Positions 1 to 64,000 of a stretch of DNA of 64,000 nucleotides are shown here, in pieces. Made by a program: the position numbers and the translations under genes. The first letter of the stretch is position 1; each line of letters opens with the position of its first letter. The notes beneath the pieces are model-generated. The model was given only the letters and a program-made list of their open reading frames with translations. It searched no databases and had not been told where the DNA came from. The DNA comes from Trogon surrucura (Eukaryota; Chordata; Aves; Trogoniformes; Trogonidae), in NCBI GenBank assembly GCA_020746105.1, contig CM036618.1, forward strand, positions 4,294,501 through 4,358,500, read 5' to 3'.

Positions 1-1409
1 TGTGATGGATATGCAGCTCTTGCTGTGAAATAAGCCTGTGATATTCCAGCTACTCCTGCCTGGTCCTGGTATTGCCTGTCTTGTCAGTTGTGTCAATAGA
101 ACTCTGTGTGAATACATCCTATAGTGGATGATGAAAAATCAAGGCTAAAAATCGCCTTCTCCCCAAAAAAACATGTAGTTCAGCTGCTCTTAATAGTGTC
201 AAAGTTTGCTGTGCAGGACCAGCAGGCATGAAAAGCTTGATTTATATCCCTCAAGACTGGAGTTTTCTGGGTGGGCAACAGTAGCAGACAAGACACTCAG
301 CCCAGCATGATACTTGAGGAGACATCAGTGTTCAGCTGTGGACAGCCGAGTTTGGCCCTAATACCAAGAAGGATGAAAGACAGATATTTTCTTTCTCTAT
401 GCTCAGATGGCTTAAAGCATCTTGATTAAAAGCTGACCAGTTCTGATCTAGGGCAGGCAAGTGCTGGCAAAACCCTAATTTTCCCTGTCCACCTATTAAT
501 CTCATTATGTCATTACTCCATGGTCACCTGCTGGACCAGAAACAGGTCCAACCACCTCCTTAGCATGAGTATTAGTCACTTAGGAGTGGGTCTACGGCAA
601 GGAACTGGTCTCTGACCTTTACACAACTGTTTGCTTATTGTAGTGTTTGGACTTGCATCTCTGGGCTCCGTGGTGGGCAACCTTGCAAGGCAGGTCTGGC
701 AAAAGATCTCGTAGCTGTGGGCCGTTTTGTGCTAGATATGGATCTTGGTGGAAGAGCAGAGTCAGCAGACTGCCTGCTGCAGTCTGATAATAATTTCCAG
801 GTGAGCCTGCTCAGGTTTTGCAAAGAAGGGAATTTTTCTACCCCCTCTCCACAGGCCATTTTTTGATATGTTGTTTTTCCAGTGCATTTCCACTTGAGAA
901 GAACGGTGTGGACTTGATTTTTCCCTGTAGCCCCTTAACAAGCAACATCACTCTCCTCATCTTCTTTATGCCTTATAATTGATGACAAAGCTTGACTTGT
1001 CCCACTGGTCACTGGGTGAGGATGAGATGTACCCTTTCTTGAAAGGGTTGTAGGACTGCTTGCTCCTCTTTGCTGTCTCTGAGACTGGAAAGTATCTGGT
1101 AGACCAGGACCCTTCTCTTGCTGTCCCAGATTTTGGTGCATTCAGTAAGGATGCAGGGAAGTGAAAAAACCCCTGAGCTGGAAGATAACCTTTCTTGCCC
1201 ATGGCCCATGAGAGTGTGTATCAGGTCAGCTGTGCAAAAATTTGGAGGGTCTTTTGCGATCTAGAACCATGGAATCATAGCGAGGACAAAAGAAGGTACA
1301 TGCACATCTGTACGTCTTTTGTGGCTGCATGATGGGATGAGAGGACGCGTGGAAGGGGCAGGACATCTTGCAGTCTTGCCAAAAATAAACCCTATGGTTC
1401 TTTTCTTTC
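1..1409. other. Unassigned sequence at the left edge
   Basis: No exon, RNA or repeat that I recognise. Short frames here have no family features. AvBD12, next in the chicken order, was not found and probably lies beyond the left edge. Confidence 0.6.
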
Positions 1410-1588
1410 TGCCTGCGTGACCCAGAGAAGTTGTAGAAGCCTCTTCCCTGGAAATGCTCAAGGCCAGGTTGAGGGGGACTTTGAGCAACCTGGTCTAGTG
1501 GGAGGTGTCCCTGCCCACGGCAGAGTGGTTGGAACTAGATGATCTTTAAGATACCTCCCAACCCAAACCATTCTGTGATTCTATGATT
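1410..1588 (+). mobile_element. CR1 LINE 3' end fragment
   Basis: GACCCAGAGAAGTTGTAGAAG, GAGCAACCTGGTCTAGTGG, GGAACTAGATGATCTTTAAG and an ATTCTGTGATTCTATG tail. Confidence 0.88.
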
Positions 1589-3606
1589 TTGGAGACAGCA
1601 CTTGCTGAAAGGGGCTTGTCTCACTGGCAGCACACACATAACAACGAATTGTTAGAATTTGTTAAAATTCAGGTTTGAGGGAACTTCAAGAATCCACTCC
1701 TCTGCCTAAAGAGTGGCCGTCTTAAAATCTCCTTTCTCCCTAGGACATGTAGCTCATTGAACAGTCTGCTTTCCACAGACCATCAGGGTTGTGTCAACAA
1801 GATATTTTTCTCCTTTTATTCTTTTTCTTGGAAGAGCCACTTTTGTTTCAGGACTGAATAAGGGCTTGTGTGTTCACACATGTCCGACTTCTCCAGATGT
1901 GTCACTTGGCTTTCTTTGTGCACAGGCCTTACTGTGCTCGTGTCATTCAACCGTCAGAGCCACAGTGGAATGGTGGAGTGACCTGAGAGCAGCCTCTCAC
2001 TTGTAGACTCCCTCTGTGTTTCTTTATTAGCCACTTCCTTCAGTTAGAAATCTTATTTTTCCTCAATCCTGTAAAGCATCCAAGTATAACCACAGAATGA
2101 TGCTGGAGGCTAATCAAGAAGACTGTAACAGAGAGGTAGCTCTGCAATTAGATGTTTCCTCTTGATGTCTCTCAGAAGGGCATTGGAGTGAGGCTGGGAA
2201 GCAGGGACAGCAGCTTCCTACAGATGTAGTCACTGTTATGGTTTTCTCAGAAAAACTCAGTTTCTTATGGAATTTAAGAAAATTGACTTCTTCTTCCCAC
2301 TTCTGATGCAGACGAGCCATCTGCAGCATTGCTTCTCTTTCCTCATCTTTCTGTTTTCACTTGTCCTTCTGAGATTCCTCCAGGAAGGGCTACTGACATT
2401 AAAAACTCCTAAAATAACTCAAATTGATTAGTGTAGGCAGACCAGAAGCCTGTGCTGGTATCTACTACTTAACACTTACACATTCAGGTTTTTTCCTTCC
2501 TTGAGATTTTTTTCCCCTGTGTGTCATTACATAAATTGCCCTCTCTCTTCTCTAGCAAAAAAATATGAAGGACAGGCAACAGTCAAAGTGAAAATGTTTT
2601 AAAAAAATCTCAAATGATTTCTGAACTTTTCTTCCCCTTTAGTACTCCATCCTTGGTAAAAAAAATGTGGCTTCGAGAAGGATCCTACTGTTTCCAACTG
2701 CAACCCACAAACACCTGCCAGATTGTGACAGAAACTCGGGGAACACCGATATAAAATACTCCTTGAACTACCAGCAATAGACATGGCAGAAAAACGGATG
2801 CTGAGATTCCCCTCAGAGGTACTGAAGGAGTGCAAAGTATTTCTTGCAGTATGACTATTCCTAGGAAAAAAAATGAATTAAATGAGTTGGAGTAGCTGAC
2901 TGGAGAGATCATCTGAAGAAACGTTCATCTCCAATTGCTAAGAACCCATATCAAGCTCTTGGTTACCTAGATTGTCACATTGAGAGGTGATGCTGTTACT
3001 GAAATAAAGTTTTCCCGTTGGTAGAGGACAAATACCATTTTAGACCTCTTAAGAATGGAGGAAAAAAAGTGTCTGACCAAGTTCATCTCACCTGTCTAAA
3101 TGCTGGCTGAGAAAAAGTGGGGCCACTCTTTGGTCAGTGAGGGGTGATCCATGTTGCCAGTGGATCTATTCCTCTCTGTAGTCCAGAAGAGCAGCCAAGG
3201 ATGACTAGGATGATGTTTAAAACACTGGCTTAGAGAATGACCTATTGGAAGTGCGTGGTGGGATGTGAACAAGCCATTTGCGTTAGTTCAGGCTAGAGGA
3301 AAGGAGATCTCAGCTGCTGAGATACAGCTTGATGGATGTTTGCTGTAAGGGACTTTCTTTCCTGTGTGCGAAGGGTTTGCAATACTCCCATCCAAGGAAG
3401 GTGCCACAGCTTGTGCTCCAAATATTGTTTTAGGTGGCAGGGAGATGAATGCCACCCCTCTTCACGTTCCTCTGCAAAGATGTCCCACTACATCTGAAGC
3501 TGGAGAAATTAGAAAGCCAGCATTCATGACTGGGAGCACATGGGGATGACACTAAAGATTTTTCGTGTTCATTTTGAATGAAATCTCTGCAGTTAATAAA
3601 TTCAAG
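1589..3606. other. Unassigned sequence
   Basis: Nothing convincing. A cysteine-containing frame at 1791-2006 and a hydrophobic minus frame around 2760-2830 were examined and rejected as defensin exons. Confidence 0.6.
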
Positions 3607-3720
3607 CTTAGAATCATAGAATTCTGGGAAAAGACGTTTAAGATCATCGAGTCCAACCATTAACCTAACAATGCAAGGTCCACCACTAATCTTACCACAG
3701 AGGGAAGCACAGACCGCATA
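3607..3720 (-). mobile_element. CR1 fragment (ATTAACCTAACAATGCAAG-type)
   Basis: GAATCATAGAATTCTGGG is followed by GATCATCGAGTCCAACC and CCACCACTAATCTTACC, resembling the copy at 63428-63630. Confidence 0.7.
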
Positions 3721-3967
3721 AAATGGTTTCTGATAGATGGTTTTAGATAGATGTGCCCAGTCACTCGTGTTGACTTCTCATAGGTGGTACCTGTGCTCAG
3801 GTGGGTGCAGTTTGTTGGTGCAAACAGGGAGGTGGGGCAGAGCAGTTGACTGACATCTTGATTCAGAGAATGGGAGTTGAATAGTGTAGATATGGCCTGA
3901 CCGTGCCATTTGGACAGTCCTTGTTTCTGTCACTTTAAGGAAGAGAGGTCACCTTCTGTTAGGAGAG

Positions 3968-4000
3968 AGAGGAAGGAAGGAAGAAAGGAAGGCAGAAAAG
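3968..4000 (+). repeat. Short GGAA-rich simple repeat
   Basis: AGGAAGGAAGGAAGAAAGGAAGG, imperfect. Confidence 0.75.
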
Positions 4001-4138
4001 GGAGGAAGATGAGGTTTGGATATGAGGGTATGTGGTTTCCAAGAATGTCACAGCAGAGTTTCGGTGGATTTCTATGTGTGGGTGTAATAGAAGTTCTCCT
4101 TCCATACATATACGACTGTTATACCTGTTTATGTAATA

Positions 4139-4153
4139 TTTATTGCCTTTATT
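4139..4153 (-). promoter_or_regulatory. Tandem poly(A) signals of AvBD11
   Basis: Two AATAAA hexamers on the minus strand (4153-4148 and 4144-4139) follow the stop codon by 140-150 bases, implying a short 3' UTR. Confidence 0.6.
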
Positions 4154-4290
4154 ATATAAAGAAACATCACCTCTAGTTAATTATACAGTTCACATACTAA
4201 GAACACCAGACATCTTCTCTACAACACTAGGAAGAAAATTTGTTTTCTTGGCCGTGCATTTCTGTGATATTCTGCAATTCCTTGAGGTCT

Positions 4291-4421
4291 TTAATACACT
4301 TCTGTGCAGCACCTCCATCCTCTGTGAGGGCAAAGTCCCACTTGTTCTTGCAGACACTTGATTTCTGGAGGTACACAATGACCCCCCTCGTCTTGACAAG
4401 TATGGAAATTCGATGTTGTGT
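4291..4421 (-). CDS. AvBD11: AvBD11 terminal exon for defensin domain 2
   Basis: The acceptor TTGCAG ends at 4422 and the stop TAA is at 4293-4291. The exon encodes TTSNFHTCQDEGGHC... with spacing C-x6-C-x6-C-x7-C-x6-CC. This second domain sits where AvBD8, 9 and 10 carry only a few residues, and is the hallmark of AvBD11. Confidence 0.95.
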
Positions 4422-6613
4422 CTGCAATGATAAGGATTTAATTCAAAACTGAAAACATCACGCCACTGCCTGAACCAACTCATACATGGAAAGTGTCATG
4501 AAGTTCTGGTTACAGAGTCTCCAAAAGCAAAGACGCAAAGACGGACTATGAGGTTTATCATAGCACCTCTTTAAAAGAGGAGTTTTTGTCCCAGCAGCTT
4601 GGAAAAGAAACAGCGGAAGGAGGGATATCGTAAAGGTGTGAAAAAGATGGATGCAGAATGACCGTGTTTCATTTGCAGCGCAGGAGTAGGTGGCACTGAA
4701 TAGAATTATGAGGGATGAGGTTTTAAAACAAGCAGAAGGAATCCCTCATCTAAGGGGGAAAATTAAACACAAAGATGTCTGAATCTAAACCCCTGAGCTG
4801 CAAATTCGTGAAAGCCAGGAGAACATATAAGTAAGTGTAATTAATAAGTCAGTAGTCCCCCAACAGATGGTCATAAGAAGAGGTATCAAAGAAGGAGGAC
4901 TCTGTGTGCGCCACATTTTAATTTTATTTCCCCAGGCATATGTTCTATTGGAGATAGGGTGGCATTTGGCCAGCTCAGACTGGCAATTCTGTTCCTAGGC
5001 TCCATGGTGATGTTAGTGGAGGAACAGACCAGCCCATATTTGTAGGTGGGAGCAGATGGCTTAGACCATTTGGAGACAATGAGAGTAAGAGTGTGTTCTG
5101 CTGATTTTAGTAATCTCTCCAGACGTTGCCTGCCTGGGCAGGGTTTCCACACATACCTACGCAGCAGGTTTTCTGACGCCGAGAGCAGGTTCCAAACGCG
5201 GCGAATGGTTCTGGGCAGGATTTTGAATGGACGCAATAACCGTGGTATCCAAGACAACGTAAAGTGTCTTTGGGCAAGCTGAGACCTACAGGAAGAATGG
5301 CATTCCCAGCAGTGCTGCAGGATCAGCCCATTTCTCATGGTCTTCCTCCTGCTGAAATGCTACGGACCCCAATTAAGGGTCTGATACAAATACCCCCAAA
5401 GCCCAAGGCAGCTTTTCCAAAAGTTTTGAGAAGCCTCATGGGACCTCACAGGACTCCAGGGAAGGACTTTGTATAACTAGAGAAAAACATAGTTGTTGAT
5501 GGGAAGTTTCTGAACATAACTTGGGCATGCACGTGGTAGCGAGTAGGGAGAGCCCAGCCTGCGGATGCTTCTGGTCATGCAAGGCACAGCACGGTGCTCG
5601 TATGCCCTGAGATGTACCTATAGCTTAAAAAAACAGAGTCAAAAGCCAGAATGTGGCCTGGTTAATAGGCACAAGCAGTTTGTCCAGCTCCTTCCTCCTC
5701 TGACAGCTTTACACCAAGATGGGGAGTTTCATCAAGCATAAAGAAAAGTTTGGCTGAAAACACAATCAGTAAATGAGTCAGTGCAGCAGAAGGACTGAGG
5801 AAGGGGAACCGTCCAGGGAGACCTTCTAGAGGCCTTCCAGTGCCTGAAGGGCCTGCAGGAAAACTGAGAAGGGACTGTGTACAAGGGCATGTAACGACAG
5901 GACAAGGGGCAATGGTTTTAAACTAGAGCGGGGTAGATTTAGATTAGACATCAGGAAGAAGTTCTTCACTATGAGGGTGGTGAAACCCTGGCACAGGTTG
6001 CCCAGAGAGGTGGTGGAGGCTACATCCCAGGAGACATTCAAGGTCAGGCTTGATGGGGCTCTGAGCAACCTGATCTAGTTAAAGATGTCCCTGCTCACTG
6101 TAGGAGGGTTGGACTACATGACTTTGAGAGGTCACTTCCAGCCCAACATATTCTACGATTCTTAAGTAAACTTCACTATTTAAGTTCAACTTAAGTAATA
6201 CAAGGGAACACTTCTGCTGCTCTTCTACCATACACAAAGGAGGAAATTTATGACCCTGGGGTAAGAAGATGCAGATGATTTCTATGGTAACATCTTTCAA
6301 TAGTGCCACAAAGTGGCATAAAGAGACTTCAAAGTGTCATAAGGAGGCAACACCCAGTGGTGGCTTCTGTGGGGAGGTTCTGGTTTGACATCTGGTCACC
6401 ACAGGTTAATTTTTCACTCTTGCTTCCAGACTGAGAAATAGGGAACAGCTCTAATGAAAGGAGATGAAGAGCACAGAGGAGCACATTCTGCACCACCACA
6501 CAAGCTAGTTGTACATCCTACACAGGCAGACCCCAGTGTGTGTCTTGCCCCTTACCTGGAATGACCTGGAGAAGTAAAAGAAGAAGAGCCATGAGGCAGG
6601 AGAAGAGCTTCAT
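4291..6613 (-). CDS. AvBD11: Avian beta-defensin 11, two-domain secreted antimicrobial peptide (3 coding exons)
   Basis: Coding exons on the minus strand are 6556-6613, 5157-5285 and 4291-4421, joining to 318 bases (105 aa plus stop). Residues 1-20 form a leucine-rich signal peptide (starts MKLFSCLMALL). Domain 1 has cysteines at 30, 37, 43, 53, 60 and 61; domain 2 at 71, 78, 85, 93, 100 and 101. All introns have GT-AG ends and splice in phase 1. Motifs such as CLGYHGYC, FAAFGTC and GLCPHRGWRCC match the chicken protein I remember, which has 104 aa. The family is secreted and antimicrobial; AvBD11 is known as vitelline membrane outer layer protein II (VMO-II), made in the oviduct. A TATA box lies 82 bases before the ATG, and tandem poly(A) signals lie 140-150 bases after the stop. 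A CR1 copy sits in the first coding intron. I see no disabling change. Confidence 0.95.
5157..5285 (-). CDS. AvBD11: AvBD11 exon for defensin domain 1
   Basis: The acceptor CTGTAG ends at 5286 and the donor GTATGT starts at 5156. The exon translates to LSLPKDTLRC... and ends ...QKTCCV, with spacing C-x6-C-x5-C-x9-C-x6-CC. The last base joins the next exon to make an Asp codon. Confidence 0.95.
   Translation of the reverse strand, partial: VSACPKTLYVVLDTTVIASIQNPAQNHSPRLEPALGVRKPAA
5816..6163 (+). mobile_element. CR1 LINE 3' portion inside the first coding intron of AvBD11
   Basis: The sequence GACAGGACAAGGGGCAATGG, AGGAAGAAGTTCTTCACTATG, CACAGGTTGCCCAGAGAGG and GGTTGGACTACATGAC is typical. 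It is antisense to AvBD11 and lies between the signal exon and domain-1 exon without touching a splice site. Confidence 0.92.
6556..6613 (-). CDS. AvBD11: AvBD11 signal-peptide exon
   Basis: The 58 coding bases run from the ATG at 6613-6611 to a CCAG|GTAAGG donor at 6556/6555. They encode 19 residues plus the first base of a Gly codon. The 19-codon-plus-1 length is the same as in the other three defensin genes here, which fixes the start codon. Confidence 0.95.
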
Positions 6614-6694
6614 GGTGGAAGGTCTCAGCTGCAGTGTGGAGACAGGGCCACAACGCCAGAACCTTTGAGGAAGGGAGGAGGGAGCAATCCTGCA

Positions 6695-6700
6695 TTTATA
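6695..6700 (-). promoter_or_regulatory. TATA box of AvBD11
   Basis: TATAAA on the minus strand (context CCCTATAAATGC) lies 82 bases upstream of the ATG. This predicts a start near 6668 and a 5' UTR of about 55 bases contiguous with the signal exon, so no separate leader exon is required. The AvBD10 core is nearly the same (CCCTATAAATAGC). Confidence 0.65.
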
Positions 6701-9700
6701 GGGCTGTGAGAACAGACCTGACTGTCCAGGGGACCTTGGCAGTGGTGGGTGTGGAAGGCAACGAGTACAGCTTGACCGCTGCACACGGGTAAACCTGAAC
6801 AATGGCAGAGGGGCACAAAAGCAAGTGGACAAATAACTCTACCTCAGTACCCAGCCACTGGGAAGGCTGTTTCTCAATACTCACCCACCCAGAGAGCATC
6901 ATTACTTGTTAGCTTCAACGATTGAGGTGATTGGTAACGGACCACCCAGAGAAATTTAGCCATTGGTTCAGTGGAAGAGAAGGCACCTGGAAATATCAGA
7001 AGACTGTTGATGATTTTGAGCGTAGCAGAGGGACCAAGGTACTTCTGCAAAATTTGCAGTCTCCATTAATCTACACAAAGAAACTTTTTTTGCATCATTT
7101 CCCTAACTGAAAAAATAAAATTTTAACCAACCGAACAATGAATTTTCCTTCTGAAAATATTAGTTGGCTGATTTTAAGGACTCAATTCAGCTGCACAAAT
7201 AGATAAGTCTAACTCCTATGAGTTACCCTACAATATCCAAAGAATCTCACGGGACTACATGGTAAGATTCAGAACCTCTGAGACAATCTGCTTAGGAATA
7301 GATGGGCAAATTGATGGCCATGTATATGAATGAAATTATTTAAAACAACACTGGACACTCACGTGTGGTCAACTGACTCAAGCTTAGTGGTGGTGGTCAG
7401 TGCTACACTCACATACTGAGACATAGGCATCTACAATGGATGCGGCTGTGTGGGAATGAGATGTTTAATTGATGGTTCTAGGACTCAGACCACCTGTTTA
7501 GCTATAGTGGGACCTCAGGAGCCAGATACCTGCACTGTAGATACTTTGTGCTCTGGACAATCCCAGACCTAAGGGTATCTATTGTCATTAAAGACCTCTC
7601 AGAGATGCCATCTGGCCTCCAACTGCTGCTCCATGAGGGTGCAGATCCTCCATAGCTCCTGTGTGACATCTGCCATTCCCAGGCAGATTTCGACATTTCT
7701 AATGTCACAGGGCCCTCACAGATGGCTCTAGGCTCTATGTGTGGGCAACTGGGTCAATTCCCAAGTGTTCCTCTCAGTTGTGAACTTCTGGTTGTGGCCA
7801 TTTTGTAGAAAAAAAAAATGAAAAAAAAGGAGATGGCTATAGAATCTGTAGAATAGAAGGTTATATGTAAGGTCCTCCCTTGTGATGCAATGATCAAAAA
7901 GTTTAATATGAAATAAAGCATTTCTAGTAGCCAGGAATCTTGTCCCAAAATATCTCTATGCCAGCTAAACCACTTCCTTTGTAAGCCAGGACACCTGGGC
8001 TACTGTCCCTACCCAAGCAGATGTATGATTTTATTTTTTTATATAACACAGACAACAGGGTAAAGAAGGTAAAATTAATATTTTTTTTCTTTAGTACCTG
8101 ATAGTCTGAAAAGGAGCACTAATGGATTTAAATACCCCAGGGGGAACCAGAACTGGAGCTGGGTCTCACATATCCTACCTACAGAGCTGTCAGACAAAAA
8201 AAAATAATAGCATCCTTTTTATCCAGCAGTGTTATATGAAACAGAACTTGGTCTTTGGAAACTCCTCCCTGAAGTGGTTCTGCCTTAGTTTTCTCCAGGT
8301 GTTTAAGCAAAAGAAAGAACTAAACCTTAGCCTCAATTTTGTATATATAAAACAACCAAGGAACGGCCAGCATCTCTCACTGAAGTATGACCTATGCTGG
8401 TTTCTCTCCAGAATTATTTAATAAATGTAAACTTTTTAATACATTTAATTACATTTAATAGATGTAAACATTTAATAAATGTAAACTGCAAGCAGTTTGC
8501 AGATCCCCTCAAAACTTTGGGGCCATATTGTTGCAATCGTTCATAAAAGCATCAAACTGTTATTTCTTAACTAAGAAACCTGGGTCTACTCTGGGATGGT
8601 TTACGTCCTGAGGGATTCTTCAGGGACACGACAGACTTAGGTCCAAAACTCTCTCCTACTGGTTTTTGATGTTGCCTTAGCCAATAAGATCTTCTGGAGC
8701 AAGTCTTTCATGATGTCTCCTGCTGTTCCTTCTGCCACGCCTTTGCTTTAAGATCCCTGGTAATTGCCACTAAGGACTCTGTTAATCACCCCTCTGTCAG
8801 ATCAGGGACTTTGGAAAAGCATCTTCCCTTAGCAGCAGATGATGAGGGTGTACGTAGGGGCAAAGAATTGTGGACGTGATGGGCTGGCAGAGGTGTCACA
8901 GAGCATCATCTTATGGGGGTGTACCGCAGTATTGAAGGCCGCTGCATGCACACCCTTGAATGTATGATAGCAAGGGAAAAGGGTTTTCGTCTCCCTACTC
9001 TTCTCCTGGGGCTTTGGCTTCACTTTCCTTCAGCTCTTCTCTTTTATTATTATTTTTTTTTCTGCAGCCTTGACCTAATGAACCCAAATCTATTATCTTT
9101 CTAATTCATTCCTTGCGCCGCCAGAAGGACAATCCAAATTCTGTGTCCTGCGCCTCCTCTATCCCCTTTCCACCTACCATGCTGGGTGCTTCCTACCTTG
9201 GATGCCAAATCTGCCTTGGACCTTCATTTCCAGACTGAAGCTGAATGAACAGATCGTGCCACTGGCCGGGAGCTATTTCTCCAGGATGCTGCACTTGCTT
9301 ATTTTGGTTTCAAACACCTTGGAAAATATCCAGACAGTTAGTTCACCTGTTCAGGTCATGCTGACACAAACCACAGGTCGTTTCCCACCTCCATCTTTAT
9401 GTCATGCAGAACGAGCACTAAAGAACTAAGAACGTACACATCAGAGATAAAGTAACAGGTTACTAAGAAAAGCTGTGCATGCTAGTTTAGGTTCTTCTCA
9501 TGTGGCTGCAGCTTGAACGGGTTGTTGCCTTACAGAAATCTTATGTGTCCACCAGAATGCATCAACCTGCACTTCTGCCAAGAGCTAATTTTGTTTCAAA
9601 AAGCGTGTGGAAACTGCCAAAAAGTCTCCCCAGGGCTGAATCATTATGTCCCACCGCTCTCCCACAGTTCAACTCCTCAAATGCTTAGTGCCACACTCCA

Positions 9701-11010
9701 GGAACAAGGTGTTATAGCCATCTGGAATCAACCTGTTTCGTTTGTGCTCAGGCTGCCAGGACTTCAATTTCCATGTATTATTAAAAGTGCCATTTTTCTG
9801 CTTAAAAGGAATGATCTGACGATCTTAGAAGCAGCCAGCACTGTGAATTCCTGTACCTAATACCTGAAGCCCTTGTTCAACCACTGAGTGCTCTTTTGGT
9901 TCTCTTAAACAGAAATGAATAAACTAGAAATTAGTATTTGTCCGCTCTCTGTTCCAGGGAGTCCCGAGGAAATGCTTTGTCATTTTTCTGGCTTTTGAAG
10001 GATAGTTTGGCAAACAAAAAACCATTTTATTTTATTTTATTTCTTTACAGCACAAAATAAAATTATTTGTTGTGTTTATGGATGTCCACTACCCCTTATT
10101 GCTTTCTCTTGGAAGCCAAGGCTCCCTCACAGGGCGTACAGAAGGTCATACATGATGTACAGATTGTCACAGCTTGCAGATTTCGTGAGCAGCACCCTCA
10201 GTTTTGGAGGTGTACAAAGAGCAGAAGACAGGTGAGATTCAACATAGGGTTTACGTAAGGATCTGCTTGTAGAATGCATTTGGTGGTATTAAAATAGCAA
10301 CCAACAGCACAGGTTCTCCTTCAGGGAAGAAGAAACCAGTGTCACTTACTTGACCCTGTTTCTATACGTGGTATTTATTGATGTTGTTCTGACCCAGTGG
10401 CCTTGGTGTCAACGATATAAACCTTCCACTTGCTCAACATGCATTGTTCTCTGCCTTTCTGGTGGATTTGTTAGCTTTTTATTGCAAATTTGCAGGTGCT
10501 TTTGAGTCTCCCAGGCAGCCACAGGGCAGGAGAGCTCTATGTCCATTTTCAGTTGTTCCAGGGAAACGGATGGAGCAAAGACCTCGACAAGAAAACTTGA
10601 CATGGCTCAGGTTCCCTCTGAAGCCAAGGGGAATATCTCACCTCAGACAGGATCTGACATTGGACTTTGTCTAATTAGAGCAGGAATGCAGCCTTCTAAT
10701 TCTGCAAAGTTATTTTTGAAGTTACGAAAAGTGTTCCTTTTCTATTTAATGATGGACTGAAAATGTTCTTTTTTTTTTTCCTCCCGTGGGAAGTGAAGGA
10801 CAAATGCAAAACCTCAGGTGTGTTAATAAGCTGGTAGAGGAGGAGTGCTTGTCCAAAAATCTTACATTCAGAATTGTTACCTGTCATTTCCAGCCATTGC
10901 ACATGAATGTCCTCACCATTAAGCTGTGTTTAAACTGTCACAATCCCCTTCCAGTTTTATCCCAGGAAAAAAATATCTTTGGATTTGGAATGTCATCTCA
11001 TTCTACTTTG
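6701..11010. other. Unassigned sequence upstream of AvBD11
   Basis: Contains the AT-rich repeat at 8416-8487. Cysteine-containing frames at 9513-9860 and 10067-10258 are preceded by CAG acceptor-like sites but lack defensin spacing. Confidence 0.6.
8416..8487 (+). repeat. AT-rich short tandem/palindromic repeat
   Basis: Units of TTAATAAATGTAAAC and TTTAATACATTTAATTACATTTAATAG recur about four times, partly as reverse complements (ATTTAATA/CATTTAAT), so the stretch can fold back. Confidence 0.7.
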
Positions 11011-11067
11011 ATGCCTCTGCACTTCTTTTGCTCTTGCTTGCTCTCCTCCTCTTCCAGGTTATTCCAA
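11011..11067 (+). pseudogene. Decayed defensin signal-peptide exon
   Basis: From ATG at 11011 to a GTAAGAG donor at 11068 there are 57 bases, one fewer than the invariant 58 in all four intact defensins. One base shift early in the exon separates the ATG from a long hydrophobic frame reading LLLLLLALLLFQVIP, whose end QVIP matches AvBD11. The donor is intact. No matching mature exon was found nearby. It is on the opposite strand to AvBD11 and 4.4 kb upstream of it. I infer a dead duplicate of an AvBD11-like gene; a chance Leu-rich stretch is possible but would not explain the length and donor. Confidence 0.55.
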
Positions 11068-12090
11068 GTAAGAGACATGTTTTATATGGATCACAGAAGA
11101 AATACTTAGACGTGGGAAAGCTCTGCCCCTTGCCTAATGATCAGTTCTGTAGCTGGGGCTGGAGAAGGTCACCAACCCTCCATGGAGTCAATAGCTTCCT
11201 CGTGCTCAGTGTTGCAACGGTCACAGGAAAGGTCTGTTTCCAGTTCATCCAGTTTACCAGCAGACTGGACTGCTGGACACCTTTCCTGCATTTCTGTGCC
11301 GGGTGTGGAAATGCAAACAACTGCGCAATTCCGAGCAGAGAGAGTTGTATTAATCACTATTTTAGTCATTAGCATTATTAAGATTTATCATCCATGATTT
11401 AGGATCTTCTGTTTTGTGAGTTTTGGTGGAGCTTCTCTCACATTAGATACATGCAAATCACAAGTAGGGTTGCCCTCACCCGACTTGAGACATCTACAGT
11501 TTAGATCCTGAGCTGGACCCACTCACGTCCTTTCTACAGTGTGATCTTCCGGGAGACTCATCCAGTGCTTACTTCTCTCCATTGACTTTGACGGGAAGGC
11601 AGAAGACTAGTTCAGATGGAGGCGTCTGTACTGCCAACCTCCAAAAGAGGTGGGACGAGACCCTTTCCAGCCACCTAATCTAACACTCTTGTAGTTTTCT
11701 CTTAGAGTCAATGAAGACATAGGGACTTCCGGAGGAGAATTCGACCCTGTCTTGAGGCATGTGTCTGAGACAGGTGGGACAGAGAGCCTTTGAAAGATGT
11801 TTTTTTTCTCTTTCTTAATCTGGGGAATAGAGATAAACCCTTTAGAAATATTTCTGCCACAGAATAATCTTGTTAATCCTGACTTCCGCAGCAATATAAA
11901 ATGCCCGTATAGTAATATCCTTACTCACTTCACCCAGTTACAGTAGCTTAATTCAACAATAACCTGAAAAATGTACTCGGTGGGTATCAGTCCCACCAGG
12001 AAGGTCACTTCTGGTGAGGCCATGGGAAACAATGAGTAGGTAACTACAGGCATTTCCAGAAGATGCCTGCATCTCTGCTACAGCTTCAAA

Positions 12091-12222
12091 GAATCACAGA
12101 ATCACAGAATCATAGAATCATAGAATCATAGAATGATTTGGACTGGAAGGGACCTCAAAGTTCATCTAGTTCCAACCTCTCTGCCATGACAGGGACATCT
12201 CCCACTCCATTTTCGCAGGGAA
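12091..12222 (-). mobile_element. CR1 3' end fragment with reiterated tail
   Basis: Five AATCAYAGA units precede ATGATTTGGACTGGAAGGG and GACAGGGACATCTCCCACTC. Confidence 0.88.
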
Positions 12223-12906
12223 GCATGTGGCAATGGCCTAAACAGGACAAAAACCGGGTGACCCAACGGATTGACTTCTAAAGTTGCAGAGGGGCTAATC
12301 ACTAAAGAACCTGACAGTCATAGACATCTCCACCAGACAGTTTTCACCTTGAAATCACTGTGGTGGCTCTTGGGAAGTGTCTGCCAAGTGAAACAGTTAT
12401 AACTGTGTGTCCAAGAGTACGGATATGAAGATGTAGCTCCATCTGAGTGGCAAACAGCAGTGAGGAAGAAGTTTCTACCATCGTGTGAAATGTCTGTTCT
12501 CTCTTTTAATAGATTCAGAAAACTATGAATCTTTCCGTGGGACTCACATCCCTTTGAGAACATGAAGAAGGGGAGCATGCATGAGAAGGAATGACTTCTC
12601 TTTCATGTTGAAATTTTCAGTCAATGGCCCTGGGTTAACTCTGAAGTAACCTGGGACACTAAAATTATGGGAAACATCTGCTTCCCCCAAGCACTTCTAC
12701 GGATTTCTATTATGACAATGTAAATCAGCAGAATTTGTTTACAGTTGGTGTGTAGTGCTCCTCAAATTAGCTGAAAACCTGACCTTTTTTATAACATTGT
12801 AAGGAGTTGGAAAGGGATTTGGGGGAGAAAATGGGATGTTCTGCTAAGGGATTCGAAAATTTCCGTATTCTATCTAACTGATATCACACAGACATTGATA
12901 TATATT

Positions 12907-13032
12907 GGAGGTTGGACTAGATGACCTTTAAAGGTCCCTTTGAGCCCAACACATTCTGTGATTCTATGATTCTCTCATTCTACGATTCTGTCATTCTATG
13001 TTTCTATGATTCTGATTCTATGATGATTCTAT
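12907..13032 (+). mobile_element. CR1 3' end with expanded ATTCTATG tail
   Basis: GGTTGGACTAGATGACCTTTAAAGG is followed by about nine imperfect ATTCTATG/ATTCTGTG units, a long tail for CR1. Confidence 0.85.
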
Positions 13033-13529
13033 ATCCTTCTTAAAAATAGAACCAAACACAGGGAAGCCAAGTGTCTGGAAACATCTCCTGCATCTCTTCA
13101 AGACATTTTATGGACCTACTACTATACCAAGTATCTAACACATAAATACATCCCCATGTGGAGACACCTACTTTAAATGCCCAAATCTTTGAGCCAACTC
13201 CCACCTTCAGGCAGAATTCAGTTGCCTGAATCTAGTATCACTACAGATGTCCTATGATATTCAAGATATTTGCATGGGATGGAGGTCTGCGGGATACTCA
13301 ATGCTTCTGAAGGGGTCAATAGGGACCAGGCAGCTAATCCCACAGACACCTGAACTTAAGGAGCCAAACCTCTCCCACTGTGTCCCTCAGCTGGAAATCA
13401 AGCAAGTGCCAGAGTGGGATAGATGAGGAGAGATGCCACTGTGGGGAGGTTGGTGGGGAACAGGCAGCAGATGAAACTTCAGACTGTGGGGGATGTCTGA
13501 CAGTGGGACTGTGGAGAAAGAACTGCACA

Positions 13530-13680
13530 GAGACGTGGTGGAGTCTCCATTTCTGGAGATATTCAAAACCTGCCTGGAAGTCATCCTGTGCAACCTGCTG
13601 TAGGTGAACCTGCTCTGCCAAGGGGGTCGGACTAGATGATCTCCAGAGGTCCCTTCCAAGCCCTGACATTCTGTGATTCT
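13530..13680 (+). mobile_element. CR1 3' end fragment
   Basis: GTGGTGGAGTCTCCATTTCTGG, CTGCTGTAGGTGAACCTGC, GGTCGGACTAGATGATC and an ATTCTGTGATTCT tail. Confidence 0.88.
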
Positions 13681-15449
13681 GCAAACCGTATTTCTAGAAA
13701 GGATACAAACTGAATTTGCAGCCTGGCCAAGGGATGGAAGGTCCTTGAGCAAAACACATCTCCAGTCTGTCTTTGTGGAGCCCATGAGCTGGTCCATGGC
13801 TCCCTCTTGCGGGGAGATGTGCTGGAGGAGGGAGGGACAGCAAGGCCCTTCTCCTGGGTTGGGTTTGCTCAGAGGCAGAGGTAGTTGCCTGCCTCTTTGC
13901 TCCACCTTCGTCATTAATAATTCACAAAGTAAACAGTTATTCTTTCCTGCTGGAGAGCAGGAATGGGTTAGGGTTTCAGACATGGAATTTTAGGGACTGG
14001 AGTGCGTTCCTCACATTCAGAATAAATGTGTAACTATCAAGTTAACTGACTGAAAAAAATTATATTGCTTGCATGACTTTAAAAACCACTTTGTAATAAC
14101 AATGGGACATCTGCTGCCTAGTGCACACGTAAGCGTGGTCCTTGTAGACACATTCAAGTTTCTAAACCAGCATCTAATCCCAGGAGACCTACCCCTATCG
14201 CTTCATGTCTCTCTAATGTTGCCTCAGAGAGCAGTAACCACACAATGTTAGTTAGTTTATTTTTTTTATAACAAAACTCTTTTTTCAAAAACTTGAAAAT
14301 GCAGGACTTGAGACAATCTCTTGCTGAGACTTCTTTTTTTTCACAAGAGAACATTTCCATGTGGAAATGTGCCCTACCACTAGCCCAGGAGAGCGCGCTG
14401 TGGCTTTCTCGCAATCAACCACCCACAAAGAAAAGTATTATAAAGCTCAGCAGCAGTCTTTCCCTTCAAATCATTGTTGTGTATCTTCTGTATTTATACA
14501 CAGTCCATATGGATGGTGGAAATGGAGCTCATTGCCTGTGCAATGCAAGCAAACTGCCTTAAGCATAGCTAGATGACTATATCCATTGCAGAAAATAAGT
14601 GCATCTATTAAAATTCCAATTATGCCCTTCCTCATTTGGGTGATGTAGTTTTTATTTGCATTTATAAGCCACTTTCTCAGTTTTTGTCCTCATTTATCAA
14701 GGATTTTTCCGAAATGGATCACTCTTAATAACCACAACAAATTTGGCACTGCATCACAAACTTGTGTGCTTGTATTTAATAGTTTCTGGTCTTTAAAAAG
14801 AAAGAAATGTATTAGTAATGATGTCAGAGCTCTAATTCTAGAGTTTTTAATATGAGCTCTGGGGCAAGCAGGAAATGATTTCACAGATGTTAGAATTTGT
14901 GCCATGGGGCTGAAGGTAGGGCAGTGGGGAACAGTGTGGCATGAAATGGAAGTGGGGCAAAACAAAGGTGGGTTGAGCAGAAGAAAACAAACCATGCTTT
15001 GGAAAAGAAAGGGAAGGGGGCAGATGGTGACACAGCCACCCTGCCTCAATCCTGTCCACAGAAGGTCCAGATGAGATGTGACATTCGTGAATGAGGTGCA
15101 ACAAGTGATTTTTAGAAAAATACCTGACTGATTTCTGATAGAAAAATGTCTTATTGCTGGTGGAATATGTGACAGAGATAAGCCAGAGCCAGGGCAAAAC
15201 CCAAGGCTGGTTATCCACCAATTCCAGAAGGACACTGGGGCAGTCTGATCACCTTCACCTCCACCACAGCCAGACTGGAGTCTCTGGATGCTTTGTCCAT
15301 TGCATTGCTGGCCCCACCCCCCTGCCATTTGGTGAACTCACCAGATTTCTGCTACCACCAGCCTGGTACCCAGCATACTTCCTCCAGTGGGATGGGCATG
15401 GAATTGAAGAGGAAGAAGGAAGTTTTGCCTCCTCTCTGACAGCCTTGAC
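13681..15449. other. Unassigned sequence
   Basis: No gene or repeat recognised; the long minus-strand frames at 13387-13983 and 14690-15328 have no domain-like features and run into CR1 or AT-rich DNA. Confidence 0.55.
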
Positions 15450-15775
15450 ATCATAGAATCATGAAATGGTTTGAGTTGGAGGGGACCTTAAAGATCTTCT
15501 AGTCCCAATCCCGCTGCCATGGGCAGGGACACCTCGCACTAGACCAGGTTGCTCAAAGACTCATCCAGCCTGGCCTTAAACACTTCCAGGCATGAGGCAT
15601 TCACAACTTCTCTGGCCAATCTGTTCCAGTGTCTCACCACCCTCACAGTAAAGAACTTGTAATATGTAATCTATATCTACCCTGTCCGAGTTTAAAACCA
15701 TTGGCCCTCGTCCTATCACTACATGCCCGTGTAAAAGGTCCCTCTCCAGCTTTCCTGTGGGCTCTCTTCAGGTAC
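15450..15775 (-). mobile_element. CR1 3' portion
   Basis: The tail TCATAGAATCATGAAATGG, then CCATGGGCAGGGACACCTCG and TCACCACCCTCACAGTAAAGAA mark an antisense CR1, ending near CTCTTCAGGTACTT. Confidence 0.9.
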
Positions 15776-16336
15776 TTGTCCCTGATAACCTTGCATTAAT
15801 GACCTATAGGGAAAAGACTGGGCAGCCAGAACTCGTAGTAGACCTCATCTTCACTGTTGGTGGACCTTGCCTCCACTGTTGGGCTGTTTTGCCTTCCTCA
15901 CAGAAGGTTCAGTTGTCACTCCCAGCCAAAACAGGGCTGTGACTGGAGCAGGACGTTAGGAGTTGTACAGCCCATCTGCTCCTAACACAGGCCACCAGCA
16001 TTTCTGAGTACATACCCAAAGCTCACCTCAGGATGTGAAGCAGGAGGGCTCCTGGTCCCTCCCCTGTGTTTTGCCTCAGGCTCCCACTCTCTCAGCATCC
16101 CTGAGCCTGGCTCCTGTCTGCACAGACCCTGCAGATCACTCCATCCCACCCTGCACGTTCATCCTCCAGCCTGGACTCTTCTCCGAAGCCAGGCTTTGGC
16201 GAGAATCTCCTCAGGTTGTCCCTTCCTTTCTATTGCTAGAGACCTGCTAGGGGGGATCTACACACCCCTAGGGTGGAGAAGACACCCGCAGCACCCAGCC
16301 CAGGGGACAGGCCACCAAAATGCAAGCCTCCACCCT

Positions 16337-16408
16337 GGCCTCGTGGCGCAAGGGCAGCGCATCTGACTCCAGATCAGAAGGTTGTGTGTTCGAATCACAC
16401 CGGGGTCA
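16337..16408 (+). tRNA. tRNA-Trp (CCA), left arm of the inverted repeat
   Basis: The 72-base cloverleaf starts GGCCTCG and pairs with CGGGGTC at the 3' end. The D arm is GCGC/GCGC. The anticodon CCA at 16369-16371 sits in loop CTCCAGA, and the T arm contains GTTCGAATC. It is identical to the copy at 23376-23447. The 3' flank has only a TTT run, a weak Pol III terminator. Confidence 0.9.
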
Positions 16409-17370
16409 GCCTTTCACCACCACTCCTCACCCTCTCCTTTTCTCCACACATCCTTCCCACCACAGGCAGGGCTCTTCAAGCAAAGCATTGGCTACCTCAG
16501 CTTATAGAGAGGCACCTCCACAACCACCTGTGTGGCAACTGTGGTGCCAAGAGCTTTCCTTTCAGCCAGGCAGCAGGGACCCACCTGACAGGTTATGGTT
16601 CATGACCAGAGGGGCTGCAAGTACAGGGAGGTCTTGTGATGGGGGTCTCCCACACTTTGCCTCCTCAAGAAGCTGAAGGAAGGGGAAGTCCTGTCTTCTT
16701 CAGGAAAGTGCAAGAAGCTTTAAAACTGCCTGCTCTGCCCTGGGGGACCTGGATTACCCACTGCAGCACTTGCCTGGGAGGGTAACATGGACTGGTACAG
16801 GCAGTACGGAGGATTTATGGAGAGCTTCAAGGACAATTATCACTCTAGGATTATGGAAAGAGAGGCAGGTTTCTGAGGAACAACAGAAGACCTTTTTTTC
16901 AGGAAGGGTAAGAAGGAGGATCTGGGGAGATCTGGTCTGCTCATCTTCACCTCAGGGACCTCACGAAGACTATGGAAAACCACGCCCAAATGAAGGAAGG
17001 ATCTGAAAATAACGTGGAAATAACCAGAAACAGGGACCATGGATTTATCAAGAGCAGGTGACATTTGGCCAGCAAGACAGATTTCTCTGGTCATCAAAAG
17101 GAGACCAGGGAACATCCTGATGGTGGGGTCTCCCAGATGTGCCACTCTAGCAGGACACAGAGTGTCTAAGCTCAGTCACAAAGTAGAGCAAAGTGACTCA
17201 ACCAGGGGGCTCAGGACATTGAGGTCAGCAGTTGGCAGGCCAGCTGACATTCTGCACTGCTCCATACCTCATTGGATGTTGTCTGGTGTCTTTGCGATGG
17301 GCTCAGAGGATGTTCTACACAACCAAGGGCATGGGCAGCCCTCCAGGGCCATGGGGCTGCTCAGGGTCCA

Positions 17371-17443
17371 GGGCCAGTGGCGCAATGGACAACGCGCCTG
17401 ACTACGGATCAGGAGATTGCAGGTTCGACTCCTGCCTGGCTCG
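17371..17443 (+). tRNA. tRNA-Arg (ACG), left arm of the inverted repeat
   Basis: The 73-base cloverleaf starts GGGCCAG and ends CTGGCTC plus G. The anticodon ACG is at 17404-17406 and the T loop is GGTTCGACTCC. A TTTT terminator follows at 17448-17451. The A and B boxes are intact, so it is probably functional. It decodes CGN arginine codons. Confidence 0.95.
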
Positions 17444-17898
17444 ACTCTTTTAGCCTGGACACAGACCTTCCTCCTGCTCCCTCCCCAAGGACCATCCTTC
17501 TCCTCCTGCCCCTCATTTCTCCTCCTAGGCTTTCTGCAGGCCAAAAGTGCTGGATTGTCCTCCTGCCTTTCAGGAAGGAAGGTGTTCCTCCAGACCTTGT
17601 AGTGGAACTGGGCACTCTGTCTCATCTTTCTACTGACATCCCTCTAGTTCCTCTGCTTACTTATGTTCCACACTGGGAATAATTCTTACAGCTTTGGTGT
17701 CCGTATTATAAGGACTTTTATTAACTGTTACAAGGCTAGTACAGGACCATCAAAATAACATGATGTTGGAACACAAGCCATGAGAACTGTTGTTTTTTGG
17801 CCTGGGCAAGAGGGGGTTTTAGTAAGGACGTAATAGCAACCTTCCAGTACATATGATGAGGTCATCAAAGCAAGCACTTCCTGAAGCATTTCATGAAG

Positions 17899-18860
17899 AG
17901 AATCATAGAACCACAGAATTATAGAACCATAGAACCGTAGAATCCTAGAATCATAGAATGAGTTGGGTTGGAAAGGACTTTTCAAGGTCATCTTGTCCAA
18001 CGTCCCTGCCTTGCGCAGGGATATGTCCAACTAGACCATGTTGCTCAAAGTCCTGACCAACCTGACCTTGAATGATTCCAGGGATGGGGCTTCTACCACC
18101 TCTCCAGGCAACCTGTGCCAGTGATTCACCATCCACATTGTAAAATATTTCTTCCTTACATCTAGTTCAGTTTTCCTCTCTTTTACTTTAAACCTATTAA
18201 CCCTTGTCCTATCACAACAGGCCCTGATAAAAAGATTTTCCTCACCTTTCTTATCAGCCCTCTTCAAATACTGGCAGGCTGCTATAAGGTCTCTGAAAGC
18301 CTTCTCCTCTCCAGGCTGAACAACCCTAACTCTCTCAGCCTGTCCTCATAGAGGAGGTGCTCCAACCTCCTGATCATTTTCCTGGCCTCCTCCAGACTTA
18401 CTCCAACAGACCTATGTCCTTCTTTCGTGTGGGTCGCAGAGGTGGACACAGAACTGCAGGTCGGGTCTCACCAGAGCAGAGCAGAGCAGAGCGGAGCAGA
18501 GCAGAGGGGGCAGAATCACCGCTCTCTATCTACTGGCCAAGCTGCTTTTGATGCAGTCCAGGATAAAATTGGGCTTCTGGGCTGTGAGCACACATTGAAA
18601 GCTCATGTCCCAGTTTTCATTCACTAAGTCCCCCAAGTCCTTCCCTTCAGGGTTCTTCTCAATCCTTTAATCTTCCAACCCGTACTGATACTGGGGATTG
18701 TCCCAACTCAGGTGCAGGACTTTGCATAAAGTTCAAGAGCTTTCTGTCAGCTCACAACTCCTGCCTCACTAAGCTTCTCTGAAGGAAAATCCTTCCCTCC
18801 AGCTCATCAGCCTCTGCTCCCGATTTGGTATTATCCAGAAACCTGCAGAGTGTGTACGTG
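17899..18860 (-). mobile_element. CR1 LINE, long diverged copy
   Basis: The plus-strand text begins with repeated AATCATAGAA tail units, then TTGGGTTGGAAAGGAC, and runs through the CR1 3' UTR and C-terminal coding region (CTCTCTCAGCCTGTCCTCATAG, GGGCTTCTGGGCTGTGAGC). A GAGCA tandem run at 18475-18505 interrupts it. It may continue to about 19020. It lies in the spacer between the tRNA arms. Confidence 0.88.
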
Positions 18861-19084
18861 TTGTTAATGAAGACAGCTAACCGTGACAGCTAACACCTCC
18901 ATTATTAGTAGGTTCCATTATTAACAAGGCACCATTATTAACAAGACACTTGTTACATTTCTAACTGGTCATCCCAGCACTTTGGTTCTGGTGGTCCAGC
19001 CAAGTTTCCACCCACTTTCATAGCCTCTCCTACGGTTCATATATGTGGATTCCCTACATTTTACAGTTAGTTGTGCCAGCAACA

Positions 19085-19495
19085 CTGTGTTGCAGAATTA
19101 AGACTTTTGTCCTTGAGCTCTTTTCTAAACAAGTACATAACTCTCGCTTGCTAATAATGAAAAGAGAACCTGACCAGCCAAGTACAGCTCATGTTGGGAT
19201 TTTGTCCATGAGAATGAATAGATAAGATGCTTCTTGCACACAAGATGTGCATGGGAGTGAACGGGAGAGTATGATCAAAACAGACCTGGGAAAGTCTGTT
19301 CTCCCTGTGTGATAAGAGAGTGACTGAAGGAGTACACGAGCTAATAACAGGCCTGGCTGCATAGTCTGGTCTCCTGTTTGTAACCCACAAATAGTGCTTC
19401 TTGCTAATAAGTATAAATATGTGTGCCTGCTTGCAATAAAGTGAATTCCATTTTCCACCCTCTCAGAGTTTCTGCGTGCTTCTCCACATGTATAC
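19085..19495 (+). mobile_element. Possible solo LTR of an endogenous retrovirus (fossil)
   Basis: A promoter-like GTATAAATATG (about 19411) is followed within 30 bases by GCAATAAAG and a T-rich stretch, the order of the U3-R-U5 parts of an LTR. No viral coding sequence adjoins it. The ends are guesses. It lies between two CR1 copies in the tRNA spacer. It could also be unrelated AT-rich DNA. Confidence 0.3.
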
Positions 19496-19522
19496 TTGTA
19501 ATCTGCTTACAAGACTGCCCAG

Positions 19523-19677
19523 GGAGGTTGTGGAGTCTCCTTCTCTGGAGATATTCAAAACCCGCCTGGACACGTTCCTATGTAGCATTATCTAGGTGTT
19601 CCTGCTCTGGCAGGGGGATTGGACTTGATGATCTTTCGAGGTCCCTTCCAATCCCTAACATTCTGGGATTCTGTGAA
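19523..19677 (+). mobile_element. CR1 3' end fragment
   Basis: CTGCCCAGGGAGGTTGTGG, CCTGCTCTGGCAGGGGGATTGG and a CATTCTGGGATTCTGTGA tail. Confidence 0.88.
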
Positions 19678-20660
19678 GAAGACTCTGGAAGACACTATTT
19701 GAAACTTCAATTAAGTCAAGATAAACAAATGTTTCTTTCCCAGGTGTCAACAGAGCAGATGGTTGGGTAGGTGAAGTAGGACCTTAATAAATCTATGCTG
19801 ACAGTTTGCAACTGGTCTTGTGTCATTTACGTGTCCCTTTTGTTCAAGTGATTCTTGGCTTGATCATCCTCTGCCGTGAGTAACCCACTGCCATAGGCTC
19901 TGCCAGAAAGTGAAGAGACATGAAGCTGAGGGCAGATCTCATCAATAAAGACAGAGACAGGGAAGCCTTGGAGTACCTCAGCCTGCTCCATGTCCATTTC
20001 CCTCCTTCACTCAGAAGTGGTCCCACACTTTGTTTTTCTTTTGCTGCCAGTGTGATTCTAAAAACCATTTAGTTGACCTTTCACATCTTTACCAACCTTA
20101 ACTCCAGCTGAGCTTCGGTTTTCCCATGTCAGCAGGGAATTTTAATCAAATAATTATTATCACCCTATTTGACACTTGTGGAACCATACCTGGAGTCTGT
20201 GTCCTGTTTTAGGGTCTCTGAGACAAGAAAGATATTTACAGACTGCATTTAGTCATCCAGATTAGGAGGTGGTGGATGAGGAGTGGACTAGAGAGCTAGG
20301 TTTCTATAATACGGAAAAGGTCAATGAAGGATTAAAATCTTGTTTTGTGCTATGTGTGCCTACAAAGTGGAGCCAGGGTTTTCTTGTGGAGCATGGAGTA
20401 TGGAGCTTGACAAAACAGATTACATCAAGAAGAAAATCTGTCAGATGATAGGAAAAAAAATAATTTGTCAGAAGTCACACATTAGAACAGCATCCCAGAG
20501 ATTCTTTCGTGCTCTGAGCAGGGAATTAGATCACCTGTCTCCCAGGAATCTCATTATATCTGTTTTTTCCTATACCTAACTAAATCCTCTTGTGCCCTCC
20601 CCTGCTCCCCTCACAGAGCACATCCAGAGCTGGGAAGCCCCCAGACCTCCAGCAGGGTCA

Positions 20661-20733
20661 GGGCCAGTGGCGCAATGGACAACGCGCCTGACTACGGATC
20701 AGGAGATTGCAGGTTCGACTCCTGCCTGGCTCG
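20661..20733 (+). tRNA. tRNA-Arg (ACG) in the spacer of the inverted repeat
   Basis: All 73 bases are identical to the copies at 17371 and 22345, but the flanks differ apart from a short AGGGTC-like stretch upstream. A TTTTT run lies about 45 bases downstream. Identity inside the gene with unrelated flanks points to selection or gene conversion. Confidence 0.94.
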
Positions 20734-21299
20734 CCCTGAAACTCCCCGGCTGTCATGGATGTGACAGCAAACAGCATGTTTTTCTGTGGTACCTCCCCTT
20801 CCCGGCTTTTTGTCCGTCTCTCTGACATCCGCATCACAGGAACATCATCTTGTGAAACATTTCATCAAAGCTGCAGAAATGCTGCTTACTTGAAGAGCCA
20901 TCACTCCTCAAGTTCTTTTCAGCCTGGGCTACTGACCTCCTAGACTGTTGAGCAGGGTTGCTTCTGATGTCTCTGAACGTGTGTTTTCATCATAAGCCCT
21001 GTGCAGATCTCCCTTCTGTCTTCCTGAACACCACTGAGTGAGAGCTACCTGAAGTCGCTCTAGGAACTGTGAGTAAGGGGTGAGTGGAAAATGCTCCAAG
21101 ACATTGGGCTTGAAAAGTTGTGGTCAATGACTGGAAGTGCAAATTGCTCCCAGTGCTCCTCAGGAGTCAATGTTACTGCTGATACTACTGAACATCTTCA
21201 CTGTCGTACTCGGTAGTGGGATAGGATGAAGCCTATATGAGGTCACGGATGACGTCAGTGGGGGAGGAAACAGCTGACACTTGTAGGGACAACTGTCAC

Positions 21300-21580
21300 T
21301 CGGAGTGACCCGCACAGGATGAAGAAAGTTCGGCAAAGGCAAACACAACATCGTGCATCTGGGCTGGGATAACCCCATGCAGCATGACAGACTAGGGGTG
21401 ACTGCCAAGAAAACAGCTGTGCAGAAAAGGGGATAGAGGGTCCTGGAGAAGAGCGACTTGAACAAGAGTAGGCAGCGTGCCCTTGCACCCGTGAAGGCAT
21501 GCTGAGATATCCCAGGTAAGGATACAGCCGCTGGGTCAAGAGGAAGGTTGCTTGCCCAGCATCCAGCACTTCTGAGAACA
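21300..21580 (+). mobile_element. Probable old CR1 coding-region fragment
   Basis: CATCGTGCATCTGGGCTGGGATAACCCCATGCAGCA corresponds to the CR1 segment downstream of the RT core, but the 3' end is absent and the rest is diverged. It lies in the tRNA spacer. Confidence 0.45.
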
Positions 21581-22344
21581 CCATTGGGGCACTGTGTCCA
21601 AGACTGAGCTTCTCAGTACAGACAATACACTAATAACATGCAGCAAATCTAGTTTGTCCTTCATACTTTTCCATACCTCTATGAACTTTTTCCCTAGTTA
21701 GTGTTTTTTTAAACTCTACTAGCAGACAAACATTTGCCTCTTCCTGTCTCACACATCATGTTTTCTCCTGAGCTATCCTAATTTCTAAAAAGAAGGCTGC
21801 AAAGTGATAGAAGTGAGGGGTCTGAGATGCCCAGGTGCTGTATCCCTCTTCTCTGTCCTTGTCTGCACCTGGATCATGAGGCTGGGTGTCTGAATCACAC
21901 TGAGGCCAGGCTTGGGACGGTCCTGCAGGTGGGTGGCCTGTCTGTGATTTCCATGGGTGCTCACCAATGGTGCAAAAGAATATTGCGAGGCTCTGACAAG
22001 CAGCAGCAAGACCAACATGAGCCTCACAAGTGGTTGAGGACCAGAGCACATGACCTGCCAGAACAGCCTGACACTGCTGCGTCTGCTCAGCCCACAGAGT
22101 TGAGGAGGCATCTTCATCCTGCTGTGGGATTTACTGACGTGCCCCTGGCTGAGGTGTGGCACCAAGCTCTGCCTCTTTTGGAGTGCCTATGGGTCTCGAA
22201 GAACATCTTCCTTCCTGAAAGGCAAGAGGACAACACATCACTTTTGGCCTTCAGAAAGCCTGGGAGGAGAGATGAGGGGCAGGAGGAGAAGGATGGTCCT
22301 TGGGGAGGGAGCAGGAGGAAGGTCTGTGTCCAGGCTAAAAGAGT

Positions 22345-22417
22345 CGAGCCAGGCAGGAGTCGAACCTGCAATCTCCTGATCCGTAGTCAGGCGCGTTGTC
22401 CATTGCGCCACTGGCCC
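22345..22417 (-). tRNA. tRNA-Arg (ACG), right arm of the inverted repeat
   Basis: The minus-strand sequence is base-for-base the same as the tRNA-Arg at 17371-17443, including the CTTTTAG terminator context just downstream. Anticodon ACG. Confidence 0.95.
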
Positions 22418-23375
22418 TGGACCCTGAGCAGCCCCACGGCCCTGGAGGGCTGCCCATGCCCTTGGTTGTGTAGAACATCCTCTGAGCCCATCGCAAAGAC
22501 ACCAGACAACATCCAATGAGGTATGGAGCAGTGCAGAACGTTAGCTGGCCTGTCAACTGCTGACCTCAATGTCCTGAGTCCCTTGGTTGAGTCACTTTGC
22601 TCTACGTTGTAACTGAGCTTAGACACTCTGTGTCCTGCTAGAGTGACACATCTGGGAGACCCCACCATCAGGATGTTCCCTGGTCTCCTTTTGATGACCA
22701 GAGAAATCTGTCTTGTTGGCCAAGTATCGTCTGCCCTTGATAAATCCATGGTCTCTGTTTCTGGTTATTTCCACGTTATTTTCAGATCCTTCCTTCATTT
22801 GGGCGTGGCTTTCCATAGTCTTCATGAGGTCCCTGAGGTGAAGATGAACAGACTAGATCTCCCCAGATCCTCCTTCTTATCCTTCTTGAAAAAAGGTCTT
22901 CTGTTGTTCCTCAGAAACCTGCCTCTCTTTCCATAATCCTAGAGTGATAATTGTCCTTGAAGCTCTCCATAAATCCTCCGGACTGCCTGTACCAGTCTAT
23001 GTTACCCTCCCAGGCAAGTGCTGCAGTGGGTAATCCAGGTCCCCCAGGGCTGAGCAGGTGGTTTTAAAGCTTCTTGCACTTTCCTGAAGAAGACAGGACT
23101 TCCCCTTCCTTCAGCTTCTTGAGGAGGCAAAGTGTGGGAGACCCCCACCACAAGACGTCCCTGCAGTTTCAGCCCCTCAGGTCATGAGCCATAACCTGTC
23201 AAGTGGATCTCTGCTGCCTGGTTGAAAGGAAAGCTCTTGGCACCACAGTTGCCACACAGGTGGTTGTGGAGGCGCCCCCCCTATAAGCTGAGCTTTCAGA
23301 GCTCTGCCCATGGTGGGGAGGATGTGTGGAGAAAAGCAGGGGCAATAGAGAGGGTGAGGAGTGGTGGTGAAAGGC

Positions 23376-23447
23376 TGACCCCGGTGTGATTCGAACACAC
23401 AACCTTCTGATCTGGAGTCAGATGCGCTGCCCTTGCGCCACGAGGCC
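23376..23447 (-). tRNA. tRNA-Trp (CCA), right arm of the inverted repeat
   Basis: The minus-strand sequence is identical to the tRNA-Trp at 16337-16408, with the same flanks (CACCCTGGCC upstream, GCCTTTCACC downstream). The anticodon loop is CTCCAGA. Confidence 0.9.
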
Positions 23448-24125
23448 AGGGTGGAGGCTTGCATTTTGGTGGCCTGTCCCCTGGGCTGGGTGCTGTGGGT
23501 GTCCTCTCCATGAGGACCACCCCAGGGCTGTGTTGGGCCAAGCCCAGAGACGGGCTACAGAAGGTAGAGGAGACAGGACCACCCCTTTAGGAACTGCTGA
23601 GTGAGTCATGCTCAGAGCTTTGGTGACCCATCTGAAGGATGTAAGCCCAGGGAGATAGGGCAGAGGTGCAGAAGGAACAGCATAGGTCCAGGATATGCAG
23701 GGGCAGCTGAGGAATAAGTACATTCCATCCTCCTGTTGGGGTGAAGGTGGCTCCACCCAGGCCATGCAAAAGGCTTGAAGGTCCCTCCTTCTGCCACGGG
23801 GCTTGAGGTCAGTGCTGTGCATCTGCCAGGTGAATGGGCCTTCTCTCCCCAGGGAGATGGTGGGACACCACCCCTCCTCCCCCTCTGGAGACAGCACACA
23901 CAGGAGTCTATTTCTCCTGGGAAAGGCCCTGCAGGACCACTCTGGGCAACGCTCACGTTTTAACCTTCCCCCTCTGCCGCACTTCATTTAGAGCCCTCTT
24001 TGCAAGGCAGCTGGCAGAGATATCTCCATTCCTCTGTCAGGTAAATTGAAAGTCCCCTTCCCTCAAAGTAAAGTGCATGGTCATGAAATCTGCGATCACA
24101 TTTGTGCAAATTTTGTTCCAGCCCT

Positions 24126-24197
24126 GACCCTGTGGTGCAATGGTAGCACGTCTGACTCCAGATCAGAAGGCTGTGTGTTCAAATCACACCGGGGTCA
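24126..24197 (+). tRNA. tRNA-Trp (CCA), diverged copy outside the inverted repeat
   Basis: The 72-base cloverleaf is GACCCTG...CGGGGTC with D arm GTGC/GCAC, anticodon CCA and T loop GTTCAAATC. It differs from the arm copies mainly in the acceptor and D arm, yet substitutions keep pairing, which argues for function. No T run follows closely. Confidence 0.85.
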
Positions 24198-24477
24198 GGA
24201 TGTCCCACCCTCCTCCATGGGGTAGCACTCTGAGATGGGCGTCCCACAGGCAATTGCTTTTGCCCTCCCACTCTGTACCCCCCAGCCCTGCTGAAGGGTA
24301 GTAAACGAATGATAGCAGAGTGATCTTTCCTTGCTGGGACAGTGTTGCAAACTGTCTGGATAGTTGCAGCCTACTTTCATCCTGTGTCTACAAAGGACAC
24401 TGGGTTAGTGGGCATCCCAGCTGTGGCTCCACATCTGGGTACTGCGTCTCTTGGTCCCAATTGCTCTCCAGATGGTC

Positions 24478-24574
24478 AAAGGCATCTGACTCCAGATGTG
24501 GACTTTTACAAAAAAACCCAGCCTGAGGTCTCCTGATCCATAACAGGGCACATTATCCATTGCAGCTCTGGCCC
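24478..24574. pseudogene. Decayed tRNA remnants (Trp-like plus, Arg-like minus)
   Basis: 24478-24501 on the plus strand holds GCATCTGACTCCAGATGTG, a tRNA-Trp anticodon-arm piece. 24525-24574 on the minus strand reads GGGCCAGAGCTGCAATGGAT and onward to GGATCAGGAGA, the 5' two thirds of tRNA-Arg with several mismatches in the D and anticodon arms and no T arm. Both look like dead copies of the local tRNAs in opposite orientation. Confidence 0.7.
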
Positions 24575-26174
24575 TTGTGAGCCTGGCACCCCGTAGCAAC
24601 ATGTCATTTTGTTCATATTTGTGGTTTTTATCTCCCATCTTATCACTGTGCTCTCTGATAAAAGTCTAGGTCCATCTACTCTCTGCCTTGCAGTTAGATG
24701 GTTAAAGCTTGAGATCAGATCCCTCAGGTTCTCCTTCAGATTCTCCCTCAGGTTGAATGAACCCAACTCTTTCCACCTCTCCTCACACCTCAAGTACCCA
24801 AATCCCCCACCACCTTGGTGGTTGCCTCTGGATGTGCTTCACTATGTCAATATCTTTTGATTCTGTTGGAAATCAAAATCAATCTGTCAGGTCTAGTCAT
24901 CAGGATCTTCAACTCTCTAGTTATGAAAGAGCAAGTTCCCCATGCATTTCTTGGTGAGATGGACAGAGGGGATGAAGGGCTGGAAGAAAAGGAGACTTGA
25001 AGCTATGTGAATGACCTGACACGAGTTCATTAAAATAGTTAAACTCTTTAAAGTTGAATTTTAAAAAATATAAACAGAAGGCATAATGAAAAGACACAGT
25101 GAAGTGAAGAGAAAGGCAAGAAAAAAATAGGGAGAGAAACGTAATTTCTCCATCTTTACCCACATCAGGTCCAGGCTGCTATTCCTATGCCAGGATCAGG
25201 CATTTAACAGGAAGAAATGTCCCACAATTCTGCATCCTGCACACAGGGGAGGACATTGAGCCAAAAGTTCATGAGAACAAGTGTGGGACTCGCCTAACAA
25301 GGCAGACTTGAACTCACACCTCTAAGGAACTCAGGCAAGTTCCTGATGTTTGGACAACAGCTGAATGATGATATCTGAACATAGTACTGGACTAACACCT
25401 TAAGAAGCTCGTGTAGCTCTGTAGTCAGTGAGGAAGATCAACTAAGCATATCTGGTAGTGTCTCAAAAAGGTCATTTCCATGGATTCATGGAAGGTGGGT
25501 TTTCATGTGGCAATGCTGCTGGCCTGAAAGTGCAAGGAACTTAGTCTACCTGGACACAGGCTGTCTTGTCTAATCACTCAGCCCCGGTAGATCCACCATA
25601 CAGTTTACCTGGCACCGTTCACAAATGTCTTGAGGGATGGAGGCAGAGGGGAAAACAGACCACCTCTGGGCTCAAACCATCCCACAGCAGGGCATCACAG
25701 CTCTAGAGAGCCTTGGGGATGACATTGGCCTGGGAACTGCAGCCAGGGAACTGCAGACAGAGAATTTGACGAACTAAGGAGGGCAAGGTCCTTCAGTGTG
25801 CTTCCACAGTTCCTAATCCTATACCAAAAACCCCTAAGTGTAGGTCCTTGCTTGACTCCCATTCTCACTTACGTGATGAATGTAAACCTACAGGCTCCTA
25901 TCCTGTGTCCCTAAACTCCTGATGTGTCACCAGTGGGTTAAGTGAGCAGAGGATCTGCCCTCCAGATGTCGCCACCTCACCGTCCTTTTATGTCCTCGGT
26001 CTTTCCAAAACCAAATAAGCAAGGGGAGCACCCAAAGGCAGGGGGAGATGTCTCTTGACAAAATGCACGTGGATGTGACATGGGGAAAACGTTGCAGCTG
26101 GAACCTGTACATTCCAAATCCTGCACCTGCTGAGTGAGATCACTCAGCTGCGATTGCTGTTGAGCCAGGAGCGT
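24575..26174. other. Unassigned sequence
   Basis: Nothing firm. 24640-24800 has faint CR1-like wording (CTCCTTCAG, CCTCAGGTT) too weak to call. Confidence 0.55.
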
Positions 26175-26237
26175 GGATTCTATGATGCTGTGGTTCTATG
26201 ATTCTGTGTTTCTATGTTTCTATGATTCTATGATTAT
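26175..26237 (+). repeat. ATTCTATG octamer run, probable CR1 tail relic
   Basis: Seven imperfect TTCTATGA/TTCTGTGT units occur without an adjoining CR1 body. Confidence 0.65.
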
Positions 26238-27868
26238 ACCATCACTCTGTCTCTGTAATGTGATTTTATGTCCCTTTAACTTCTCTGAAGGGAAAGAAAC
26301 TCGGGTATTTCCTTTTTCAGATGAAAAAAACTTCACCAATAATATAGTACAGGTTGTTAGATGCTTTTCCTGGGAGTGCTATCACGCTCCTGAAAGAATG
26401 GTATCTGGTAGGAAATATTATTCTGGTATATTTCTGGTTAGAAGTATTATCTTCACTGCAGCCAATGAGAGCAGTTTTAATATTCCATAAAAAATGCTGA
26501 CATTTACAATTATTCTCACACTTCAGTGGCCTGAACTTTTAAGACTTTTTTAAAGTTTTATTTTGTTGGTTTTTATGGGGTTTTTTTTTAGAGCAGCAGT
26601 GATTTGTGTCACAACATAGGAAAGAGATGGCAAGTGATGAGGTTTAGTCAAAGGGACGATTTACCAGGCAGTGGAACTTGATTTCTCCCATGCAAGGAAG
26701 GTCGTCAAAAATTACTTAATAACCAAATTATTAAATAACCTTCAGGATCTTTGAATTTTACTAGTTTAAACCCTCTACCCTGCATAAACAAGAAAGTCTT
26801 TGAGGCCATATCAGATAGGAAAGTGTGGGGGAGAACGTCTTAAAAATATTCCTTAAAATTGTAAACCTTGGTAATAAATGCTGTTTCAGATATAACTTTA
26901 TTTTCCAGTGAAAATCCAGTTCTCAGAAAATTGTATTAGTCCTCTTGGGATCCATTATACTATTTCACTCTAAGTATTGACATACAGTGAGCTTGAGCAG
27001 AGGAGGACACGAAGCCTGGGAGCACAAGCCCAGCTTTCCTGAGTTGGGACCCCTGCTTACAGGAACTAGATTGAGTCCAGCACTGGATTTTGTGTGGCTG
27101 GTGAAAATAATTAAATAGTCAGGCAGTAAGAATTTTTCCTGGCTCTATGAACCTCTGTGCCACTCCTGTGTCACCAAGCTCTGCTCACTTCTAGCATGAT
27201 CCCATGACTGCTCTGGAAGCTGAAATCTCAGTTTCATGTCTCTCCATCCTGTTGACTCCAGGCTTAACTTCTAAGTTGGAGACAAGGTCACATCTCCCTC
27301 TTAGTGACCAAAACAAGGTGATTTTTGTTCTGCTGTCCTTTCTATGAGGAGGTCAAGATTACCCCAGCAGAGAGTTGTTAGGGATTATTTCTTTCCCAGT
27401 ATATATTTTGGAGACAGCATGTGGCTGATATCAGGAGGCAGAAGGACTTTCAGATAGTACACTAATACCTTTAAAATCAGATCATAAAACAGATGGTAGG
27501 AGATGGATTAGCAGCCAAGACATCCACAAGAAATACTTACTTGAAATTATTTCAGGGAAAAAAAAAACCAAGAAAAAGAACTCAGAGCAATTTCTTTACC
27601 TCTGTTGCAATCTGCAAACCTCAAAGCACACACACACACACTCATAGTTGCACCTTTCTCTCAGATGTTTTTTTTTGAGTCAAAACTGTCTAACTTTTTT
27701 ATTCCACCATTTCATCCAAATTTTAACCCTCTTTGTGATGTCAGGTTCAAGACTCGCATTCATAATGCTTTTTTTAGTCTTTCTTTGCTATTTTTTGCTT
27801 GTTTTTCCAGATACAGACCCAGGATATACTCCTGAATGTATATTAGGTTGTCTCCTTAGGAACTGGAT
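26238..27868. other. Unassigned AT-rich sequence
   Basis: Only a short CA repeat (27628-27642) was recognised. Confidence 0.55.
27628..27642 (+). repeat. Short CA microsatellite
   Basis: About seven CA units. Confidence 0.8.
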
Positions 27869-28054
27869 GAATCATAGAATCGTAGAATGGCCCAGGCTGG
27901 AAGGGACCTCAGAGATCATCTAATCCAACCTCCCTGTCACGGGCAGGGACGCCTCTCAACTAGATCAGGCAACACATGGGGACCCAACGGGGATCGAACC
28001 CGCGACCTTGGCGTTATCAGCACTACACTCTAACCGAGTGAGCTAACAAAGTCC
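27869..28054 (-). mobile_element. tRNA-Ile/CR1 composite SINE (TguSINE1-like), near full length
   Basis: Read on the minus strand it starts with a tRNA-Ile-like head (TTAGCTCACTCGGTTAGAG, GATAACGCCAAGGTCGCGGG, GTTCGATCCCCG) and passes through CCCATGTGTTGCCTGATC. It ends as a CR1 3' tail (GGTTGGATTAGATGATC...ATTCTATGATTC). The acceptor stem no longer pairs well, so the tRNA part is not a functional gene. Passerine birds are known to carry SINEs of exactly this build, mobilised by CR1. Confidence 0.75.
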
Positions 28055-29399
28055 AAGAAGATTTAGACAAAGCACAAGGACCACTCTTGTGAGCAGACAC
28101 TCATGCTGATAGTGAAATGCAATCAAGACTAAATTTTTTAAATGGAAAAATGTTTAAATGAGAGGTACACAAGTCAGAGCTCATCAGTTCTCAAATAACT
28201 CTTCTTCTAATACTATGCCCTGCTCTGTCACAGTTCATCCAGTTTTCAAAGCCCCAGAAGTGTTCTAGACACTTCTTATGCCTTATGTTTACAGTGAGGA
28301 AGTCATGATGTGGATTTCTCCTGAGAAAGGAAGTGGCAAGATGGAGCTGGAGCACAGGGCACTGCTCAGTACTTTAATTCCCCTTCTACCAAGGCTGATA
28401 GAGGTATAACATCAAAGATTTCTTGTCCTTGAAGCATCTCAGATGTATTGTCATCCCCTGGGAGAACAGAGTGTTGTCACCATTCGTACATTAATTCTTA
28501 AAACACTCGTGGGAAGGAGGGGAAAGAAAACCTCCTGGCTCTACCAACATGAGGATGCAAAGACCTTACAGGTCCTACCTAAAGAGCAGTGATGCCAGTG
28601 AAGAGGTGACACATTTTTGAATTGATAAGGAGTTAAGCTTTTTGCTATATTCTTCTAATTCCTTACCAAGACCAAACCTTTACGTATGATCTTTGTACCA
28701 ACAGCCATAAACACAGTGTCCCTCTGAAGGGCTGGAGAAGAGGGTGAAGGGTGGGCAAAACTATATTTTACACCCCCGCAAAGACGTGGGTGTGAAAGCT
28801 GAACAGGGGACTCTTGAGAAACACAGCCCATAATGCTGCTGGCAAGTCTTGGTCTTTCCAAAGGTCATTTGCCTGGCAGTATCTGGCTCATTACCCTGGA
28901 GGAATCCCACCCTAGAAAGGCGGTGGGGTGGAGGTGCTGCCGTTAAAGGCATAATTTCCCAGCAAAGTCATGCACAGAGGAGCAGGAACTATTAGCCGTG
29001 GGTGGCTCCGTGGTGACCTTTATGCAAAAACGACTCTCTTAGCTGATGTGGGTTGGATACTTGCAAATGGCCTTGAGCATTTTGTCAACTTCAGCAGATG
29101 AAAATCAGATTGGCTTATGCCATGTTAGTGTGTCTGTGAACAAGAGGGTTCAAAAATTAACACCTCAGTGACTTCCCTTTCCATTTGAGGGATTCTTCCA
29201 GGCTGGCCTCTGTAGTATCAGTCTTGCTCCCAAGTAAGACTGGACCAAGTCTCATCCCTCAGCATGGGGACCAGAGTTGTGAGGAAACGCCATCCATGGG
29301 ATAATGAAATAAGGAGAGGCAGAGAACAGATTTGTGTGGTGCTGTCAGAAACTCTCCTGATAGACACTTATCTCAGAGAGATATCACAAACATAGGCTG
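28055..29399. other. Unassigned sequence
   Basis: No recognisable gene or repeat. Confidence 0.55.
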
Positions 29400-30018
29400 G
29401 GGATGAGTGGACTGTAAACAGCCCTGCAGAGAAGGACTTGAGGTGCTGGTGGGTGAAAAACTGGACATGACCCAGCGATGTGCACTCGCAGCCCAGAAAG
29501 CCAATCGCATCCTGGGCTGCATCCAAAGCAGCGTGGCCAGTAGGTCAAACAAAGAGATTCTGCCCCTCTGTTCTGCTCTGGTGAGACTCCCATCTGCAGT
29601 TCTGTGTCCAGCTCTTGGGCCCTCAGTACAAGAAGGACATGCACCTGTTGGAGCAGGTGTGGAGGAGACCATGAAGATGATCAGAGGGTTGGAGCACCTC
29701 CCCTATGAGGACAGGCTGAGAGAGTTGGGGTTGTTCATCATGGAGAAGGCTCTGAGGACAGTTTACTGCAGCCCCCCAGTACTTGAAGGGGGCTACAGGA
29801 AAGAAGGGGAGGAACTCTTGATCAGGGAGTGTTGTGATAAGACAAGGGGTGATGGTTTCAGGCTGAAAGAGAGTAGATTTAGACTAGATATTAGCAAGAA
29901 ATACTTTTCTATGAAGGTGGTGAGACACCTACACAGTTGCCCGGAGAAGCTGGGGTGTTGGAACAAGATGATTTTAAAGTTCCCTTCCAACCCAAACTGT
30001 TCTATGATTCTATGATTT
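29400..30018 (+). mobile_element. CR1 LINE 3' portion
   Basis: The translation contains [30 protein letters not shown] and RLDISKKYFSMKVV, all CR1 C-terminal motifs. It ends CCCTTCCAACCCAAACTGTTCTATGATTC. Confidence 0.92.
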
Positions 30019-32255
30019 AAGGGACAGAGACAACAGATATCAAGGAGACATTTAACGTCCTGTCTCTGACCGCTATGAATCGGCATAGTCATATATTGGG
30101 GTGTTTTCAATCCACAAAGCGTGTAGTTTCAGCAAGGAAATTAATTGAAACTGATATTAAACTAGAAACTGGAAAGCAAATATTTAGTTGATGAAGGCAC
30201 AGGGAAAGAACTCTTAGTCCTCAGCCAGGCACTGACCCTTCTCTTCCCATCCCCAGCCCACGTAGCCCACCAGGAGGTAGAAAGGAAGTACAACATACAC
30301 CTTCAGCCCCTGCATGCATTTCCCAATGTACTGACTAGTTATTTGGAAGTTGATTATGCACTTGATTACATCATGGTTTGCACAATCAGTTTTTGCCTGT
30401 GATACTGAGTTCAGATGCGAGCTGCTTTCCAGGGGGCTAGAAATGGAGCAAGTGAGTAAATTGCAGTAACTAAGAATTTATGACAAGGAAGTCTTCCAGG
30501 TGGCTTTTCTTCATTCTTTAAAGGATTGTATTTTAAGTCATCTTCTGTAACTCCATGGACATATTTTGTTTGTTAGTTTAGTGATATATTCTCTTTTAGT
30601 ATTATCTCCCGCTGTGTGTCATCTGTCCAAGTAGAGAACTGCAATGGTTGACTTCCAATATGGGATTTAGATGTCACTCACAAGCGCCTACTCACTGTGA
30701 TTTCTTCTTCCCAGTGTCACCCAAGCAATGGCAGGCATGGTGAAGAAACCTTGTGCAACTCCAAAACCTTAATCAGGACACCGAGCTGTGAAGAAGTTAG
30801 TTGTCTCAGTCCCAAATCATTGATAGCAGAAAGGCAGAGGCACTCAAGACACACGAGCTGTGGGGAAGGGGAGTGGTTGCTGGGAGCACCTTGTTAATGA
30901 CTTGTTTGCAATTGGTGCAAAACCAGACAAATGTGAATAACCTGTAATATGATGAGTTGCAAATGCACCCTGAAAAGCTATACTTCTGTACTAGTAACTA
31001 GTGCCTTTCCCTAGGTCCTGAGATCCTATGGCATGTTGTGACCATACCCATATCGTGCAATGGTTTTGGCCTCTAAAACAAGGTTATGACACCAGACTGC
31101 CCACGAAAATAGTTGCTAGCCAGGGCTAGTCATTGAAACAGCCCAGGAATTCTTGGCAGAGAACTGGTAGAAGACAGAACTGCCAGGGCTGTCCTAATAA
31201 TCTGGTATTACAGATGATCAAGTTTCAGTGATCATGTCCTGGCACTTTTTAATCTGTTTGCACAGACGCAGAGAGGCCAGCTGAATCACTGCAGAGACTC
31301 CACTAACTGCATTAGCTACAACTCAACAGGCTATAACAAGATTTTGGATACAGCAGACACAACGGATTTGCCTATTACACATGAAAACAAGCACGCATAT
31401 GCAGGTAGAGGTAAATGCTACCTGTCAGATATATATGACTCTTAACTCTTGTGGCTGCAGCATTAGCAGCTTCCTACCTAATAAGAGCCAAAGAAGCTTC
31501 AGTGGTTTTAGTTTTGATGATGACAGCACTAGAGTCAACAGAAATCCAGCTGATACACCCCAGGAATAGCTATTTTGGTGCTGCACAGAGAGAAGCACAT
31601 AGACACTGCTCATCATCTAATGAAAATACTTCTGGTCTTTTAGTTCATAGCCAGCTGCAGAGTAATTCTTAAAAACTAAAGATTCTGTGCTAATTTGTCT
31701 GATATCAGCCACACAGAAGCTTCAGCCCCTTGCAGGAAAAGCATCCCTCCAGCAGTGTCGGCATTGTGTGACAGGTCAGGAAACTCATCATGAAGGACCA
31801 GAGAAGTACAAGTCTTTTCTTCATGACATACAGGAGTTCCTACCTCTCAGCCTTCCTCTCACTGGTTATTATTCCCTCTTGCCTTCGTGTCTACAGAGGA
31901 ACCCTCTTTTTTTGCATGGGCTTTAGAGGTTTAGAGGATGCTAAGTTTTCTGTGCTGACTTTCAACGTTGTCGTGTAGAGGTCTATTTAATGTTGACTCT
32001 GGATGAATTGCAACATAAGGACACAGGCAACTGAGATCAAAGCAGCCAAAGGTAGGTAATAATTAACGAGGTTCCTAGACCTCAGCATTGCAGCATCCCT
32101 GACCCTTACGTGCAGAGGGGCTCTGCAGCCTCCTCTGTCTCTTCAGTGACACTCAAAAATCCCTCATACATCAGGATTCATTAACTGCTCTGCTGTACTT
32201 TTCTTCCCCTAAAAAAATTTCTCTGAAAGAGGACCATTCTAGCTGGTGTTGAGTC
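30019..32255. other. Unassigned sequence
   Basis: A cysteine-containing frame at 30697-30897 after a CCCAG acceptor-like site was examined and rejected. Otherwise nothing recognised. Confidence 0.55.
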
Positions 32256-32317
32256 AAAGGTTGGACTTGATGATCTCAGAGGTCTTTTCCAGCCTCAACA
32301 ATTCTGTGATTCTGTGA
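32256..32317 (+). mobile_element. CR1 3' end fragment
   Basis: GGTTGGACTTGATGATCTCAG, CCAGCCTCAACAATTCTGTGATTCTGTGA. A further weak tail-like scrap lies at about 32449-32480. Confidence 0.8.
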
Positions 32318-33544
32318 GAGCAGTAAGAACTGATGGAAGAACAGAGGTAGAAGGTGCCCAGTGGTCTTTGCTTTGAGCCTTCTGCATCCATTTAACCTAT
32401 GTCAAATGACATAAAACGCTCGGCTGACCAGTCACACCTCCAAGGTACCTTCCAGCCTAGGCCATTCTACAATTTTATGAATATTTTACCCAAGAGAAAA
32501 GTGTGCCCACTAGAGGATTCCCACTAATATAGCTCCATGGATGAAGCAACATCAGTCCTCACATTCTCATTCTCATTGTGCCCTTAGCAAGGCGATGCCA
32601 AAGGATACTCCAGTGTCTGTGGCCATGGTCAAGACTGCACGTGGATTTTACAGACTGAATGGTCTGAGCTGCTCCTTCCCTGAATTATGAGTGACATGCC
32701 AATGTGTCAAGAGATGTAAGATGCAATGGAGAAGCAGGCTGGATGCCAGCTTCACAGGCAGAGGTGCAAAGACTTCACATCTTTTACTGAGAAGCCTCTG
32801 CAGTTAACTGTGGGAGGGAATGACCCCATTACTATCACTGAAAAAGAATAAATTTGTTTGGCATTGATTTTCCACACAGAAAACTGTAAAAGGAGACGAG
32901 TCAGCTACAAAAACTGGAAAATCCAAATGTATTTGTAAAAATTGCCCTGTGTGTACATGGTGATGATGATAAAATGAAGGTAAGACTTCAGTTTGTATTT
33001 TATCTTGTTAGCTAAGTCTTGGAAGAGTCAGACAAAGGGCACGATTGAAGAACATATTATTGTCTTAATTAATTAACTTATTGGTGACCAATGGAAGATG
33101 AAGCACTGCAAGCATAAATCGTTCTGCATATATTGTAAGTATTTGTGCCATAATTAGGAAAGCCAGGAGAATACTGAAGTATGTGCTAACACAAACTTGG
33201 GTTTAGTAGGATCTAAGCACAGGCTTTCCTAAGTAACCACGTGTCACAGTGGCTTTAAAGGCATGCTCATAATTAAAATGTAAAATCAAGTCCTACCAGT
33301 ATCCAAACACACGTACCCCATTATAAATAACAATTCTCAAAAGTACAATAGTTCTCAGATTCTGAAAAAAAAAAATTTATTAGCCATCAGCTTTTAAGTT
33401 GTGCTTAAGAGAACTCCGAAAAAATGCTGAGGCAAAAAGCAATCAACACTATATATGGAGCTTGTTATGAACTATTATGGGAGGTCATTTCCCAACCAAG
33501 AAGGGAAGAAGGGAAGAAAAACTTCTGCCTTGCAGAAGACTGAA

Positions 33545-33665
33545 AATGTCCTCAGCCATTGCATGCTCCTTTATCAGGAGGAGGTGATGTTTGCACAGGC
33601 TGGCCCCACTCAGCATTTCAGTTCTCCCTGCAATGTCACCTTTGGAAAGCTGTGCTGCTACAGCA
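33545..33665 (+). pseudogene. Possible decayed AvBD10-like mature exon
   Basis: After a TTGCAG acceptor-like site, one frame reads GGDVCTG-P with F-FSLQCH (cysteines at 33592 and 33634), and a second frame reads GKLCCYSK (TGCTGC at 33653-33658). Compared with AvBD10 (GNFC...PPTF...GTCH...NCCSK), the second-to-fourth cysteine distance is one codon short. The fourth-cysteine-to-CC distance is 16 instead of 18 bases. The first cysteine is missing. A frame change inside the exon means it cannot code for a defensin now. It lies 2.6 kb upstream of AvBD10 on the same strand. Confidence 0.35.
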
Positions 33666-34926
33666 AAACTGGATTGCAAACATCAGAATATAAATATCTA
33701 TTCATTTCTTACAGATTTCCAGCATCGCCTGTCAGTAAATGGGGAGAAATAAAGGGAGCACCATTATGAGAAATTGCATCCGTCACGATCATCCAGAGAC
33801 CTGCTGATGTACCAAGTCCTTCTCTGCCACTCAGCTGTTGGAGCACAGGTAAGGGAGCTTCTACGATTACAGGCTGCCAACCTCTTTCACATCTCAAAGC
33901 CAAAATTAAATGTCTTTTAAGTGGCATGTGTGTTTTCCCTTTCTCTTGCTTGCTACCAACATTCTCATGGAAATCTTTTATGCCTTATTCACATAGCAGT
34001 ATTCTTGCTTCAGGTTTTAAGTAAAGTTCCCTCAACACCTATTTGCTGTGAGAGCTTGATTTCTTTGAGGGAGGTACATAGAAATCATTGAGTTCCCAGC
34101 TCATGTTTGGAAAATAGCATTCAGCAGAGATCTCCAGGGCTCCTTCCTGGCTCTGCCTGCTGCACTCCATGCACATGATTTCGTGTTCCAGCCTCAGGTC
34201 ACTACTGTGCAAATTGCTCTGCTCCTCGGGTGTTTTATACAAGTTCTGCCTGGTTTGAAGCAACCAGTTTGCACCTGTCTTTGTTTTTACTAGGAGCCAA
34301 AGTCATGGAATTTTCCTATTGCTCTGAATGACATTTTCAGGCTGACTGTGCTAGCAGGGCTTAAAATGTTTCTCGCTTTCCTAGAGGGCTGTTTTCCTCC
34401 TGCGAGAAGTGAAGATCTTCAGCAAAACCTGTGAAGGCTATGGCAGTTCACATCACTGAAATTTGAACAATTTGCCTTGGATAATAGATTTATACCGTCC
34501 CATAGATGGGAAAGAGCCCTGAGAATGAGCAGAGCTTGTTCAAATGCAACACGTGATAGCAAAGAGTAGTCACCATCTCGCCCAGTGCCACATTCTGATT
34601 TTATTTGGGGAAAACATGACTCCTCCCTAACACAAACTTCTTTAGGGAGCCATGAGCGCTCAAAAAACACACACTTCCATTTGCAAAATGTCACAACACT
34701 GTTGTCCTCCCTATGTGAAAGACAGGTGGGGAAAATTCGCATTTCAACGAGTCTTCACAAAAACAAAAGGGTTTTCTTTTCTGGTTTCTCCACCTGCTCA
34801 TGTTGCAGGTCAGGTGTCTGTCTCTCTGTCGAGGTATCCCACTGACAACTTGCTGAAAGAGAAAAGAAAGGAGTGACACATCAGATCTCCTCTCCGTTAG
34901 AAATGAGGGAATCTGGAGATTTGCTG

Positions 34927-34969
<43 letters not shown>

Positions 34970-36171
34970 TATTTTCAAAGAGTAGGGTACAAAAGAGGAC
35001 ATTGTGAAGCACTTGGCATTTCCTCTTTAGATTTTATGTGTGGAAATGGGAAATCAGTGTTTATCGCAGTGTTCTCTGCTGCATGTTACATACTTAAGTA
35101 TCTCAACCAGTTGCTACTTTGTCAGCTGCTTAAGCTTGCCCATTTGTATGTAGATTAAACATAAACATCAGTAATGTTTTCATCCTAAGAACAATTCTTA
35201 GAACAAAAACGCCATTAACTCCGAATTAAATACAATAAACGAGGCAATGAGGAAGCAAACCACTGAACCAGAACGTCAGAGCTAGAAACTGCGGGACCAC
35301 CTGGGCTTTGACAGAGATTAATTTGGGTTTTATGTGTGAGGGCATTTGGGCAAAGGGAGAATTCCCATGGGTGCAAAGCTGTTTTAGCCACTTGTCATCT
35401 ACAAGCTCAGGATTTCAAGGAGAAGAACCTCCAGCAGTGGATCCTCTAACCGATACTTCTCAGAAAACTTTACAAACATGGAGAACATGCTCTGAAGTGA
35501 AGCCCCAGAAGATATTACATGTCAAGGCATTATGCCTGCTCAAATTCTTACAGAAACAGCCCGTTTTCCCAAGCTTTTGGGGCAATATGAGGGGAAAAAA
35601 AGAGGAATGTCAGAAATTGGAAGAAATGCAAAACATGCAAAGTATCACATCAGAATTAAAGGAGAGAGACAGCTTTGAGTCAACCCTGTGTAGTGGGTGA
35701 GGATGTCCTGAAACCTGTTTAAAAAGTGACAAAACAAAGTTGCATCATCTCAAATCTTTCCCAATGCTTTCCTCTGCCTTTGACATCACCTGCCTGGTGA
35801 CAGGGATGAGGAGACGGAGGCAAAACGTTACGTGACCTGTCAGTGAGAGATGAATCCAAGGTCAACACTGGGTCCAGGCTCCAAGGGTGGCTGTCTCGCA
35901 GGCCCACCATCCGACCCACCCCTGTGTCTGCGTCAAAAAACAGGTCTCCAAAACCCACACGAGTGGTTGCAGCTCATTGGGATTTGGTGATGGTCACATT
36001 ATATAATCGTCAAGGTCAGTGGAAATTCACCCTTGGGTGTTGCAACATTTTCATTGCACATTTTGTTACAAACTGTGATAAAGGGGGTAACCAGGAGCTT
36101 TCCAGGAGGTTGATCATGGTTACTGATTGACAATGCTTTCAGCCGTCAAACTTGCATAATCCCGCGGGCCC
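33666..36171. other. AvBD10 upstream region
   Basis: Holds the 37-A run. 35890-36170 directly precedes the TATA box and is the likely AvBD10 regulatory region, but I could not assign specific factor sites. Confidence 0.5.
34929..34965 (+). repeat. Homopolymer of 37 A
   Basis: An uninterrupted run of 37 A lies between AvBD relic DNA and AvBD10. CR1 does not leave poly(A), and no recognisable retrocopy precedes it. Confidence 0.95.
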
Positions 36172-36179
36172 TATAAATA
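36172..36179 (+). promoter_or_regulatory. TATA box of AvBD10
   Basis: TATAAATA in a GC-rich setting (GGGCCCTATAAATAGC) lies 107 bases before the ATG, implying a leader of about 75 bases in the same exon as the signal peptide. Confidence 0.7.
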
Positions 36180-36278
36180 GCAGGTGCCTTTTCCATCTTC
36201 TTCCTCAGGGAAGCTTCATCCTCTGTCAGTCTTTGAGACGCTTTGCAGGAGCACAAGGTCCACGAGCAACTGGCAGCC

Positions 36279-36336
36279 ATGAAATTCCTCTACCTGCTCT
36301 TCGCTTTGGTCTTCCTCCTCTTCCAGGCTGCTCCAG
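36279..36336 (+). CDS. AvBD10: AvBD10 signal-peptide exon
   Basis: ATG to CCAG|GTGAGA is 58 coding bases, phase 1. It encodes a Lys followed by a hydrophobic Leu/Phe core and ends at AAPG. Confidence 0.95.
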
Positions 36337-38798
36337 GTGAGAGGCAAAATCGCTTCTATCAAGAATGAAAGGGCTCCTAAGCAAAAGTCTGTGTGTAGGA
36401 TTGAAAAACAATTATCGACAGACAGGAAAAATTTGATTCTGTCAGGATGGTGCTATGCAGAGGATGGGACCGAGACGGTCTGTGCTGATGATGACAGTCT
36501 TCCTAAAAGAGCAACGCAGTTTATTGCATATTTATCCTTAGGTTTAGACTGAAAAATAAGGTTTTAATGCCTTCCCCTTTCCCACAGGTTCTGCTGATCC
36601 TCTTCATCCTGACACCGCAGCGTGCAAGAGCGTAGGAAATTTCTGCCGCCTTGGGGCATGCCCACCCACCTTCAGTGCCTCAGGGACATGCCACTCAGGG
36701 ATGATGAATTGCTGTTCAAAGTAAGTGCCTTCGGACCGAAGGGCGTCAGAGGGCGTTTTGATTCTGCAATTTTTGTCAATTGTGTATTTGAGTAACGTGC
36801 ACAGTTCCATGAGGCTCGAAGGGCAGTCATTTGTGAGGAAGTCCGGGTGGAGGATGAACACTTATACAGCATAGAAGTGTGTTTAAGGAGATAATTCATT
36901 CTGGTGGAAGTCATGTATGAGATAAAAAGTTCAGGAGGGTCACAGTTTCCCAGAAATCAGTATTTTCCCCTTTGTTTTGAATTTTGGTGAGAAAAAAAAA
37001 GAATTTTTGTCTAAGAAATTATGAGGAAAGTATCTCACGGTATTTTCACTCATCGAGGGAAACAATGTTGCCTCCCTTCCTCTTCTCATTTCCAAAATGA
37101 CCTAGAAAATTCAATTTTCAAGGGGGAAACATGGTCACAGAACCCTGCTTCTCACTTCTTTCCCATCTTTTCTATGTTCCACCACTGTGCAGCTCTTAGA
37201 AAGGTGAAGAAGAGTGACTTTGATAGTGATGGAAACAACGGGGTGTTCGTTTCACTTTTAATTTTGGAAACCCTTTGTAATATGTCTCATAGCAAGTTTT
37301 TCTCATTCCTTAAAGTTTCTAACATGCTTTGGGGGAATGTACTTTAGCTTATGACAAAACGTATTCCTGAGGCATTAAATTATTATAATATTTCTATTCC
37401 ACTGATGGCCACGTGAAGATCATTGTTAGCTGCAGTGAGGATGACATACACTGAATTCAGCGGCAAATTAGGAGAAATTCTTGTATCTTTTGACCAAAAA
37501 AGACAAGTGTAATGACATAACTCGTCCCAACAGATGTTCAGAGAGATCTTGAGTCATTGATGCAACCAGACAGAGCCTGGTTCAAAACAAAGCAAGAGCT
37601 CAGATCCATATTTTCTGAAATTTCCAGAACTCCTTATTCTGTTACTTATGGACTTGCCAGGGTTTAAAAGTTCCCAGAAGCTGAAGAAAGGGGGATGAAA
37701 TGGCTCTGCTCTAGGGAAGAGATTTCACAGCATTTGATCAGTGCATGGGGATCCTCAGTCACAGTGGTTTCAGGAAACACAAATCATTATTAGGACATGT
37801 CGAGATTAAGATGCTAAAGAAGCATCCTCTTAGGAACCCAGCAAAGTAAATGGCACAGAGGCAACCTGATATTAGATGATTTTATAAAGGGGTGGCTCTA
37901 TCCTTCAGTCTCTGTGAACAACCATTTTCTTTAGGAGGTAATTTCTACCAATAGTGAACAGACTGGTAGGAGCAGATGGCAAATCACCATCAGACTTCTG
38001 CAGGAACATCTGCTGGACCTGATCTGAGGAAAATTGGGATGAGGGCAGGAACAAAACCTCCTGAGTTTGCTTCCAGGTGTAATTTTTCTACAGTTATTCT
38101 ATTTCTTGGAAGAACGTACCCGTATGTGATATTGAGGGATGTTAATGTACAGGATTAAAACTCTTCCTATTGGGCTGTTAGATTTTCAGATGGGTTAAAC
38201 CAATTAAGCAGTAGAAGTTGAAAACAACAAGGTATTCTGAGATACAAAACAATTTTTTCTCTACCTCAGGATTTAACTTACTGAGTTTCTTGAGAAGAAA
38301 TCTTTCGAATTGGACAAAAAGAGTTTGATTCAGTAAACTAGATTGAGTTGTTTAATGGCATTTGAGATGCCTCGGAGTATTTGAACTGCAATATGCAGAT
38401 CTGGATGAGATAACTCATGACCTATGGGAGAAAATCTGCTTGGAGGCCAAGCAGATATCTCAGAGCTCTTCAAATGGGTTGTCTGATTCAGTAACTAAGT
38501 CAAATCCCAAATTTGTGTTTTGCGGTGTGCTGAATCAAAATTTTATTACTTCTGGTAATAACTAGCTTGCCAGTGACCCTAGTTCATGTGGACTGCATGT
38601 CTGCAGACCTAGATACCCAGCACGCATGGGGACCCTTACTTGGAGGCATCTAAATGTAGGTTTTTTTAACCTGCAGGCTGAACCCACCCTGTACATTTAT
38701 TCTGAAAGGTAGTTAGCAGGTGTTGAGGCTTTTAGAGCTTGAGTTTAGCAGCAAATTAACAAGATCCTTTGTATCCTCACAGGATTACGGCAAAGTAA
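36279..38798 (+). CDS. AvBD10: Avian beta-defensin 10, secreted antimicrobial peptide (3 coding exons)
   Basis: Coding exons 36279-36336, 36588-36720 and 38783-38798 join to 207 bases (68 aa plus stop), the same length I recall for chicken AvBD10. Residues 1-20 are the signal peptide (starts MKFLYLLFALVF, ends FQAAPG). The mature domain has cysteines at 32, 39, 44, 54, 61 and 62, the canonical C-x6-C-x4-C-x9-C-x6-CC. Motifs VGNFCRLGACPPTF and GTCHSGMMNCC are close to chicken. The last exon is 16 bases and supplies K-I-T-A-K-stop through a split Lys codon. All donors are GT and acceptors AG. The peptide is expected to be secreted and to permeabilise microbes. A TATA box and an AATAAA frame the gene, with no visible defect. 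It lies divergent from AvBD11 across 29 kb. Confidence 0.96.
36588..36720 (+). CDS. AvBD10: AvBD10 mature-peptide exon
   Basis: The acceptor CCCACAG ends at 36587 and the donor GTAAGT begins at 36721. It encodes SADPLHPDTAAC through NCCS and carries all six cysteines. It leaves a 2-base AA remnant that needs a G from the next exon. Confidence 0.95.
38783..38798 (+). CDS. AvBD10: AvBD10 16-base terminal coding exon
   Basis: The acceptor CCTCACAG ends at 38782. The sequence GATTACGGCAAAGTAA completes the split Lys codon and adds I-T-A-K-stop. The chicken protein ends in KIPAQ, so the length and frame fit. Confidence 0.85.
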
Positions 38799-39140
38799 GA
38801 AGAGGAGTATTTCCTGGGTCTATGCCCTCGTACCAGCAATGTTTCCACTGCCTTGAGGAGGTGATTTTGATGGATTCCTCCTCTAAATCCTCCTGAAAAT
38901 AAGCATTAAAAGAAGCTTCCAGAGGGCACACCCTGTTAGCACACTGCTTCTGAAGATCCAGGTTTTTCCTTGCTGAAGTCACTCCCTTTTTTTGCTTTTA
39001 ATACACAAGCCACTTTGCCACCTTGGCCCCCTACTCCAGCCTACCTCATGGGGGTGTTTGGATGCTCAATCAGTTCAGGTTCATGCAGCTCTTGGAGGAT
39101 ATGAAGCAATATATATATTATTATTCTATTCACACACACA

Positions 39141-39146
39141 AATAAA
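39141..39146 (+). promoter_or_regulatory. Poly(A) signal of AvBD10
   Basis: AATAAA lies 343 bases after the stop, just downstream of a short CA repeat. It is the first clear AATAAA after the terminal exon. Confidence 0.55.
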
Positions 39147-39263
39147 TGTCTTCTTAAACCAATAGCTGTGATCTTTTATTTTTGGGAGAATTTTCTCTGT
39201 GGTTTTGACTCAAAGCTCATTGAGCCATGCAAACTTTTAAAACAGGCAAGTGTATGTAGTCTC

Positions 39264-40352
39264 ACAGAATCACAGAATGTCAGAGGTTGGAAGAGACCTC
39301 AAAGATCATCTGGTCCAACCCCCCTGCCAGACCAGGATCACCTATAGCAGAGCACACAGGAACGCGTCCAGGTGGGTTTTGAATGTCTCCAAAGAAGGAG
39401 ACTCCACAACATCCCTGGGCAGCCTGGGCCAGGGCTCTGTCACCCTCACAGGGAAAAAGTTTTTTCTCATATTTTTATGGAACCTCCTATGTTCCAGCTT
39501 CCACCCATTGCCCCTTGTCCTGTCAATGGACATCACTGAGAAGAGCCTGGCTCCATCCTCCTGACACTCCCCCTTGACATATTTATAAACATGAATGAAG
39601 TCACCCTTCAGCCTCCTCTTCTCCAGGCTAAAGAGACCCAGCTCCTTCAGCCTTTCCTCATCAGGGAGATGTTCCACTCCCTTCATCATCTCTGTGGCTC
39701 TGCGCTGGACTCTCTCCAGCAGTTCCCTGTCCCTCTGGAACTGAGGGGCCCAGAACTGGACACAATATTCCAGATGTGGCCTCACCAGGGCAGAGCAGAG
39801 GGGCAGGAGGACGTCTCTGACCTACTTGCTCCTCCCCTTCTAACACACCCCAGGATGCCATTGGCCTTCTTGCCCACGAGGGCACACTGCTGGCTCATGA
39901 CCATCCTGCTGCCCAGCAGAACCCCCAGCTCCCTTTCCCCTGCGCTGCTCTCCAGCAGGTCAGACCCCAGCCTGTGCTGGCACATGGGGTTGTTCTTTCC
40001 CTGGTGCAAAACTCTACACTTGCCCTTGTTGAACTTCATAAAATTACTCCCCTCCAGCCTGTCCAGGTCTCTCTGAATGGCAGCACAGCCTGATGGTGTG
40101 TCAACCACTCCTCCCAATTTTGTATCATCAGCAAACTTGCTGACAACATTCTCTAATCCCTCATCCAGATCATTGATAAATATATTAAACAGCACCAGCC
40201 CCAGCACTGACCCCTGAGGGACCCCACTAGACACAGGCATCCAGCCAGACTCTGCCCCATTGACCACAACTCTCTGGCTTCTTCCCTTCAACCAGTTCTC
40301 GACCCACCTCACTACTTGGTCATCCAGACCACACTTCCTCAGCCTATTTGTA
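39264..40352 (-). mobile_element. CR1 LINE, 5'-truncated, with readable reverse transcriptase and 3' UTR
   Basis: On the minus strand 39782-40312 translates to the CR1 RT core: [21 protein letters not shown] and the catalytic box [11 protein letters not shown] second frame (39342-39785) continues [35 protein letters not shown] and ends at the usual CR1 stop. One frame change near 39785 separates the two. The 3' end is CAACCTCTGACATTCTGTGATTCTG. Few disruptions over 1 kb suggest a fairly recent insertion. Confidence 0.93.
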
Positions 40353-40682
40353 TCTAGAGTCCAGAAAGAACTCCAATCAGAAACACAAAGGAAATGCAGA
40401 AGTCAAAAGAGCTGAAATTAATACAGAGATTGTACTGCATTGTATTTCTTTTATCTTAACTCCTGCATTGACAACGTTCCTGTCCTGTTGGTCTGAGGAG
40501 GACAGCATGTCCAACACTTCCCTGTTATTTTGCAAAAATTTTGTAAAAGATATTTATAAATTGTATTTATGAAATTTTGGGTCTGTCAAATGGGGCTAGT
40601 TCTCTTTCTTCTGCTTCAGTATCTATGACAGGACTAGTCACTGTAAGCATTAAATGACATCTAAGGGCTACATATTCCTATG

Positions 40683-41205
40683 GCAGGGACCTATAAGAAA
40701 GATGGGGACAATCTTATCAAGTCTGTTGCGATAGAATAATGGGTAATGGTTTTAAACTAACAAAAAAAAAAAAGGTAGATTTAGACTCCATGTAAGAAGA
40801 AATTTTTCACAAGGAGGGTGGTGAGACACTGGCACAGGTTGCCCAGAGAGATGGTAGGTGTCCCATCCCTGGAGACATGTTGGGTGGGGCTCTGAGCAAC
40901 CTGATCTAGTTGAATCATAGAATCATAGAACAGTTCAGGTTGGAAGAGACCCTTGGGATCATCAAGTCCAACCATTAACCCTACACTACAAGTTCACCCC
41001 TAAACCATATCACCCAACACCACATCTCAGCGACACTTAAACACACCCAGGGATGGTGACTCAACCCCCTCCCTGGGCAGTCTATTCCAGTGTCTGACCA
41101 CTCTTTCCATGAAGAATTTCTTCCTAATGTCCAGATGCAGTGGGGTTGGACTAAATGACCTTCAAAGGTCCCTTCCATCCCAAAACATTCTGTGATTCTA
41201 TGATA
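40683..41205 (+). mobile_element. CR1 copy split by another CR1
   Basis: A plus-strand CR1 runs from 40683 to about 40912 (CAGGTTGCCCAGAGAGATGG, GAGCAACCTGATCTAGTTG). It resumes at about 41135 with GGGTTGGACTAAATGACC to its ATTCTATGAT tail. The interruption is the minus-strand CR1 at 40913-41134. Confidence 0.85.
40913..41134 (-). mobile_element. CR1 inserted into another CR1
   Basis: AATCATAGAATCATAGAACAG, CATCAAGTCCAACCATTAACCC and CACCACATCTCAGCGACAC match the copy at 62246-62672 closely. It is the younger of the nested pair. Confidence 0.85.
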
Positions 41206-42221
41206 TTCCACCTACTTCAGCAGCTTCTTCAACAGAAAAGGTTTGAGGATATTTGACTAGAGCAATCTTTACTTTTATATTAGCAACTAAGAATTCGAGG
41301 GACAGTTTTCTGGTGAAGTGGAGTGCTACTCACCAGATCACGCTGTCTCCGAAATAAGACTGTTCAGGATGTATGGCAAGACCTCTTCCTGGCCTGTGCT
41401 AACCACTGAACCATGGCCAAGCTTTGTTAACATGGCTAGCTGACCCAAACAAAGACCCTGATGACATTTAGACATCAAGTTAATAATTTACAAACACGTC
41501 TCACTGCCTGTAACCTGATCCCATTCAAGTTACTACTACAAACACAGATGATCTGTTCTTCATCCCTCAAGTTCCTCATGAAAAAAACCCTCTGGTATTA
41601 AGTCTATATAAATTCAGAGCCTCAGATGTTCCTCCCATCCCAACAAAACACATCTCTAGTGTTTAAGTCATAGAAGTATTATGCCAAAGAGAGTGGTCTC
41701 CACTTCTGCCTCTAGATGCTGCAACTCATGTCCATCAAGGTCTTTGGTTTCACCTCAGCAGCCACTCTCACCAACATATAAGGCTAACTTTGGGATCACT
41801 TTCCCAATATTTTTGCCCAATATTCATGGAGCTCATTGAGTCTCTTTCTCACTATTGCACTTTCTCCATCCTCTGAAGCCTGAGGTTGGCCTCATGTGGG
41901 CTGGGTCACGCAACTCTGCTGTGTCACTTGCCCTACAGAGACCTACTTCTACACCTGTTTGCTGGTTTTCTCTTTCCTGCATTGACCACTGAAAGTTCCA
42001 CCCAAGAAGTTCCTCATTCCATGTTTATGAGAGCTCCTAGAGTCTCCTAGAACACCATTATTTTTTTACCTTGGAGAACTTGACAGGAAGGCAGCTGGCC
42101 CTAAACTCTTTGATAGTCCAGCTCAAGCTATGGGAGAAAAGAGATCTCTTGATTGATGTACACTTTCCAAAGCTAATGCAGGACCTCAGAAAAAAAACTC
42201 CTCCTTGATCACCTAAATCAT

Positions 42222-42422
42222 ATCATAGAATCACAGAATTGTTTGGATTGGAAAGGACCTTTAAAGATCATTCATTTCCAACCCCACTAGACAATTGCCT
42301 CTAGACTGGGTTGCTCAAAGCCCCATCCAACCTGGCCTTGAGCACCTCTGGGAATGGGGCTTCCACAACTTCTCTGAGCAATCTATTCCAGCTCCTCACC
42401 ACCCCCACAGTAAAGAAGAATG
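42222..42422 (-). mobile_element. CR1 3' portion
   Basis: The tail CATAGAATCACAGAATTG, then TTTCCAACCCCACTAGAC and CTCACCACCCCCACAGTAAAG. Confidence 0.88.
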
Positions 42423-45400
42423 AAACTGTTTTCAAAACAGTGTTTGGGATAGGGACTTTCCAAACATTTTCTGATCAGTTTTCCCTCACAGTGCTTTCAA
42501 GGCAGGGAGCCAGACTGGAGATGATCCTCTGGCTGATCTTAGGCACTTCAGTCACTAAGACTTGAGATCCCACCACTGAAAACTAGTTTCATGCATGAAC
42601 ATCGTCTATCAAGTGCTCCATCAAGGGGAACGAACATCTTGTACCTTCCACCCACGGTTCGTAAACATCCACGTTTCTCATCGTCGTTTTTCCCTTGCGC
42701 TTAACTTTAGGACAGAGGAACCACTGCTTGGTACCATCTGTCTGTCCACTCCTATGCCACAGGAGATTTTCAGTCAATTAATTCTTCCATTCTACTATGA
42801 CAGATTAGTTGTCTATCAACTCTAATTAAAAGTGAGGACTCTCCTTCAGGTCCAAAGACGTTTGCAGAAAGACCACAAGAGGTAATTTCCCAAACTGAAA
42901 AGGCAAAAAAATCAAGCCACAACCCCCCTGAAAGAACGGTGAGCCAAAGAGATGAATTTACTCTTCCTGGGTGATGAATTGCCATTTCTTTACAAGGGCA
43001 GATCCCATACAAAATCCCCCACCCACTCATTTGTTACCAGGTCGAATATTAACTCTAACAGATTCCTCAAGATCAACACCGTCTCACCAGTAACAGCAGT
43101 ACTGCTTTCTCTGTCAGCATCTTCTCCTGGTGCTCAGGGAGAAGGAAGAAGTGGGACATCTTGCCCAGACTCCCTTTCCCCAGTGCCAACCAGTTTTCAA
43201 GGGGCTGTCATCACCCCAGGTGGATTTACCTTTCCATGGAGGGAATGTGGACCCAGGACAGGCTGGAGCTGGGGGAGGGATACGAGGAGAATGGAGTTCT
43301 TCTCCTTTTTCTTCCCCCTTCCTGGTGTTTTTTGGTTCCAAAAAGTGTAAGGTAACACGTGGAGGCATGGGCCAACCCCACCAGAGTTTGCTCAGCAGCC
43401 TCACTCCCAAAACAAACAACCCTGCCCCTCGTGCTTGAGAGAAGAGGTGGAGAGTTATGCAAGGAGTAGACATACACATCCTCCTTCTCCATTAAATCCT
43501 GCTGTCTTTGCAAGCAAACTTCACCCTTGGTGGTTTCCTTATACCTGGCCATGACTTAAGATCATGGACTGCCCCTTTCTTTTCCTCTTCCTAGCCCTGC
43601 TCTGTTTTCAGAAATGCTGCTCTGTTTTCAGAAATGAAGTTGAGGGTGCATGTGAATGGGGTGCCCGTCTGAAACTTTGAGCAGGGGTTTTGGATTGTGG
43701 GGTTGTGTCCATATCCTAGCTTACATATCAGAAATCAGCTTGTCAACATTCCCTATGGCTTTCTTGAAATAAGCTTCCAACGCAGAATGACTCCTAAAAA
43801 TTTCTTTTCCCGCATTCAGGAGGAAAATACAGGAGAGATTGCAGAAGATTACTTCCTCCTTACCTGCCTGAAGCAGAAGAAGGAATCAACACCATACAGA
43901 ATGAAATGAAGTGCAAATGATTTCAGCTCCTGCACGTCTCACTGCCATGGATGGAGTTGGTGAAGATACCGAATGTAAAGGCAGCAACTCTTAAGAACAC
44001 GTGCTTCTGCTTCAACAAAGCGTGCAAAAACACATGGCCTTTCCCTGGACCACCACTGCCCACCCCAGCACACACAGCTCCCTGGTGAAGAACCGAAGCT
44101 CTGTTTTCTCATCCCATTCCCCAAGAACGTCATCAGATCAAACCACCAGTGGCAGTCTGGGAGGTGCAAAGAGATACGGACTTGGCATCTTCTGGGTGTT
44201 GTGTCCATCACATGAGATGGGCAGATATGAGGCTTCCCCTCTGTCTCTTGAATATCAGGGGGGAATGACAAAGCTGCCAGTCCTGTCTGTCCTTCCAGCA
44301 TTACACAGTTGCCCAATCTGCTGAGCGAGGACAAACGTTCACGAAGCACGGAGAGGAGATTGTCTGCTTTGCCAGCTGCATTCTCTTGCCCCTCCTCAAT
44401 CTCTTCATTTGCCCTCAGCTGTAAAGATTTTTGCTTGTTTCTAAAATCCTAGTCCTGACATAGCAAGCTAACCTGTTTTTTCCTAAAAATGAATTTCTCA
44501 CTTCATGCCCTCCACACAGTTTGTAGCAGGTGGTTTACCAGACACAGACCTCTGCCTGCTGCGTGCAGATGTAGCTCCTCTCCTGCTGTTACTCTTCATC
44601 GCTTCAGTTTGCTGCTCTCACTGAAGTAGTAAAATATTAAGCACCTTCAGGACTTGATTTCATTAATGATTTTTGCCTTATACTGCTTGCCTGAAAGGAA
44701 AAATGCAGTTTTCGTGTCTCAGGAGCGGCATTTCTTAGAGGTCAGCACAAGTATTAAGAGTGCTGTATAAAGCTCTGGTGACACTTCCTCTGGTGCATTT
44801 TTATATGGCTGGTCATTGACATGCATGAAAAAAAAGAAGAATATTACAAGGTGGTAAGAAATATTGAGACATCACACACAAGTAGACTTGTATGTTGAAG
44901 CTAAAAAATCAGAAAGAGAGATGTCAGTCTCTTCAGGACTAATAGTAAGGGAAAATGTCATTAAACCAAAGGAATTTTGGGCAAGGAATATGTAGGTTTA
45001 GACTCTCCACAAAGGCTGGACTTTGGAAGAAGGTTCAAACCATCAACATAGGGTAAAGGAATTCAGTGCCTGTAGAAGCAGTGAGCAGCACAATCTTGTC
45101 ATTTTCAGGAGAGAGCTTAACTGATTGCTGAGAGGGAGTTGGAATGTGTTCTCCCACGATAGCATGGCACAATGTATAATGATGTCCCTTCCAGTCCTTT
45201 CTGTCTAATGACTTCTTCTTCAAGGTCTGGTAAAAATCCATGGCTAAAGTCACAAATGTAAGATGCAGAGACCAGATGAGCTCTGAACCATGCTAGAACA
45301 TCTGGAAGACTGGAGCTACTACCATGTCTGTAGCAGATTTTACAGCCAGGAGGGGGAGTATCCAGAACCTGTTCGTCCCTACCCTGTCTTCTTCAGTGGC

Positions 45401-45891
45401 AGCCCTACAACTCTGATCCAAGCAAGGACTGAAGCTCTGATCTTTTCCTGCATTCAAGGAAGGTCTATTTCCTCCTTGTTTCACAGAACCTTTCGGGCCA
45501 GCTGCTCTGCCTTTGCTACACTCACTGTGCCTGGTGGCTGGTGGGGTGGACAGGCTGTCACAAGACCATGGCCAAGAGCCACGGGGCATCAGCAGTTCTG
45601 CATGGGTTACAGTATTGCAGATGGCAGGGACCCACCTACCTCCTCTTCCAATCCTGTGTCCTCCGTGGGTGCAGCCCACCAGCTGACACAGAGCCTGCAA
45701 ACACAGAGTCATCTGGCTGCTCAGGCCAGTTAGCATGGTTTGGTCATTGCTCAGGTCAAGCATGTTCAGACGTGTTAAGTTGCGACATCTTCATACATCA
45801 TCAGTCTCTAAAATAACAGGGCGATGAACTCATTCTTCAGGCAGCCACTCCCACATCCCCCTCGTTCTCTGCACTACTGCATCCCAGAACC
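42423..45891. other. Unassigned sequence upstream of AvBD9
   Basis: Several frames of 100-156 codons (43114-43552, 43939-44349, 45290-45763) overlap on opposite strands and have no recognised domain, signal peptide or codon bias, so none is called. Confidence 0.55.
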
Positions 45892-45899
45892 TTTATAAG
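45892..45899 (+). promoter_or_regulatory. TATA box of AvBD9
   Basis: TTTATAAG lies 110 bases before the ATG, the same spacing as the TATA box of AvBD10. Confidence 0.6.
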
Positions 45900-46001
45900 T
45901 AGAGGGACTAACTGTGTTCTGCCTTGGACATCAGCTCCTGTCCTGTCCATCATCGAGTCTCTTCGTACCTGCAAAGACTATCCTACTACCAGTTGGCAGT
46001 C

Positions 46002-46059
46002 ATGAGAATCCTTTTCTTCCTTGTTGCTGTTCTCTTCTTCCTCTTCCAGGCTTCCCCAG
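46002..46059 (+). CDS. AvBD9: AvBD9 signal-peptide exon
   Basis: The 58 coding bases run from ATG to CCCAG|GTAAGA, phase 1. The codons read [10 protein letters not shown] and end Q-A-S-P. Confidence 0.95.
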
Positions 46060-49000
46060 GTAAGACTGAAAACAGATGAGATGGGGGCTAAAGGGATGCA
46101 CGTGCAGAGAAGTCCATGAAAGCCGAGTGATGGGATTCAGATTACCTCTGCGCTCTTGGACTCCATGACTTTCATATTAGAAGTCTCCTTCCCTAGTCAC
46201 AGTCTGATCTCTAAGCTATTGAGTCAAGGTCCTTGACAGTCTTCCTGATGATATCTTTCTAGCATCTTGCATTCCCGTCATACGATGACATGATGGAAAA
46301 AAGATGCTCCCATATATCCAATCAATTCTTAGGCTGATGAGACACGACCCTGCAATGTGAGACTTTTCTCATATTTGTGTCCATGTTCCCTGACTGTGTA
46401 TGCCAGTTTAGTAGAGTTGCTATATTTATGGAAAAAAAAGTAGTTGTGAGTGTGGGTCTTTGCCTAAACTCTACTTTACATGTGCATTACGTGGGTTTAG
46501 AGCACATGCATCATTCCAGGCTCTTTCAGGGACCTCAGAGAAGTTTAAGCTATCTCCATCTTTGCTTTAGTTTGCAATAGACTTTCTTAGACCAGCAAAT
46601 GTCTGTCTATTCAAAGAAGAAATGTAGAACCACTTAGGCCAAAAGTAGGTACTCCTAGGAGTTTTAAACAAAGCCTGTACTACATGCTTCTAGATTCCTT
46701 TCCTGGACTTTTCCTATTTTATGCATCACAGAACATATTCTCTATTTCGAAGGAGAGTGTGATCTCCAAGATGGCTGCAGGGCTGGTGGAATTCCAGTAG
46801 AGTCTATGGGAAAGAAAAACAAGTTATTTTATATTTCCTTGTTAAGACTTTCACATCGAATAGACCCGTAACACTACAGGGCTTTTAAACTTAGGAGATG
46901 AGATAAACCAAGATTTATGATGTCTTTGAGCTGAGTGAAGTTCATAACACATAATTCTTGAATAATACAGGTTTAAGAGAAAAGGCTTGAGAACCACTAG
47001 GACAAATTGATTGAAACATTGTAGATCTGATCTAGAGGAACAGCTGCATGCCTTTCAAATTAAAGATAGAGTCCAATCTGATGACAGATAGGGATTGAGT
47101 GGGGCGAAGAAAGTACTGAGTGAGATGATGGGGTTTGTCCATACCAAGAAGTTGAGGTGACTGATAAGAAACTCCTCTGCCTTTTAAGTGCACAGATACA
47201 CAAGGTTCCAGGTGATGTAAGAGATCCATTAAATCATACAAAAATAACTCAGTTTAGTGGTCATGGTAGTGTTGGGTAGACAGTGGGACTAGATGATCTT
47301 TGAGGTCTTCTCCAACCTTCATGATTCTGTGACTGTGATGTCATGAATCTTAAGCTGAACATCCCAATGGGGAATGTTTAGTCAGAAAATGATCTGAACT
47401 CAAGACTCGAGGCTGACTTTTCAGCTGGGATAAATCCGTGCAGATCCCCTCATGGCGATGGGCCTGAAGTTTTTGCCACCAACTGAATATTTGGCCCTTT
47501 AGTTCTGAACATGGCAAAACCAGCATAACTAAACCATATACGGTGCTAGTGACAACAGTGACTGACTTTATTTTACGGTGTGTATTTAAGCATATAATAC
47601 ATTTTAGCTGGCCAAATGTTAGTCCCATTGGCTTGGCTGTGATTCAGATTTATCTTTTCTGAAGTTTTAGGCCATCTGTGTTAGCCACACCGTGTTTTAC
47701 GTGCTAACACCGAGCACAGGTTTCCTGTGAACGTGATGCTCACGCACACAGTGCTCAGTGCTTCCTGTGAGGAAGTGATTCAAAGCAGGAGATAAAGCTT
47801 GTGAGTCACAAATAGGCTTCACATTTGCTGAAACTTGAACTGGAAGTTTGAAGAAACTCAGTTAGGACAGTTTTATTTGAATACCGTCCTTGTGTTTCTG
47901 TGAGCAATGTGAGATTAATGTTAAAAATGCATTTATCTGTATTACCGATGGCTTTTTCATATAACACAGTATTTCTGTGTGTAACTGGAGTGGCAAGTGT
48001 GTGTCTCCAGGAGAGATGTTAAGGAAGCAGACAGCTACCTTTGGGTCACTATTAATCAGGCAGACTGTGTCTCCAAGCTGTAACTGAGAGATGCTAAAAT
48101 TGCAACCTTCTTTTCTGGTGACTTTGCATTTCACATGGACATAAAGAACTTCTGAAGGTTACCCCAACCACAAACCAGGCACTGTGGCAGGAAACCACCA
48201 GATAAATCTGATACTGCATATCTCCAGTCCTCTGCCTTGACAAATGAACATGAAATTTCCCTTGGTGGGTTTTTGTTTTGTTTTGTTTTTTTCAGCTTAC
48301 AGCCAAGAAGCTGCTGACACCTTAGCATGCCGGCAAAATCGGGGCTCCTGCTCGTTCGTTGCGTGCCGTGCTCCTCTGGTTGACTTTGGGACCTGTCGTG
48401 ATGGGAAGCTGAAATGCTGCAAGTGGTAAGAGGAATTTGTCCAGAGAAATGCTGCTGCCCCAAGACTGAACAGACTTAGTGGGTTTTTCTCCCTTTTGGC
48501 ATGAAAGACACCACTTTCTCCAGCCCCCTAGACCCTTCAAAAAGGCACCACTTTTAATTGCTGGGGTCTGTGTTTGGTAACAAAAAGGCAGAGCCTTGTG
48601 GTGTCACAAATGTCAGGATTCCTTCTCTGAAAAAAAACACAGGGAAGACTTGGCGATGAGTGAGGAGGGACCTGCAGTTTGGGATGGAGAAGCCAGGGCT
48701 GGCTGTACTTGCAAGGGAGATGTTCTCTCCATAAGCTCCCTGAGACTGTAGCTCACCTGTGACACTAATGCAGGCTTAAGCTCACACTGAAGCCCTTTGA
48801 ATCTCCATATTCACAAAAAAGCCATCTAATATCACTAAAAACATACCATGTACCACTAATAACTCCTCCAGCATGAGTCTGATACCAGGGCAGAACCAGC
48901 TTGTGCTGAAACTCTGCCTCTACTAAGCAAGGAGGACACAACTGACTTGAGACAACTCTGAGGACTCCCCCTTAAGTGACACAGGCAGCAGCATGGAGCT

Positions 49001-49674
49001 TCACACTACTGGAAAAAAAAAAATCCCAAAAAGCTTATCAGCACAGGATCACCATTAAGCAAGGCAGGACTCATAGCAAGGATGCAGTTCTCCATCTGGG
49101 TTCTCTGATCTGCTGTAGTATGTCATGGTCCAGCTCTGCAATTGGTGACACTTGATACCTAAAGAACTGTAACAGATCCACCCCTTTTTGAGTCCCCATG
49201 AATCTTCTAATTATAATAACTTATTATTATTTGCATTTGTATTTAGTTGGGTTTCCGTGAAACATCATGCTGAAGGATGCAAAGGGAGAAGCCTCACCAC
49301 CCTTTTTCATAGAAAAAGGACGTGGTGGGCATGGAGCAAAGTGAAAGGATCAGACACTTTCTCCAGTGTAGCTCTTAAGTGGTAAACTGGTTTTATTCTT
49401 AGACTATACCCTGGCAGATATTCTGAGTCAGCAGCAACTGCAGCCAAATGGCTGTGATGGGTGCTGCCTGGTGACTTCCACATCCTCTTTTTTATCCGGG
49501 TCATTTTGTGGTCAGAAACACAGGGCAGCAATCCAGACCACAAGGATCTCCTTTGTTATTTAACCCTGTATATTACCTTATGGTCACTGCAGTCTGGGAT
49601 GCCGAGGTGTAAATTACTTGTCTGAGGGACTAGCTAAGCACCTCACTTTTCATTGCAGGACACCCAGTTCGTAA
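46002..49674 (+). CDS. AvBD9: Avian beta-defensin 9, secreted antimicrobial peptide (3 coding exons)
   Basis: Coding exons 46002-46059, 48296-48425 and 49659-49674 join to 204 bases (67 aa plus stop), the usual AvBD9 length. The signal peptide is residues 1-19 (starts [13 protein letters not shown]). The mature region has [12 protein letters not shown] and cysteines at 31, 38, 43, 53, 60 and 61 (C-x6-C-x4-C-x9-C-x6-CC). [12 protein letters not shown] and GKLKCCKW are near-identical to chicken. The last exon is 16 bases and ends the protein W-T-P-S-S through a split Trp codon. Introns are 2.2 and 1.2 kb. A TATA box and poly(A) signal are present, with no visible defect. The gene is tail-to-tail with AvBD8. 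In chicken it is expressed widely, in epithelia and other tissues. Confidence 0.96.
47285..47338 (+). mobile_element. CR1 3' end fragment inside AvBD9 intron 1
   Basis: GGGACTAGATGATCTTTGAGG followed by an ATGATTCTGTGACTGTGA tail. Only about 55 bases remain. Confidence 0.75.
48296..48425 (+). CDS. AvBD9: AvBD9 mature-peptide exon
   Basis: A long T-rich tract and TTTTTCAG acceptor end at 48295; the donor GTAAGA follows AAGTG at 48425. All six cysteines lie in this exon. The final TG awaits a G to complete Trp63. Confidence 0.95.
49659..49674 (+). CDS. AvBD9: AvBD9 16-base terminal coding exon
   Basis: The acceptor CATTGCAG ends at 49658. GACACCCAGTTCGTAA completes Trp and adds T-P-S-S-stop; chicken AvBD9 ends WAPSS. 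Confidence 0.9.
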
Positions 49675-49868
49675 AATTGACACATCACTGACCACATAGA
49701 CAAGAGCTCTGGGTATCTGAGACATCTCTTATATTTTGACAACCAATGGATCCCACCCTCCGTGCAAGCCTGAGGAGCTTTTCCATGGTGGTGAAGACCC
49801 TTATGAGAACAAGAAGATCTGAGAAGGAGTTCTTGCAACCCGATAAAGAGTTTTGGAGCTTCAATTCT

Positions 49869-49874
49869 AATAAA
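49869..49874 (+). promoter_or_regulatory. Poly(A) signal of AvBD9
   Basis: AATAAA lies 195 bases after the stop codon. Confidence 0.65.
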
Positions 49875-50061
49875 AACAGGTCACTGTGAAATCACACCGC
49901 TAATATTTTCTTATGTATGTCAGGATGGTTTTGCTATTCTTATTGTCTGTAAAAATCAACCTGTAAATGGAGTTTATTTAACTAAATTAAGTTAATTTAC
50001 ATGCATGTGTCATTGAGTCCTGTTAGATCATCCTGCAGAGTGTGTGACAGCAATTTCCTGG

Positions 50062-50990
50062 AATCATATCATAGATTCATAGAATGGTTTGGGTGGGAAG
50101 GGACTTCAAAGATCATCTCGTTCCAACCCTCTGCCATGGGCAGGGACACCTCCCACTAGACCAGATTGCTCAAAGCCCTGTTCAGCCTGGCCTTGAACAC
50201 TTCCAGGCAGGGGGCTTACACAACTTCTCTGGGCAACATGTGCCAGTGCCTCACCACCCCCATAGTAAAGAATTTCCTGCTAATATTTAGTCTAAATCTA
50301 CTCTGTTTCACCTTGAAACCATTAACCCTTCTCCTACCACTACAACCCCTGGTCAAGGGTCGCTCTCCCTTCTTTCCTGTAGATGCTTTAAGTAGTGGAA
50401 GGCCACTAGAATATCTCCCCAGAGCCTTCTCTTCTCCAGGCTGAACAACCCCAACTCTCTCAACCTGTCCTCATAGGTGAGGGACTCCAGTCCCATAATC
50501 ATCTTCATGGCCTTCTCTGGCTCAGCTCCAACAGGTCCATGTCCTCCTTATGTTGGGTGCCCCAGAGCTGGACAAATGTGGGGTCTCACGGGAGCAGAGT
50601 AGAGGGGCAGAATCACATCTCTTGACCTGCTGGCCTCACTGCGATTGGCTTTCTGGGCTGTGAGCATACATTACTGGTTCATGTTAACTTTTCCATTCAC
50701 CAACACCCCTAAGTCCTTCTCCATAGTGCTACTCTCAATCCACTCACTGACCAGCCAGTATTTGTGCCTTGGATCACTCCAACCCCGGGGCAGGACCTTG
50801 CACTTGGCCTTGCTGAACCTCATGAGGTTTGCACCTACCCATATCTCCAACCTGTCCAGCACCCTCTGGATGACATCTCTTCCCTCAGTGTGTCAACTAT
50901 CCCACACATCTCAGTGTCATTGACAAACTTGCTAAGGGTGCACTCAATCCCACTGTCCAGGTCACCAGCAAACAGGTAAAGCATCACTGG
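50062..50990 (-). mobile_element. CR1 LINE, long diverged copy between AvBD9 and AvBD8
   Basis: The tail (CATAGATTCATAGAATGGTT) is followed by the 3' UTR and C-terminal RT-side sequence (CAACCTGTCCTCATAGG, CTTTCTGGGCTGTGAGC, CACTGTCCAGGTCACCAGC) in antisense. It is old, with many disruptions. Confidence 0.9.
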
Positions 50991-51679
50991 TAACACATTT
51001 GTGTGGCCATGTCTATATTAATAAATCAAAAAACACTAGAGCCCATTCTCTCTACCATCCCAGCCTAGGGCACCAGACTGGGGGTCCGGCAACAGGCTTA
51101 GTCCTCTGCTCTTCTACAGGGCTGCATCTGATAGTTCAACCTGAAGTGATGGGGATGGCAGAGAAACCCCTGGGTGGCAGAAGACCAACTTCTTTAGATC
51201 TTCAGACTGACTCACCACACTGCTCCTACTGCCCCTATTTAGTCTAGACCAGCAACATGTTAATGGAGTTTTATTTCTCTGGATCCTAAACCAGTTGAAT
51301 TATTTATCACTTCACAATGGAGGCTATGAGTTGTACGTCCATCAGTTTGGAGTCTCAGAGCTGACTGTTACAAGGTATGGACACATCTCCTGCTTTCTTT
51401 TCCCATCCCCAACATCCCAGAGTGCTAATGCGAAGGCCAAAAGGACTTGAGGTAAGAGATGACTAAACGTATCCATGCTTTCCATGCCACCAGCTGCTAT
51501 GGATGGTTTTAGGACTGCCACGGGTCCTGAGCATAGTCAGCTTGTGCCAGCTTTCTACTGGGTTAATCACAGTGGGTTTGGAGAAGTTATTCTCGACTAT
51601 CACTGGCCAACCAAATAATAAATAGGGTCAGGCCATATTCCTGTCCACATGTGGGTTTTGTTTATTCTCTTCTTGCATA

Positions 51680-52007
51680 AGAGATTTAGCCTGGAGAAAA
51701 AGAGGCTCAGGGGAGAACTTATTACTATCTACATGATGAAATGGGCTCAAGTCTTGCCAGAGGAGATTTAATTGGATATTATGAAAATTTTCTTCCCCCA
51801 AAAGGTTTGTCAAGCCCTGAAACAGGCTGCCTAGGGAAGTGGTAAAGTCACCATCCCTGGAGGTACCTAAAAACTGTGGAGATGTGGTGCTTAGGGTCAT
51901 GGTTTTGTGGTGGACCTGGCAGTGCTGGGTTAACGGTTGGACTTGATGATCTTAAAGGTCTTTTCCAACCTAAACATATCTCTGATTCTTCGATTTATGT
52001 GATTCTA
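51680..52007 (+). mobile_element. CR1 LINE 3' portion (GGGTTAACGG-type end)
   Basis: It carries TTTAGCCTGGAGAAAAAGAGGCTCAGGGGA, GGCTGCCTAGGGAAGTGG, then GGTTGGACTTGATGATCTTAAAGGTC. It lies just past the AvBD8 poly(A) signal. Confidence 0.85.
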
Positions 52008-52137
52008 AGTTTAGCACAAAGCACATCTCACACTGACCCGAGGTGAGACAAGAGCCAGATTCTCCAGCAAAAAAAAACACACAGAGACAATTCCTCACAT
52101 GTGTAAGGACCAAACACGAGTCTTCTCATGTTTAAAA

Positions 52138-52143
52138 TTTATT
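52138..52143 (-). promoter_or_regulatory. Poly(A) signal of AvBD8
   Basis: AATAAA on the minus strand lies about 460 bases past the stop, implying a long 3' UTR. Confidence 0.5.
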
Positions 52144-52483
52144 GATGCACATAGACTATGAAATGTGAACACCCCAGCTGAGCATTGAACATGTCCTGGA
52201 CACTTTGTCTTCTAGCATTATTCACAATATTAATAACTCTAATAGGAAAAGGAAATAACTAGTATCTCCTCCCAAGGCCAAAGGAAGAACCTGTTCTGTA
52301 TCCTCTCGTGGGGACAGTCTTCTGTGGGTTGGTGGCTACAATATATTTTCAACAGAAAAACATTTCAGGAAAAATGAGAAATATTGATCTTTTCTGGGTG
52401 GTTCAAGAATTGCTTTGGAGAAGATTCAGTTGTTTATGGAGGCATTTGTTTTCTTGCTGTCATTGCTCATGTTTTGATGCATG

Positions 52484-52498
52484 CGTGTGTGTGTGTGT
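52484..52498 (+). repeat. Short GT microsatellite
   Basis: GTGTGTGTGTGTGT in the AvBD8 3' UTR region (antisense CA repeat in the transcript). Confidence 0.8.
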
Positions 52499-52601
52499 TA
52501 AATGCACATTTTCAACTCAGAATTCCAGATTTTCCAAAGGGATCGTGCATCTATTAAATTGCCAAAAGCTCCTCTTAGCCCATCTGAGATGCCAATGATC
52601 A

Positions 52602-52610
52602 CTAGTCATA
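52602..52610 (-). CDS. AvBD8: AvBD8 nine-base terminal coding exon
   Basis: After a T-rich tract and a TTTCAG acceptor (AG at 52612-52611 on the minus strand) comes TATGACTAG, encoding Y-D-stop. Phase 0 fits the upstream donor and the product ends RTVYD, as in chicken. Confidence 0.8.
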   Translation of the reverse strand, partial: YD

Positions 52611-54543
52611 CTGAAAAAAAAAAAAAGGAAAGAAACTTTCAGATGTTGCACTTATAACCAGGAAAGATTTGAATAAAAAGCACAGAAGGGATTGAATGAG
52701 CACCAAGAGATGATATTCCTGGAGAACTCATCAGTGCTTAGTAGGATATTCACAGTCCTCTTGCTGCTGAATTTCAATCGTAAATTGTCTTTCTATTTTA
52801 TTTAATAAGGAATTGCCCAATCTCTGTACCTGAAGTTCCCTACTCATCTTGAAATCTCTGGTACAGGGAGGAATTTCTGCTGCTCATGCTTCGATTTCAA
52901 CATTTCTGTTATGAATATTGAACAAAGTTCAAATAAGAGTCTTCAAAAATAAATCTAGCTGCAGCATCTTACAGCAAAAAGAAACAGAAACTGAAATATT
53001 AGAATCAATGTAAGCAGAGTGACAATTTTCATGGATATTTGTTTCTGCAGTTTCATACTGGAGTAGAGATACAGGCTGAACTTCAGGATTCCAGTAAGGA
53101 ATTCAAGGAGAATATATGATTTAATATATTAATTCCATCTAAACACAGACAATTATAGAACTGGAGAAAACATCTAGTAGAACAACCTGATTTTTGTGTT
53201 GCTCTTCTGACTATGAGACCTGTCAGACTTCACATTGTGGAACATGAAGGTTTTCTACGAACCTGACCCAAACGTCCCAGGTCTCCAGACAGTGTGCCCA
53301 TTGAGAGTGTGTTCTTTGAAGCCAGCATCCCTCATCATGAGTTTGAGCATCAGAAAAAAAAGAGTTCATTTCTTTATCTCTGTCAAAGAGATTTGACTGT
53401 AATCTCCCTCATGAGGCACTCAAGCTACATCATTAATGGTACAGAGGGAACTAGTGAGGAAATCTTTAGGAAATCCTGTTTCTGGGTGTGTGGAGTCTCT
53501 TCTCCCTTGCCAGCGTACTCGAGAGGAGTTTTGCATCTAAAGGTCCTACTGCGTGTGTGGAAGTGAATAATAAACCCATCGCCCCAAGAAACACCTGATC
53601 TTCATCAAACCTGTAACTCACCACAGTCCGACAGCAAGGGACACCTTGCTGGCAGTGTCCAAAAGACCTTGTTTTGGGAAAAGGACAGGGGTCGGTGGAA
53701 CAGGTACCCCCAGCCTGTTTGCATTGCACATCGTTGCTAGGTGCGCGCATGAAACCTGCATCAAAGAAAAATAACAAAAAACAACAACAAAAAAAACCCC
53801 AAAACAACAGAGAAAAACCCAGAGTCTTGATTTTCCTTCCCAAAGAAGACTCAGAACAATTTAGGGTTAGCTGCAAACCTGACTGGGCAGAAGAACAACC
53901 TCATGGCAGTGGCTAAAACCTGGTGGAACCAGTCCATCATCAACACCTTGCAGCTCTTACACCATAACAAGGCTCTGTGTGGCTACCACCTTGAATAGAC
54001 GGATGAAGAATTTGAGCTTGTTGGAGCTGCTGCAGCCAAGCTAATTAATCTGTACAGTTAAGGCAAAATTAAGCCCAAAGTAGACTTTGTATGGCCTTCT
54101 GATGCCATGAGACAGAGGTAAGAGAAGAGGAATGTTGGAAGAGTCATCCCGGTTCCTGAACCACCCGAGGACAAATCCAAAAATGAGGAGAACTAAGGAG
54201 AAAAGGTGTGTGTAGATTGTGAATTTGTGGTTTATCTCCCTATAGAGTTGACAGAAAAGTCTAATCTGCTTGCAGGCTGCCCCAGTCCTTACCATTAAAT
54301 TCCCTTATATTACAAAGCTGGAAGGCTCAGTGCATCCAATGCACCCATCTGGCATCTGCTCACTCCTCAAGTGTGCCCAACACACTGGCCTGGGACAAAA
54401 GAAACTAAACCTCTTTTTTTTTCCATTTCCATTTCTATTTCAGCTTCTCCGAGCTCACAATCTTCCCTCTTTATGTAACTCTTACCTGAAGTGCCTTGGA
54501 GCACAATCAGGAGAAGAGCAAAGAAAAGGGAAAAGATCTTCAT
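52602..54543 (-). CDS. AvBD8: Avian beta-defensin 8, secreted antimicrobial peptide (3 coding exons)
   Basis: Coding exons on the minus strand are 54486-54543, 53622-53755 and 52602-52610, joining to 201 bases (66 aa plus stop), the length I recall for chicken AvBD8. The signal peptide starts MKIFSLFFALLL. The mature part begins GFMRAPSNDVQC, with cysteines at 31, 38, 43, 54, 60 and 61 (C-x6-C-x4-C-x10-C-x5-CC, a shifted fourth cysteine). FGHCQQGVPCCRTV matches chicken closely, and the 9-base last exon adds Y-D-stop, as in chicken. Unlike its neighbours the signal exon is preceded by a strong acceptor (54574), so a separate 5' leader exon is likely. The gene looks intact. Confidence 0.94.
53622..53755 (-). 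CDS. AvBD8: AvBD8 mature-peptide exon
   Basis: The acceptor TTTGATGCAG ends at 53756 and the donor GTGAGT starts at 53621. The 134 bases encode FMRAPSND... to CCRTV and end in phase 0, unlike AvBD9 and AvBD10, which end in phase 2. Confidence 0.93.
54486..54543 (-). CDS. AvBD8: AvBD8 signal-peptide exon
   Basis: ATG at 54543-54541, donor CAG|GTAAGAG at 54486/54485; 58 coding bases, phase 1. The acceptor TTTTTTTCTTAACAG ends at 54574, leaving 30 bases of 5' UTR in this exon. Confidence 0.94.
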
Positions 54544-54767
54544 GTCTGAAATCAGTGTCACAAAATGCAATGGCTGTTAAGAAAAAAACAGAGGTCATGC
54601 ATTTGTCCTGTTTTGTCATTCAAACACTATGTATGACACATAAGCTGCCTTTTGTTAATAAAAATTGTCATTTATCCAAATAAATGTCCTAGAATAAACC
54701 TATTGAAATACCACTTTCAGAAGAACGATATGTCTGAAGGTGCATTGCATGAAATCAAGAAAATGTT

Positions 54768-54808
54768 CATGCCTATAAAATGCCTATAAATGTTTATGCC
54801 TATAAAAT
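54768..54808 (+). repeat. Triplicated TGCCTATAAA motif
   Basis: TGCCTATAAAATGCCTATAA and a third TGCCTATAAA occur within 41 bases, upstream of AvBD8 but TATA-like only on the opposite strand. Probably a small tandem duplication rather than a promoter. Confidence 0.7.
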
Positions 54809-54974
54809 TTCAAAGAATGAGATGAACATTGTGAATTTCTTTCTATCACCTGCGAAGATAGCCTATACTAGCTCCAGTGAAGACTCCTGTATTTGAATGC
54901 CAAATGCTTTAAAATAAACAGATTTATTTTCTCCAAATTTTACCCACAACTTTTCATATAAGAAAGTTTTCCTT

Positions 54975-54993
54975 AGATCCCTTTTATAACTTT
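54975..54993 (-). promoter_or_regulatory. Candidate TATA box and leader region of AvBD8
   Basis: On the minus strand TATAAAGTTATAAAAGGG lies about 440 bases upstream of the ATG. A possible leader donor (GTTGTGG|GTAAAA) follows within about 40 bases. This would supply the 5' exon demanded by the acceptor before the signal exon. It is inferred from position only. Confidence 0.4.
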
Positions 54994-55077
54994 ATAACTG
55001 CATTATAGATTATGCAGATACATGCATAAAATCACCAGTATTTCCATTTAGAGTTATTTCCATTTTTATCTGAGTAA

Positions 55078-55150
55078 CCGTACCGGGTCTGGCTGGGACA
55101 GAGCTAACTTTTTTCATGGCAATATGTATGTTGCGGTACTTCATGTTTGT
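55078..55150 (+). mobile_element. Fragment of an avian ERVL-type LTR (fossil)
   Basis: GGGTCTGGCTGGGACAGAGC followed by TAACTTTTTTCAT resembles the 5' end of LTRs common in bird genomes. Only a short piece is recognisable; no internal viral part is seen. Old and incomplete. Confidence 0.45.
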
Positions 55151-55799
55151 AGAAAGTTTATTTAACTATCACATATTTGTGTTTATTTGGTTAATTTAAC
55201 TATATTATGTTTATTTAACTACGATTTGCTTCAGATATATATAGATAATGAATTAGGCCTTTCCAATTTCTCTGGGTAACAAACATTCAGGAACTTTAAT
55301 TATTCAAATAATAATAATTTTGTTTTTGTAGCTTACAAACCAGTAATAATTCCTTGAAAACTTCTTTACTGAAGAAACTGAGGAGCCATCTACCTCTATA
55401 ACGCATGTGAGCTGAAAACCTCAAAGTATCTCTCCACCATCTTTTCTTGCAGATTCCAATTAACTTTTCAAAATAATGCAAATTGCCACAATCATTCAGA
55501 ATCACTATTACTGAGCATAATAATCAGGCAAATGGATTACTGAAACACCAAACATTATGCATTTCAATTGTCTATGAAAATTTAACTAGGTTTTGAATTT
55601 ATACTTGGAAGGATTAATTTCTTTTGGGAGAATTAAAGAATGTTATAAAAAAATTACATTTTTTTTTCTCCTTTCCTGTTGAAAGTGGTGTGGAAATTAT
55701 ACCCTCAGCTGACCCTTAGAGGACTTAGGAGAAGGGACAACACAGTCAGTCTGTCCTACCCGGTTCCTCTCAATGAGGAGCTTCACAAAGTGATGTCTT

Positions 55800-56759
55800 G
55801 CCCCAAAACAACTGTATCTATTGGAGTCCTTCAGAGGTCGGTACTGGGGTCAGAGCTGTTCAATATATTCATCAATGACCTGGATGAGGGGTTAGAGAAC
55901 ACTGTCAGCAGATTTGCTGGTGGCACAAAACTGGGAGGAGTGGTTGACACACCAGCAGGCTGTGCTGCCATTCAGAGAGACCTGGACAGGCTGGAGGGCT
56001 GGGCGGGGAGAAAATCTGATGAAGTCCAACAAGGGCAAGTGTAGAGATTTGCACCTGGGAAAGAACAACCCCATGTGCCAGCACAGGTTGGGGACTGCCC
56101 TGCTGGAGAGCAGCGCAGGGGAAAGGGACCTGGGGGTTCTGCTGGGCAGCAGGATGGCCATGAGCCAGCAGTGTGCCCTCGTGGGCAAGAAGGCCAATGG
56201 CATCCTGGGGTGTGTTAGAAGGGGAGTAGCCAGTAGGTCAAGAGAGGTCCTCCTGCCCCTCTGCTCTGCCCTGGTGAGGCCCCATCTGGAATCTTGTGTC
56301 CAGTTCTGGGCCCCTCAGCTCAAGAGAGACAGGGAACTGCTGGAGAGAGTCCAGCGCAGCCACAGGGATGATGGAGGGAGTGGAGCATCTCCCTGGTGAG
56401 GAAAGGCTGAAGGAGCTGGGTCTCTTTAGCTTGGAGAAGAGGAGGCTGAGGGGTGACCTCATAAATGTTTATAAATATGTCAAGGGGGAGTGTCAGGAGG
56501 ATGGAGCCAGGCTCTTCTCAGGGATGTCCAATGACAGGACAAGGGGCAATGGGTGCAAGCTGGAACATAGGAGGTTCCACAAAAACATTAGAAAAAACTT
56601 TTTCACTGTGAGGGTGGCAGAGCCCTGGCACAGGCTGCCCAGGGAGGTTGTGGAGTCTCCTTCTCTGGAGACGTTCAAAAACCACCTGAACATGTTCCTG
56701 TGTGACCTACTGTAGGTGATCCTGCTCTGGCAGGGGGTTAGACATTCTGTGATTCTGTG
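55800..56759 (+). mobile_element. CR1 LINE, 5'-truncated, same subfamily as 39264-40352
   Basis: It contains [17 protein letters not shown] and FAGGTKLGG, where the catalytic FADD has become FAGG. The C-terminal part reads [14 protein letters not shown]. It ends GTTAGACATTCTGTGATTCTGTGA. The RT box change shows it could not encode an active enzyme. The 5' limit is uncertain. Confidence 0.92.
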
Positions 56760-56784
56760 AAATCGTTTTCATCATCATAGATTC

Positions 56785-56894
56785 ATCATCATAGAATGGC
56801 CTAGGCTGGAAGGTACCTTAGATGTCATTTAAATCCAACTTCCCTGTCATGGACAGGGACGTCTCTCAAATACTAGATCAGGCAACACATGGGC
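56785..56894 (-). mobile_element. 5'-truncated copy of the tRNA/CR1 SINE or of its parent CR1
   Basis: It shares the tail and the junction CCCATGTGTTGCCTGATCTAG with the element at 27869-28054, but stops where the tRNA head would start. It lies just after the 3' end of the CR1 at 55800-56759. Confidence 0.6.
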
Positions 56895-57054
56895 GGTGCA
56901 ATCACAGAGAAGAATACGCTTATGTGTGCACCAAGAATATTTTCATTTTCATTTTCACATTTACCACATCTGTATTCTTCTTGTTGCAGAGATAATAACT
57001 ATTGTTTGAATAACTAAAGTTTCAGGGTGGCACTCACTTCCACGCACGCACTTG

Positions 57055-57606
57055 TTAGGTGGCCAGAGGAAGCAATCATTACACAGGTCAGACCACACCT
57101 CGAATCCTGTGTTCAGTTTTGGGCCCATGACTACAAAAACAGTACTGAGGTGCTGGAGTGTGTCCGGAGAAGGGCAATGAAACTGGGGAAGGGTCTGGAG
57201 AACAAGTCTGATGAGGAGCAGCTGAGGGACCTGGGGTTGTTCAGCCTGGAGAAAAAGAGACTGCAGGTAGACCTTGTTCTCTACAACCACCTGAAAGGAG
57301 GTTGCAGTGTGGGTTGGTCTCTTCTCCCAAGTAAAAAGTGATAGGAACAAGAGAAAAAGGTCTCAGGTTGCTCCAGGTGAAGTTTAGATTGGATATTGGG
57401 AAAAATTTCTTGCCCCAAAGGGTTATTGAACACTGGCACAGGCTGACCAGGGCAGTAATCGAGTTTCCATCCCTGGAGGTGTTTAAAAGCTGTGGTGCTC
57501 AGACACGTGGGTTAGTGGTGAACCTGACATTTCTGGGTTAACAGCTGGAGTTGATGATCTTAAAGGTCTTTCCGAACTTAAACAAATCTGATTGTATGAT
57601 TCTGTA
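57055..57606 (+). mobile_element. CR1 LINE 3' portion of a different subfamily
   Basis: [31 protein letters not shown] is CR1-like. Its end, GGGTTAACAGCTGGAGTTGATGATCTTAAAGGTC, groups it with the copy at 51680-52007 rather than with the 55.8 kb copy. Confidence 0.88.
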
Positions 57607-58969
57607 AAATAAGTTTTGGTCAAATATGTGGCCCAAGAGGATTTAGACCAGGGAGACTGATAGTAGCACTGGTGCCTCTGAGAGCCTGAAGACACTCAGG
57701 TGAGCTGAGAAAAAGATTTGTTTTGATTGTCGTACTACCAGGAGTCTAGAAAAAACAAACAAACAGCAATCAAAAGAGCATCGTCTGCTCAGGCCACCTG
57801 CCTCCCAGAAGAGGGCAATGAAGAGCTGATACTGAAATTGCTCCCCAGCAGCCTCCTTCAGTCAAGAGTGTAAATTCCTCTGACAGAAAGTTTTTATGGA
57901 TTTTTCTCCCTAATTATACTGATGTCTTCTGATTCCCAGATTTGACATGGTGGTGGATTATGTTGTCTGACAACCTCACTTCAAAACCCCCAGAGCCTGG
58001 TAACCTTGTACTGGACAATCCTTGTACTGAAAATCCTGTCAAACCTAACAGGTAACAGAGGCAGGTCTGGGAGGCAAGGAGTGGGGGATTTCCTTTGCCT
58101 TGGCCAACGATGAGTGCCTAGGGAGGTAGGACACACTTGGTTCCCTTAGAAATCGTCAGTCCCAGTGTCACAGGAGTCCAAAATCCCGTTAAGCCCAAAT
58201 GATATGAAAGGAAAAATCCGAACAGATGCTTTAACTGCCCAGAAAGAGACAACTATTTTAAATCCCATTCCTGCAGAACTTGACTGATGGAATATGTACA
58301 TGTACTTTACAGCAGGCAGGAGCATTTATTTCTATTGTTTGGGTCTTTTTTTTCTTTCTTTCTTTAAAAAACAGGCTTAATCAAATGCTGAAACAAAAAG
58401 ATGCAGAAATAAACGTTGTGAACATTAAATTCATAACTGTGTTCCCAGAGGCATAGAGCTCTGAACTGAGCTTTTAGGGTCTGACAATTGATTACCCCTT
58501 CAAAAGGACCTTGAAATAGAGAAAAAATGATTCTTTCCTCCCATTTCCCACTTTGTGCCTGTGTCACCTGCCTAAAGTTGTACAAAACCAAATCAAAGCT
58601 CAGATATAAATCAAGACTGGGGTAAGACCTTCAACTAATGAGGTGTATCTGTCATTACACTTGATGGTAAACTTGCTTTAAATTTCTTAAATACAGTAGT
58701 TAAGTTATCTGTTATTTTAATTACAGTGTGTCATTATTGACACTAAATACTGTTTTGGTCACTCAAGCTCACAAAAGAGATACATTTCCCTAACCTGTTT
58801 CTTGGCAATTAAACACATGTAATAATAAATATCGCATTTCAATTAATGTGTTATACTGAAAGCATTTTGACAGCTGAATGTCTTATTCAGTTTCTTTTCT
58901 CCCTAGTACTGCAAAAGGATACTATGCGGAGCCCTAAAAGTTATGTTCTTTTATACAGAGGATATAGTC
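57607..58969. other. Unassigned AT-rich sequence
   Basis: No gene or repeat recognised. Confidence 0.55.
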
Positions 58970-59018
58970 TGGACTCGGAGGTCTTTTCCAGCATCAACAA
59001 TTCTGTGATTCTGTGACA
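58970..59018 (+). mobile_element. CR1 3' end scrap
   Basis: GACTCGGAGGTCTTTTCCAGC, AACAATTCTGTGATTCTGTGA. Confidence 0.65.
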
Positions 59019-59686
59019 TACCTATTTATATATTTGTATGCCTGTGTGTATGTGTTTGCATTCCTAATATATAAATATTCTAAGAGAAATGAAGGCTGAT
59101 TTTTTTAAATTGCTTTATATTTCATCTTAGTTGAAGAACATGGGTATAGAAAAGAATGATCCAGATGTTCTGATCTGTGTTTTACTCGAAAATAGCAAGG
59201 ATATTAATTTAAGTAATTGTTTATTTAAAGTTACACATGCTCTACAAAGACGGCACTTCTTACTCTCCTGTTTCTCTACAGTCTTCCTAGCAAATCCACA
59301 CTAACATATACATATTTATATACAAAATGTTGTTAGTGCAAACATGTAAAAGGACTCTTCTAAATCCCAGATGGCTTTTTGTTGCTCACCATGCCACAGA
59401 CTCCTGTCCTCCGTGACTATCTGGATCTCAGATCTTTTGATTACACATAAGAAATTGCCACCTGAGATGCCTTTGTGTCCCACCTGGCCTCTCCAGCTGC
59501 TCCAGCAAGGCTTGATCTCCTCTCTCCTGACCACTGTCCACCAGCCCGTGGAGATCTCAGACCATCCAGAGCACCACAAAGTGCTCTAGAAACAGAAACT
59601 GGATTAAACCATTGGTGTCTATCTATCTCTTCTGTCATACTGCAACTTACCTCTGATGATGGGATGTCCCCAGCCAACTTGAAACC

Positions 59687-59738
59687 GTAAGAATCCTTCA
59701 CCTCCTATCTGCCATCCTCTTCTTCCAGTGTCCTCTGT
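59687..59738 (+). pseudogene. Decayed AvBD7/AvBD6/AvBD9-type signal-peptide exon
   Basis: The frame reads (V)RILHLLSAILFFQCP. GTA stands where the other genes have ATG, and the end lacks a splice donor. The start R-I-L and the run A-I-L-F-F-Q closely follow the AvBD9 exon ([13 protein letters not shown]), with about two codons missing before Q. It lies 5 kb beyond AvBD8, where AvBD7 and AvBD6 stand in chicken. I infer a dead member of that group. No mature exon was found in the following 500 bases, which run into a CR1. Confidence 0.5.
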
Positions 59739-60204
59739 GCAAATGACAGGACGAGGTCACAGACCTCTGGTACAATTGCCCAATGCTTGCCTGCTTGGCA
59801 CGTCCACAATTTGCAAAAAACAGCATGAAATCCAAACAGTCCTGTTGCCCATTCAGTGGCCTTGGCCAGCCTCGTGGAAACCTGCCCAGACCTGACTTGG
59901 CCAAAAGCTGCCTGGAAATCATGTGCAGAGCTGCCCCCTGATCCCTCCAGGCACTGTGGCTTCTCTTCCGTCCACGGGGACTTCCAGGCTCAGAGAAGAC
60001 ACAAGCCTACAGAGGAATTACCAACTGCTTCCAAAGGCCTCGAAATATGAGGGTAAATTGTGTTTTTTGAGGAACCAGAGAGCAGAAATTCAGCTTTATG
60101 ACCACAGAGAAGGAGTACTATTTATCTGTGCTTCACTCACTGTATTGCAAGCCATGCCACATGGAAAGTTTACCCAGCTGTAGACTTAGACAACCTGAAG
60201 GTGG

Positions 60205-60718
60205 ATATCTGGAATATTGTGTCCAGTTCTGGGCCCCTCAGCTCAAGAGAGACAGGGAACTGCTGGAGAGAGTCCAGCACAGCCACAGGGATGATGGAGG
60301 GAGTGGAACATCTCCCTGATGAGGAAAGGCTGAAGGAGCTGGGTCTCTTTAGCTTGGAGAAGAGGAGGCTGAGGGGTGACCTCATTCATGTTCATAAATA
60401 TGTCAAGGGGGAATGTCAGGAGGATGGAGCCAGGCTCTTTTCAGTGATGTCCAATGACTGGAAAAGGGGCAATGGGTACAAACTGGGACATAGGAGGGTC
60501 CACAAAAATAGTAGAAAAAACTTTTTCCCTGTGAGGGTGACAGAGCTCTGACACAGGCTGCCCAGGGAGGTTGGGGAGTCTCCTTCTCTGGCAACATTCA
60601 AACCCCGCCTGGACACTTCTGTGCGCCCTGCTGTAGGTGATCTTTCTCTGGCAGGGATGTTGGACTAGATGATCTTTCAAGGTGCCTTCCAACCCCAAAC
60701 ATTCTGTAATTCTGTGAT
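60205..60718 (+). mobile_element. CR1 LINE 3' portion, same subfamily as 55800-56759
   Basis: It starts in [16 protein letters not shown]-type sequence, shared almost word for word with the 55.8 kb copy, and ends at GTTGGACTAGATGATC and the ATTCTGTGATCT tail. Confidence 0.92.
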
Positions 60719-62245
60719 CTGAGCTGCTTTTCCATTCAGGACACACACACAACTACACAGCTGAGAGCTGGTCTTGAGGAAGACATTCCTGGCACTGAGA
60801 TATCTTAAAATCATCCACATAGAGTCTGGTAGAGACAAACAGACTGTTCCAGTCCCCTTCCTCATGCAAGCGTGGCAACCCTCATGAGCAGCAAGGTTTA
60901 TGATCCTCCTGGTTACATGGTCCAGAAGGTCTATAAAGCACCAGAGCAGTCACCAGGGCAAGTCGGTGACACCAGCAGTATCACCTATTTTGGTACATGT
61001 TTATTTTTATTACATTTGGAAATCTTCTGAGGGACACAGAAAAGGGAAAATTCCGGATTCCAAAACACCTCAGAGAAATTTCAGGTTCCTTCCTTTCATC
61101 CAAGGTGATTTAAAGCAATGGTTTATGCAAGTTTTTGGGCTGCTGCAGTACTGGATTGCCTGACTCAAAAATAGTTGTAGCATCTTTTAAGGCAAACCTA
61201 GCTTTTTCTCTCACATAAAGAAACCATAATCAAGCAGTCCCTGGCCACTCCTCCAGCCCAACATCACCAGTGCAATTAATATCTGAAATTTGGTGCCACT
61301 CAGCTCCTATCTCCAGCACCAGCCCTACCTAGAAATTTACCCTTCTACCTTGTCTAACTACCTTGAAATCCATGTTGCGGTTTGCAAACCATGCTTTTCT
61401 GAAGAGACTAGTGTAAACACAGCTGAGCAACTGTCAGTAGGGAAAACAGCTGGAGTGAAACCAAACAAAATACTCAGGAGAGAGTGCTGCACCCTCTGGT
61501 CGTGCCGTGACTCTGCTGGGAGCATCCTTCGAAGGTTGTGGTTTGTTAGTTGAAAAAGAGTATGCAGTGTAAAACTAAGCATTGTGGGAAAAGGAGGAAA
61601 GAAGAAAATGATTCAGTGTTATTCTCCTACAGTTTTTACTTCTACCTCTCTGTAATCCATCTGCAACCTTCTCCTGCTGCCCAGGTTTCAGCTCTCGGTG
61701 ACCCAGTGTCCATCAGCTCTGCTCCAGCCCAGCTGCCAAATGAGGTCTGGGATGCTGAGGAACTGAGTAATGAAAGAAAAACCACCCCAAACCCTGGACT
61801 TAATAGTTGCAATAAATAATTTTTTTCTGTTAATCCTCTCACACCTGAAGATGTCAGGGGAAAAAATTAAAAAAAAATTTAAAAAATGGGGATTTAGACA
61901 AACATGAAGCGCCACAGAACCAGGATGTCACTGACCATCCTTTTCATGTGCTGTCAAACCTCTGGTTGCCTCCGTGCATCCATAGCTTCTTCCCACCTCT
62001 CCCCTTTGTAACACCAGGTGCACAAGCACTGCACAGTCCAGTTGCAAGGCAGCAGCCTCCAGATGAGGGCACCACAGATCCAGACTTCCTGCCTGGTGGG
62101 ACAGAGCACAGCCAAGTGTCTGATGGCCAAGCTGATGTCAGCTGTGTGCCTCTGGGTCTCCCCACCACCCTCCAACTACAGAAGGGAACTCCTCATGGCA
62201 TGGGTTAACAAATCTGCTACTGAAAGGCATGGTTTGACTTTAAGT
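60719..62245. other. Unassigned sequence
   Basis: Includes an A-rich stretch at 61858-61887. An 86-codon frame at 61948-62208 has no recognised features. Confidence 0.55.
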
Positions 62246-62672
62246 TCATAGAATCATAGAACCATAGGAGAGTTCAGGCTGGAAAAGACCCTTGGGATCA
62301 TCAAGTCCAACCATTAACCCTACACTACAAGTTCACCCCTAAACCATCTCACCCAACACCACATCTCAGCGACACTCAAACACATCCAGGGATGGCGACT
62401 CAACCCCCTCCCTGGGCAGTCTGTTCCAGGGTCTGACCACTCTTTCCGTGAAGAATTTCTTCCTAATGTCCAGCCTAAACTTGCCCTGTTGCAACTTGAA
62501 CCCATTCCCCCTGGTTCTGTCCCTAATGACCTGTGAGAAGAGACCAGCACCAACCTCTCTACAGTGTCCTTTCAAGTAATTGTAGAGCATGATGAGGTCC
62601 CCTCTCAGCCTCCTCTTCATCAAACTGAACAGTTCCAGCTCCCTCAGTTGCTCCTTGTCAGTTGTTGGCTCA
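62246..62672 (-). mobile_element. CR1 3' portion
   Basis: In antisense, GAATCATAGAACCATAGGAG, CACCACATCTCAGCGACAC and CTCATCATGCTCTACAATTA-type text; the minus-strand translation has [18 protein letters not shown] and [17 protein letters not shown]. Confidence 0.92.
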
Positions 62673-62825
62673 TGAAAAATTATTTGTTGATTATTGTGTT
62701 TTGTGGGGGAGTTAGTGTTCTGACCAGGATGGGATAAGCAGAGACACAGCCTGAGGAGATGGATTAGCACAGGAGAATGGGAAGGACTCAAAGGAAGAGA
62801 GATCTGGTGTCTTGTCAGGGTGGGG

Positions 62826-63061
62826 ACCTCAGATTGGACATTAGGAAGAAGTTCTTCCCCATGAGGATGGTGAGACCCTGGCACAGGTTGCCCAGAGAGG
62901 GGGTGGAAGCCCCATCCCTGGGAGTTTTTAAGGCCAGGCTGGATGGGGCTCTGGGCAACCTGATCTGGTGGGGGATGTCCCTGCCCATGGCAGGGGGGTT
63001 GGAACTAGATGATGTTTAAGGTCCCTTCCAACCCTGACAATTCTATGATTCTGTGATTCTA
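62826..63061 (+). mobile_element. CR1 3' end fragment
   Basis: [21 protein letters not shown] precedes GGTTGGAACTAGATGATG and an ATTCTATGATTCTGTGATTCT tail. It faces the CR1 at 62246-62672 about 150 bases away, forming an imperfect inverted pair. Confidence 0.9.
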
Positions 63062-63427
63062 AGGAAAAGTGAAAAGAATTACGTGGGGTTTGCAATAACT
63101 AGAAAACCACACAAAATTGCCAGACCAAAGGTATACCTGGAGGATTGGTTTTTTTTTATGTAGGTGCAGGGAGTTTTGCATTTTCTCCATGCCAAAAATG
63201 TCCTGCTTAATACAATTAGTGTTGGAAATCCAGAGATTTTTTTTTATGGATGTGTGGGGGAAAAAAACAAAGAAGAAAATTTCTCCTCTGTGCCAAGACT
63301 TGGTAGACTGTCAGGGGTTTAAAAACATGTGGCCAGCTTCATTGGCCTCTGATACAGAAGAGAGGACAGAGAGGAGGAGACAGAAGAGGAGACAGCCTCC
63401 TAATCAGGCTTCTCACATGTGTCACCC

Positions 63428-63630
63428 ATCATAGAATCACAGAATCATTTAGGTTCGAAAAGACCTTTAAGATCATTGAGTCCAACAGTAAACATAGCAA
63501 TGCCACCACTTTAGTCCACCACTAAACCATGACCCTGAACACCACATCTACATGTCTTTTAAATAGCTCAGTGGATGGTGACTTCTCCACTGCCTTTGTC
63601 AGGCTGTTTCAAGCCTTGACAATCCTTTAG
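63428..63630 (-). mobile_element. CR1 fragment (GAGTCCAACAGTAAACATAGC-type)
   Basis: CATAGAATCACAGAATCATTTAGG, then CCACCACTAAACCATGACC and GATGGTGACTTCTCCACTGC. Confidence 0.85.
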
Positions 63631-64000
63631 ACTTAGGGCAGCAGCACTTCAGAACAGGAATTGTTGTTCCAGAAAGGGCTAAGGTTGAGTAAAAGTAAAT
63701 TACTAGAAAACGTAAATTCTTGACAACGTTTGAAGTAAATATTCAGTATTTAAATATCTGTACATACAGTGATCCACGTATAATACATATATATATACAC
63801 AAATATACCTGCATGTGCCTATAGAGAGAATGTGTGTCTTCCGACTAATGTTCAAACTGGGAATGATTAGAAATGAAATTTCTTCTCAATAAACTGCTTA
63901 TCTTTTATGAAAAAAAATTGAGAAATCTGTATGAGGTTGGCAGGGGTGTTAGTTATCCTGCCAGAGGCTTGACAGCCTGAGAGAGATTAAATAAAAGTTG

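Follow-up and report, generated by a model that had tools for sequence, protein, structure and literature searches.

The question raised by this locus is why a pair of tRNA genes stands twice, in opposite orientation, inside a cluster of defensin genes of Trogon surrucura, and what keeps the two copies of the tRNAs identical. The stretch of DNA analysed, here called the window, is 64,000 nucleotides long. The genes on either side of the block are AvBD11 and AvBD10, as the first-pass annotation had named them. An AvBD11 exon (5161-5256, minus strand) matches Gallinacin-11 of PDB with 72.3 bits, and AvBD10 is represented by defensin exons at 36279-36336 and 36623-36715 on the plus strand; the Pfam family Defensin_beta was tested for all four of four exons. 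The names AvBD8, 9, and 10 are those that we presume for the defensin exons of the window. The block is a local inverted duplication in which functional-looking tRNA genes have probably stayed identical mainly via selection, and for which the defensin setting is likely incidental.

Two inverted arms of 1.33 kb each, with a spacer of 4.6 kb between them, had been proposed at 16266-23525, and both alignment and blocks of complementarity bear this out. By complementarity search and alignment, arm A is found at 16274-17596 (plus strand), with some homology from about 16258, and arm B at 22192-23510 (minus strand), with some homology to about 23525. The spacer occupies 17597-22191 (4,595 bp). Read by eye, the homology has its outer limit at about 16258/23525 and its inner limit at about 17597/22191. 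The complementary blocks are 703, 388, 172, and 56 nt long and are 82-97% complementary. The arms align in blastn at 93.5% over 1,335 columns including gaps. Over 1,307 ungapped columns the arms differ at 59, of which 46 are transitions and 13 transversions; the alignment of the slightly wider stretch 16258-17602 also has six gaps, the shortest 1 bp and the longest 15 bp. Trp and Arg have the same order relative to the arm in both copies, and the approximately 960 bp between them (16409-17370) are common to both arms, as had been claimed. The arms are homologous, opposite in orientation, and bounded by non-homologous flanks, as in an inverted segmental duplication.

The duplication is local and does not behave as a dispersed repeat. 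Only these two full-length arms were found in the bird's own 1.17-Gb assembly (12 of 12 candidates scored), and the remaining 10 of the 12 matches are pieces of 54-107 bp; repeat counts from this search are lower bounds. Outside the tRNAs, the K80 distance between the arms is 0.053. With avian substitution rates between 1.9 and 3.3e-9 per site per year, the duplication would be about 8-14 Myr old if it has been free of conversion.

Each arm contains a tRNA-Trp and a tRNA-Arg gene, which the first-pass annotation had noticed and which both ARAGORN and Rfam RF00005 support. In arm A, tRNA-Trp(CCA) lies at 16337-16408 (ARAGORN 16336-16411; plus strand; 63.5 bits) with a T-run at 16438-16441, 29 bp downstream, and tRNA-Arg(ACG) lies at 17371-17443 (plus strand; ARAGORN; 60.9 bits). 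Arm B has tRNA-Arg(ACG) at 22345-22417 (minus strand; ARAGORN; 60.9 bits) and tRNA-Trp(CCA) at 23376-23447 (ARAGORN 23373-23448; minus strand; 63.5 bits), the latter with a T-run 40 bp downstream. A TTTT follows the arm Arg genes after 4 bp. A third tRNA-Arg(ACG) is present in the spacer (20661-20733, plus strand; ARAGORN; 60.9 bits), with its first T-run 45 bp downstream, and a third tRNA-Trp(CCA) is present outside the arms (24126-24197, plus strand; ARAGORN; 71 bits), with its first T4 60 bp downstream. These distances to T4 were read by eye. In addition, a decayed 5' part of a tRNA-Arg was found at 24522-24574 on the minus strand (E 0.002); it scores 50, whereas three shuffled windows peaked at 30, 28, and 38. 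The arms thus belong to a larger tRNA cluster, of six genes and at least one relic. The third Arg, the third Trp, and the Arg relic were absent from the earlier account.

All six genes reach 60.9-71 bits in RF00005, where the threshold is 29, and all six have a cloverleaf and an anticodon at the curated threshold. The tRNA genes of the block appear functional, and they are probably transcribed at the present day. The T-runs after Trp and Arg in the arms favour the main explanation; the uneven distances to the terminators count slightly against it, the T-run of the third Arg being only 45 bp downstream. In the 10 kb flanking the window on each side no further tRNA was found, and only tRNA reached the gathering score when Rfam was run at a loose threshold over 14000-30000. 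The Arg of the spacer is identical to that of the arms over its 73 bases. Its flanks are unrelated: the match goes on for no more than about 8 bp upstream of the gene, which gives 82 aligned columns. The third Trp aligns with the arm Trp over 101 columns at 84% identity.

The whole assembly was also searched with anticodon-arm patterns. Three of the five matches to the tRNA-Arg(ACG) pattern and three of the seven to the Trp(CCA) pattern are in the window; the patterns are exact, so copies with a mismatch are missed. ARAGORN calls a tRNA at two of the other four Trp(CCA) matches and none at the other two, and the assembly search with the arm gave one more Trp-like place (L004). Contig C6 possesses two tRNA-Arg genes, 3.6 kb apart, that are identical over 73 bases. 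They align over 84 columns at 97.6%, and no further collinear match was found within the 3-kb loci compared. The Arg of the window differs from that of C6 at 4 of 73 positions, and all four changes keep the cloverleaf. They are a paired change of U-A to C-G at 27-43, a change of U.G to C-G at 50-64, and one change in the D-loop (positions assigned by reading).

Within the inter-tRNA stretch, 16896-17059 (plus strand) has short matches to dispersed sequence. The part at 16896-16967 matches two dispersed loci (L021 and L022), and that at 17025-17059 matches inside the reverse-transcriptase frame of another (L025, on contig C9); these pieces are 77-87% identical over 35-70 bp. A decayed fragment of CR1 reverse transcriptase is the probable identity of this stretch, which would have been copied along with the unit. 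A dispersed CR1-like sequence has a match in the spacer, at 17939-18424 (69% over 490 columns). None of the five arm open reading frames had a Pfam family above the cut-off (one match, with E 0.097, fell below it), and for one of them there was no protein homolog (11 candidates, none at E 0.001). A search of public contigs from viruses and prokaryotes with one 24-base probe gave 0 copies, which is what bird DNA should give. Further along, at about 27870-28053, there is a TguSINE1-like SINE with a tRNA-Ile head (ARAGORN) and a CR1-derived tail that ends in an 8-bp repeat. This assignment is by the tail repeat match and by eye, with the structure as given in the available text of PMC5729268. The tRNA-Ile call at 27977-28053 was rejected as a gene and is taken as the head of this SINE.

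Past activity of such tRNA genes may be recorded elsewhere in the genome. The third Trp would have a primary Pol III transcript of 24120-24261 (plus strand), consisting of a short leader, the gene, and a trailer to the T-run at 24258-24261. This unit recurs whole on contig C1 and 5' truncated on contig C9, and a CR1-family retroposon comes after each copy. The C1 copy (L014, L024) is a 141-bp match, 97.9% identical to the third Trp, that starts 6 bp upstream of the gene and stops in the downstream T-run. About 2 bp after it there is a tRNA-like head, called by ARAGORN as tRNA-Ser(TGA), and then a CR1-like tail with a terminal ATTCTATG repeat (by eye). This element is tentatively taken as a TguSINE1-like SINE, a reading that may be wrong. 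The C9 copy (L020, L025) is 93% identical over 117 bp and has the same T-run end, and a dispersed repeat comes directly after it. When the C9 stretch was searched against the genome, 35 of the 40 other matches scored, among 950 candidates, started at query 116-121 and none started earlier; the Trp part ends immediately before query 117. An open frame about 1.3 kb further on encodes a reverse-transcriptase domain (PF00078, E 3.3e-26), and on this ground the dispersed repeat is interpreted as a long CR1. A third locus, at 10.0 Mb of contig C2 (L004, L023), has an arm-type Trp (83%) and a trailer to TTTT, directly followed by a CR1-like 3' part. The genome search gave two matches to the trailer of the third Trp, whose ends, at 24260 and 24259, fall within the T-run; no further trailer copies were found among the seven of seven candidates scored.

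The three outside loci look like reverse-transcribed primary transcripts of tRNA-Trp. Their precursor-like form suggests that such genes were once transcribed by Pol III in the ancestral germline, and the fused copies would be sequence evidence for the ends of the Pol III transcripts. The donors are assigned by similarity, and the copy at 10.0 Mb of C2, at only 83% to the arm type, makes its donor a putative one. The survey of fusions took in Trp alone and says nothing on a preference for Trp over other tRNAs. The joining of Trp to CR1 is consistent with template switching of the CR1 enzyme, a process that has been proposed for PittSINE in the available text of PMC5729268. As that text describes them, TguSINE1 and PittSINE resemble the fused copies in that a tRNA part is joined to a CR1-derived tail. 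In contrast to them, the fused copies here place a tRNA-Trp precursor with its trailer before a SINE or CR1, and they are single copies in the genome searches. The same source, in the part available, puts forward the hypothesis that TguSINE1 had died out by the ancestor of oscines. The C1 fusion looks young on its Trp side (about 2%), which is puzzling under that hypothesis; the host may be of another lineage, or the element may have been misread as this SINE.

The identity of the tRNAs within arms that have otherwise drifted had been claimed in the first-pass annotation, and the counts agree with it. There are 0 differences in 145 tRNA positions and 59 in the 1,162 positions of the remainder (Fisher P = 0.0012). 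In the reading that we favour, a local inverted segmental duplication copied a 1.33-kb unit of tRNA-Trp and tRNA-Arg within a tRNA cluster that already existed between AvBD11 and AvBD10. Selection on the tRNAs would then be the main keeper of their identity, possibly with some conversion from arm to arm, and the rest of the unit would drift. The work of the block would be to make tRNA-Trp and tRNA-Arg(ACG), with the defensin neighbourhood incidental. Selection is taken as the main cause of the identity. For Arg, identity needs no pairing of arms, since the spacer Arg is identical and does not share the arm. For that reason Arg identity is also no proof of arm-to-arm conversion, and the same holds for the Arg pair of C6. 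The pair of arms could instead be an older inverted repeat that gene conversion has homogenized, in which case the 5% divergence would be a balance and not an age. This has some probability, well below even. In its favour, the differences between the arms are more clustered than random by a sum-of-squares measure (P = 1e-4 for the whole arm and 0.014 for the inter-tRNA part only). In addition, two identical runs, one of 165 bp and one of 148 bp, go well past the tRNAs: on the upstream side of Trp identity continues for 48 bp, and on the downstream side of Arg for 73 bp. However, the P for the longest run is only 0.017 (whole arm) and 0.20 (inter-tRNA), and constraint on the tRNAs and their flanks would yield a similar pattern. 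The conversion that had been proposed may have taken place, but in a comparison of two copies without an outgroup it would look the same as selection or uneven mutation. Identical tRNAs in diverging arms, with an identical gene outside the arms as a control, form a clean natural experiment, and one or two related genomes could separate selection from gene conversion. A wider proposal is unlikely. It would make the block the main genomic store both of tRNA-Trp and of a tRNA-Arg(ACG) variant that this genome has nowhere else, kept uniform by conversion between the inverted arms. Trp precursors would be a recurrent 5' partner of CR1 reverse transcription, yielding tRNA-Trp/CR1 fusions that might found a new SINE family.

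The other suggestions concern what the arms might do, or whether they exist. The first-pass annotation had supposed that the arms can extrude as cruciforms or drive inversion of the spacer, as 1.3-kb arms in opposite orientation might. This is very improbable at a distance of 4.6 kb, with about 5% divergence and a longest perfect run of 165 bp. Arm identity is below what efficient ectopic recombination in vertebrates usually needs. An assembly artefact, whether a fold-back join or a collapsed or duplicated contig, is scarcely credible. Between the arms there are 59 substitutions, several indels, and a 4.6-kb spacer, all of it is within one 127-Mb contig, and a third arm copy was not found in the assembly. 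tRNA genes can serve as insulators in yeast and mammals. The block does sit between two divergently oriented genes, and insulation of AvBD11 from AvBD10 had been suggested. The suggestion gains no support from chicken and has very little probability: in the available text of PMC515299, Gal 8-13 form one tissue expression class, which includes Gal10 and Gal11 (AvBD10 and AvBD11).

The preferred reading, of a local duplication with the tRNAs held mainly by selection, can be compared with known systems. In the avian beta-defensin cluster from CTSB to TRAM2, as laid out in the available text of PMC4571063 and PMC515299, AvBD11 and AvBD10 are the flanking genes in the published order too. AvBD genes are described as keeping their strand orientation from bird to bird, the exceptions being some passerine duplicates of AvBD1 and AvBD3, in a survey where most assemblies are of draft quality (PMC4571063, in the part available). 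The cluster described here differs in its tRNAs; the term 'trna' has 0 occurrences in the text available of PMC3161384, PMC515299, and PMC4571063. A published account of this tRNA block was not found in papers judged, for the most part, by the title or the start of the abstract. Duplicated multicopy clusters of nuclear tRNA genes are a class known from vertebrates. As in those clusters, there are local duplications here, identical genes in diverged flanks, and relics beside intact genes. Unlike them in general, the block has an inverted Trp-Arg unit with 1.3-kb arms and lies inside a cluster of immune genes. The duplicated and inverted tRNA pair of this defensin cluster is real and, with the small extra of the tRNA-Trp/CR1 fusions, ordinary in kind.

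The window also contains a second long inverted repeat (39320-40236 and 55812-56737). Its blocks of 119-380 nt match at 87-95% with 15.6-16.7 kb separating them, and it surrounds exons that are presumably those of the beta-defensin genes AvBD9 and AvBD8. This repeat is probably, at least in part, similar to the CR1 retroposons. Between the tRNAs of the duplicated arms, the sequence at 16896-17059 (arm A; counterpart at about 22730-22893 in arm B) has short matches to dispersed places: one lies on C2 at 45.97 Mb, another on C1 at 22.25 Mb, and contig C9 contributes a repeat that codes for RT. This stretch is probably a decayed CR1 fragment within the duplicated unit.

A TguSINE1-like SINE is present at about 27870-28053 (-). 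It has a CR1 tail and a tRNA-Ile head, which accounts for the weak tRNA-Ile call in the window. An element of this kind suggests that the host is a passerine.

Outside the window, three genomic loci carry a copy resembling the tRNA-Trp precursor (compare 24120-24261) immediately 5' of retroposon sequence. The copy is followed by a SINE (L024, C1:13.97 Mb), a long CR1 (L025), or a CR1-like 3' part (L023). The Trp part of the L024 fusion has diverged by only ~2%, despite the supposed inactivity of TguSINE1 since the oscine ancestor, which its authors offer as a hypothesis (PMC5729268).
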